The notes below the pieces were generated by a model, which saw only the letters and a program-made list of their open reading frames with translations, had not been told where the DNA came from and made no database searches. 64,000 nucleotides of DNA from Mesaphorura yosii. Its lineage: Eukaryota; Arthropoda; Collembola; Poduromorpha; Tullbergiidae. Location of the stretch: positions 186,001 through 250,000 of the forward strand of contig WIXG01000026.1 in the NCBI GenBank assembly GCA_009869945.1. The letters are read 5' to 3'. The translations under genes and the position numbers were made by a program. How positions within the stretch are numbered: the stretch's first letter is position 1; each line of letters begins with the position of its first letter. Positions 1 through 64,000 of this stretch are shown in pieces.

Positions 1-53
1 ATATGCAGTTTCTGAACCATGCACTAAACTAACTATGCATCCCTTCCTTATAG

Positions 54-1897
54 TCGTTAGGCATTACTCTGAATGGGCAGCCCAAAAATCCGAAACCCAG
101 GGTCCCGAGACTGGTGCCATACTATAAAATTCCAATCGTTATTGGCCCGGAAGACGAACCTCCACCTTGCTTAGACTCATCAGAATTACCTAACCCCGCA
201 GAGAATGTGAAGAGCAACCATATAATAATGGACATTAACAGAAACATCGTCCTCAGTAACGCAGCGAATTCGGAGCCACTCACCTTGACTTCTGTTGTAC
301 CTGAGGGCGTCGCACTTGAGGCAGACAAGATGAAGGCAGAGGGAGTGATTAAATCAGAAGATCTCGCATGCATTCATAAGTTCATTCAACAGTTACATTA
401 TCTCTCCCTTAATACTGAAGTTAGCCAGCACAAGAAAGAAGGAATGTTCAGAAACGCAGTTTGCCAGCTACAAAAAATTTTTGAAACTTACAATCTCGCC
501 CAACCTGGTGCTTCAACTGACGCAGGTAAGAGGGGACTTGGCTCTACGCTTACCGAATTTCTAATCGTCCGTCGTTATGAAGTGATAAATTACTAAATGA
601 TAAATAAATTGCTCTCATCAGGTGATAGAAGCAGTCAAAGCATGAACTCAACTGTGACTGTCGAACCAATTCCAAGCTGCAGTAGCTCCGCCTCAGCGCC
701 TAGCTCCACAATTGTTTCAAGCCCGGTTTCCACGCCATACACGGGATCTAGGAAATCAAGCATTGATGAAGATGATAGTGATCTGAATCTTGATCTTGAA
801 AGTCTGCACGAGTCATTCAGCGAATCCTTCGATGAGGAATCTACAGTTATGCAACGGACAAAAGAGAAATCTCGCAAAGAAAGCAAGCACAGGCTTCAAG
901 AAGTCTTGTCGACAATTTTGAGCCCTATAGTCAAAAAGCATTCTGTCAAACCTTTGGTAAGTTCAAAGCCTTCAATGTAGAAGAGCTTGTTAAGCCTTGC
1001 TAATTACTTTGGGTTTCAGATTGAGGAGCATAGCGAAGCATTTTTCAGAAAGGTAGAGTCATTCCAAACGCGAATGAAAAAGATTCTAGAGGAGGAAAAA
1101 CGAAAAGATCAATTCAATTTAACAACATACGAACAAGAGCTGCTGGAAGTAGCGAATAAAGATATGGACTCAGATGATGGGTCGCAGGTACCGCGTCCTG
1201 TCTCAAATATGCATGATCAGCATGGGTCAGATTCTATCTCAAGGGATTTTGCGGAACCCCAGAGTCCATGCAGGTCTGAAACCAGTTCTAACAGCAATGG
1301 ACTGAAATGGATCAAGCTCGAAAACCTGTTTGCTCACGTTAAAAATCAGGATAGGCGTGAAGCAGCGAGATACTTCTGTGCGGTGCTGGGTTTGGTAAAA
1401 CATTTAACTTGTATCACATGTACTTTACTTGAAACCCTATAGCTAAATATTTTGTGTTCACCCTATTGCAGTTGAGCTTTGAAAACTTCGACGTAAACTA
1501 CGACCGATTATATGACGAGAAGTCTGCGAAGAAAGTGAAGAAAGTTCATGACCATTCTCAAGATCAGAAGTACCCTCGGGGAGCCAAAATTGTCAAGAGC
1601 CGATGTCCCGATGTGAACGAAGTATTTGTTACAGCTTTGTCTTCAGTTTCCAGAACTGAAAGTTTCCGGCAAAAAGAACACGGAGTATCGGAAGAAGATA
1701 TCAAGAAGATGCATCAAGCTGAATTTCTTGAAGCAACTGGTGCTCAAGCTGCATTTGAGCAAGTGCAAGGCGAAATTTACACGGGTGAATTGTTTTCGAA
1801 AAGAAGCAGGTCCATTCAGGCTAGGAAACTATTGAAGGCTCAGGAACAGGCGAGGAAAGAAAAAGAGGCTTCGAAGGGTGATACCGTGGTTCCGTAG
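54..1897 (+). CDS. Uncharacterised protein, possibly kleisin-like (5' partial)
   Basis: Four exons join in phase: 54-525, 622-956, 1020-1394 and 1472-1897, the last ending in TAG. Position 54 follows an AG acceptor and no start codon is visible, so upstream exons lie outside the window. The protein has a Ser/Asp/Glu-rich middle (exon 2), a charged helical stretch starting IEEHSEAFFRKVESF (exon 3), and a basic C-terminus rich in Lys/Glu. The exon 3/4 junction reads RREAARYFCAVLGL then LSFENFDV. This loosely recalls the C-terminal winged helix of kleisins (Rad21/Rec8, which close the SMC ring). About 130 further residues follow, which is unlike Rad21, so the assignment is a weak guess. The exon structure is well supported; the function is not. 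Confidence 0.55.
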
Positions 1898-2837
1898 ACA
1901 CTATTCTATAGTTTAGCTTATGGAAAATGTCTTTCAGTTAGTTTAACGTTTCAGTACATCGTACGGCTGAAGGAATACCTATATATTATGTACAGAGAAC
2001 ATATATGACGAAATTTTGGCATCTCAAGAAGTCATGAAATTAAGATTTCATTGTTGTAATTTCCTTATACGACTTCTGTTGTGGAAGAATGAAAGAAATG
2101 AAAGTCACTACTTTTTAAGCTTTGAAAGGTACAAAATATTTTCGTGATTCAAAAATTTTATTAAGCACGGTAAGTTTGTGCAATAACAATACTCAGGTAG
2201 CTTGTGAGCATTTTGACCACCTCAGTAATTACTCAGTATTTTAATGAATTCACACAAGTATTTACTCTAGCTTTACAGTTTTCTCTTCGATTTTGTTACG
2301 CTGACTTATTCACGAAATTTAAGCGCTTGTTCTTTTTATACCGGTTCAGACAACCAGCCCGAGAGTTTTAAATTACCCTACTACAACCTTTTGTTCTAGT
2401 TTTATGTTTCAATGCGCCATCCACCCATTACTAGATAAGGGAACACGAGAAAAGGATCTACGAATGGACTTTCCATAATTCTATTTCTATTGTTTCCTGA
2501 ACAATTTTCAAATTTTGTTACAGCAAGTCGTGTCCTTAATTATTAATAATTATTTCTCAATAATAATTGATGGTTGAAAATGCGAACTTAAACTTGCTCA
2601 GTTTAAAGAATTTAATAGATCTGGTGATAGAGAGGCTTCTCGGAGAAATGGTGTAGCTTAAAAAAAGTTTAATTCCATCGATTACGATATTTACAAGCAG
2701 AATATAAGCAGCATCTTTATTTTGTTGATCCCTTGAGACTCTTTACTACTGTTGAATAAGATACTTATTAAAGTAAATTAGTCTTGTAAGTACAGGCAGA
2801 AAACACGAATTATCAAAATTAAACCATTATCAGTACC
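1898..2837. other. AT-rich 3' flank between convergent genes
   Basis: This stretch lies between the stop of the first plus-strand gene and the 3' end of the minus-strand NUDT9 gene. It is AT-rich, has no convincing open frame, and probably holds both 3' untranslated regions. A reverse-strand AATAAA at 2838-2843 is a plausible polyadenylation signal for NUDT9. Confidence 0.4.
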
Positions 2838-2957
2838 TTTATTATTTTCAGAAGACATCAAACATCACATGTTCCACTTTTATATTATTTTACAGTTTAT
2901 TGAAAATTTTCATGCAATGCATATACTGAATGGAAGAGAGTATTGCTTGTGAAGCGT

Positions 2958-4186
2958 TTATTTCCAGCCTCCGTGGATTTCTGCTGCATGCTTAACAAAA
3001 TCATGGTGACAAGCATACAGCTTTAAGGACGGAGTGATATCGATCCACTTGGCATTAATTGCGTCACTTCCAGCTCTGAATGAAGTGAGAAGTTGGTTTG
3101 AGTTTTCGTCATCTACATGAAAGTTAACAGCATGAGTCTCCATCCATGCATTGTCTGTGAAAAATAAGACATTTAATTGATTAATCAACGTCGTAATGTT
3201 TTCCACCACCAAGCACACTGCAAAATCTGGAAACCAAGAATGTCACCTGTATTGCGTGGATCATCGACATAGCCCTTGTAAATGTCAATTGGATTTCCAA
3301 ATAATTCGTCGATAGCTGATTTCAGTTTGACCTTCTCTTCAGGGCTCGCTTCGTCGATGTCGAAGACTTCCTCCAAGAATTCCCTCTTGCAGGCTCTGTA
3401 CACATCTTCGTCTGGATCCACCATGCCTGGAAGTCAGTTTGAGTTTTGACTTTTGACATATTTGACACGACGTGGCTGCTGTTCATTAGGAAGTATTACC
3501 TCCAGGAATCGCCCATTCACCGCCTTGTTTGCGCTGAATGCTGATGAACTGTAATACTCTGGATCTGTTTGATTGTTTCCACCTGGAAGAATATAATGGT
3601 AAAAGAACACTTCATGAAGAGAAGGCAGGCGATCTGTTAACCGCATAACCGGTAGCTGTACAGATCAATTCCGAGTCAGTGCCATGAATTTATTACCGAG
3701 TTACAATAGGATCAGCCGCATGATTAGGACCGTAGCGACCTGAAATAGAAAGTAACGTAGTCACTTTCGCGACAGGGCTTATAGAGATCTGAAAAGAGAG
3801 ACCAAAGCTACATTACCTAGCATTCCACGCCCCTTGATTCCAGTTCGCCCAACCGGGTTCAACGGATATCCGTCTTTGTCCAACTGGTATGGACCCAGGA
3901 AGCTGACTCGATCTACCGGACCATCCAAACTATTCCACTTGGGTACACCAACAGACTGTCCAGGAGTTAATTCAGCGTCTGCCCATGCTGGTTGGTCGTC
4001 CAGTATCTTGGGTGATGTGTACTCCGGTGGATTGTACTCTCTCCATTCTACTGACCAACTGATTTTGTCCTGCGGAATTGCTATTCGCCTGTATGGAATG
4101 GACTCGTGCAGTCTTTGCCGTAGTAGATGGAGTCCGATTGATAAACTCATGACGAGAATGAAAAGATACAAAGATTTTTCTCTCAT
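2958..4186 (-). CDS. NUDT9: NUDT9-type ADP-ribose pyrophosphatase
   Basis: Five exons (4186-3817, 3739-3697, 3582-3500, 3426-3247, 3154-2958) splice in phase to a complete protein of about 290 residues. Members of this family hydrolyse ADP-ribose to AMP and ribose 5-phosphate. Residues about 6-22 form a hydrophobic segment, a possible signal anchor or organelle-targeting sequence. The NUDT9 signatures are in order: SWSVEWREYNPPEYTSP, NPVGRTGIKGRGMLGRYGPN, HAADPIVTRW, then GGEWAIPGG leading into the Nudix box. The box starts at Gly166, with Glu172, Arg180-Glu181 and Glu184-Glu185. GYVDDPRNTDNAWMET follows, as in human NUDT9. The Nudix helix reads REFLEEVF, keeping the EE pair of active enzymes rather than the degenerate form of the TRPM2 channel domain. 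The start is the only ATG upstream of the conserved core and has no upstream acceptor. Confidence 0.95.
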
Positions 4187-5273
4187 GAGCCGGAAACCAC
4201 TAAAAACTAGCTAGTGTTGTTGTCTGCTTGTCTCTTTATCTTGCTTTGTTCTCTTTTGAATTTTACTGTATACAACTTCGAATAAACTCCTGGAGCATGA
4301 CTCATCGTAACATTCTTTGTTTTCTAAGGCGATGCATCAAGGTTACGCAAACATGCAGACTTATTTTGATTATTCCTACACTTCAAAACAAACTGCCTTT
4401 ATTACTTTTCGATCACAAAATAAATGTCCAAGTTCAGCCGAATCTCTTGTCCTTAAACATAGTCATTCGAGATCACGCAATGAATTCAATTACATAGACT
4501 AGAGGTACATTGAGAAACTCCTGGTTCCTTTTGGGTTTCACGACTTGGGATTTCAGAGTACATTGGTGACAAAGTCGAGTTTATTAGAATCAAGCTACCA
4601 GAACTAGATAAGCTTAGATATACTCAAATCTAACGGAGTGAAAAGCGTGAATACTAGATCAATGTAACGTTTCCATTATCATGAACAGCTATCGAAGAAT
4701 AAGCAGAATCCCAAGTGTACAACTGCACAAACTGCCAGACGCACAAACTTTGAGTATTGGTTGAGATTTGTTGAAGGCAAACTAGCAGGAAGCTAACAGA
4801 GGTTTAGCAGAAATTGCATACAAAATTTCGAGAATTCCTGACTAGATTATGAGATTATGATTAACGAGTAGAGAATAGATACTGTAGAAGATTAAAACTC
4901 AAAATTATAGATGACCTGCGCCCAAGCAAGATTGTGTTTACATTTCAATTTTTAATTAGCTCATATTCCAAGTTCATAAACCTGTAAACAACTAGTTAGA
5001 AGGAAATCACAACCTCCTCACAACGAAAGAGTAATTTTGACAAGAAAAACAAAAGCAGGTCCGAAAACCTGATTTTTTTGCATATAAAAATAATTTCAAG
5101 TTAGTCTTATCGAAATGTTAATGCTGAAAGATTAGTAATTTGAGATAGGAACCAGAAGATTTAATTTGGAAGATAAGATTTCCTGAAAAGGCGTGAGTGA
5201 TAGATAATGTTAAGAAGTGAAGCGCGAAATATATTTAATTTTGCTAATTGTCGCAACTCGCAAAGCACTCTCT
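4187..5273. other. Intergenic region between NUDT9 and PGAP2
   Basis: I see no gene here. It lies upstream of NUDT9 (minus strand) and downstream of PGAP2 (minus strand), so it should contain the NUDT9 promoter and the PGAP2 3' UTR. The short frames show no recognisable motifs. Confidence 0.4.
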
Positions 5274-6334
5274 TTAATCTGTTTTGAGGCAGTACGGACC
5301 AATTGTTAGAACTCGGTCATAAAAATCCCAATACGACGTCATATGAAAGCCCATGTTGGATAAGATGACGAAGTACTCCAGAAGGGCAAATATCGTATAC
5401 ACTGGAAAAAGTACACAACGTTGAAACACATATTTCCGAATACGTTTTAAATATAAAAGCGGACGTACTTCCTTCCTCGCAGTAAGTATTGTGACGAATA
5501 AAGACATAGCAAGCCAGTACGAAGCAGCTGAGGTTTATAATGACAAGAATCCATTTAACCCGAAGACTCTTTGACTCCAAGAACGTTGAGGGAATATTGC
5601 GGTGACTCCTTAAGAGTTGACAAAGCAGTAACATATAAAGCGTAGAGAAGATCATAAAGACAATGAAGCATTTTTCATGGACACCTGCACAAAACAATTT
5701 TTCGATTAACTTGGCGTTCACGTCCAGTGATTAATGTTGAAGTTCCGTATAAATGACTTACTATAGTTCTCTGTTGATGAGACGTAGGTAAGTCCGATTA
5801 ATCCTAAGTTCTCCATGATATTGCACAAGCATGTCAGCTGAGTTCTGATGATGTATTTTCGAAAAATTACGGAGCGTAGATAGTGATAGTACATGCCACT
5901 TATGGCAAACCGTGGAGCTGCATGAAGTGCGATGCATATTCTCCAAATTGCCCGTGAGAGTGTGAATTTACTCATGGCAGCAGATACTGATGGAAGATAG
6001 TTACGCACCTGTGAACCATCGAAAGAGGAAGTTACAATTGGACAGGTGCAGTGAATTACTTTACAATCCATAAACAAAACAATTTTACCCCGCAGTGAGT
6101 GTAAGTGGCAGCTTCTTTGTCCAGGTAAAGAGACCAAATAACACAGAATACGAAGCCACAAAGGGGCAATGATACTGTAATTCTGGCAACATCACGAAAA
6201 GGAACTCGTATTACTCCCCAAGACGAAGCTTTAGAAGACCTCGCAGCGGTTGGAAGGGCGGAGGTAGTCTTGTTAAGGAAGTCATTGGCGTTCTCCGTCA
6301 ATAATTCTTTAAATGTATTGCAGGTTCTGCCCAT
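5274..6334 (-). CDS. PGAP2: PGAP2-like post-GPI-attachment membrane protein
   Basis: Four exons (6334-6089, 6008-5762, 5684-5469, 5401-5274) give about 278 residues. PGAP2 is a Golgi multi-span membrane protein of the Frag1/DRAM family, needed for fatty-acid remodelling (reacylation) of GPI anchors. Family landmarks in order: [16 protein letters not shown] across the exon 1/2 junction, [40 protein letters not shown], and [20 protein letters not shown] then WDF. Several hydrophobic segments alternate with these motifs. The N-terminus before the first membrane segment is about 50 residues, which looks longer than in human PGAP2. Because of this extension, start use is less certain than the core. 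Exon 3 ends at the donor GTACGT, which places Met before the YTIF motif. Confidence 0.94.
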
Positions 6335-7614
6335 TACTTGGAAATGTGACTTTGACTCGCTTGGCTATGAGTTTGAAGACTTTCCAGGTTTCTAAGAGAT
6401 CGAGGTTGACAAGAAGTCCAGACAGTCCGGAGTTGTGAGCACGTGTGCGGCAGAGCACAGCAGACCAGTTGGCCTTCAGCTGCTTTCAGAGGATATTCTG
6501 ATTGTGATTTTGCTCGATAGGCTGTGCCATTCCCTTGACCATTTTAAGGTGATACTTCTTGATGGCTCCAAATCTAACTATGAGCTAGTTTGTAGAACAA
6601 GTGTGTACTTGGAGTCACTACTAATAGATTGATACGGCATCATCCTGCTACAAAAGAAGCAGAAATCATGTCAGGTGCAACCTCTCGTGGAAGGAAATTC
6701 GTGTCATGTCGCATTACAGCCACCGAATCCAAGAATATGAAGATCAACTTACTCGCACGCTGTGAAGCCATCCTAAAACCTAACTAAGCTGAAACGCTCC
6801 TGCAGCAGAACTAGGCGTGATCCAGACCTTAATTGCCAGTCCAGTTCAGTGTTCCAGTGAATTCTTAAACGTGATCCGGATATGACCACTAAACTACTTA
6901 ATATACTGTAAATACCATCATGGAGCATGATACAAAACCCAAAAGTCACATGCGCCAGCGAAAAAACAAGGACACGAGAGTCGGTATACGCTCACTGTCA
7001 AAGTACAAGAACGTCAATCGGACGTCCACCACGAAGCGAGCGAATGCAATGGTTCGGCTTTTCTCTGAGTCAACTTCTTTGAACAGAGCGAGAACTCTCG
7101 CTCCCAATTCAAGTTTTACTTAAATTTAAGGTGCAATAAAATCAAACGCACGAGCACAGGAATGTCTTCTTTGAGTTTAGGCACGTGTAATTAAATCAGG
7201 CGATAAGAATCAGCAGCTCAATTTTAACGTATCAATAATTAATGTGTAGCTGCCTTTGGACATCAGCTAGGCTATCACGATATCAGTCTGATTAGTACAG
7301 ACGCTGTAACCCTACGAGAAAGTTCACAGTGTGGTCAGCGCGTACAGTTTTTGTTTAATTTTAACCGTGTTCATTAAACAAGCCTAAATAGCGAAGTTGA
7401 AGAGAAACGGTGAACGACAGCGCAGCCCTTGTGACGTGCTTTCAGAGGACATATTTGATTCTAATACATTAGTCAAGCTATATTCACTGTCGAAATCTAA
7501 AGAATAATTTTGGTCGTCGCTGAATTGAAACGGCCTAAAGGTAAGCTACGTTATGACCTTGACGTGTGGTCGTTTAGTGAGCTATATTATTATGAAGATG
7601 AACTACATTCACAG
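6335..7614. other. Divergent upstream region of PGAP2 and PATL1
   Basis: This stretch separates the minus-strand PGAP2 start from the plus-strand PATL1 start and should hold both promoters and 5' UTRs. The frames at 6435-6632 and 6920-7123 show no family motif and no good splice context. I see nothing else in it. Confidence 0.4.
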
Positions 7615-10463
7615 ATGATGGACGATAGTGAACTCGCGAATTTAGAGGACGAGCAGTATGACACCGTCAATGACGAAACGTTTGGTGATATCGCTGGTAC
7701 GTCTTAGGCTAGCCCTGATGTTTTATGACTGGGATAGGTTACTCCAATCTCCAATTGACCGTATTCATCAATTTTACAGAGTACAATTGGGAGGAATCTA
7801 AGTTACCAGCTAAGGAGAACGCCATTGACGACGATCTATTTTTGCACACCCACAAAGCTGACTGGGAAGATGAGTTCGACGCGGTGGAGGAAGAGATGGA
7901 GGCCAATGTGTCAAAGCTGTTGTTGGATGATATGGACGACTGCGATAGTCAGGACGATAATGCCAAAGCGAGTGTGCTATTTTATTCTCCTCCTAAAGTG
8001 CGAACTAAAGCGTATAGTACCTATCTTGGTTTCTTCGCTCGCCCCTCACCTAAATATTTCTTCTTACTAGACGGATAAGTATTCTGGACGATCGGCATGG
8101 CTAGATGAGAGAGAAAGTGGTGATCGCAGTTCTCTTCTTGGTAATTCTGTTTGGGGAATGGGCACTTCTTCCGCAGCACAACCTCACTTGAATCAAGATT
8201 CTAAGCCTGAATATCGAAACCAACTTGAACGCAATTCAGAAAAGCCTGTAAGCCAATTCTGCTCGGTTCCTCGTTTCTTTACTATACATGTACTCATGAT
8301 AAGATTGGATCATATTTTGTAGAAAGCACGGCCTATGAACCTCCAAGAACTGGAGGAAGGGTTCTTTAAGGAAAACGAAGCCTTAACCAGAAAGAAACCG
8401 GCTAAAGCTATAAGAGCTGAAGATTTAGAAAAGGAATTGAAGGAGCAGTCCAACGCGCCGAGGCCACAGATGCCACCATGGGGAACTCTACCTGTGGGAA
8501 TGGTTCCGCCGTTTCCTCATCCTATGAATGCGATAGGCCCACCTCCGAACAACTCATTTCATTTACCTCCCGGACAGAGGTTTGATCCAACTCAAACGAG
8601 GCACATTTTACGTGAACACGGCTACGCTCAAGACTACAACAGAAATGCAAGAATTTTTACGCACGACGATCCACGAAAGCCTTACCCCAACGTACCTCAG
8701 TATTTGCCGAATATGTCAATTAATCCAAAAATGTACGACATACCAGTGAGACCTGAGCCTGAGCCGCTGCCCCCAACATTCAATGGTTTAATGACTGACA
8801 GGGAAAAGCAAAGAATACGAAATATTCAAATTATACAGCTCCAGAATGATCATCCGCATAAGAACGATTATTACTACCAGGTATGATTTTACAGACACGA
8901 ATGGATTTTCGTTCGAACGGGCGACACAGAGAATCCTTATTACTACCACTGAGTTATTGAGTATAAATATATGATACTACCTTCTTATTCATTTCAGATG
9001 TATCTAATCAGAACGAATCCCTTAAATAAGGACTTGAAGAACATAGCTCTCAAGAAATTATTTCCAAAAGAGGAGCAATTAAACAAGCTGGATTATAAAC
9101 CCGTACAGTTTGATAAATCTCTAGGGAAAATTCAGGTATAAGTTGTTTAATATTCTCGATTCCTGCTATCCTGCTAGCAATTGCGTGATTTGGTTCTCGT
9201 ATTTTGTATGCACTATAGGTCTCGAGTGCGCAAGCTCCGAAACGGATCTTTGACATTGAAATGAGTGACAAAGCCAAACTATCTGCTGCCTCGCAGCCAG
9301 CGCAAACTGGTTATCATCGAATGACCCTTATAGCAATTGAACAGGTAAACTTCACAAGATGCAAAATTTAAACTTAAGCATTCTAATAATCAAATTGGCA
9401 CATCTTTTCTAGGGTTTCAAGCGACTTCAGGCGCTTGAAGAGTTGTTGATTAAAGTGAAAGTCATCGGCAGCGTGGAGGTTGATGATCATTGCGAAGATC
9501 ACTTGTATACTTTTCGTGCATTGGTCTTTAACTCGTTGATGAACAGCAATTTACCCAGAAATTTGAATTACCGGAAAGGGAGGGTAAGTTTTCTGAATTT
9601 CTCGCCCTTCCTTACCTTAAAATCAGTTAAGATTAATGTCAATCAGCAGATCATATTCGTTGGCATGCTGCAGCTTTTCCCACCTTCTAATTCAATTCTT
9701 CTTTATTTAGGTGTTCATCTTTAAAGCTCTCCCCAGACTGGAAACCCGCCAGCGAGTTCAACTTTTGGCCACTATGCTTAGTTATTTCGATGTTTGGGCC
9801 AAGACTGTAGAAACAGACACTGACTACAGTATCGTGCTCAAAACGATTCTAAGTGTGGTTCTTGATCTTAACGCAAAGAACAGCTTTGCCTTGCTTGAAA
9901 TGCTCGAAGAGAAGGAGGTTTTGATTTTACTTCAGTCAAGGGTGAGTATTTTGACGCCAGTATGATAAAAGCTCCTCGTTTTTTTAATATTTGCAAAATC
10001 GTCGCTTTCTATGCAGTTGGGCTTGAGCATTTTCAATATTCTGGCGTACATTTTGGATCGCCATCGCAATAATATACAGGAGAATCCTGAAAGATGGGAC
10101 AAGTATACAACGTGTATGGATAAAATTGACTGGACTATTATACCTTGTGTGCTTACTCCGAAATATATTGACGAAATGATGAAGTAAGTTGGTTTCGGAG
10201 TCTGCAACCTCTGTGTGACTTGTTTCAAGTTGTGCTTAATAATGTTTGTGAATTTTTCCAGAATGTCAATTAACAAATGCAAGTCTGTGCAAGACGGTCG
10301 ACGAAGTTTTGAGGAGTGGGCTAAAATGGAAACTTCTGTGTATATTCGAAAGTATGAAAGTCCTGACACACTAGGCTTATTTGGTTTCCCTCGCGACGTC
10401 GGAAAATTTTGGCAAAATACGAACGTTCTATGGATTGACGATGAAATGACCCCACAAATGTAA
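7615..10463 (+). CDS. PATL1: PAT1 homologue, mRNA decapping activator
   Basis: Ten exons (7615-7696, 7780-7997, 8071-8247, 8323-8880, 8998-9135, 9219-9344, 9413-9583, 9711-9941, 10017-10183, 10262-10463) give about 689 residues. PAT1 proteins link deadenylated mRNA to decapping (DCP2, LSm1-7, DDX6) in P-bodies. The acidic N-terminus has DTVNDETFGDIAGE-like residues, as in PATL1. A Pro-rich middle (about residues 180-250) follows. Then come GLMTDREKQRIRNIQIIQLQ with DYYYQMY, and YKPVQFDKSLGKIQVSSAQ, both diagnostic. The C-terminal helical superdomain ends in DDEMTPQM. The first ATG of an ATG pair is taken as start because the same frame is closed upstream. The exon 2 donor (GTGCGA) is weak and was chosen because it is the only phase-compatible site found. 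AATAAA at 10611-10616 is the likely poly(A) signal. Confidence 0.94.
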
Positions 10464-10610
10464 ATTTTCGAGTTTATTTTGTTAATTTCTTATAATTCGT
10501 TTCTAAGTTCAGTTCAAATCACTATTAAAAATTATTCGACACTGATATATTCATGACAAAAAAGTTTTGAGACGCTATTATTAAAATTATGTATGTCGAA
10601 CTTTTAAAGG

Positions 10611-10616
10611 AATAAA
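10611..10616 (+). terminator. PATL1 polyadenylation signal
   Basis: AATAAA lies about 150 bases after the PATL1 stop codon and before the 3' end of the convergent cyclase gene. It is a canonical signal by sequence only. Confidence 0.5.
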
Positions 10617-10758
10617 ATCACGAAAACCCCAATTGGGTACCAAACCTTGACAGGTTGCATTCACATGTCTTGACAAGTTGGCTTACCTTCGGCTTTCCGT
10701 TTCTACAGATTATTTGTGTCGGGGACACTGGCCACAACTGGTGTAAAGAACAAAGGCA

Positions 10759-11977
10759 TTAAACTTTTGAGTGATATGTGTAAGAAATACTCATACCTCT
10801 GGTTGGTGCGCCTGTTCCGCGGTCAACTTTCATTGGAACCGCCCAAAGACGGAATCCCTTCGGTGGCAGCAAGTGAAGATTTGCTACCATCTCCAACATG
10901 TATTTTCCACGAGCAGCAAAAATTACGTGAGCTGGGAAAGTCTGAGAAAATTGGACATGGAGTAAATAAAGCAACCCGTGTGATTAGCATCGCTTACAAA
11001 TGAAAAACTTGCCTTGGAAGTGCCAATGTCAATGCTCAATGTGTCTATTCCAACGCCTACGATCTGACGCTCAGTAACCAAATATTGGGCAGCGCTCGCG
11101 TCAAATCCTGGGAAAGAATCAAACATTGTCGTAGAAGTTTGGCCGAACTGAACTTCAACTAACGAGAATAGTAACCTGGGTAATTCAGCTTGGCGTTGAA
11201 GTCGAGGCTCGGAGCGTCATCGGACTTTGGAGCCGGTGTTGTATTTGGATCCACCTCCAGTCCCTGAAACTCTAACGCGTTTGGCCATCTGCGTCCCCAA
11301 CCACTTCTGACCAGTACCAGTGCTCCTCGTGGAATCTTACCATTGGTTTTCTCCCACCTGGAATATGCAAGCGCGCAAGATAGGAGAAACAGACTCACAA
11401 AGGCATAAGTGCACACGTCTCATGGTAACTTACTCTATGATATCTTCCCTTGTCAGCGCATAGTTCTGAATCACTTTGACAGCACCATTTTCATACCGAT
11501 GCACCTTGTCATACATGTCGATCATGATACCTGGAACGTCAATCAAGTCTTCCATTGGAATCTCGTCCAGTTTTCGTCCATGTTCATGGAAGTGATATGG
11601 CGCATCGATGTGTGTCTGTCCAGAAAAGTAGAGCGTATATGAGTCATGAGAATGAGCCCTGAACTATTGCGGGCAGAAGTTCTTACTGCGGTGTGTTCGG
11701 AAATGCAGAATCCTTTTGATGCGACCCTGTGAAGCGTATACGCGAAGAAAGTGAGTTGGTTTCATCTTGAACTTCCTTTTCACTCGCGGAAGCTAATTGC
11801 TTACCAAATTCCGGAGTCAGTGTAGCCCTCGAATTCCACATTGAATCTATTGACGCGCCCTGGAAAGGTCACGGTTTGATTGTTCAACGCATACGTCAAG
11901 TCAACAAAGGTAGCGTCGATCGACTTTAGTCCCAGCACTAAAGTCAATACCACAGCGAAGCTCAACTTAGCCATCAT
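10759..11977 (-). CDS. Secreted kynurenine-formamidase/cyclase-family hydrolase
   Basis: Six exons (11977-11805, 11726-11687, 11615-11434, 11357-11176, 11107-11013, 10941-10759) give about 284 residues. The family (metal-dependent KynB-type formamidases, isatin hydrolase and cyclase relatives) hydrolyses amides or cyclic imides with a His/Asp-bound metal. Residues 1 to about 22 form a clear signal peptide. The metal motif HTATHIDAPYHF runs from His69 to Phe80 with His69, His73, Asp75 and His79; the usual HxGTHxDxPxH glycine is Ala here. Later landmarks are GALVLVRSGWGRRW, NYPGFDASAAQYL, VGVGIDTLSIDIG and LPPKG with GTGAPTR. Intron 5 has a GC donor (AAG|GCAAGT), required because only the acceptor at 10942 restores frame. 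With a secretory signal the substrate may be extracellular or lysosomal; kynurenine metabolism itself is not demonstrated. Confidence 0.92.
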
Positions 11978-12769
11978 GAACCGCGATGAGACGGAGAATT
12001 AACAGCAACAAACGGACCAAGAAGTGCCGAGAACAAATGACCGACTGAGTGAAATTTTAGAATTGAGTCTCAAGACTTTTGAGTTGAGGGGTTGTAGGCC
12101 ATGAGATAAGAACGCCCAATTATTATTTAGGATCATAAGCGTACATTCTTCAATTTTCAGTGTATTGAGGAAGTAGCCGTTGAAAATAGGGTTACTTTAA
12201 GATTGTATCAGTTAATCTCTGATGAATTGGTTGTATTATCAACATAACGCACAAGGGAAAAATTAGAACAGCATGATGGCAAATATGTGGGCAGTTTGGG
12301 AAGTTGGGCTGAGAATGCACACGGACCGAATAAAGAGGAATTGGGGATTCCTTGTTCACATCAGGGTATACAACTTGCATTTTGCAAAAGATACAAGAAT
12401 TGGACTCACATAAGGGTTTCAGGGGAACATGAACGGGGACAAAAACGCGTTGGGAATATCTGTTGAGATAATTCAGAGTAGTCAAGCCAATTAAAGGCCA
12501 GAAACTGGACAAACATGTTCTGATAATCTATTCAATTATCTTGTCGCAATGAGATGACATTAATTACGATAATGAGGAAAACGTTGGTTGAAATTGATAG
12601 TTGCAATTCGTCGTTTTGAAGACTGACGAAAACATCACATTAATATGACGCCTTTTACAACTCCTTCCTAACTTATTACACGGTGCACTTTCGACACTTG
12701 GACTTGCTGGCTTGAACAATGTCCAAATCCAAGCACATTTGTGTAAAAATCAAACCAGTACTGATCAAC
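11978..12769. other. Intergenic region between cyclase and DUF547 genes
   Basis: Both flanking genes run on the minus strand, so this holds the cyclase promoter and the DUF547 3' flank. The open frames at 12192-12512 (minus) and 12719-12910 (plus) show no family motifs. I see nothing else. Confidence 0.35.
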
Positions 12770-14643
12770 TCAAAGTATATTCCATTTGTAGCACAGCTTG
12801 AATTCTCCAGCTTCCATCAATTGCGCAAATCCCCCGCTTGGTCTTCTCTCAGGTTGTCCAAAATCCACCTGCAAATGACCAATGTCCTTGAATATTATAA
12901 GATCCAATGAAGCTGTAATGGGTTAAAGTCCACGAGGAATAACTACGCTCAACTTACTCAAGTATTGTTTGTCTATCCTGACCGAAATCTTCCCCATATG
13001 AATATTTTCGACACGGTGACACTTTTGCCTTCAATATCTAGAGCAATGTCATTCTGACAAAATTCCCGGGCAGACTCCTGGAGCGCCTTGTCGATATTTC
13101 CCGCAGTGTACAATCTTAGTAAAGGACATGACTGTAAACAAGGTTGAATTTGCCGTTTCATCATATTAACGGTCTCCTGCGCTTCTGTTCTAGTGCGCTG
13201 AACAAATTTGAGACGTACGCTAGCTTCACAATTTAATGCAAGATGAATTCTGGGGACCACCTGTGGCTGGATGAATTTCTTTCTCGAGTCCTCATCGTCG
13301 AAGCAGTGTTCATTTGAGAACGGGTGCTTCTGGTTGCCTTATTGAGGTTATCAGGTTAACAAACCTAAGCAAAAGAGCAAATCGCCATATTCATATATCT
13401 GACTCACATCGAAGGATTCCGTGTTCGATATCGTCCAAAGAATGAAATGATTCTCCAATTCGGTATCCATTAATTTTGCCAGAACCCATCCAGTTCAAGC
13501 ATTTTCTGTTCCCGAGTGACAGAAAGTGCCAGCGCGTGCATGGTATGCTTATTGTAAATGTCTGCAGAGGGAAATTTATCATTAATCATTTGTTAGCGCA
13601 AGTCAGGCTAGAACTCAAGGTGCAACACTAGAACACAGCGACTTGTCCCGAATCCCCAACCGATTTAACTCGGTTAGCGTAGCTTTCGCGGGGCGCTGTG
13701 AGACAAGAGGAGAAAAATGAGAATGTTTTTTGACTTAAGTTGATGCAAAACAGGAATCACAGTTGGATTCTTTACAGTTTCAGAGGGTAACTCGAGCTAA
13801 TTACCACTTCGTATCTTGCTTTAATTTGCTCCGCGTGTTCTCAATTTGCCTTCAAAAGCATAAGAATAATACTTATATTCGGACTTACTGAGAAAGAAGG
13901 CATTCCTTTCATGATGATTAGCAACAGTCGTTAAATCTACTCGAGCAAGTCGCCTTGTCTCGCGTTGGAAAGCGCTGAACTCTGAAGTTTGGCGTAGCTT
14001 AATGTAATCTACTTTGTTGAAACCGTCCAGAAACTTTCCTTTTAACCTAACAAGAAAAACATGGCCCTAAGTAATTTATCCAAGGTAAAAGAAAAGTAAT
14101 TATTACATTACGCCGAGCGACATGCCCACCACAGCGAACCGCCAATCGTGTAAAGTAAACAGACGAGTAAAACATCCACAAGATTCATCAAGAAGTGTAA
14201 ACATTCTCTACATTATGTCACATTGCAAATCTCAAGGCTGTAATGCGCTCTCTTTGCATCACGATAACGGTGGTGCGTCATACTCAAGTTGACAGGCGCG
14301 GAAGCGTGTTTGTCAAATCGTCTGACTTGCAATGAAGGGAAATCCAATTAATTTCAGATGCATGAATTTGATTGTATAATCCAATCACAACTCATTCGAT
14401 TGAGGATCGATTACAACTCCATTCAAATGTGGCCGTCACACATTTAATCACTGCGAAGCAGCAAACGCAAGTAAGCGAATATACCTTCGTATGCTTTGGA
14501 ACAGCTCTTTGGACAGATCACCGAGCGAAACAATGAGACTCTGGGATCCAGAGACTTCATTCGCGGAAGCCGTAGCGTCATCATCCTCGCCCTCATTCAG
14601 AATTCTGATTGTCGCATCCTTCGAAATGAAGACCGATACACGC
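12770..14643 (-). pseudogene. DUF547-domain protein gene with three apparent frameshifts (5' partial)
   Basis: Six exons (14643-14485, 14046-13889, 13561-13408, 13337-13219, 13131-12958, 12868-12770) encode a recognisable DUF547 domain; no start exon was found. Landmarks in order: KVDYIKLRQTSEFSAFQRE, VDLTTVANHHERNAFFLNIYN, SFHSLDDIEHGILRCN, then VPRIHLALNCEASSCPLLRL and YTAGNIDKALQESAREFC. After these come EDFGQDRQTILEWILDNL and EAGEFKLCYKWNIL. All splice sites are good, yet the frame must change three times inside exons: near 13466-13476 (exon 3), near 13000 at a G run (exon 5), and near 12817 (exon 6). Uninterrupted translation stops early. The conserved protein signal suggests either a recent pseudogene or homopolymer errors in the assembly. 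The biochemical role of DUF547 is unknown to me; the conserved His and Cys residues suggest a peptidase- or oxidoreductase-like fold, which is speculation. Confidence 0.8.
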
Positions 14644-17600
14644 CTGATTAAACCAAACTAATAAGTTTCAGAATTAAAATTGCGATAGACATTGAGGCAT
14701 TAGACAATGCTCTTCGAATTAATTGACACACTCTGGCAGTATCAATTCCAACTCAGCAAGAATGCTCGTGCTCGTGTAAGTTGACACTTTGGAACACCGA
14801 ACACACGAGTTTTTTCAACACGAGCCGGCAAAGGAATGGAGCACAAGGTGAACTAGAAAAAGTTTGACTTCATTGACATTCAGTCATGTAAATCAATGCG
14901 TGTGAGTTTTAAACCAATGTAAAAATTCACGCTATGTGATCTTCGTGTGTGCTGGAAATTTCTTCTTTTCCTACCGTCACACTTTGCTTGAGTATAGAAT
15001 GCATGTGTTCATTATGCTCGACTCGGTCGCACTCCTTCAAATTCGTACCCCAGCCGTGATATTGAGCGAGTATGAAAGTTACTTGTTTCTCTGTCGGAGT
15101 GTATAATGAGATGAAATTAAACAAGTTCTTTCGTGCATGTGATTATGGAATATACCAGACGAGTGGAGTGTAAAATGCCAATTACCAAAGCGGAATCATT
15201 AGTACACGCGGCAAGAATTAGGAGCCAGGAATCTGGCTCCAATAGCCAGAATACGCGGATTCGAGGAACGGCATTGTAAACTGTGAGCGGATCCACGAGC
15301 TATCAAATAGGTCGTAAGTGCAAAAACACAGATTAATCAAAATCAAATCCACGATCTTGTGAAATTCACATGGAACTAATAACTCTAAAGACTTGAGGAC
15401 CTGGATTTTTTTAAAATTTGTTGATGCCGCAACCAATAGTAGTTCTGTAGTTTTGGACTTTGTTCGTTCGGTCGAATTTGATAAAGTTCAAAAGTGGAAT
15501 TTTAAACAAACTTCGCGGAATTTTATTACTTTGTTTATCACGTTTATTCATAGAATTAATAACAGGATGCATAACTCATTCGCAAACTTTCGTTATTAAA
15601 TCAGTCCCAGCAAAATGGCGATGCTGAGTACGTTGAGAAAAACTTCAGAATTCTATTTAGCATTATATTCGATATCAGAAAAAATTTTATTAATAATTTG
15701 AAGGGCTTCGAAGGTTTCGCTTTGGCGATTCCATGCGTGAAGTGAGAATTCGACGAAGCACGATTTGGAGGGGACGCAACGTGTGCGTATTTTATTTTTA
15801 TCGGTATTTCTCTGCTGTTGGAAAATCGTAAATAATATTCCAACTTTTCTCCCTTTCTCTCAATTTCCAATAAAAGAGTAAAACTTTTTAATGGTGTGCG
15901 ATATCCAGCCGTCCGTCGTGAAGAGAAACAAGTCACGCTTCGCTTGCTCAACAAGATCGTGCACTGCATTATGCAAATACTAGTTTCACGTGGGATGGCG
16001 TAGGGAGAGAAAGGACCGTGGAGGAGGTCGAGATTCAGGAAACTCAGAGGCAGTTGATTTGGAGTGGTAAACCGGCATCTGGACGAATTTTATAGGATGG
16101 CTTGTGCAGATTTGCAAAAGCCTTCAGCGGTTTAACTCATAAGCAAGTCAATTGGAAATTCTGCTTACTGGTCAGTACCATTCTTCAGTGGAACCTCCGT
16201 TGTGACATCAAGTTCATGACGCACGTAATTGTATGTATCGAGTATCCAATTATTTCTAGAATAGTACTAACCACTCCTGTCTCACTAATGGAATAAGTCT
16301 ATTGCAGAGTATTGGGGTTGTTTACAGACAAGCGCTGTTTTCCAAAATCAGATGCATGCTTCAGAAGCATCTCGCATTTGACGTGACGTGTTAACGTGGA
16401 ATTCAATTTACCTCAAACAATATCAAAAAAGTGCCTTGTAGATCCAACATGAGAATAATCAAATGAACTAAATCCAATTTTCCATCCTCACGAGAACGCA
16501 TTCCGAAATATCCTGAATCATTTATAATTTGCTGAGCATATTAAATAGGAACGAAAACCCGTCCAATTTAGCAGAGAACAGTGCACGTCACAAAGTGCAC
16601 TAAAACACACAGTTGTGGGAGAACTGTCCCTCTTGCTTGTTAAGAATTGATAAAATTCCCTTCTTCATCTATAACTCCACCGTGCGTGCTTGATCCGGTG
16701 TCCTTCGTTCACTTTTCAAATGGCTATGATTGCACGCTTCCTGCTCAGATACCAGCAACTTGCATCTTCAAATGGTCCGGCCGAAATCTCAAGGCATGTT
16801 TGTGGTAGATGGGAAGAACGCGTATAGTATTTTTCATGAATGAATGAGTAAGTTTGCGAAGATACGCGACCTGAAACCATGAAATAACGTTTGTTCTTGT
16901 TTGATACAAACGCCCCTTGTTTTTGCACACTTCATGAACTCCAGAAGAAGTTTAGAATATCATAGAACTTGACTGCTTTCAAGTTGATCCATCCTTCCGT
17001 CTCCTTCCAATTCAACAATTCAGTGATCAGAGGATCACACGTACCGCTATGCCAGATAGTACGCAGGCAGAGAGAGAAAATGAAAAAAAATACGTCGTGA
17101 TATCGCGAAACTTTCTTCTTGTTTTCAGACCTCGTTTTTGATTACGATCGCTTTGACTCTTTTTTCTCGACACGTTTGGGATTTGAATACGTAAAGACTT
17201 CTTAAATCCATTTTCTTGGGTATTTTCAATTTAGATACAAGATGAAGAATCCTCCTTTTGTCTGCAGACAATGACAGAGAATAAGATCAGAGTCTAACTC
17301 TAACGGCAGTTTCCGCTCGACGAGCCGGATCTTGGATTCAATTACTTTGTCTTCGTCTACCTTTATCTGCTAGTAACCCGAGGACCCTTAATGGATGGAT
17401 AAACTTTCTCCATTCACTACTCTTGTATCAATCAGAAGGAAAGCAACTTCATCTTGTTAAACGAATTAAAACGAACTTGATTGCATAATACGGCTTTAGT
17501 CACCAGGACCATGATTTGTTGAACAGCAAAGAAATGGCCCCACGGCGGCGTCGGTAGTGACGTGCAACACGCCTTACTATCTTCTTGAGCCCTTGCTCTT

Positions 17601-18701
17601 CAGTAAATGTACTTGGGACTACGAAAGAGGTGTATAACTCCAAGTAATAAATGTAGTGCCCGCGAAGGCCAAGAATACTGGTCAACGAAAGATCAAAATG
17701 CATGGAAATGGGTGGCCTGGTTTTGACTGCATGGAATGCGCAGCTACAAGTTCAATTTTAATCTTTCTTTTAATCTGTCTGAAAAATGCACTCGATGACC
17801 CTTTTATAGACAGCGATGTTAAACTTTCCATTCATCGCGATGATGTGAGTTGAAAAGGTTTTAGCTGGAGGCTGGAACGATACTTGAACCCATTAAAGAA
17901 GCCTCAACAGTTTAATGCCCCTGTGCTCGTAGGCAGTGTGGAATTTTGTACTCAGTCAGTGCTCAGTTGGATCCTACTTTATATTACATAATTAGAAGTT
18001 GTGGGCACTGAAGACTGGGAACAATGAGAACCTTTATTCTGTGGGTTCAGAAATTATAAACTGTTGGTCGATTGATTAAACAAGCACTTGACTTCCTGAG
18101 CACAATGATTACTGTACCCGCACTCGACCGACTGAAGAGAGGGATAAGACTGAAGGTCACACGTACGATAGTAATTAACATCACAAAGAGGCCAGGTCCA
18201 GACGATCACATCCATCGCAGCTTAGTTTTTCTGTTCGGTATTGCCTGTACATTGTATACGCTGACCTTATTATCGCTTATTCCACTATAAACGATAAGAG
18301 CATTCTCAAAATAATGTTGTCAACCATCATGGGCCATCAGTCAAGCACACGCAGACTGCGACTGCGACTACCCGGCTTCGCTTCTCCAAATCGCCGTCAA
18401 TTAGAATCAGATATAATTTGTGAGCCTTGAATAAAGGCCACATGCACTCTCCCCAAGTTCCTAGTCCAACATTTGTGTTCCTTTAACGCCCTCAACTTCC
18501 AGTAGTGTTGCAAACTTCCAGAGTGCAGGATACGCCGGGAATCCAGAGATGGAATTCCAAGACCCAAACAGCAATCAGATTGGGTACGTTGCACGTTCTT
18601 TTGTGAAGGTTGCAAGTTTGCGTGTCGTGCTTACATTGAGTCGAGCCTCCGGTGTTCTTGTGACATGCGACATGTTAGGATAACTTATTACATTTGCTTA
18701 G
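14644..18701. other. Gene-poor region between DUF547 and DGAT2
   Basis: About 4 kb with no recognisable gene. It must contain the missing first exon of the minus-strand DUF547 gene and the missing first exon of the plus-strand DGAT2 gene. Only short frames are present (for example 15601-15969 minus and 18072-18290 plus), and none could be tied to either gene. Confidence 0.35.
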
Positions 18702-20557
18702 GGAGGATCCGAAGGAAGGCCGGAAAGTTTTGGGCGTCAAACTAGCGCCGCTGAATATCCCCTGGGAACGTCGAATGCAGACCCTGGCCGTCTTCACATG
18801 GATTTCCACCTTTTTCTTTATGGGCCCGGCAGGAATATTTATCCTTATTTATGTTTTCTTGTTTACGAGATTTGGCATTCTCTCAGTGCTGTACGTCGCA
18901 TGGCTCATTTATGATATTGACACCTGCAACCGGGGTGGTAGAAGGTAAGCTGTCCAAACTATAGCATTAGTCCCTAGCAGCTAAAATAAATTAATCTCAA
19001 TGTGCACGATAAGGCAAGTTCTTTATTCCCTTTTGGTGACGAATTCAATGCTCTTTGCACTGCACTGCAAACAGGAAGGCAAAGGGCACAAATCAGTTGA
19101 TTCATTTCACCTCTCAAGTTTCGCTAGATTCTCACAGAAGCTTAAGTTCTCATTTCTCATCAACTTCATAAAGCCCGAATTGTGAGACGTGTTTCTCTAA
19201 AATGACATTTATACACATTTATATAGTAAATGTCAAATGACGTTTGTTGCGCTGGTGCGTTGCAAAGGTCCTTGACTTTGTTTCACATGTTCCTACTTTG
19301 TAATCTCATTCTCACTACAGGAGCGACTGGGTTCGGAATTGGAATCTTTGGAAAAGATACTGTGCGTACTTCCCCATCACTCTGGTGAAAACCGTGGATT
19401 TGGATCCGTCCAAGAATTATTTATTTGGTTCACATCCTCACGGAATTCTGTGCAGTGGAGCATTTGGGAATTTTGCGACTGAGGGAAATAATGTCAGCCA
19501 AGTTTTCGGACTTAAAATGCACCTCCTAACGCTTGAAGGACATTATTCATTCCCGTTTTACAGAGAATACATAATGTGCTCAGGTAGAATAAATCTTTTA
19601 TGGATCACATATAAAGCACCCATTTATAGGTACATGGTCGTAGTGAAAGGCAAATAGGTGTCTGACATTCCAAGAATGTCGTTCAATTTACCTGAATTTT
19701 TCCCGACAGGAACATGTTCAGCCTCCAAAGCGAGTATGAACTACTTGCTCAGCAGACCAGAGGGTGGGCACGCTGTCATTCTGGTGGTTGGTGGCGCACC
19801 CGAGTCTCTCGACTCGCATCCGGGGTCGTATGTGCTTCAACTGAAAAAAAGAAAAGGATTCATCAAAATAGCACTTCGAAATGGGTAATCAGTGGATACA
19901 ATGTGACTTCCCCGACGTGTCCCATCCAGTGTGATAATGTATCTAAAGATATTTTCAGGGCGCCTTTGGTTCCAGTGTTCTCTTTTGGTGAGACCGACAT
20001 CTACGACCAAGTGAACAATCCGCGTGGATCACGTCTTCGAAACTTTCAAGACAAACTGCAGAAAATAGCTGGTCTGGCTCCCGTCGTTATTTTAGGTGAA
20101 TTAGTTTCCAGTTTAAAAGTTAACGCCAGGCTGGTGCGTTTCGTAACCGTCTTGTAGCTACTTCAGCGAACAGCTATTTAGATCATTTTGCCGTTTCGCA
20201 GGTCGTGGATTATTTCAATATAGTTTTGGTATCATTCCAAACCGGCGACCGATAACCACTGTTGGTAAGCGTCCTGAAATTTCAATTACAAAATTCCTTT
20301 ATTGCATTCCACTTCGCATCACCTCGACCGTTTTCCTTAATTTCGCCACATTCCTGAATGGACTTGTGCTCCATAACGTAATAATGCAGTTTCTTCTTTC
20401 AAAAGTCGGTGCACCAATCCATGTGGAGAAAATCAGTGAGCCAAGCCAGGAAGATATCGACATTCTTCACAGAAAATATGTGGACGCTCTACTGGAGCTC
20501 TTTTATACGCATCGCGATAAGTATGCAGATCCAAATGCTCAATGTATTATTACGTAA
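18702..20557 (+). CDS. DGAT2: DGAT2/MOGAT-family acyltransferase (5' partial)
   Basis: Six exons (18702-18944, 19321-19583, 19710-19884, 19959-20095, 20202-20264, 20406-20557) give the conserved C-terminal 340 or so residues. Enzymes of this family transfer acyl-CoA to mono- or diacylglycerol in the ER membrane and on lipid droplets. Landmarks: [16 protein letters not shown], two adjacent membrane segments (about residues 27-68 of the visible part), [14 protein letters not shown] then YFPI, the catalytic block with HPHG in [56 protein letters not shown] and [10 protein letters not shown]. The first exon starts after an AG acceptor in the middle of a codon, so at least one upstream coding exon is missing from the model. 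DGAT2, MOGAT and wax-ester synthases of this family cannot be separated by eye. AATAAA at 20789-20794 is the likely poly(A) signal. Confidence 0.94.
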
Positions 20558-20788
20558 ACTGAACACTTCGCCAACTCTGCCGAACCATACCCGTTTTGTG
20601 CTCACAATCTGAAAAGCGTCCAAGGCTCTTGTGTCTAACATTCCATTTGATGCATGGAGGACTTGAAGATTTCCAGCTATTTATTAGGGGAATTGTCTCC
20701 CTTCAACTCAAATTAAACCATGCTTATTGATAGTTGTAGTGTGTTTTTGCAATGATCAAGGATTAGGTTATACGAGTTCAACAAATCA

Positions 20789-20794
20789 AATAAA
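20789..20794 (+). terminator. DGAT2 polyadenylation signal
   Basis: AATAAA about 230 bases after the DGAT2 stop codon. Sequence match only. Confidence 0.5.
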
Positions 20795-20799
20795 TTTCT

Positions 20800-23700
20800 G
20801 TTTCTGGTCTGATAAATTCTATTGTTAAGTGACAAAATGAGCTTAAATCTTGAATATGACACCTTTTGAAGTTGTAACAATGCAGAGATTCAATAAAATA
20901 CTATTTTTTTCCATAAATGAACAGTCAGCAACGGTACCACTTGGCCTCGAACCGTCACTCTGCACAAATCTTTCCAATTGACTTCGGTTAGCACCATTGG
21001 GGCACCGCACGAGTATGCGTACAGTCGTAAAGTCATAATTCATTTGGTTTCCCATTTTATCTGTTCTTTGGCAGCTCGTTCGAAATCCATGAAAAGGAAA
21101 TGAAATAAAATGATAGCATGCACTGCGCGATTTAATTCCGCACTCGTAACCTCATTTCCCTCAAATGCGAATTCTATTCGGGCGTCAACAATGCAATGAA
21201 ATATGATTGATGGTGTGTGTGCACCAGATTGTGTCTATTGAGATAACCATCAGCACGCGTAAATCTCGAGTATGAATTATGTCTTGCAATTAGATGTGGA
21301 CATGAAGAATTCTTTTGCAGCACAACGCACGTTCTGTACATTCGTGATGTGATAAATATTTGATATTTTCGTGTTTTCATTCTGTTCCCACGTAATCACA
21401 AGATCACAGACTGAGCGGAGAAAGTGCGCGCTTGTGTGACCGTCATTTCGTGTGCGTGCGAATGTGACTGTGCAGATAACAAGATGCCGGGAAATGTGCA
21501 ACTCGGTGATAATGTTCTTATACCTGTTTTATTATTCGCATTCCTGGTCCCCAAATGCGAGCACGGAGCAAATAAGGCCCAGAAGCTACTCTCTCTGATG
21601 TTGTCATTTCCTGGCTACGCCACGTCTAATGGTAGAGAGGTAATAAAATTATAGAACGAGCATCTTTGAACCGGAATTTCCTTTCCTGTGTGTTGTGTGG
21701 TTTCTTATTTCCACGTTCCAGTTTCTTTGCCTGGCGGACGACCTGAGTAAGGCCCTGTTAACTACAAAAATGGGGAGATGAAGATGATTCATCAGATGTG
21801 GGCTTAACGGATGTGAAAACAAGAGAATACAATGTGTTTCTTCCACCACATTTCGTAAAATGTCCTCTCCGATTGTCAGTCCGCTAGAAAGTATCTTCTT
21901 GTCCAAATGGTTTTACACACGTAGCGAAGAAGTTCAATTTGGTCCTCTCGCTCCAGGTAATACCACGCGAAGGTATTTTCTGATCTCCTCTTTCCTCACT
22001 TCCTCCCGGAGCTATTTTTTCTCTTTTCTGGGAACCAGATGCTAGTTATTTAATACAACATTGCTTCTTTGTCATTCGAGGACGACGGTCTGTACTCACT
22101 TCGCTCCACTTTAGGAGGACGATCCGCTTTCAACGAAGCAAAGTAAAGTCGAAGGAAAATAAAGCCCTGAAAGATGATGAAACGAATCTCAATTTTATAT
22201 TTGCACGTGGATCTCGTACCAGTCACTATGCTACATCCTCATTATCCCAAAGGCTTTCTCTTTGTTTGAATTTCATTTTATTAGACAAGACAATTGTATG
22301 ATGGATGATGCCTCGTAGCCATCCTCTTTCCCACGACGAGCACGAAATCCCTCTTGCGTATGCACTACGAGGCCGATTTTCATTCTCCGCGTCTGGTGCC
22401 TACACGCTTCTCGAGGAAGAATCAGTTGGAATGATCTCAACTCCAGCTGCCCATCCGATTCGCTCCTTTGATTTTATATTCCTTGATAATCGAAACACGA
22501 AAGAGAGTCCATATTTGGGCAATTAATGAGCACGATATGAGTTGTGAGGTCATTATCATCTCATTCGAAACTGATTTTGGGGAAAGAACACAAGGTAGAT
22601 TCCTTTTGGACCAAATGCTTGTTTCATTTTCATGTAATAACATGCAAAGGAAAAGAATGAAGCATTTCATGATTTGATAAGACAAAAGAACATGTGGTGT
22701 TTCGCATTCTTCTCGTCGCACAAACACTAATGTACTTCTTATGTGATTAATGTTAATCACGAGTTGCATCTTCGTGTTCAACTCAGAACTTCTCGGAACT
22801 CGCATTGTTGTAATCTTGTCCGTTTCTTTGTGTTTCTCCATTCAAGAATAAGTGAAAGCGAGCAAGAAAATCCATTTCTCAAAAGAATAATTAACACATG
22901 CGAGTATAAGAAAAGAAACACCTTAATAAATATTCATCATTTTCAGCTTGAGAGATCAAACGTAGCAACCATGAAAACCCAAGGGCTTTCTTTGCTTAGT
23001 CAGCAGTCCGAAATAAGCTTTTGCTACCTTTCAAGGCTTACGCCCCGCTTCAATTGTTCATGGGTGCATGGGCGAGAGTATCGCGTCTTTCTTGTCTTGA
23101 AATTTCTGGAAGCTCACACGATAAGTAAACACGCTGAACGATGTTCTCGCCTACGCACACTGCTGCTATTTAATGAAAGAATTTTCGAAGAGCCGGGAAA
23201 GGACTGTGAGGCGTGAGGACATCAGTTTTCCTGGCGCTGACCTTGGATGGATGGTGTCTGGTGGCAGCGACAACATTTAAAATCCTGCCTGAAGTCATCT
23301 TGTTGTTTGTCCCGCTCTTGTTGAAGCAAAGAGGTTTGAAATTTGTAGGTCAAAGTATCTTCAAGTTCGTTACCTCCGAGGTGCGTCCGTTTGACTTGTG
23401 GTTTCGTCATAATTTTAATTACTTCTCAGCCCCCAAGCTTGTGTGTACTCTTCAAAGAATTTTGCTGATAATAAGGATGGCTTTATTATGTCCCTCTAAT
23501 TCATTAAAGCATGGCTCGTGCGAGTAAAGTACATGCTTTTCTGTTTATACTTCGTTAATGGCAATCGATTATTTGCAGAGTTTAGAGAATGAAAATATGA
23601 GTGTGAACCGAGCGAAATGTCGACACAAGGGAAGAAGACCTTCGCATATGATGCCATAGTAGAGGAGGAGTCTTTCACTCTTTATCAGTCCAGTGTCACG

Positions 23701-24848
23701 GTCTCCCAAATTTGATTTTAAGTACGCTGCGAGTAAGCGCAAAAGTCATATTACTCTGCAATAACTTACTGAAAGGGGAATCACATTTAATCATGTTGCG
23801 AGAGTTCTCTTTCCCGCACGAACTGAATAGTCAGCAAGATCGCCTCGCTTTCACTTCCTGCTTTCCGTGACATAATGGAATCGGCATTGGATAATAACGT
23901 TGAGATTATGGGAATTTGGATGCCCTGACTCGCCCAGCGTGAACCCGCCTAGCAAAGGACACGGAAACTAGACCATAGTACGACAAATAATGGCGAGAAG
24001 AGAAATATGAAAAACCACCGTTGAGAATTATCTGTGACACTGTTAAACAAAAAATGATATCAAACAATGCGGGCCAAAATGAGATTTCTAGCCTGTCCAA
24101 TCCCATGAATTTTATATGGCGTACTCGACATGAATGAATGCTCAACAGCTCAACATGTGCTGTGCAGAAGTCACTTGGAGCTCTTGGATCTGTACACGGC
24201 TCGTGTCTGTGGCAGTTGCAGCATGGCTACCGAAGCTGAGACGGAGTGGGAAGTGCGAAACGGAGATGAATGGATCACATGTTGACACTTCTTGTATGAA
24301 TTCCTTCCCACCACGTTTGACTTAATCCGAGCACTGCGGTTAATGCATACTTTCTCTTGTGACAAGACTGTCTCTTTGCTATCTTTCTGTATTCACGAAC
24401 TTGAGGACGGAATTTGACTGTCAAGTTTCCGTCTGTTTCTTTTTTACGCGTCATGCCACTCAATCAATAATCGTTAGCACCAACATTCTGACACCATACA
24501 ACAAGCCGCTGTAAAATAGAATTGTGGAGTAGGAGTTTTGTACTGCACTTTTAACGTTAAATAAACGATTTAACTGTCCCCTTTTCACTGCAACATATCC
24601 TGAGGTAGTGTCCAATGGAGACGCAAATCACGTAGACTAAACCGGTCTATTGGAAACCTTTTCGCTTTCACCTTTAGATTTGAAATTAAATTCAGTAAGG
24701 ACACTTAATAAAATAGGCTGCAAGAGACCGAGAAACGGAAACGAGGTAGTATCAACGAATGAACGGACTATGACTTCTCGAGAAAGCACATAACATACGT
24801 CAAGTCAAAAATACTAATTTTACTGCTAGTACTCAATTCAGCTTCATC
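20800..24848. other. Gene-poor intergenic region
   Basis: About 4 kb with no recognised gene. Long frames at 22437-22841 (minus, 134 codons) and 22743-23216 (plus, 157 codons) overlap on opposite strands, have no motif, and look like chance. I see no repeat structure that I can support. Confidence 0.35.
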
Positions 24849-24973
24849 TTTATTGATTTAGAATTGGATAATTTGAATAATGTCACTGGTTAATTACTAG
24901 ATTGGGTATCACTTTGGGATGAAATCACAGGTACAATTGAATTTTGGTACAAGATTGAATGAGCGGTCATGCT

Positions 24974-25745
24974 TCAAGGTTCAGGAACTCCAGATTCGGA
25001 CTCAGAAGGTTGAGATTTTCGTTCTTCGGCATACTCAAGATCAGGCAAATCGTCGAAATCATCGTCGCCGCCATCTGATAAACCACTTGTTTCAGTATCT
25101 GTTGTCATTCGCGGTGGAATTTCTTCAAGCTCGGGCATCTCCTCATCGTCGCTCGCAGTCCAAACACTTGACCGAGTTGCCAGCAGCTCCGACCCCGTAG
25201 TGTAGTACTCATAGTTACGCCAGCAGACCATGACCAATTCGTTGCTGCATGCAAGAGTTCGGGTTCAAGGGAAGGTATAAACGAAAACCACACAAGCATG
25301 GTAATATTCGTATGCTGTACCATTTCCCGACACCTGACTGACAATACTCCAAGTGCGCAGTCAAATCAGTGATAAAATACGGTCTTGCATATAAAGGGAT
25401 CGTGGTTGACGAATGAACTCCAAGCTTGAGTAAGTTTGCCTGAACCTTCTTCAGCTTGGCTTCTAGACGAATGAATTTCCTTTTTAACTGCTTGTTCTTC
25501 TTCCAAGGCTTCTTGGCTGATAAACAATTGAGTAGCCTCATAATATCATAGAAACGAGCACTTTGGGTACTCAGTGCCTTACCAACTTTGTCCAAGTCCT
25601 TGTAATATGCTGTAATTGCTTTATAGTTGCCAATATCAATTTTCCGAATCAATGAACACATTTCCTCAGTCAGCTGAGCTTCATGCTTGATCTGGCGTTT
25701 GAGGCAGCACTCCCGCAAGTCGAAGCAGGTACATTGGTCAGACAT
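24974..25745 (-). CDS. Uncharacterised protein, two exons, acidic C-terminus
   Basis: Exons 25745-25339 and 25244-24974 join in phase to a complete 225-residue protein starting at ATG (MSDQCTCFDLRECC). I do not recognise the family. The N-terminal two thirds is helical and basic, with Cys-rich residues 5-14 and a Lys-rich stretch (KKPWKKNKQLKRKFIRLEAK), then GVHSSTTIPLYARPYF. The C-terminus from about residue 165 is strongly acidic and Ser/Pro-rich (DDEEMPELEEIPP, GGDDDFDDLPDLEYAEE), typical of disordered nuclear or regulatory tails. A reverse-strand AATAAA at 24849-24854 fits as poly(A) signal. The donor (CA|GTCAGG) is imperfect and was chosen because it keeps frame with the acceptor at 25245. 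The start codon overlaps the stop of the upstream gene on the same strand. Confidence 0.6.
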
Positions 25746-26039
25746 TCTTGGACAAGTTTGGAATCAGAGAATGGCGGCGACTGAATAAACGATTAATATG
25801 GAACTGGATCGCTGTTTGCGCATAAATTTGGCCAAACAGTGAGCTGGATGTCACACTCACCGATTAGGACTGTCTGATTGCTCCTCCGAGCCACAGTCAA
25901 CGACTTGGAAGTATAATGCATTTGTCTTCTTTGACCAAACATGGTTTCTCATGTGATATCCGCACTCATAGTAACATTTCATTTCGCGCTTAAAGCAAGA
26001 AGACTGGTTAGCTTGCTTTAAGGCTTTTTCAAAAATTAA
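25738..26039 (-). CDS. 3' end of an uncharacterised gene overlapping the next start codon
   Basis: An internal exon (26039-25861) lies between a good acceptor (TATTGCAG) and a perfect donor (GTGAGT). It splices in phase to 25780-25738, ending in TGA. The exon reads LIFEKALKQANQSSCFKREM, then a Cys/His/aromatic-rich stretch (CYYECGYHMRNHVW), an acidic patch (CGSEEQSDSPNR) and the basic end RRHSLIPNLSKNV. No upstream exon was identified and the family is unknown. The terminal TGA lies inside the sequence ATGTCTGA, whose ATG starts the next gene in another frame. It could be a separate gene, the upstream cistron of a shared transcript, or an unusually long upstream ORF. Confidence 0.4.
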
Positions 26040-29000
26040 CTGCAATATTAATGGGCAAGCTTTTAGCCACAGCTAAAACATTTGTGATGGGAACAAGAGC
26101 ATATGTATTTCCAAAAGTTTCCCGGTGGAGCGGCCTTAGTCAATTAAATAGGCTGTACGAAGTTATAGATTTAGGACGTCACTGTAAATGTAGCGGAGAC
26201 TTGACATCTTCAGGGAATGCCGGCGTTAGAGATTTGAGTTGTAAGACCTTCGCATTATTTGTTTAATATGTAATTCTACGAAAATTCCAGGAAAAGGGAA
26301 GGAACGTGTATAAAGGTGTAAATCTTCGGTTCGCAGCTTTTTCACAACATTAATCTTCACTTAACTACATGTCACTCTAAGTACGAGTTCACGTCCGCAT
26401 TTCGCCTCATGTTTCTCAACAAGACAAATTGCAACAACTCGTGCCCGTGTCATCCAAGAAGGTTGACATTTGTGACAGATGATGTGCGATGTGCTCATCC
26501 GCATAAGAACTTTTCTAGTGAATTCTTAGGACCCGTCGCTCTAACAATGATGGTTACATGAATTTGAGCGCTCTTGATTCTGAAAGTCGGCTTTTATTTG
26601 GAATTTGTAGTCACATCTCAAATTACAAAGTAATATGCCTTCCCACTGAATTATTAAGGTGGTACATTCGAACAAGTCGTTATTCTCTTTCATGAGCACG
26701 GGCAGCAATGAATTTATTTCACTTTTTCATTCCGTGATCATTTGAGACGGTTGAATGCTTTATGTCTTCTTCGTTTAACAAGATTCAGATTTAACTAAGC
26801 GCTGGCTAGGCGAGGTGGAGAAAGTTAGCTGTAACTTTTTATCATTTTATAATCTCTTCATCGGAGCAGACAAATGAGATCTTATCATCTATATGCTTGT
26901 GGTTTTTCTCCAGCTATGCACAGCATGAGCGTCTCGTCATAGGCCAGGCACGAGCCGTGCTGTACACTCGCACTCTCGCCTCTGATTTGTTTCAATCAAG
27001 CGACGTCCAACCGTTCAAAAAGTTTCACCAATTCCACTACAAAGAACGCATTCACGGAAGAAGTTATTTCAATTACTCTTGTAAAAGAGAACAAAGCGTT
27101 CGGTCCTTACTTTTCATAATGAAAGTGAAGGCAGCAAAAGTGTACGGAGGGCAGGATTGTGGTTGGCCTCGAATTCAATTTGGGCTTCCTCGCGCACTAA
27201 AAATGTTCCTCAGCCTGATCAAGCCTACATTCCTCCAACTTGGCGGGACTCTGCATTCGGATTAATCGCAAGTCGAAATACTACAATAGTTTGCACATTT
27301 GAACATTCTTCCGAAAAATTATAATTTGCGTAACAAGTGACTGGCCCTGTTGCGTTGCATTCGTTCTATGAAGTTCGTGAATCGAGCTGGTAGAAAATGT
27401 TGTGTTGATGCTGGCCAAGACGAGCCATGCCATGATGAGCCAATTGATGCAGTAGTCCTTAATTTCAGCACGAATCAACAGGCTGCTACTTTCTTGCCAA
27501 CGCAGGAAGACCCGTGCTAATTACCAGTGTTATCTGTTCGTTTGCTATTCTGCAGGTTTTCAGCTCGTCCTGAGTTTTGCAAGCCAAGTCAACAGCCGAG
27601 GTAAAAAGCATTCATAATTGTGCCTCGGCATCAGAGCGCCAGCAGCGAAATGCAGTGACCTCTTTAAAAGTAATCAAAGGCGGACAGACAGAGTAATTAT
27701 GTTGTCGAAGGCACATATGAGTTCAGAACCATAAAATTTAACAACATTTTCCTCTCCTGCCGAGTTTCGTAATTCAGGCGTCCACCTTGAACAAATTACT
27801 CAAAGAGTTAATTAACATTCTCGAAATTATGACCGTGGGCGCTCTCCGATTTCCCTTTTATGCTTTTATGAAATATTATCATCAAAATGGCGGTGATGTC
27901 AACATTCTCAAATGATTTAATGACGACTAGATGTATTTCTCTGTACACGAGGAAAGGACGAATGCAGAGTGTAGGCTGTATTTCGTCCCAGGTTGCAATG
28001 ACCTACTCGTGACAAAGAACAGGTAAAAAAAATTCTTTCATTTTCTTATGTTCCTAATCCCTCAGGTCTGACGTCAGTTCAAGAAGTCTTGTGCCATAAG
28101 GCAGAAACGTAGGCAGACCAACACAGGTCGGACGCCTGTGCTTTTCTTGTCATGGAGCTCGGGAAGATGTAGGTAGTTGAGTTAGTTGACTGAGTCAAGA
28201 ACAATTCTCCATTTGAGATCCTCCTCTACTCTCTTAATAATACATTCGGTAGTTTCAGGTCACAACTGGAGATGAGTATGAAGGATCGTGCCGCTAAAAC
28301 GGATCATTTATTCCGCATTTACATGGGTTAGGTGACTTTATAGAGTCATTTTAGCATGGTCGAAAACACGGCATAAATTAGCATGCACATTAAGGGTGCA
28401 CTCATGCAACAAGGGGACGTTTAATTGAATCACTTGGACTAACGATTATTTGGAAAGTCGTAAAATGTAATGCCAACACCGAGACTGCGAGCCCCTCGCT
28501 TGTCGGCCCGCGCCGAATGAAGCAAGGAGATAAGGCCACGTCGGAGCGAGCAACTGGAAAATCTATAAAACATATCTCATCTTCATTATACCATGCAAAT
28601 TGCGAGGTGCGACCATAATATTACATTGCACTGCTTTTGCTTTGAACCGTTCATTGCGAACCAGCTCTTCTTGGCTACAGTGCCCGATCCCATCACTGCG
28701 TCCATGTCTGAGGCTGAGCATTGACTTAAATATAAAACAGGGAACCATAACATTATTTAAAGCTGGTTAATCTACACGATTATCGGCACCATAATTGCTA
28801 TTCCGGTGGTGGCATCGGCCTCGCTTGCTGTCCAGGCATAAAATGCTATTAAAATATTTCAAAACTTCCACCCTCGGTGTTGAGGAAAGTTTTTCAATAA
28901 ATTCTGATGTACAAAAAGAAAGTGTAATATTTAAAGACCCACAGAAAGTGGCCCTAGTAAATTGGCGTGTAATAATTATTCATATCATGTATTTTATGTC

Positions 29001-31104
29001 ACACGAGCCTGCAAGAATAAAAACTTCTGTAAACGGGGATAAACGTGTCGTATGTGAGTTATTTGGATTTCATACAAACCGCCACAAAGCAAAGTCCTAC
29101 ACCACCTGCGGCTTCGTTTGGGTATCATCTATAAAGACTTCATCGTTGCATGTTTCATCTCATGCTCTATTTAAGTGAAATTTGTTTCGCGGTATTGTTT
29201 CCAACAGTCTGTTTAGCACCAAGGTCAAAATCGTGTTCCATGAAACACGAGTGCGACTAGTCGCAAACTCCGAAAAGAAGACTTCGACCACCAGCATTCC
29301 AAAAATAATAAATTCAAGATACGTGAACAAATTATCACAAAATTGTTATTTTACGATTATTTTTATGGTTGGTGGAATATCGTGAAAGTTCTTTGAGGCC
29401 GCTCTAGGCTGTGCCTGCTGTTCCAGGCGGTTGTCCCAATGCGTGACCATGAAAGGAGTTTTAGAAGCAGTGGAAAAACATAACGCATGGTAACTTTCCC
29501 TTCTTGTAAGCATATTCATGCTTGCGAATGCGTCTTGATGATTAAAATAATACCAACGCTCCACGAATGGTCTCATGATTCGTGAATCCGACCCGGGTAG
29601 GTCTAAGCTACTTATTTATAGAGCGGTGTGTACCACGCACAGCGGGCTTGAGCTATATTTTCCTCCGTAATATGATGGAGTCATTCGCTCTTTATCTTTG
29701 AGTCTTGCCCGCTTGAAATAAAGGCTCTCATCATCAGTCATTCTTATGATCGATTCACGTTCAAAATATGACTTGGAATTTATTTCATAAGATGTACACA
29801 TCCATAATAGAACAGCAGCAGTTTAATTCTTTCAGTATAATAATATTTGGTTCCCCATTTATCAAAAGCCAAAAGAATGAGTTGGCCAACACATTATCCT
29901 GCTTCCACCTTCCTATTTTCCAGACACCGACAGAATAACCGAACTGGCTATTTTTGATGTGAATGCACGTAAGTTGATATTAACCACGAATAATTTAATG
30001 TATTTCAATATGAGTACATACTACGATTACACGATTAAACTAACTGCAAGATAACGGTCTATACTATCATCTACCGTACTCAATACCCAATCTCAATACG
30101 TATTATGCAACTTTCTCCTAGAGCCTATTCTGCACAATGAACTACTGGATCCCATCAAAATAGACGTGTATTCAATAGAATATAATAATACTTTGATATA
30201 TTTGTGTTTGTATGCTACTGTACCTCAGCGCTAAACTATCGCTTCAATATTTTCGTTTCGTGTCACAATAGAGTCTTTGGGTTCGCGATTCAAACACATT
30301 GCAGTAAATAATAACATTAGCATTGGTTTGACGGGTCATATTATCGATCTTCAATTATTTATGAATTTTTCCGTTCTTTCTTTCTCTTTCATATTTCATG
30401 ACAAACTTACCTTTGGAAGGTACACAGAAGACTACGTAATTCATTAAATGCGACTGGAAAGCGAGTTCCCTCGTCCGTTTTGTTTCCATTTTGTCATTAC
30501 TTGAGTGCCTTCGAGACAGCAACCACGTGGAATGGAATTGCAATAAACAAGACATGAAAGTGAGTCGGAGACAATTTGAAATGAAAGAATTGCGTTGCTG
30601 CTTTAAAATTGTACAAATACAGATGGCGAATGTTCATTATCGTGGAAAGTTTCGGCGAGACAGGAAAATAGAACCGTCGATCGGGAAGAGAGGCAAGCAA
30701 ACGAAGCGAAATATTATTTACGTTACATTAAATTGATCGATTATTTTCCCGTTGAGGCTTGATACAAATTACCGTGCATTGTGTTGTGTAGTCGCTTCGC
30801 TAATGGGAACATAGAACTTTGGCTCCTGCAAGTATGAATAAATAATGACCGTATAAAATTCAGCACGAGAGCTTTCTCCCGCGTTACTCAGCGGTGAATA
30901 CCCCATAATGCGTAAAAGTACAGAACCACTGGAGACAGTTGATGAGAATTTGATATGGAACAATCAATCAACAACTGGTACAAAGTTGTTTCGGAATTGG
31001 TAATGTTTTGCTAACAAACTAGCACCTTAATCACAGGGCATCGAAAGAGGGAAGTACGGCTAAGTGGAATGGTGAGGCCCAACTTCGTCATGTTCCAGAG
31101 CAGC
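26040..31104. other. Gene desert
   Basis: About 5 kb with no recognised gene. The frame at 26897-27265 (plus, 122 codons) and others of this size carry no motif and no splice context. Upstream exons of the minus-strand gene ending at 25738 may lie here but I could not identify them. Confidence 0.3.
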
Positions 31105-31309
31105 TCACACAGTTTCAGCTCCCTGCGATTGAATGAACTGTTGTGATTCCTTCTTCGTTGCCTGTTGTGTTTCCCCATTCAACGGATCAAAAAACAGCCA
31201 ATGCTTTCTCGGAGATGTCCCGGATCCCACTCCACTGTTTGATTTTCTCCGGCGAAAATTAGTTGTCAAAAGAAGAATTATGATGGCGGCATAGAAGACG
31301 ACTACAACC
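31105..31309 (-). CDS. Putative terminal exon of a single-pass membrane protein
   Basis: The exon starts after an acceptor (TTTTGAAG) and encodes VVVVFYAAIIILLLTTN, a strong hydrophobic segment. The basic NFRRRKSN follows (a typical stop-transfer). Then comes a short hydrophilic tail with SPRKHWLFFDPLNGE, ending in a stop. The amino-acid make-up is coherent and unlike the chance frames nearby. No upstream exon was found; it would lie at higher coordinates on the minus strand, possibly across a long intron. The family is unknown. Confidence 0.35.
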
Positions 31310-34300
31310 TTCAAAACAACAAAAGAACTCAATTAGTTCCTCATATCTAAAGTTGAGATGACTAAATTACGTCGAGAATGAAACAGACGATGGAATAATA
31401 GAAGAAAGGAACGATAATTCGTCTCTCCTCTTTGGCAACTGCACGGCACAGCTTCGCATTGCAAACTTAAGCTTCTTAATAACTATTGTCACATTCCTTT
31501 ACGCGCATAGCACAATGAATGAAGATGAAAGCCAAAAGGAATAGCGCGAGTTTACAAACACAAGACAATGGAAAGTACAGGAGTGGAAATGGCAGTGCAA
31601 GTAGTACGAGTGATAAAATAGAGGAGGCTTGCATAAATAATAAATTATGCACACGTGTGGGCTGGGTAACACGTCGGGGTTAATATTGGCTATTGAGTGA
31701 TTAATCTGTCGTGAGACGTGCCGCATATGGATATAAAGATTGTGACATGAGAACAAAATGACACGCTATGCTTTTTGTAAAATCCTCAATCGGACTTAGC
31801 ACGTCCCATATTTTCTGAACTCTACTAGAAAGCCGTCGCTTTATTCTTCCTCCACGGTATTCCACTTACTCGCTTGAAAGAGATGCGTTGATCTGGCCAG
31901 AATTGGTGTATTTGTAATTACTTTCCTGGCTTTTACACTTTGGCCTGTCAAATAGAATGGACTGTGAAGTTCCAAACTCAAGGCACAAGTGAGACGTGCT
32001 CAGTAACAACTCCTAGTAAAGTTCGGAATTACCCTGCGTACGAGTTTGTTGAATGATGGATGAAGTGAAAGATACACGAAGACAAATATGGCTGGAGCAG
32101 ACCAGACAACGAACTTCAGAGTACACTTTTAATGAGTATTAACTTTGGGAGAAAATAACTTTTGTCGGAATTCCTTTTCTATTATGCATACCAGTGAATG
32201 AACTGAACAATCTTTCTGCTACAGCGACGTAACTAAAGTGTTTGCCTTTGCCACGGCTGTGTTTCAATTCACAACTCACTTAAGATTAAACTAACGTCTC
32301 TTTCACAATGATGATAGTAGATTCCTCCGCTCTTTCTTCTCGCGAGCACTCCGAAAGTACGATGTCGTTAAGCAGTGTCTATTTTCACTTCTTTGCACGC
32401 AGCGTGGTACTAAATAATTACTTGCCCACGAGTGTCTGTCACTGCCAAACACTTTAGGTTTCATTCGTACGCACGAGACACGAGTTTGAGTGTCTCAAGC
32501 AATTGGGAAAATGGAATTTTCGAATCGGGGATTACATTAAGTGTTTGGAATTGAAAAGCTATAAATGGTAACGGCAAGAAACCTTAGGACCGTAAGTGAA
32601 GAAGTGTGTAGTGTGTGCATGATATCAATTATTAAAAGGTTGAAATCGTCAATGGTTACCGTAAAGTGTTCTGTTCAACCCAACACCACCGCCACCGATC
32701 TCGATTTTAACCATTTCTTACTGGTTTCCAACAGCAAAGTCAACACTCTCCAAAACACATTCGATTGTGATTGTCCACGGAGGCGTATAAAATACTGACA
32801 TTTTTTTTATAGGAGACCACCATAAAATAGAGTTCTCGAAAATGCCCCTAAATGTCGCTTCAGAGGTCAGGCTTAGGTGGAATCATTTAAACAGAGTAAA
32901 CATGGCTAAACAGTTGAAGTCTGTGCCCATTCGGACCAAGAAACACTTTGACTGTTCAAGTAATTCGATATTACATCATCGTCATGTCAGCTCAATTCGA
33001 CTCGGCTGCCTTCCACTTTCGCATCGCGCGTCGTTCTTCATTAGCTGAGTAAAGCAGACACCGTTCAAACGCGTAGATTGTACACTAATGCCTGGGCTCG
33101 GCTCAGAATTAAAGTCTAGACTCACTATTACAACTTCATCCGGCACATTACAAATGTACGTGATTGGACTTTGGAAAATCAAAACAAATATATAATACAA
33201 CAACGAGCGGTGCTTAAATAAAAAGAAATGTCTGGTCTCGACGATGTAGTGTTGCTCGTGCTCGTGTTGGTTCACTGGTAGTGAACTTGGCTAATGTGTC
33301 TTTCGAAATGAAAGTATTGACAAAACTTTGTTCCAGCGCAGCGTCCTAACAAGTACCAGGAGTATAATAAATGGGACCCGAGTACCCTTCCCGCACGGGA
33401 ACTTTACTTTTAATCTTTGCCATCGCAATTTTCTGAGTCCGGTACACCGGTGGCCGGGGCAGAGGAAAATGTAATTAACTTGTCCACGCGTAATACCCGG
33501 CATGCCTTCCACATGGCCAAGCTGCAAACGGCGAGTGTTCGTGCCGTGCCACGCAGGTGAAAGCACACGAAATTAAATCTGCGTTCATGTGTGCTTGCAA
33601 GTACCGAATGAGATTTCACTTCCACATTCTGCCTGAGATCTTTTTCCCGGCGTGCCCCATTTCACTCGTCTTACGAAGTTAGCTGTTTCTCGGTGATAGG
33701 AGTTTCTCATTCTGATTTTAGGGTTTCTTGGAAAATATGTGCATTATATATCACCATTAATATAGACGTAAAACTAAATGAAAGGAAAGACTTTAAATGA
33801 CCTTTCATGTTTACGTGGGGCTAGAAAATTACTTGCACCTGTGACGACGCAGTTCCATGGGAAATTCGTATGCTTTCCTCCTAGCGCTGTACCCATTGCC
33901 TCAAGATTGGCAAGTTTTGAGTAAAAACTCAAACTGGGCGCTTGGGCACATCTCTCCTTTGTACGGTGCTTTCTCAGCAACAACCTTCCAAACCTGGGTC
34001 TCTTAATATGGCTATATTGGATCTGGAACGACCATTCATATGTGCACACTGCTCACAGATGTGTCGGAGAGAGTTGCGTGTGTGTGTGTTTAATTTGGCG
34101 AAACGACCAACTGTGGAAATAAACGGATCGGCTGCAAATGAGACAGCTAGTTAGGCAAAGTTTGCCTTTATCTCGGTCTCGTGGTACGCAAATTACATTC
34201 CGGCAAGTGAACCGTATTTGAATATCCGGAAGATTCGATAAATCTCATTGTGCAATAAAATTATGCATGGACCAATAGAGCGGACTTTGTGAAGCTTGGC

Positions 34301-35464
34301 ATGGACGGACGGTGAGGATAAGTGGATTAGATTTTTCTAAAAAGAAGGGAAAAGGAAGGAACGCATGGTATTTTAAGCCGCATTCATGTTTTTATTTATT
34401 TAACAAGCCAGACGAGTTTCTTGCTTGAGCCTAGAGAAAATTGCAGAATACCTAATAAGCAACCTATTTTTCTTCAGCGAAATTCATCTTTGCGTCTTTT
34501 TCTTTATAATGCAAATTGAATTGAATCTGGTTGCCAGACACTCACCCAACAGGGCACTACTCCCATGCACTTCCTCAAACATGATCCTAGCTACAAACTC
34601 CTTTTCGTCTCATCCCACAAAATGTAGAACTCGTTCAATATGGCCCTGAAAGTGTGTGCAATTCGGGAACGGGAAGGTAAACAAGCCAAGAGAATAAGTC
34701 AGCGATCCGTTCTGTACAATTATGTGAGAGAAAGGCGCAGAATTTTTCCTTAAAGAAGGGAGCATTAAGTAAGTCCCTGTATCAAAATCCACCAAAACAC
34801 CAAACACAATTTAATTTCGCCTTTCGTTCTCATCTGCTGCTACGACTTCGATCTTACAGGGGAGGATGTATGTGCAGAGGTACCAAAACTGGCTATTTTT
34901 ATACAAACCATTACGGTCTCAAACTGCTCGTTAATTCTATTGTAGAAAGTAAAGGAAAAGTATGCAGCATGCGTAGTTAACCTTTTTATGTTCGAATTAT
35001 AGCGCTCCTGCCCCATTTTTACGCTGTGCATAAAAGAAAGATTTTGCTTCCCCAGAAACGTTTCTCATCATCATTACAATCTGCAAACCACTGCGTGTCA
35101 GTAGTTACTTTTGTATATAATATTACACAGTGCCAAAAATGTCATGCGATATTTTCCATAATTATAAGTAAGCACCGCGCTTCTACGTTTCCTTTACGGT
35201 GCATCGCATCTGGAATGCATGGAAAGCTGGAGCGCTTTATATGGCGGTTACTTGCGTATTTTTGAAGTTCGTTTAATAAATAAGTTCAGCACGCGAATAA
35301 GAAAAAGAGCAGACATGCTTCATCAACCTGCTACTGTTTGTCTGCGCTTTCTCCGTGACGATTTAAACTCTGAGTATTTACACGTAATCCCCAACCCACA
35401 TACATTACGCATAATGGTACATGGTTTATCTCTGCGAATCTTATCTCCTAAAGGAATACGTACA
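31310..35464. other. Gene desert
   Basis: About 4 kb without a recognised gene. Frames of 70-105 codons occur on both strands with no motifs. I see no RNA gene and no array of repeats. Confidence 0.3.
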
Positions 35465-35538
35465 TGTGCGAAATTTAAAAGTGCACGTAACAACGGCCAT
35501 CTTTAATTAAATCAACAATTAAGGGTAGGTTAAGGTCT
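35465..35538 (+). repeat. Left terminal inverted repeat
   Basis: Inverted partner of 35848-35925. It includes the shared core AAAAGTGCACGTAACA followed by the CCATCTTTAATTAAATC block, and lacks one ATTA unit present in the right copy. Confidence 0.85.
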
Positions 35539-35847
35539 GCGCTCGGCCGACAGCTTTTCAGGGAAACTGGTAGGAAGGCGGGGCTCCTTCGAGTGGCCAC
35601 CGCGAAGCCTTGATTTGACTCCGCTGGATGTTTTCCTTTGAGTTGAACTCAAGAACAAAGACCTAACGGTGAAGATTGTCGACGAATGCAAAAAAAAAAT
35701 TACACCGGCTACGGTGGTGGATGTTAGGAAGGAATTTCTTGACAGAATTGGATAATGCATGTTTGCAAAGGGCAAACGCTTTGAGCACTTGATTCGTTCA
35801 AAGTGAAATTAAGCTTAGCTTAGTCAAAAATTAAAAGTGGCTGATAC

Positions 35848-35925
35848 AGACCCTAACCTACCCTTAATTAATTGTTGATTTAATTAAAGATGGCTGCTGT
35901 TACGTGCACTTTTAAATATCGCACA
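35848..35925 (-). repeat. Right terminal inverted repeat
   Basis: Inverted partner of 35465-35538, with a duplicated AATT/ATTA unit and scattered substitutions. Weaker similarity may continue outward past 35925. Confidence 0.85.
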
Positions 35926-38900
35926 CTGTACTTTATATTCTCAATAAATGTTGCGAAACCAAACTTCTTGACTTTGCCCTGCCAAGCATCAACACTACAC
36001 AACTTGTTTCTACCGTCGTTTGTCTTCAGTGTTGTCTCTTTCGCTGCGGTTCTCACATTTTGTATTTATTTCTACCGATAGCTCTTTAACTTTACTCGGT
36101 TCACCTTCAATAGGGCGACTAAGCAACAGCAATACAAATATTCTGGTATTTTGAAAGTTCGTTTTCTCCTTAAAAAGTAAACACAAAATGCAGGCTCCAT
36201 ACAAACTTTATAGAAATATAATAGTTACGGTCCCTTGAGAATCATTCGATTCGCTGAATGTGACTTGTTCGTTCTCCTCAACATAATAAAATATATTCTC
36301 CTCTTTGTATCGCGCTATTTCTCTCATTTGCCATCGTTCCACGCAGTGCACGGATTTCTGGTGACTGCCGAAAGGACTTTGTACACGGAATCCGATGTCC
36401 AGAATCAAATAAAAAGTAATATGATTCGTAAATCCACGATGAATACACCCGATAAATGTGAAAGAAAACCCATATTCCAGGTGCACAGCAAAGCGTGCAG
36501 GCTAGTTATTTGCGCGCTGCCATAAAACAGCGGTCATAAACGCGGATCACCGTAACCCTGCTCTGGTCCAGCCAGACTTCAATTCTGTCGCGTTGGCGGA
36601 TGAAATTGGAGCTTATTTTATAGTTATTAGTCGTTTATCCGAACGATTCTAAAATTCGTACAAGGCGAGCAGAAATCTGGAACTGATACTCACGGCTTAC
36701 TTTCCTGGCTTTGTTGTGTACACAGCAAGCGAAATTTTTCAATGACAATAGAGCGATTTCATCACCAATTCTGTTTAACATCTGCTGCTATTAAACCCAA
36801 TGAGGCAAACGAATGTTCGAGGGAAGACGGCTATTTCTGAATTCAGTACCATGCATTTTAAATCCGGCGAATGTTCCCAACAGATCAACTTACACAACAT
36901 TTTTAATATCCATCAACTACAATATTCCGCAGTGGCGGTTCGATTTCCGTGGAACACTCCATTTAATCTCACTTCGCCGTTGCCCGCAGGGTACGCACGG
37001 TCTGAACCTCGTAAGAAGTAGTAAACCATGTGTGCGTGATCTTTATCCAAATTGATTCAATATTTGCTACATCTTCCTTACTCCAACTTGAGCGTGCTGT
37101 TTATTGCTTCCCCCGATTCCCCGATCGATTATGCCTGTAACTTTGAATTTCAATGTTTCCCGATCTAAAGACCATAAATTCCCTACCAGGAGTATGTTTT
37201 ATAGCAATCATGCATTTTTTCACCCTCGCGCTCAGGCAGAAGGCAGTTCGGGGATACCGGAGATGCAATAATAGTAATGACGTGACATAAATATGAATGA
37301 ATTGCCAGAATTGCATACTTCAGATGCATGTGCTCGTTTTGGTGCTTGAGAATGACCAAAATTGCGTCTCGATGTGCATGAATTTGAGCATGGAATTTCA
37401 TTGAAAATAAATGAGTAACGCAGCGTCCAAAAGTTCTTACACTTGGAAAAGAATGCTAGGAAGAAAGAAAATTAAACTGGTTTAAGCTGCAGCCAGTTAT
37501 AGAGTCCACAAACCAAGAAGCAGAAACGCCATGCATTGGTGGCTTTAGGAAAGAAAGCCTAAAGATTTTGAGAATTTAATGCGCGAAAGCCGAACACTGG
37601 CGCTATGCAGATGACAGTAGACCTGTGTAAAAGGATTTTCTCCTTGCTTGCCTCCATTCTCACCGCTTATAAGTGAGCTTCGAGGATTTTGTGTCTGACT
37701 GGGAACAGCATGAGTGAAATTGTATTAAATGGAAAGTAATGAGATACGGCTACCGCCATGGCAGCAGGAAAGGCAAGACATTCTGTTGACCGAAAATCAT
37801 CCTACCGTACTGAGCAACCACAGCGCGTCGGACAGAAAAACGAGTCCTGTTTTATTCTCTATTCTATTCATGCATGGACTGTGGCAGGTTTACAATACTC
37901 TGTCAAGCTTTGCAGAGACCGTGGTTTACGCGCCACGGATCTATCGCAGTCAATACAGTATCGCAGAGACATGATGCACGTTAAATCCTGTTCAAACGAG
38001 TCTCTAGGTCAAACCGCACTAGCACACATTCCCCATAGATTATTTGTACAAGTTAAGCAAGCTTGTACAGGAAACTGTATGGAAATTCATCCAAAACAGA
38101 ATTGTGAGACAGACAGCGGCAAACTTACGGTGACATAAATGATGGCATCCGTCGAGTAGTCTGGTGGACCAATTTCATGATGTGTGTTGTGATGGTGTTG
38201 ATAATGCCTCGCCATTTCTTGTGCCGATGAGTACTTATATTCAGTAATCAGAGGTCAACGAGTCTGTTGACTACGTGTCCGCTGTGCATGAGTCCTTGAA
38301 ATCACTGCAGCCTTTGGAGAAGTTTGGTCGACTGAGGTTGGATTATGTCGCGTGAGACGGTTCAAGGCCTAATATTCTGCTATCTGTAAAAGGTACAAAG
38401 AGAGCTCTTTTAAACAGTGATCCATCTCCGCTCGGTGTGCTTGAGTGGAGGAGTGAATGAAAATTGAGAAAAGTGCTCGAGACATTGTCGAGTAGATTCT
38501 CCGAATACAAAAGAAAGTGTCTCAACATGAATCGAAAATGTAAAGACGAGTCGGTCGGAAATCCTTCCTGCCTGATTCACTTGCAAAATATTTTGTGCGT
38601 GCAAGTAAACTGAAACTTAAATTGAGTTTTCGTGTCATCATTTTGATCCTTACCTTGCCCTGTGAGCTCGCGCACTGCTCTTCATGCAATATCTCCCTTT
38701 ATTTTTTGAGATATCAAAAAATACATAAAACAAAGGGAATAATCGAAAGAAGGAGTTAAGACAGACAATAATAGAGTTTTTGAAGAAAAGATATATAAAA
38801 TAGATTGAAGTTGAGCACAAAGAGGTAAAGAAGAAAGGGTGTTGTGAAATCAAAACGTGTTTGGATTTCCTACTTTTTATGTCCGTAAAATTCAATACAA

Positions 38901-41900
38901 GAAAATCGTCATCTACTCCATGTACTCATTGAGTCCTTTGTATATAGGCTGCATCGCGATCTGCTTCAGTACTCAGTACTCAGGAACCGAAGATGGTTTT
39001 AAGATGGTAATAATCTTATTACCGTTCTCCTTCCTCTACCAATTTCCCACCAGCACGAAACGATTTCGATTTCGAAGATGCCACTCCATAGACACTCATC
39101 TGACTGAATTGTGTGAATGGATGATGCATTATTGGAACAATCCAAAATGTGCTTGTACTTTCGCAATTCCTTGTGTGTGTGCCATTTCATTTTTTGCGAA
39201 CAGGTTGAGTATGTTTCCACTTTTCTTGATTCAACATAGAAAAATATCGAGCCTCTATTATTTATGTGTTTATTATTGGGTAAAAGCGATGGGCGCAACA
39301 TGACAGTGGGCAGTGACTATTAAACATTGAATTTGGCAAGTAACAAGGCACAGATGAATAAACCCTGACTTGCGCACCCTGCACATTTGAGAATGATATG
39401 AAGCTGGGAATGTGACGCCCATGCTTCCCACATTGACGGACCATTTAGCTTTCATCTGTTGAAATCGAATCTACGCCTCAGACTTGAAATCGGAACCGCA
39501 TCGAGAATATAACCTTGTTTTTCCATGAGGATCAGATCGGTAGGCAACTCGTTATGATAGTTTGTATGAGCATAAGGTTGATGAGTAGATTTCAATAATT
39601 CTCAACTCAAATTCTAGCATGACTTCGAGATTAAGATGTGCTCGTTTAGTCATTATTTTTAATATGAAATTCCCCTCGTAAACCGCTCTCTGTAGAAGTA
39701 CTCGAGTCGAAGATCGAATCGATTTCACGAAGATTTAATAAATTCTCCAATTGTCTGTCGCATATTTCCCCAGAAATATGAACTGCCTGCGTCTTTATCA
39801 ACTTGAGTTTCGGACTCAGAATGCTTTTAACAGCAGTAGTCTGCATCTGACAGAAGACACGCGTATTTATTTTTCCATGCAAATTCTTTAGAATTTTTAA
39901 CTGTACTTGTCCTCCTTTTGTTTCCTTCCTTGCCATCTTCAGGACACACTTTCCGGCCCAACTGCGATAATATTGGACTGAAAAGCTTAATGTTCTCCAT
40001 TCTTATTTGTGTGATGAATTTACATTCATGGAGTGTTTACAATTTCACTACGATATAATGCATGCACATAAGGACAATTTCCTGTTTATGCCTTGGCTTA
40101 GATGCTCGAGGAAATTAAAAGTACGCAGTATGGAGTTTATAATTTTAGTTTTCTCTCAAACGGAAAATTCTTAAAGTATATCCTCTTTGCACGTATCCGT
40201 TGACGTGACTTCGGAACTGTGTGGGATCCATGTTCCTCTCGACCTTTCGCTCGTTCATGATGAACAAGGTTCACTTTTCCGACTTTCGTTCTGTTTTCTG
40301 CATTTCTATCGTTTGCACCTGACCGTTTCACTTTCATCATTAAAAACTTATAGAAATCTGAAATGATCCTTTCAATTGCTGCATGAAAAGACTCTTACAT
40401 GAATATCTTTTTGTACTGAACGTTGCTCCGCTTACCTGGAATGAGAAAGTTAAGTCCACAATTTGCAGGTACTTCAATGTAGAACTTGATAAAGTTTGTG
40501 TCTTGCTGAATTTTGAATCTTCGATCTCACACGAGTTGCAAGTCTCCCGTACCCCGCTCGTAAGTGGACAATTTCCAATAACATAAAACACTTATTATGT
40601 GGATTATACTCCTCTGTTTGTATGGTCCCGTCCTGTTACAGCGGAATACTTCTGCTTTTTCTCCAGCTCAAGAGACTGCATTCAGAACTTCTTAAATGTG
40701 TTAAAGTAATGACTTTTAATCTTCTCGCACGCGTCCTGTCTCGAGTCGTTCGAGTGTATTGCGTGAAGGTAATATCAGGAATGAGAATTGAAAGAGGAAC
40801 TGAAAGCGGAGACGGAAACTGGTTCACATGTAAATGTGCTTCACAAACCCGATTTTAAAGAGAAAAGTCACTCTAGGAACGCGAAGCTTCAACGATGTCC
40901 CTCGTTGCGCGGCTGGTGTTGGAAGAAGACTATACTGCTTCGACGTCAGACGGCCACATTTTGTATGATTCTCAACTCACTTTCACAGTTCTTTCTTGTA
41001 TTTGGGCTCCTTTCATTTGTGCAACCATTCTGTGAGTTCACGACTTTCCCACTACGAGAGTAGCGAATATCGTCTCACGCGATCGTACTGGACTACACTG
41101 TCGAAGAGAAAGCAGGGGAAAGGTATTTCCCCATCAAGCACGAATTATACGGCAGTGTTTTGAATTTGAATGATGTACTCGTATCCGTTGTGCTATAAAG
41201 GGACATGAAGAAGAGCACACTAGCCGGCCCATTTGCCTTTCACAAGTTAAACTCCGTGATGGTAAATCGGTATTTGTGTTACAAAAGCCATGGCTTTTTA
41301 AATCCATTAAATCATGACTCGGATTTTTTATTTATTTCTCCGTGTTTCCAACCAATCAAATTGAGAGTGAAATCTGTGACCAACCATCCACTTAAAAGTG
41401 CAAAGTCAACTCATTAATTAGAGCTCTCAACGGCAAATTTAACATGGCCATCAGACAGTAATTACTAGTATGAAATGCTGAAATACCGGTCACACACAAA
41501 CACACTGAATCGCCTGCTGGTTGCTTCATAGAGAAGTTGAGACAGATTGCGTCTTGAGCTTGAAACCAATTTGTCTCATGTTTGAGAGTGGAATTCAATT
41601 TCGAGAGGATAGATCCAATTATTAACTAGGAGACAGAGAGTGCCCGCAATCATTGAACACGTATAGCACTCGTGAGTTCAATCCCGACTTCCGAGCAGTG
41701 TGTATACGTCAAATTGCGCCTCCAAGTGTAAGATGTAATCTTGACACTTAATTCCTCATGCACGTGGAAAGCAGAGTACAGGTTCAGACACATTCGAACC
41801 CTGCGATTTTCGTACGTGGATGTGAAATGTGCGGCTGCAGTAAAGCAATCTTCACTCTGCAACCTTAACTGCAGAAAGTATGGAGTACGAAATCTGATTA

Positions 41901-43229
41901 AAACAGATTGAATTCTGCAGGATTCATGGTTGTAATAAAAATAGTATTAGATCTTTCGGGAGACACTAATTCTCATTTTAAGAGAGCAATAACGGGATGT
42001 CAGAAGAAATTATGAAAAATGTACGCCCAAGGCCCGACCACATTACGAATTTCAGTCTTGGCCCCAGGTCTTGGCTATGCATGCGAGAAACCATCTTTTA
42101 GTTTGCCTAATTACTTTTCTGTGACTTGAATCTCTAATTTGACTGAGATTTATTGCACAAGTCGCAGAATTTTTTATGAATGCTGAGCTAAGTTTTACTG
42201 TGTTCTTTGAAACTTGGAAGAGCTTTCTCTTCTTAATTACGGTGGGTTACAGATTATGAATCTCACCTCCGATGGAGAATAATCTTCCGAATTTAACAGC
42301 GATTATTTTGAATTTTTATTCAGATTTCATTTTACGCAATCCGGTGTTTCGAGCGGACGATAAAAGGTGCGTTCGGTGTTTAAAATTTGAAATTGAGAAG
42401 CAATATTTTCCCTTCTTCCAATGAATGTTATATGAAACTTCCTCTTTGGTCGCTTCGGTCAAGAGAAAAAGCAACACAAGAAAGTGCTCAAAATGAAGAG
42501 TCTGCAAACGGTCGACATTGAGTGAAAGCAAAGGAAATCACCAGCCAAGCAGGAAATCAAATAAGAAAGTGAGAGAATGGAGGCTCGAGTTAATGAGTAT
42601 TTGCTGCAAGAAAACAGGAGCGGAAATATACAGCGGAAGCAATATCTCTGCTCCAAAAGAAAACGGCCTTTCTTCGATCATTGGTTTCACACACAGGAGA
42701 ATGAAGCCTCCTTTGATGTCTAATAATATTTATTGCTCTTCCTTCATCGTTTATGTGGAAGGAAAAACGATCTAATATGATTTATTAGAGCTTGAGTTTT
42801 GTACCTTCTCCAGCCAACTTCCGCAGGACATCAATATCAGAATCTGTCCAATTAAGGTTACAGGAGCAGGTCATCCCAAAATTAACGTCTCTAGTTTGCA
42901 CTGGCTGTAATTGCTTTCAAAATGATGCATCCTACAATCCATCTGAGGTCATTTGCTTTTAGGATCACATAGTCGTCCACCTACTCGTTCAATTAAAACC
43001 AATTCCTTCGCGACCCAAAGAATCGAAAATGAGCAATAAACACGCATCATGATGATACGGTTTCCGATACCATCCTCATTTCAGGAGCAGTGAAAGAATT
43101 CAAAAGTTTTCAATACTTTGTATAACCAATCTGAAAAACTACAGATGCAAAGATGCCATTCATGAAGTAGAACCGGCCGCAATTAAGTCAACTGAGAAAA
43201 GCATATACTAGTACGGTGTTACCAAGAAA
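35926..43229. other. Gene desert downstream of EEA1
   Basis: More than 7 kb with no recognised gene on either strand. The longest frames (37758-38138 plus, 38857-39303 plus, 43384-43695 plus) have no motif or are shadows of EEA1. It could hold regulatory DNA or decayed repeats that I cannot identify without comparison. Confidence 0.3.
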
Positions 43230-43235
43230 TTTATT
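43230..43235 (-). terminator. EEA1 polyadenylation signal
   Basis: Reverse-strand AATAAA about 145 bases beyond the EEA1 stop codon. Sequence match only. Confidence 0.5.
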
Positions 43236-43378
43236 TGAAACTTAAACAAAGAACCATAAAAGTACACTGTTTCATTTTTTCTCGGAATTCTGACAAATTA
43301 CGCATAAAAAACATCAATACATGTTGCTTGAACAAATAGTGGTATCGATTAACCTATGGTGGATATGATATGACGTTT

Positions 43379-46300
43379 TCATTTTGGCATTAATTCTTCG
43401 AAGCAAGCATCACAGACGCGAACAGGGTTCTTGCTGCTCGGAATCTTCGCAGTTTTTGCAGAACAATCTTTGCAAAATATTTGCCCACAATGCTGAAAAT
43501 AGAGAATCGTTCCTTCGAATAGCGAATCAACATTCCACAATGAACTTTACTCACACGACAGTGATGTTTCCGGTTTGTAAGCGTGAATTCCCTTTCGCAT
43601 GTTGTGCATATGGTCACCAAAGCGTCGTCCGCCCACTGACGTCCATTCAGCTTGGCGCTTTCCATTACCTGAACCGAACAAATAGAATTAGCTAGTCTTC
43701 CATTCATACCCTGTCATATCGAGGAAGATTATTTGATATGAAATACCAAATTCTGGTTTTCCCTTCCCAACTCCTGCAAAGCCGCATTTGAATCCTCCCT
43801 GATGGAGCAATGTAATTACGTGAGCTTAATAATTAATAATACATAATCACTTTAAAAAGTGTGGCAACAAGGTTTCTTACAGTTTGCGTTTCAGTTCGCT
43901 CATAGCGTCGTGTAATTTCTCCTTCTCATTTGCATCTGCGAGACAACGCTCCATCAGTACGGCGTATTTATGCTCGTTTTGCTTCACGTTCTTCTCGTAT
44001 TCTAAAACGCAAAAGTAATCGTTTGATAACATAAACGAAACGAGGGTTGTGAGGACCACTGCTGATGGCGGTCCAATGACAAACAACTTTACCTAACTTT
44101 TCCACCAGAACTGAGTCCAGCTGACTTTGTAAACGACCGAGCTTACTCGTGGATTCAGCCATTTCGGCCTTAATGTGATTAATGTTCCGCTCTTTTTCTT
44201 CGACTTCAGATTGGAAGGATTTTTCTTTGGCTGTCAACGCTTCGATATGCTTTCTAAGTTCCTTCTGTAATTTCAATTAAAGCAAATTAATAACGTAGTT
44301 TGAGAAACTCTTTTTCCGAAAACGAGCGCGCAAAATCTCATACCTGAACGATTTCGGTGGATTTTGCAGTCTCCTCTTTTTCTTTTTGAATTATTTCTAA
44401 TTCATGCACAGCTTGACGAAGGTCTGCTTTCAGGTTTCCAATCTGACATTCATAACTAATTTTTTCCTCCTCATGCTTTTCACCATATTCATGAATTTTC
44501 TGATTGACGTCTTCAATTGTAGTTATTAACTTGATCTTCTCCTTTTCTATAGCTTCAACTTTTATTGATAGGTCATTTAAACGATCTTTCAGTGAGGTTG
44601 CTTCGTTCAAAGCTTCTTGCTTCTCTTTTTGACAGGCCAAAAGCTGAGACTCTGACTCTTCCTTAAACTGGTGTAAATTGGCTGAGAATTCCGCTCTAAT
44701 TTCCTCAATTTCTTTGCAGACTTTACTCTTTTCCAGATTTGCCAACTTAAGTGAATTCTGAAGTTCAGATATCATGCTTTGGGAATTCTTCAACTCCTCA
44801 GCTTGTTTCTCTACTTCGGACTGAAGGTTAGTGTTGACGGCCACTAATTCCGCTGCACTCCGCTCCTGCAGAAGGATAGGTTAAGGTTTTACAATCTAAT
44901 TACTTCAAAAGCTAAACGACTGAATCAGACCAAACTAAACATACCATGTCCTTGATGGTTGCGCCGTAATTATCCGATAATTCCTGTATGGAGTTAGACA
45001 GCCTGGAGGTTTCTTGCTCGAACTTTTCCAATCTGTCCCTGTTTTCTTTAGCTAATTCTTTTGTATTTTCGTCCTAAACAAATAAAACTGGTACTTTAAT
45101 AATAGCTGTGCAATTTTAAAATCTTTATGTATTTATACCTTCTCTTTGACTTGCAGCTGCAACCTTTCTATTTGTTCTGCTTGAGTACTGGCTTCAGCTA
45201 CCAGTCGTGCAACTTCCGTGGTAGATTGAGACAATTCCAATTTCAAATTGTGTAAATTCTTATTCAGGTCACCGATTTGTACGTCGTCTGATTGTTTTTG
45301 CATTTTCATATTATTACACAGAATGTCCAGCTCTTCTTTCGCTGACTCAGCTTCAGTTAATTGCTTCTGAAGTTGTTGAATATTGTTCATACATTGTTCT
45401 ATCTTAATGTTAGCTTGCGTCTAGAAAATATAGTATCAGAATAAATTAAAAGGTAGACATCCAACAAACTGGTGAATTTTCGACTTACTTCCAGAATTTC
45501 GGTTGGGTTCTGCTCCTTCAACTTCTCGCAGAAACTTAACTGAGCATCAGCGAAAGCTTGTTCCCTTTCATGCGCCATTTTGTTCATATCAGTAATTTCC
45601 TGCTTCAGGTTTTGGATTTCTTCTTCTTTCTGAAGACTGACCTCGTCCATCATTTTCTGTACCGTCACGAGTTCTTGCTTTAACACCTCTGCGTCGTCAA
45701 GACTGTTCCTAAAAAAGAAATCTCAAACCTTATCCATGAGGCTGCTGTGATGTTAAGCTGCTATTATCATTCAGGACAGCCATGACTATGAGCAACGACA
45801 CGTTGGCGTTCAAGTTTAAGGGATCAACTGTACCTGTGGGCTAGTTGCACTTTTAATGAACTGTTTTCTTGTTTGATTTTGTCAACGTCACCGGTTAAGT
45901 TTACGACCGTTTGCTCATTGTCTTTTCTCAGTTGTGATATTTGCTCTATCCTTTCTCCTAGCTGCTGCCTTAGTAGAGTTACATCAGAGGTTACTGCAAT
46001 TATTTTATATTTCCACTTAGGCATAGGTAATCGGTAATCGAAATCAATCTAGATTGTACGCTTACGTAACGCGTTGGCGGCTTGTAGCTCTTTCTCCGAA
46101 TTTCTCACTAATCTGAGCTCATCGCATTGTAACTTCAATTGAATTTGAGATTGGTCATACTGCTTGAGTACCTCCTTTGAGTAATCTTTTTGTTTCTGTT
46201 GAGTAGAAATTGGATATTTTACAATTAAAACAAACATACGACCGGTTTCAGTGCAGCACAGCTCAAGTTTAAGTCTACTGTTGTGACTTACTTGCAAAGA

Positions 46301-46694
46301 AGCTTGTAAATTTTCAATCTCCAACTGCATATTTCTGATATCTTCGCCAATTTCAGAAAGATTGTCACTGCGATCATCGCTGTTGCTGTTGGCTTCCGGT
46401 GGGTCGCTGTGAAGTGTTTCATAGTGAACCTTCAAGGCGTCCGGAGACGAAAATGCCGTCATACACAATGGGCACAGAAATCCTTCAGCGGAATGCTGAT
46501 CTTCGTCATGCTGATGGGACGGCGACGACTCATCGGCATTGCTGCCTTCATTACTATTCTGTAGAATCAATTAACCATAACATCACGTCAGCCGGAGTAG
46601 CACAACTGGAAAAAAATAGATACAAGAAAGAAGGGTGGCAATGTAAAGCACAACTTACAGTAACACGGTTGATCAAATTCTTAATGTTGAACAT
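43379..46694 (-). CDS. EEA1: EEA1-like early endosome tether (C2H2 finger, coiled coil, FYVE)
   Basis: Thirteen exons splice in phase to about 772 residues: 46694-46659, 46558-46292, 46195-46066, 45993-45834, 45708-45489, 45420-45139, 45073-44945, 44865-44344, 44264-44093, 44001-43881, 43798-43747, 43668-43555 and 43492-43379. EEA1 tethers early endosomes by binding Rab5-GTP and PI3P. The N-terminal C2H2 finger uses Cys41, Cys44, His57 and His62 (EGFLCPLCMTAFSSPDALK, then HYETLH). Almost the whole middle is heptad-rich coiled coil, including SDVTLLRQQLGERIEQI. Just before the FYVE domain is LQELGRENQNL, as in human EEA1. The FYVE domain (about 709-768) has WADD, the PI3P-binding RKHHCRHCG, eight zinc-ligand cysteines and RVCDAC. 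The rod is about half the human length (1411 residues). Confidence 0.95.
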
Positions 46695-49020
46695 CACTGA
46701 TTGGAAGCAAAGCTGTACTCGATCAGTCTATCAGGCCAGGCACTAGAATTCCTGCAACATAAAAGATAAGTACAGGAGGTATCCATAAAATACGCAGCTA
46801 AACACTTACACTGATTTGCCTCAAGGCGTACTTAATTGTATTTCACCAGTTGCATTATAATAATTTACAGCTAAATTGCACTACTTGATACTACCCGATT
46901 GCCGAAGTGGTCGAAGGAAGAAACTCCAAACAGATCAACTGCTAAGATTCTAATATAAAATATGCACTTACTCGAGTTTCTACTTTAATGAGTTACTGAT
47001 GCACCTCAATTAATAATTTTAAATCCGAAAGTGGGAGGTCCTTCTTGTGAAAGAATGCAAAACTCGCGTTTCCAAGTCAGAAATTAAAAGCAGTTCGCAC
47101 TTCGTGGCTTAATTTGTAAGCTCTGCAACGAATTTAATGACAGATGATAAAAAATACAAACATCGTGTTGCTTGTGTATACGCGTGCGACTTTGCCTTGC
47201 TATTATACTACTGCATAACGATGCGATCATATGGAACATCAAGAGATTACAGTACAGCGGTTCCATATCCTTTCGCAGAATCCAAGAAGCTGTTGTAGGA
47301 TTTGTTGGGTGCTTTGTTCGATGGTCTCTACCACTATGTTTCACGATATCGTGATTGAAACGTGCAAGACTGAGGACGTGTGGTACATGTAATGAATGAA
47401 CCCTAATTAATTACTTTAGTTTAATGTGTTGTGCAAAGTCTGTTACTAGCACAAGTAGTAAAGCACAAATACATTGATGGGTTCAGACATGAGGCAACCG
47501 ACCAAGCACGCACTTCTGTGAGGAGTATCACCCATCGGCGTCAACTTGAAGACAGCCGCATGTAGACCTCAAGGCACTGGGCGTCCAGCATTTGAAGCTG
47601 CAATAATTACAACAACAATCAGATCAGCCAGAAACTAATGACTTCATCTGGTGAGATATTTTCCAAAAATTAAACAAACCTGGCTCAACTTGTCCTCTCG
47701 ATCGCTTGGTGAACTGGCCGTTAGTTTGGCTAAAAGTTTCTTTCCACTTCCATCTTTCTTAATGTCCACCTTTTTCCAGTATTAATTTTAGTACAATTAT
47801 TCGGCTCCTCGGCATGATGTCATTACGCTTGAGGAAAATTCGAATGCGATAAATGTGGAGCACAGGCGTCCTGCAGATGTGGAATGTGCAGAACCCGTAA
47901 ATGCCATATGAGAAAACCGAAAATCAGCCCAAGATGATGACGATAATTTAAGAGAATACAATTTGGAAAGAGTGAAGGGTTTATTATGCATGGTAAAAAT
48001 GACGACATGATTATAAGTTTGCTATGAGTAGAGGTTCACGCCAAGCGCGCACATTGAGATGGGAACATACTGGCAGCAGGAATCCGGCTGTATGTGGGCT
48101 CGGAACGATTCTTTTCATGGCGTGCCAACTACCAGGAGTCAGTATTGTCTTAATTAGTCGGATTTGGTCCAAGGCTGAGCTTCATTCTCGCTGCTCTAAA
48201 TCCCAAGGCACATGTTTCTGCTCATCTGTTCATTTCATCCATCATTATCCACAGAAATGACGATGATTGGCATAAAAGCCTTCTCTGTTTCTGCATTCCC
48301 TTGCACGTAGGTGAATTGTGCGCAAAGGTAAACATGAAACTTAAGAAAATAACGCTAAAATGCCGCTTCTTGCATGCCATGTCAAATATACAGAAATGGA
48401 AATGGGAATTCGGTCCGGGTGAACTTCTTTAAAAAGTGGGGTTTTGCATCTGTGAATGATATCGCTATAAGATTTGGGTGAAGTTCTTGAGTAACGCCAT
48501 GACGCTGTGACCTGGTGGCGTTGGTGCAATATCTGTTTCCTACCAAGCGTGGCTTCGGATGCGATGATACAATGTTTCGTGTTTCGAACCAGAGCGTTAG
48601 GGGCGTCCCCGATATACCCATAGTCATTTCCATGATGCGTGTAGTTTTCGGCTAAGAATTTGTGTTTATGTTTAAGAACCTGGAAATGAACGAGTCTTGC
48701 TATTTTTAAAACAAAAGGATTTAAACCGTGGATTCTAACATTAAACTCACACTTGCTAGTGCAAAGTTACATAATTTTTGAATCACTCGTAGAGCCAGCC
48801 GAGGACTTGTGCCTCCGCTTCCGTTTTCTCCCTTCTTGTCTGTGTTTGGAACTTGGCTGGTGTGCACCGTCTCACTTTCAACTCCGGCTTTTCTTGCCAT
48901 TTTTAATATCACGTACTGGTACGTTTGCTACTAAACCAAATTATTATTGGTTTGTTCTAGTATTGCAGATTTTAACGCGATTTTTCTGATCTGAATACGC
49001 AGGAGCCTTAATCAGCAGTA
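46695..49020. other. Divergent upstream region of EEA1 and troponin T
   Basis: About 2.3 kb between the minus-strand EEA1 start and the plus-strand troponin T start; it should hold both promoters and any untranslated first exons. A possible acceptor (TACGCAG) at about 49000 just before the troponin T ATG suggests an upstream noncoding exon. I could not place it or name muscle control sites. Confidence 0.4.
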
Positions 49021-52000
49021 ATGTCAGACGAGGAGGAATACTCGTAAGTTTTCGACAATATTTTGTACCCTTCTAGCTAGACGACAGTATAAATAGTCTA
49101 AAATGGCGATAACGGGTTTAGTCTCTTCCAAAATTAGTCTATTAGTCAGTTGCACCATTGCACAATAATGCCTTCCATTGGATTAATTGTGGTAGTATAA
49201 TGAAATTTTGGGCTTCGGAATTTGGAAGTGCTCAGGCTAAAAGTACGGCTGCCTTTTTCAATTCACCGCATCATTTAAACCCAACTTGAAGCATGCCAAA
49301 TTGCCATTGCACAATACAGGATGTTTCACGTTTGAAGCGGCAGACTCGCCAGGAATACAATGTCGCAAATGAGACTTGCATGACTGTTTCGGCTTTTGGC
49401 AAGTTTCCAATTAGCAAGATTAATTTTAGCACGGGTTGTTTTCTCATGCCTCCTGCCTTCAAAAAACTGTGCTCGCACTTCAAAAGGTCTGATCTGGAAT
49501 CAGATCAAATGAATAGATATCTTTCTGAAAAATCTCCGCGCTGAGGAATGTCAGGTTTTGAGAACAGTAAACGCAAAGGTGGGCAACAAAACATCGCGCA
49601 GCTAGAATATGTCCTCGTGATGAATGATGTTTTTTTGACGTGGCGTCGTTAGTGCAGGCTGCTAGTACACTCAAATACTGCCAATGACTCATCTAGGCGC
49701 ATAACTTCCTTAGCATTGTCTGAACACCTTGAAGGTTCGAGTAATTATATCGACGTCGTTAGTGACCGTCTCGCTTTACTTGGCTAACAAAGAAAGGGTA
49801 AATGAAAGCAGAATGCGGCTGTCATAGGTGAACTCTTTGTCCCAAACCTAATGACTCAAACCTTGTATCCTTTTCAGTGAGGAGGAGGAGGTCGAGGAAG
49901 TGTAAGCAATATCGCCTTTTTCAATGCGCAGAAGATGAATTTACCTTCAATTTGATTGTTGCCTTTATGATATCCCTAACTTTTCGCCATGATGCTGAAA
50001 TTGTACACGAACTTTGAATTGCAATCAATTCAGTAAGAAGCCAGCAGCGGCACCTCCACCACCAGTGTAAGCCATCATCCTTGGTTATGTGTGACTCCAC
50101 CCTGTAGTGTATTTCATGCATTTTTCTGCTTGTAGGGAGGAAAATGCGGGCAAGGCTGAGTTCATTAAGGTTTGTACAACCGTTTCTAAGAAAATTGGGA
50201 TATTCGTTAATTGTATCGCCTCCTTGCTTGACATCTTTCAGAGGCAAGAGGAAAAGAAGTCGGATTTGGATGAACAATTGAAGGAGTACATTCTTGAGTG
50301 GAGAAAACAACGTGCCAAGGAGGAAGATGAACTCCGCAAGCTTAAAGACCACCAAGCAAAGCGAAAGGTCTTACCCCGTTTACGCTGAGCTCCGTTACCA
50401 TTCAGATCCCACTCTGAGCTTACAATTATGACCCTTATTACAGACACTTCGAGAACAAGAAGAGAAGCGCTTGGCTGAGAAGAAACGTCAAGAAGAAGAG
50501 CGCTTAAAACGCGAGGCCGAGGAAAAGAAGCAGCGTGAGCAGGAGGAGAAACTTCGCCGGCTGGAGGAAATTGAACGAAGAAAGCAATTGATGATGCAGG
50601 CCCAGAAGGTGATTTAAACTATTCCCAATTCTGTCACGGAGTCGTACGACTGCATTCATAAAATTTTAGGCCAGCTTGGCTGGAAAATTTCTTCTGAACA
50701 AGAAGCCTGGCGAAGACGTAAGTGTAAGACAACTGTTCACTATTTTGTCATGATGTGCGAAGAATGTAAAACTGCAAATTGAACAGATGAGCGGACAAAG
50801 CTCAGCAAGACAGGAGCTGAACAAGACCAAGGAGCAACTTGAGGAAGAGAAGAAGATTTCCATGAGTTTTCGCATCAAGCCGCTGGATATCTCTGGATTG
50901 TCAGCCGATGTATTGAAGAAGAAGGCTCAAGAACTGTGGGAACAAATTATTCGGCTTGAAACCGAGAAGTACGATTTGGAGGAACGTCAAAAGCGTCAAG
51001 ACTACGATGTAAGCACTCCGTTAGAAGTATTCATAATGAGAATAAACGTTCACGTAAAAATAATGCGAGTCCACAAATGAAAGCACGGGTTTTAGCCGAG
51101 TCATGCTAAATCAATTTGTGACTTGTGCCGGCACAAGTTCTGGTCGCGCATTCAGGTAGTTGGTCGCATTGTATTGGGTGTAAATAATTTAACATTATTT
51201 CTCTCTGTCATGTGAATAGCTGAAAGAGTTGCGAGAACGTCAAAAGCAACAGTTGCGGCACAAAGCCTTAAAGAAGGGTCTTGACCCAGAGTAAGTTGTA
51301 CAACAAAGTGAAGTGAATTAACAAGTCATTCGTGAAATGAGTCGACATTTTTATACTTCACGAGACTGATTTCACATTTTTCGACTTGCCAGTGTTTAAA
51401 TTTTTAATTACACGTAGCCCACGAGCTTTCTGTGATTTGCTCTTACGTTTTCAATTGCCGATCAATTGAACCCGAATTGCAAGAGTTCAATGCTGCCATA
51501 AATCACCGGTGTACATATTTTAAGCAACAACATCCTGCAAAATTCAACCAAACTGAAAGCTTTTAATTGACGTACGAAACGAAATTTACGTGCGTGGTTT
51601 CGAAGCGCAATTCCAACTTGAACCCAGAGAAGCAATCAATGCGCAAACAATGGCTCACTTGTCACACACACAAGCCTCGAATTTTACTTTTCCTTCCCAG
51701 ATTTGGTCACTTTTTGATTTTGTACCACCAAAACTTTTGTTATGAATCCTTCCAGTTGAAGGAATTAAAGGAACGACAGAAGCAACAGTTGCGACACAAG
51801 GCCTTGAAACGAGGTCTTGACCCAGAGTAAGTCTCGCATGGAGTTCCACCAAAATATGCACTCACGTTTATTTTCTGCCCCTGGCGCCCGCAAGTACTTG
51901 CCCTTATGACCCCAGCCTGTCTGCACCCTTGCACTCAAGTCACCAACTTCCATTTTAATTACGCCTGCCATTGAGTGAAACCACGTATAATTAACCATTG

Positions 52001-53557
52001 AGCTCTGCTTTGCCTGAAGTTGAAAGATGATAATGATTGAAACTTGTATTCCCTCGAATGCACTTCACCTGCGTTTTTGCAAAACCACGGAATGCAGTAC
52101 AGATTCTATGTGGGAGTGTGTTGGATTGCCGTGCCCGCTTACGGATATATTCTGAGATTTTTTTTTATTGATGCCGTCAGTGTACCTTACGTTTGTTCAC
52201 TTTAATGATCTTCTAATTTGAGTTTTTTTTTCTCTCAAGGGCCTTGACTGGCAAATATCCTGTAAGTACTAAGCAACGACTTCAGATCAGTCATAGCCAT
52301 CTCAATCTGAGACTAATTAATTGTACGAAATTCCATTTCAGCCGAAAATCCAGGTCGCCTCCAAGTACGAACGGCGAATGGACACCCGGTCATACGATGA
52401 CAAGAAGAAACTGTTTGAAGGAGTACGTAATCTTGCAATTTTTTGCTGTAGAAATTAATTGATCGAGACACAGACCCTTTTCACTTTGATTATTTCGATG
52501 AGAGTCTGATACGCGTTTCATGTGTCGACTCAGGGTTGGGACGTAATTAACCAGGAAATTAATGAGAAATTCTGGAAAGAGAACGTCGACGTGTTCACGA
52601 AAAGACAAAAGAGTAAGCATAACGGTCAATGCTAACTTGCTCTGAGTAATCAGTTAGTCACGAGTTGAGTTTTATTGCGGTGACATCGATAACTTTATCA
52701 ATTTGCATAGTAGGCTTCTTCATTATGACTCAACATTTCGCCCTAGAAAAAAGCTAACGCTAGAAGTCTAGAATATGTCTTTCAGCTGAGTACTTCGAAT
52801 TTTTAACTTTTAATGGGCTAGACTGCTACTTAGTTTAAAGATGTATTTTTGAATAGATGACCAGTTTCGCACATTAGTGAATCCTGGGGCAAGGCTTCAT
52901 AGGATTTCACTTGACATGTACTAGCCGAGTCTTGCAGTGCCGCTGACATGCTTTCGTTAACACTCTGTTAATACTGAAGGGTTTGGAAACACTTAACAAA
53001 GATGTTATGGAAAAGCAGTGGTCAGAAACCATAAAAGCATTTGAACAACGCCAAAAGAGTAAGAATTTTTGAGAAATATTATGCATCCCTTTCGTACTCG
53101 TATTCCCGTTGCCTGTCATCGTACTTCAAAAACCACACCGTTTCCTCAATCCACGTACCAGAAGCAGACGTTGAAACTGGGTTTCACATAGCATGATTCC
53201 TCTCGAAATGCCTGAATTGAGAGTGAACTAATTTTTTCTTTATACTGAACTTTTGATTTATATCTGTTTTTGCTTTCACTAGACGTTCGTTGATAGAATG
53301 CTTGACTACCTGACACTAATTACATGTTTTTGTATCAAACGTAGCCAAGCTTCCCAAATGGTTCGGTGAACGACCCGGCAAGAAGAAGGGGGACCCCGAG
53401 ACTCCTGATGAGGAACCCGCAAACGTGAGTCTATTCTTCCTTTGCATTTGAACGCCGAATTAACGTACGTATTCATTCATAGGAGCCACCAATTCCTGAT
53501 GTCTTGGACGAACCAAACTTCGACGAGGAACCCGAACCAGAACCCGAAGCCGAGGAG

Positions 53558-53598
<41 letters not shown>

Positions 53599-53626
53599 GG
53601 AAGAAGAAGAGGAGGAAGAAGAATAA
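49021..53626 (+). CDS. TnT: Troponin T with two mutually exclusive exon pairs
   Basis: Exons: 49021-49043, 49878-49901, 50034-50066, 50136-50169, 50242-50367, 50444-50608, 50670-50717, 50787-51008, then 51220-51290 or 51756-51826, 52240-52261, 52342-52422, 52534-52612 or 52980-53058, 53345-53424 and 53483-53626. One of each pair gives about 383 residues. Troponin T anchors the troponin complex to tropomyosin on thin filaments. The N-terminus is MSDEEEYSEEEEVEEVKKP, encoded by tiny exons. The helical core has RQEEKKSDLDEQLKEYILEW, TKEQLEEEKKISMSFRIKP, LETEKYDLEERQKRQDYD, ALTGKYPPKIQVASKYERR and KLPKWFGERPGKKKGDPE. The C-terminus ends in 24 consecutive glutamates, a trait of arthropod troponin T. 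AATAAA at 53681-53686 is the likely poly(A) signal. Confidence 0.97.
51220..51290 (+). other. TnT: Troponin T alternative exon A of the upstream pair
   Basis: 71-base exon encoding LKELRERQKQQLRHKALK, then KGLDPE, with acceptor TGAATAG and donor GTAAGT. It differs from its partner at 51756-51826 in two residues (Arg/Lys swaps). It belongs to the tropomyosin-binding helix. Confidence 0.9.
51756..51826 (+). other. TnT: Troponin T alternative exon B of the upstream pair
   Basis: 71-base exon encoding LKELKERQKQQLRHKALK, then RGLDPE, with acceptor TTCCAG and donor GTAAGT. Same phase and length as 51220-51290. Including both or neither would break the frame. Confidence 0.9.
52534..52612 (+). other. 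TnT: Troponin T alternative exon A of the downstream pair
   Basis: 79-base exon encoding GWDVINQEINEKFWKEN, then VDVFTKRQK. It occupies the place of the insect exon 10a/10b pair. Confidence 0.9.
52980..53058 (+). other. TnT: Troponin T alternative exon B of the downstream pair
   Basis: 79-base exon encoding GLETLNKDVMEKQWSET, then IKAFEQRQK. About 10 of 26 residues match its partner at 52534-52612, with the same phase and length. The acceptor (ACTGAAG) is weaker than that of exon A, which would suit regulated use. Confidence 0.88.
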
Positions 53627-53680
53627 ACATTTTAACAATTGTAATAATTACCTTTTCTTTGGAGTGTGTAAAGCTGTCGT

Positions 53681-53686
53681 AATAAA
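53681..53686 (+). terminator. Troponin T polyadenylation signal
   Basis: AATAAA 55 bases after the troponin T stop codon. Sequence match only. Confidence 0.55.
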
Positions 53687-53689
53687 CTG

Positions 53690-56600
53690 GAACTCCAATT
53701 ACAGCTATAAATTTGCGCTCCCAAATTGCCGTGCTCATTGCGTGTCCCTCGTTTTGTAATGACAGGGCAACGCACACGAAATGTTGTCCATCGACTACTT
53801 CGACCTGGTGGCATTTGAACTTTCTGTACCACACTAGTATGTGTAAATTCGCATGCGAACACAAGCAGGAGAAAAATACCACGAGCACCGCAACAAGTGG
53901 AATGGATTTTTACAGACCGACTAATTTTGCCGCATCAATAATTCGGCTCTCACTTCAAATTAGTACGGACTTTCTCTCGGACATTAACTTGGCTCACATG
54001 CACTGCGAGTGCCACTCAGAGGGCATACAATTTCTTTCGGTAGAATTAACATTTGGGAAAGAGAGACAAGCCTTATAGTTGGCGCCCGACACAATAGACA
54101 GTTTCGTGTAAATTGCGGGCGCATGTTTGTCACGCAGCACATATTTCACTACTGAATTTTCTTGATGCAAATGAAAGACTAGCTAAAGACGGAGCCAAGC
54201 GCTGCTGGGTTACGCTCAGAACCGTATCATAGCACACAAAGTTCCCCAGCATCTTTCTAGTTGCTCGATCGGAGTGAAACTTCGTCGAGTTCAGCAATCT
54301 ATATAAAAGAAAAATCTGAACAAACGTGTGCTAGTGTTGTGTTGACAGTTCCGGTGTTTGTTTCTCAGATTTCTCACCTCGTGGCTTGATTGAGCTAAAT
54401 CCGTGTTTCGGTCACCTATTGAGATAATTGTTTGAGTCGAATAGACGAATTCATACAGCACCGCGTCAGGGTGAGTCTCCTCTTCATTTCTACAAATCAT
54501 TTCGCGTCAAAACCCGTTTCAGAAGTGAAAAAAATACGTAAATCCAAAGGTAAGTTGCGACTAGTTGCGCCCATCTATAAAACGCAATTCTCTAAGATTC
54601 TAGGTACAAATACAGGGCATCCTACTTAATCGTACATTTTAGCTATGCACCAGTTGGGCATCTTTCCGTTTACAGTCGTAGCAGTAATTACTGCAAAAAT
54701 GGCGATACTCGTCCGAGAATTTTCATTTCCGCTCGTCGCCATCCGCGCGTTTGTGCCTCGGAGCTGTACTATTGCTCCCACCAAAGCAAAGACTAACATT
54801 TACATCCGTGATTCAGATATTTGCTCCATTTTACTGCAACTTTAGCCAACCATGTCGTGAAGTGCGTTCTAGTGAAAATACTTTGCTTGATAAATACCGC
54901 TCCGGGCACCTTAACTCTTCTCAGAGAGGTTCGATTCCCTTCTGCGAAAAGAAATGCGATTACGACTGACTTTCCCAGGCCAATTTTCCTGTCACTGTGC
55001 CGCTTGATGTCCCAATACTTGAAAAAAAAATCTCGTGAAAGTACCTAAATATACTGAAAGCGCATGTGTGTATTCGAATGCTTTACTTTGCGGTACAATT
55101 GATTCTACGAATTTTACGATTGAACTCTCAGTTCATATACATAATTGTGTTGCAGCGAAACTCACAGGGTATACACTGAGATCGAGTGAGATCATGTAAT
55201 GATAGACTACCCGAAACTCACCGTTGGATTTGGTTTTGATCCCGTTTGGATTGATTTTGACACTGTGCCAGTGTGCAAAGGTCATAAATGTAATTAACTA
55301 CTACTGGAATTGTGTAATGGTTAATCATTTATTAACCACAACACTCTATATTGCAAAATTTGAGTCAACGTCGCACGTTGTTTAGAAATTGACGTACACC
55401 TACTTGCATTTCACGGGCCGCATAGGCAGTATAGTGTCTCGAATATGATACCTGTATTAATCATCTATCTCATGTAATACGAATAACATGGGGAATGAGA
55501 AAGTCTCTTATTTCAGATAACGAGAAAAAATAAAAACCAATTTAAAGATACACACAACCGCCCGATACAAACATCAACGTTCACAATTCGCAATGCGTTG
55601 CAACGGAATAAGTGCGTTCTCTAACTTGAGGAAAATAATCTTTATGTCATCTTTGTGTGAAGATCTTATTTACTTAAACATCAGAAGAAACGAAAGACGA
55701 AAGGAACTCTCTTCTTCTCTCGACATGCGAGCAGTTGGTGCTTCTTTGCTTGCCGTCTTCTTCTGGCTTGACTTCATGCACATAGTGAGCTAATTACTGC
55801 AGAGCATTTTGTAATTGCGTACTCAGAAACGATGCAAATCTTTTATCCGCTGATTAAAATAGCGTTTCAACTTGAACACAACTTGAATGCTCTAAAAATG
55901 GCTTCCGATGAGTATCTCAGGTGGGAATACCTTTCGAAAGAGTATGCGACATATCCCTGCTTCTGTAACGACAGTAATAAATGTGTTACATGATTGCACA
56001 ACGAAGCAACGCATGACATTTGGAATATCTGCAAAGGTGAAATGCCGTGAAGATTGCAGTCTCTCTTCATTTGCAGAAATTTCACTTATTGTCGATTTTA
56101 TTGGAGTGCCTGCATTCATCGGCTTAATTTGCGATCGCAAAATGTCATTACCTGACTTTCGCTACACAATGGCACGTATATAGGAGATTCGTTAAAAAAT
56201 TTCTCCACATTAATCTACGAGACAAGCGTGTTACCTCGCACAATAAGAGCTCGTTCCACTGTTCCTACCGCCTCGTTTGCGAAATGGCGAACTGCGAGTT
56301 CTGATGAAATTGGAATAATACCGTAGAATATGTTGAATTTTTCACAGCCTTCCCAAGTTCACCAAGATGTCAATGTTGGTGAGGAAAGGAACTATGCTTC
56401 ATCGTAACCCGTCCAGGCGCTCATCAAGAGGCCGGAGGTCTTCGAGGTAAAGCCAGCATCACTGAGAACCAAAACATAAATTGCATAGTTCAAGGGCATG
56501 AGGGCCGAGGATTCTTGAATTCCTGAACTTCCGAATATAATGGAATAGGTTCGGTACAAGAAATTGGATTGGCTTGCGGTCTCAAGTCACCAGGATGCCT

Positions 56601-56737
56601 ACGAAACCTGCAAGAAGAGCACGGGTCCCGAAATTAGAATAACATGTAAATAGCAGGAGTTTGAGGTTTCCCAAAGTCACCCGTAAGATGAGAGAAAATA
56701 AACTTCTTGAGACGAACGAGATCGAATTCAGCGTTCA
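53690..56737. other. Intergenic region after troponin T
   Basis: About 3 kb with no recognised gene. A T-arm-like GGTTCGATTCCC at about 54927-54938 lacks a matching A box and stems. I see nothing else that I can support. Confidence 0.3.
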
Positions 56738-56743
56738 TTTATT
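56738..56743 (-). terminator. Polyadenylation signal for the minus-strand gene ending at 56854
   Basis: Reverse-strand AATAAA about 110 bases beyond the stop codon of the exon at 57108-56854. It supports that exon being a true 3' end. Confidence 0.4.
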
Positions 56744-56853
56744 ATTATTAAAGTTTGGCGGTTAAGTGTAATTTCTAAAGAATGTAATCAATACGATACA
56801 ATTTCCATCAAAGTCCCAAAGCACGACGGGCGGCTACGTTTGACACTCTCCGG

Positions 56854-57108
56854 TCACGTATTGAGTATCATTGCGGCCCTAACACGAGGCGGCATGTCAT
56901 TCAAGTCGTTGTGCAGTTGTCCGATGCTATTAGCACTAACAAATTGTCTTATTTGTAGAGGATCAATTTCTGGTAGCAGCAGTGTCCGAAGGAAAGTGGG
57001 AACGGAGGCCCATAACGGGGCGGCTACGGTTGACTCTTCTGGCTCCTCTGCTGGTGCTTCAGGCTCTGCATATGCGAGGTCTTTTGGTGGCGGTGGCAAT
57101 GGCTTAGC
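56854..57108 (-). CDS. Terminal exon of an uncharacterised Pro/Glu-rich protein
   Basis: The exon follows a good polypyrimidine tract and acceptor (TTTTTTATCTGCTAAG) and runs to a TGA, with a poly(A) signal beyond. It reads PLPPPPKDLAYAEPEAPAEE, then the hydrophobic PTFLRTLLLPEIDPLQIRQF, then DMPPRVRAAMILNT. The family is unknown. Upstream exons would lie at higher coordinates on the minus strand but none was identified. The plus-strand frame over the same bases is Gly/Ser-rich and looks like a shadow, at least up to about 57110. Confidence 0.4.
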   Translation of the reverse strand, partial: AKPLPPPPKDLAYAEPEAPAEEPEESTVAAPLWASVPTFLRTLLLPEIDPLQIRQFVSANSIGQLHNDLNDMPPRVRAAMILNT

Positions 57109-57110
57109 AG

Positions 57111-60100
57111 ATAAAAAAGACAGAGATCACGCAGGGAGTAGAAGTCCCTCCGGACTGCGAAGAAAGTCAACGTCTGAACCTTATTCCGTTGAAATTGAAC
57201 CACCAAGAGAAGGTAAGTAGACGGCGCGATGCAATTTCGGCCACGCGTTGACATTGGGTTTTGTAATAAACTGCAAAGATAAAAGAGTCGTATGTGGTCA
57301 TTAATGCTCCTGTGTATAGTTTATGGACAACAAAAAGTGACGTTTCGTGCACGACTTGCAATTTTCCCGACTTGCTTAACATTCTATGAAACAGAATACT
57401 GTGCAAGCGGAGTAAAACTTAGCCGGGACATGTCGACTGCTCTATATTAAATCGGGATTACCAATTTGCGATAAGAGTTTAAGACTACACTGCAGAAAGT
57501 TGAGCTTTTCTCCTCACCAGACCATGAGAGTGGACACACGGCATGTTTCTCTGTTTGGTGTTATTTAATGAAGTTATGTGTTGTGCCCACATCTATTACG
57601 ATAATAACAACGAGATATGCATGTGTCTCGTACAGCTGGAATCTCTTCTGCTTTTCTTTACATTCAATTAATGCCAAGCTGCGATGCGCAAAAGCTCTGC
57701 CTTGGAAGAAAGCCTGTTTTCCGCATAGCCACATGTGCTGCTTGGGCATCAGTACAGCTTTTTAATTCTATCAAGCGTGAAAATAATGAAATTCGAATTC
57801 GAATGAATGAGGCACAGCACAGTACAACGTTGAAGGCCGCTTGTTGCTCCTTGTAATTACCAAATAATTTCTCACAGTGTTCGTGTTTCATAAACCCTTT
57901 CTAGGCTCGGAGATATTCGGCAATGCATGAATCATTGCTGCAGTTGTTTCCCAATGAGTAGGTACTCAATTAGTCCTGTGAAGTGTCACCTTCGCTCTCT
58001 GCATCAAACGAGTTTCAAAACAAAACAAAGGGATTGCGAAATGCAAATTAGGCGAAATAAATTGATTCATTTTCCTTTCTCCTTTCGGTCGTGGCGCTAG
58101 CTGTCACCACGGACAGATAGCGGAAAAAATTGTAAACAGTAAAAAGAAAGACGCCATGGCCAATCTCGGATGTACAAGTTAGCCAACCCGAGAATCGTAG
58201 CCACACCTTGTCGTTTTAATTGTCACTCTTTCCAAAATGCATCAGAAATAACATTGGCAACATTCTAACAATCTGTCTCAATGTCAGACAGGTCGTGTCA
58301 TTCAGAATAATGTGACCATTAAATCTTGCTGACGTCCATCCCCAAAAATCTTCGTGCCGGATCGGAGTGAGAACAAATGGGGAGATTCAGCATGAACTAT
58401 GAGCATTTTTAAATGCACCACTCATAAAGTGTAACCTTGCGTCTGTCTCTGCTATAAAACTCCTTTGTATGTTGGTTTTATTAATGAAACCATAATTTTG
58501 TTGGGCATCACCTTCTCCTTTCATCGCTTCCAAAGCATACACCCAAAACGCTCTGAATGAGTGATGCATTCATAACACCAGTATGAAATTAGAATTTGCA
58601 GACTCTGATTTTGACACTCAACATGAGTGCGACTCCCGAATATTCTTACCATAAAACGAAATCCTTGCGTCTCATGGGCAATAAAAGATGTTTGTCATGA
58701 TCATAAACTTAGCGAATACTAAACACGTGAAAGTACAAAATGGAATATGAACGTGAATTTGATGGACAGGCGTCATCAGAAGATTGTAATTTGACACGGC
58801 CGACCGCTTTGTCCTTCAGACCTTTCTTCATCCACCCCTTTAACAAACACGACTCCAAAATATCACCCTAATTTTAGTTGGTCAAGGTCATTGTGAAACT
58901 GCAAGCAGGCACCGACCAGAGAAAGTACAAAATTTGACGCGGTTTCTTTTTTAATGCACAAGAAGATGAGACATAAAATGATGCATTCAGATCCAAGGGT
59001 AAACGGAAACATACTCGCGGTGCCAGATTTATAGCTCTGATGTCTTCCTGAAAGAAAAAATTTTCGGGCATTCGAGTTACGAGTAATTTTTATTCATAAT
59101 GACATGTTTTTGGTATTTTAATGGAAAGGACGACAACCATAATTATATTGTGCCTGGATAAGGACATGGTTCCTGAACAAGAGACGTAACTAATTGAAGC
59201 AATTTGTGTTTCATTCAAAAACATCATTAAACATTGTTTCGCTAGACACTCTTTTCAAGTCCAGTTAAGAAGTTTACCATGAGAAAACAGCCAGATATAA
59301 TAATTTCATTCTTAAGCATAAAAATATGCCAAGAATTTAATAAGATTTAATTTTGGCATCTTATCGATGCAAACGTCAGCCTGGAAAAACACAGGCTACC
59401 AGGGAAGATCCTGTCGGTGCTTATTAGAACAGAAATGCCATACAAATACTTCTGAAAGCTGGTCAGCCCTCGCGCCGGGATACACACCGTCTCATATTCT
59501 TGCGTAGAACAAATCAACTCGCGGTTCTGTTGCAATTCTTTCATAAAAAGCTCAACTTCCTGCTTTTGCTCATGTTCCAACCCGCTTCTCGCATACAGAT
59601 ATGAATGTCAGAGTTGGATGAGGATTTAGAGTCTTGTGTGTAAAGTTTTTCAAAATACTGCGTAGTACACGAGTTATGCGAGAAAAACGTGCGTTTCAAG
59701 AAAGGTATGCTCTGTATTTGAAGCAAGTCACGAAATCATGCCCTGGCTGCATGGGTTGTTTTCTAATGATATAAGGGCCGATCGAGAACAAGAAATAGAA
59801 AGGTGCCCGTTTGAACTTTAGCCACACCGTGGACGTGGGCATGTTGGCCGGACAAAAGCTCTCCCACCTGAGAAGGAAGTAGTGAGCAATACGTATAATT
59901 TCGTTCCTCTATAATTTGTTCCATTTTGTACCACTTGAGAACTCGCACTTCGTGTATCCACACGGGACTCAAACATACAATTTGCTACGAACTCAGAGCT
60001 AATAAGTTGTTTCTTCATGTCGTGTCGCTCTGTGCTAACAAAGGTCTTGAAAAGCTTCGGCCGGTGATAGAACACGCGCCTCACGCATCAGTGTGATGAA

Positions 60101-63100
60101 TCACTCAACAGCATTACACTGTTCTATGGGTGATCATGTCCAGTGCGCACTCTGTTCATGCTTAATTTGTGTAATATTGTCATGCTGTTTATTTCAGAAC
60201 CATGCAGTCCACACGTCGTACTGAATGGATCGTCCGCTTACCTGTCACCAACATCATGTGTCTACGTTACCAGATATGAATCGGGGCCTCGAATTCTGAC
60301 CTCAAGCGTTAGTGCAAACGCGATACAACTTGAAGACTTTACACACGAGATCCAACGACCAAGATCATTGTCACACGTAAGTCGAGCCATGCCACTTCAG
60401 TTGTATTTCATTTCGCAATTTCTTTACCTTGCACAAAATCTTGGATTGAGTATTTCCACAACTTGTGTTGATTCTTAACTTGGTGCTAGGTATTTCGTAT
60501 TTCAGTTATTCGTATAACGTTAACGGGTAGCACGATTATAATAAACTGAGTATTTGCATGCTTCCACCAAATTCTTTTTCTACCGTATGAAAATGTACAT
60601 GTATGGCAATTTGCTTTAAATTAACTGAAAGTTGGAGCCACAAGCGTGTTGGGAATTTGAGGTATCCGTCCCGGTTCTCCAAAACCACATTGCCAAATTC
60701 TTGTTTTTCTCCGATTTTCAGTCTCCCAAAAAGGATACCGCCTGATTATCGAAACACGATAACCCACGATAACCAGATTGTCGAAACACGCAAATCGAGG
60801 TTATCATTTGCAATACTTCTGCATTTCCGTCGTACATCAAGCTCAACTGAATCATCAGTTGGTCTACCTCTTGTGTACTACCAATTACGAGATATGGCCA
60901 AAACAACATACGAAACTTTTTTTCTGAAATAATTCTAATTCATTTGTAATGTATTCTCTAGCCAGAGGACACTAATACTGACTATGAAATCATAGCTATG
61001 AATGTCTTGGATGTACTGCTTCCAAATGCCAAGAACCAAATGTGTCTTTTTGAACGCTACTTTCAGAAACCTCTGACATTTTACTACCTTGTTCACTTTT
61101 TGAACAATTTGGTCATCCCTAAAAATTCGACAATTTGAGCAGTCACCCTTTTTCTGATTCGATAATATTGCCAGTTTTTCCTGCAAATTGATTCGAGAAT
61201 CTGGCTTTCGACAATCGAGCCTGGAATTGAATTTGACTCTTACGTTTGAGAAAGAGGACGAGATGCAATAAGAAAATTCTAAAATTGAAGATTTTCTCTT
61301 TTCTACAGTAAATGACAAGCGTCATTTTCTGGTTGTTTGTATATACACCAATTCTCACGAGAATATACAGGGCATCGCCACTTTCACCACACAATATCAG
61401 CTAATAACCTGGCACGCCTTCTGCAGTTTCATTCTCATTCTATGTTCTGTAATTAAAGCCGAATTCACGTGCACATCGTCTGGAGTTAACCACTGGCAGT
61501 TAGAGAATCTCCAGATGCAAGAAAAATTATGAATCAACAACAGCTTGAAGTATGTTTGCGTTTCACTCTGCTGTAATCCCGTCAACCTTACTGCAGTCAA
61601 TACGAGCTGGCTGGGGCATTTCCTAGATTATTAGTTCGGAGAAATACGTATTGCTGTTTCCAATTCCTTCAAGTTCAATCAGTTTCCTGTATCTAGGTCA
61701 GGTAGAGTAAGATCAGAACGGTTGAGTGCGGCACTTTAAAATCTCTTGAGCAGTACCTCTGAACCTCATCTCATCAGAAAAGGATTGTTAGGTAAATTAT
61801 GCTTATAAACGATTAGGAAGAGATTGCAAGGCGCAACGGTTAGAAAAAGCGTGATATTGCTCTGACACGTATGTTCCAATAGTGACGTAAACTAGGCGAG
61901 TTTATAAGTAATGCACATTTAAAACGCCGTATATCGAATTGTATGAAAGTTAGGGATAGGAAATCGTTATCAAATAGACTATGCATTGAAGCTTAAGACC
62001 TGAAACGAGTAGATTTCGTCAACGGTCGCGTGGGAGCCCTGGTGAAAAAAGTACCCCGTGACAACTGAGCATTTTGGGGTGTTGAAAAGTCGAAAAGCGA
62101 AGAGTTCAAGAGCAAATTTCTCAGTGATGTTTTCACACATTTTAGAGCCATCTTCGCGAGGAAATCACTCACATTTAGCACTTTTCGGAAATAGGCAGTC
62201 AGGTTCACAGATGACGATGCAAAATCGAGCAGAGCGAGAAGACAGTGAAAACTGAAAATGCGCATGAGCAAAATATGGTCGCGCTGGATTTCCGGGACCG
62301 CATATTAATATCTTGGAGTGCAGTGGTTAGGAGAAATCGTGTAAAATATGGGACAGCCCAGTTTTTCCAGCTGTAAAAAATTGAGTTAGATCACTGCCCT
62401 GACCGAGAATGAATTTAAGTTTTCAAATTAGCTAGTATTATAAGCATAAAAATGTAATGTGCATTACTTTTGAACTCGTAAAGTAGAAAATATTGAGGCA
62501 TTGAACGCAGAAGAATTATTTCATCTCCTTCACAATAGTTTCCATGTCTCAAGCGGGTCTGATTTCGTAAATAGTTGAGACTGAAATATGATTAGTTTCA
62601 GACGATCAGACGAGAGTAATAATGACCTCAGTGCTTTCTAACATAAATTCCGGTTAACAAATTACTCATCTTCATAGTCGAGAAGCGTTGCTGAGATTTT
62701 TCTGTACACGCGTTGTGGAAGATAAAACGTAAGACGATGCCGCTAATTGCAGACCACAATTGTCTGGCTAAGGGTCAATGACCTCTCATCAATTCAGTGT
62801 AGTCTAGCATATGCTGAAATTAGAATGCAGAATATATGCTGAGTGTAGCTTTTATTTAATTTGGTGAAGCCGTATCTTGCATAGATTTTGCACAAGTTCA
62901 CTTGAGCCTAGAGAATTAATTTCATAGGCAAAATATGGTACACGCCGTGGAAATTTAAGCAGCACTTGAGCTCGGTTTTGATGCTGTGATGTTCTCATTC
63001 TCATTTTTTGTGTGATCATATCGTCATTCTCATCTATTTGACAGGCTTCCCCAGGCGAGGACCGTAGGCGCCAATACCGATACTCGAAATTTGTTTACGA

Positions 63101-63783
63101 CTCATTGGACTACGGTTCGTTGATGGGTCAGATTCGAGAGGCGAACGAGGAAGCCAGATCCGGTCTAGCCTTCTCGGCCAAATTCTTTTCAATTCTTTGC
63201 AAATCTGGTGAGTATTTCAATCTCGCGTGAGCTATTTACTATTGGCGCACGCAGCCTTTGCTTAAAGTTTGACTATTTACCAATTCAACATTTGCAGGTT
63301 TTGCGACCACATTTTTTGTGCTGCTCGCCATTCTGCCAGTGTCAATGGGCTTCGTTGGTAAGCAAATGTCATTGAAATTTGAATAGTTTGATTGCAATCT
63401 GCGTTTTAGTTAAATTCATGGATTGAGCGACACTTTCAGGATGCGAGGTGTTCTATCATTCAAAGTTCTGTCACTTATCACAATAGCGTTTGTCGGATTA
63501 CAGACCGATTTTGGCTGATAAATTTAGCAGTGTCACTTTACTTTGCTGTGCTGGCTTACAAATTTCGAGCCACGGAAGAGCTGTAACTGTCGCGTGTTGC
63601 AGTAGCAACGTATTGATTCTAGGTAGCTTTGGTTTGGGTGGCCTGCACACTACCACCCGTTCCTTGTCGATGTGGCGTGCCACCCGGCGAAGCGTAAAGA
63701 TAATGAGTCGAATCTTACTCGTGGCATGTTCCGAAAACGGGCTGCAGAATTGCGGGTCTCTTATGCGAGAATTTTACAGATGA
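57111..63783 (+). CDS. Uncharacterised membrane protein, TMEM272-like (partial model)
   Basis: Linked exons in compatible phase: about 57111-57212 (start uncertain), 60198-60376, 63045-63207, 63298-63357 and a 3' part from 63440. The phases 1, 0, 1, 1 connect without stops up to 63447. The visible protein has a Ser/Arg-rich start (SRSPSGLRRKSTSEPYSVEI) and a middle with PCSPHVVLNGSSAYLSPTS. Then come DSLDYGSLMGQIREANEEAR and the membrane segment FATTFFVLLAILPVSMGFVG. That last part recalls arthropod TMEM272-like proteins, from memory only. In the 3' exon the frame meets TAG at 63484-63486. It is open again from 63487 to 63783 with VLILGSFGLGGLHTTTRSLS. A 39-base intron (63448-63486) would join the two, or the gene ends at the TAG. 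Start and end are both unsettled. Confidence 0.45.
57213..60197. other. Putative long intron
   Basis: About 3 kb between two phase-compatible plus-strand exons. The minus-strand frame at 59347-59580, with EQKQEVELFMKELQQN, has some protein character but no splice support. I see no other feature. Confidence 0.3.
60377..63044. other. Putative long intron containing a possible MITE
   Basis: About 2.7 kb between plus-strand exons. The frame at 60603-60932 (plus, 109 codons) has no motif. A pair of short inverted repeats at about 61893-61919 and 62450-62481 lies inside. Confidence 0.3.
61893..62481. mobile_element. Possible MITE with short inverted ends
   Basis: The left end reads CGAGTTTATAAGTAATGCAC then ATTT. 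The right end, read on the opposite strand, is CGAGTTCAAAAGTAATGCAC then ATTA. About 21 of 24 bases match, near the outer limits of a 589-base interval, and TA lies close to both ends. TIRs ending in AAGTAATG-type sequence recall mariner relatives. The interior has no transposase that I can recognise. Confidence 0.4.
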
Positions 63784-64000
63784 AAGAAACCATATTTGCT
63801 TTTATTGAGAGTGTGCGCAGTCAGCCTTAAATCGTGCACATTCTGCTGCTTCGGGTTATAGTACTAGGCGCTATTTGCTGACTGTCTCATTGTACAAACA
63901 TATTTAAAGCGGTGGGGCGCTAGAAAGCAGCATAAATCATAGTGTCGACTCTCTGACAACCGACTGAAATTAACTGAGCTACAAACCGTTCTTGTCTTCT

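Follow-up and report, generated by a model that had tools for sequence, protein, structure and literature searches.

Two tandem exon duplications in a troponin T gene of the springtail Mesaphorura yosii, which has two such genes

We analysed a window of 64,000 nucleotides from the genome of Mesaphorura yosii (assembly GCA_009869945.1, contig WIXG01000026.1, positions 186,001 to 250,000); coordinates are positions within this window unless another contig is named. The coding frame of a troponin T gene (TnT-1) occupies 49021-53626 on the forward strand and is distributed over 16 coding exons, including two alternative pairs, upstream (P1) and downstream (P2). The constitutive 5' coding part (49021..51008), recognized by its splice sites, open frame and Troponin match, consists of eight exons at 49021-49043, 49878-49901, 50034-50066, 50136-50169, 50242-50367, 50444-50608, 50670-50717 and 50787-51008. 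P1 follows, then two exons that separate it from P2 (52240-52261 and 52342-52422, placed by splice sites and frame), then P2 itself, and finally the last two coding exons (53345-53424 and 53483-53626), which encode a Glu-rich tail and the stop. Any of the four P1/P2 pairings yields one frame of 1152 nt with the stop, encoding 383 amino acids, and in all four the C-terminus is a long Glu run.

A preliminary description of the locus had assigned the gene to troponin T, and this assignment was borne out by a Pfam Troponin match to residues 156-231 and by the alignment of residues about 155-241 to vertebrate TnT chains. The alignment to the fast-TnT chain 1ytz_T has one gap, a single residue close to where the match begins, and none around residue 226, the first residue of P1; the alignment to 8fmn_B has no gap at all. 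The surroundings yielded no Rfam match at 40000-60000, and there is no tRNA in the whole window. The upstream neighbor, on the reverse strand (45133-46570), is a gene for a coiled-coil protein; a single C2H2-like finger lies close to its beginning, and by eye the gene resembles early endosome antigen EEA1.

The two copies of P1 are 71 nt each, P1a at 51220..51290 (LKELRERQKQQLRHKALKKGLDPE) and P1b at 51756..51826 (LKELKERQKQQLRHKALKRGLDPE), both on the forward strand; they are separated by an intron of 465 nt (51291..51755), begin in phase 0 and end after 2 nt of a codon. Those of P2, on the same strand, are 79 nt each, P2a at 52534..52612 (GWDVINQEINEKFWKENVDVFTKRQK) and P2b at 52980..53058 (GLETLNKDVMEKQWSETIKAFEQRQK), with an intron of 367 nt between them (52613..52979), and they begin in phase 0 and end after 1 nt. 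The coordinates, lengths and phases first reported for both pairs proved exact to the base, and GT-AG sites are present; every copy has an AG acceptor and a GTAAG donor. Published prediction of mutually exclusive exons is described as relying on similar length, splice sites, frame and homology (PMC3228551), and both P1 and P2 agree in length and phase, have compatible splice sites and are homologous. Among the nine exons tested in 48001-54500 no further duplicated exon was seen; what matches there were, with the Glu tail or with other exons for charged coiled coil, we attribute to composition.

P1a and P1b are far more alike in protein than in DNA. They are identical at 55 of 71 nt and specify the same amino acid in 21 of 23 whole codons (22 of 24 counting the split codon), so that the 24-residue peptides differ only by two reciprocal swaps, R becoming K at one position and K becoming R at the other. 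Over the 23 codons there are 10 synonymous and 2 replacement differences. The NG86 method gave a dN of 0.058 with a dS that is saturated and therefore not computable, and YN00, in a run that gave numerical warnings, returned a less extreme dN/dS of 0.15/0.45. When 16 substitutions were placed uniformly at random in the exon, two or fewer amino-acid changes arose in none of 20,000 simulations (mean 10.6). Outside the exons the likeness largely disappears: the flanks, compared without gaps over 60 nt on each side, are identical at 40 of 120 positions, and the local alignment score of the introns preceding P1a and P1b was reached by 19 of 100 shuffles. Because synonymous sites are heavily changed and the flanks are only a third identical, both copies look old and constrained, each apparently selected for the same peptide. 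A recent duplication or an assembly artefact was ruled out by the same two features. In a test for gene conversion between the copies, identical codons were not clustered beyond expectation (P = 0.46). A repeat finder reported the upstream pair only (80% over 79 nt including edges), and a genome-wide search with the P1 exon peptide returned three places only among the best candidates scored.

The P2 copies have diverged much further, with 46 of 79 nt and 10 of 26 amino acids identical and a local BLOSUM62 score of 64. Their mutual match in the genome-wide search (38% identity, E 1.4-1.6) is weak, and they are absent from the output of the repeat finder, a tool for which they are too diverged; among the best candidates scored, a genome-wide search with the P2 exon peptide found four places only. 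The homology of P2a and P2b rests on length, phase, splice sites and protein similarity, and chiefly on a matching pair in a second TnT gene, because of which we regard it as secure. In TnT-1 the P2 site lies between KKLFEG and KLPKWFGERPGKK, ahead of the Glu-rich tail, and the choice between these strongly diverged 26-residue segments is predicted to make a real difference to the protein.

Searching the complete genome for Troponin returned eight matches on three contigs, namely that of TnT-1 and two others (C12 and C230). On C230 (region 27500-36000, reverse strand 3561-5758) is the second TnT gene, TnT-2, which has the same exon plan as TnT-1 and was modeled from exon e5 to the stop. It has both P2-type exons and a single P1-type exon, with flanking introns of 76 and 68 nt, so that within this genome's two TnT genes the P1-type pair is seen in TnT-1 only. 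Two introns of TnT-2, after exons e5 and e7, are apparently of the GC-AG type. That TnT-2 is an alternative haplotype was ruled out by its own gene structure and by identities of 62 of 74 and 42 of 55 amino acids in the two longest exons compared. One exon used as a query found no TnT relatives in viral contigs. Searches bearing on the affinity of the genome gave no COX1 match and no insect odorant-receptor match, the latter in a search that stayed silent in its control as well. For arginine kinase the two highest-scoring entries are long chains, each matched over two stretches; among chains matched over one stretch the best scores (437-427 bits) belong to entries presumably from shrimp, crab and crayfish, against about 400 for Limulus and 389 for entries presumably from Daphnia, and a crustacean affinity would seem likely on these scores.

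Between the two genes the P2a copies are identical at 18 of 26 residues and the P2b copies likewise at 18 of 26, whereas the four a-b comparisons over both genes give 10, 12, 10 and 15 of 26. Since the a copies and the b copies pair up across the genes, the P2 pair predates the TnT gene duplication. For P1, third-position differences amount to 11 of 23 between P1a and P1b and to 10 of 23 between each copy and the TnT-2 exon, which makes the three about equidistant. Both K/R states of the single TnT-2 exon are those of P1b, and because of this sharing there is a weak hint that the P1 duplication may have come first and that TnT-2 later lost a copy. On C12 (region 174000-183999, reverse strand 2000-4266) lies a gene for troponin I (TnI), the partner of TnT, in which an exon of 101 nt is present as four tandem copies; two were found at 101 nt by script and two came to 101 nt after their acceptors were reassigned by eye. 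Insect and other arthropod troponin I genes have an exon 6 cluster of tandem alternative copies, which the TnI gene of this genome resembles; unlike the TnT pairs, such a cluster belongs to another gene and here comprises four copies.

Wrong use of either pair breaks the reading frame in every case, as the preliminary description had held, and with P1 the consequence is an early stop, which in the 6 combinations with both copies or neither lies 102-408 nt ahead of the last junction. Including both P2 copies gives a stop 142 nt before that junction. Omitting both P2 copies also shifts the frame but brings no early stop; the poly-Glu tail (exon 53483-53626) is read instead in an open, Lys/Arg-rich frame that runs on into the 3' UTR and terminates 277 nt downstream of the last junction. 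The further argument that only one copy of each pair is usable thus does not follow for this double skip. Four mRNAs are indeed possible, as had been proposed under the name of four C-terminal isoforms, but the proteins differ appreciably by the P2 choice only. The mRNAs with both or neither P1 copy, or with both P2 copies, would be expected to decay; in some animals nonsense-mediated decay is less tied to junction distance. Given the early stops from these three kinds of error, the frame would help to enforce exclusivity.

These stops also suit a different view of P1, as a dosage device: its choice would barely alter the protein, while the frame-broken mRNAs with both or neither copy would decay and so tune the amount of TnT-1 in each muscle. 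That 24 residues differ by two K/R swaps only, despite heavily changed synonymous sites, fits such a role, as does the single P1-type copy of the other TnT gene. In human duplicated-exon pairs, however, substitutions are described as mostly conservative as well (PMC9741552), so near-identity is by itself no argument for a regulatory role, and we judge the dosage reading unlikely, while giving it some weight.

The splice sites of the four copies are mostly ordinary or strong. Among 26 donors theirs score 11.5, 11.5, 11.4 and 9.1 (joint first, joint third and eleventh), and their acceptors score 0.7, 4.1, 2.1 and 6.8, where the 27 acceptors scored span -6.7 to 10.1; the scores are leave-one-out, with the reservation that paired copies train on each other. 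The acceptor of P1a (0.7) is the weakest of the four and the third weakest of the 27, as might be expected if one P1 copy were a decaying duplicate, never or rarely spliced in. We consider this very improbable: drift in both copies has been mostly synonymous and their donors are intact, though the flanks have fallen to a third identity.

Introns of 465 and 367 nt between the copies are in our judgment too long for steric exclusion, and both copies could be spliced in. Duplexes between introns were evaluated in nine comparisons, none of which went beyond z = -1.54 (3 of 60 shuffles), folding of long duplexes being a weak test without relatives, and the 465-nt intron between P1a and P1b has no partner clearly beyond chance. 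Exclusion by competing RNA structures with docking and selector sites is known for several genes (PMC6071210), and the pairing of the intron before P2a with the intron after P2b is mildly favorable in both TnT genes (z -1.38, 6 of 60 shuffles; z -1.34, 7 of 60). Against this stand the nine duplex results and the comparison of the three P2-flanking introns between TnT-1 and TnT-2, part of 11 local intron comparisons in all: one of the three matched weakly (2 of 100 shuffles), and no match was seen for the others (94 and 79 of 100). An RNA-structural mechanism seems quite unlikely to us. As the duplex results show no clear signal, the introns are long and the splice sites mostly ordinary or strong, the mechanism of exclusion is not visible in the TnT-1 sequence.

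The reading that we favor, with good though not full confidence, is that TnT-1 is one of two TnT genes and has undergone tandem exon duplication twice, independently, with one copy of each pair most likely spliced in at a time, P2 being an old switch and P1 near-synonymous. Each transcript would contain one copy of each pair, and its regulation and use by muscle type are presumed as well. P2a and P2b would form an old C-terminal switch, common to both TnT genes and placed like insect 10A/10B; swapping strongly diverged 26 residues just before the Glu-rich tail, it would be the choice that matters for function. P1a and P1b would lie where the TnI-pairing helix comes to its C-terminal end, apparently at the place of tetrapod exons 16/17 and probably with a separate origin, and selection would hold them almost identical in protein. 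Because they are so nearly identical, the choice of P1 should alter TnT little beyond the two K/R swaps. Products with both or neither P1 copy, or with both P2 copies, would meet an early stop and be removed by nonsense-mediated decay, and the exclusion itself would probably be carried out by trans-acting splicing factors. Several points count against this favored reading: the introns between the copies leave room for both to be spliced in, no competing duplex stands out, the double P2 skip meets no early stop, the P1a acceptor is weak, the YN00 ratio for P1 is less extreme, and with near-identical P1 proteins there is no obvious reason to retain both copies. Compared with the preliminary description, it keeps the pairs, their coordinates and the identification as TnT; what had been missed is that P1 is near-synonymous, that there is a second TnT gene with the P2 pair only and that P1 apparently lies at the tetrapod 16/17 position, and one argument from the frame had been put too strongly.

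Exons 16 and 17 of tetrapod fast TnT (TNNT3) begin, as we take it, right after KYD/KYE, a point that aligns with the start of P1 at residue 226. P1 thus apparently starts at the same place in the TnI-pairing helix, with DYD before the boundary and L after it here, and KYD and I at what we presume to be the vertebrate boundary. Neither exon length is divisible by three (71 nt in P1, presumably 41 nt in the vertebrate exons). The tetrapod copies are more divergent from each other and end earlier than those of P1. Exons 16/17 are described as mutually exclusive and are placed in the part of TnT with which TnI and TnC interact (PMC8559874); the choice between them reportedly influences affinity toward TnI and tropomyosin forms (PMC9153194). 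A 2007 paper describes this alternative as exclusive to terrestrial vertebrates (PMC1919359), for which reason P1 looks like a parallel duplication; because of this exclusivity, as described there, and of the single copy in TnT-2, common ancestry is disfavored. P1 and exons 16/17 are probably parallel, independent duplications. In the voltage-gated calcium channels of human and fly, ten independent exon duplications are reported, all on different exons (PMC9741552). A fuller proposal has one internal TnT exon duplicated and turned into an alternative on two separate occasions, in an arthropod and in tetrapods, with the arthropod P1 kept near-identical in protein because it provides splicing-level control of TnT-1 output and not a protein switch, beside a true switch at P2; this is a speculation to which we assign a low probability. 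If the same exon has been hit in both groups, this would single out a site in the TnI-pairing helix at which minor changes are both tolerated and useful. TnT-1 with both pairs and its sister TnT-2 with only the P2 pair offer a natural comparison.

The choice between exons 10A and 10B of insect TnT (Drosophila upheld) presumably sits at the place of P2, before KLPKWFGERPGKK and the Glu-rich tail. Taking the Drosophila site to be so, the position first proposed for the downstream pair agrees with its place after the conserved TnT core and ahead of the final exons, which carry the Glu-rich tail, and P2 probably shares with 10A/10B the choice of one of two. The Drosophila exons are described as mutually exclusive and muscle-type-specific (PMC13322953). 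This genome differs in having a second pair upstream of P2 and two TnT genes, whereas one TnT gene is described for insects, of which 15 were examined (PMC11942869). Among the literature matches listed there is no mention of an upstream duplicated exon, in line with the impression that one is not familiar from well-studied insects, nor did we find among them a report of a second TnT exon pair in any arthropod. TnT isoforms are on record in another arthropod, the tarantula, as TNNT1_As and TNNT2_As, two cDNAs that differ by nine substitutions, with the sequence of one of the two cDNAs restricted to the C-terminal 157 amino acids (PMC2674065). Set beside these systems, the arrangement of TnT-1 is ordinary in kind and unusual in combination.
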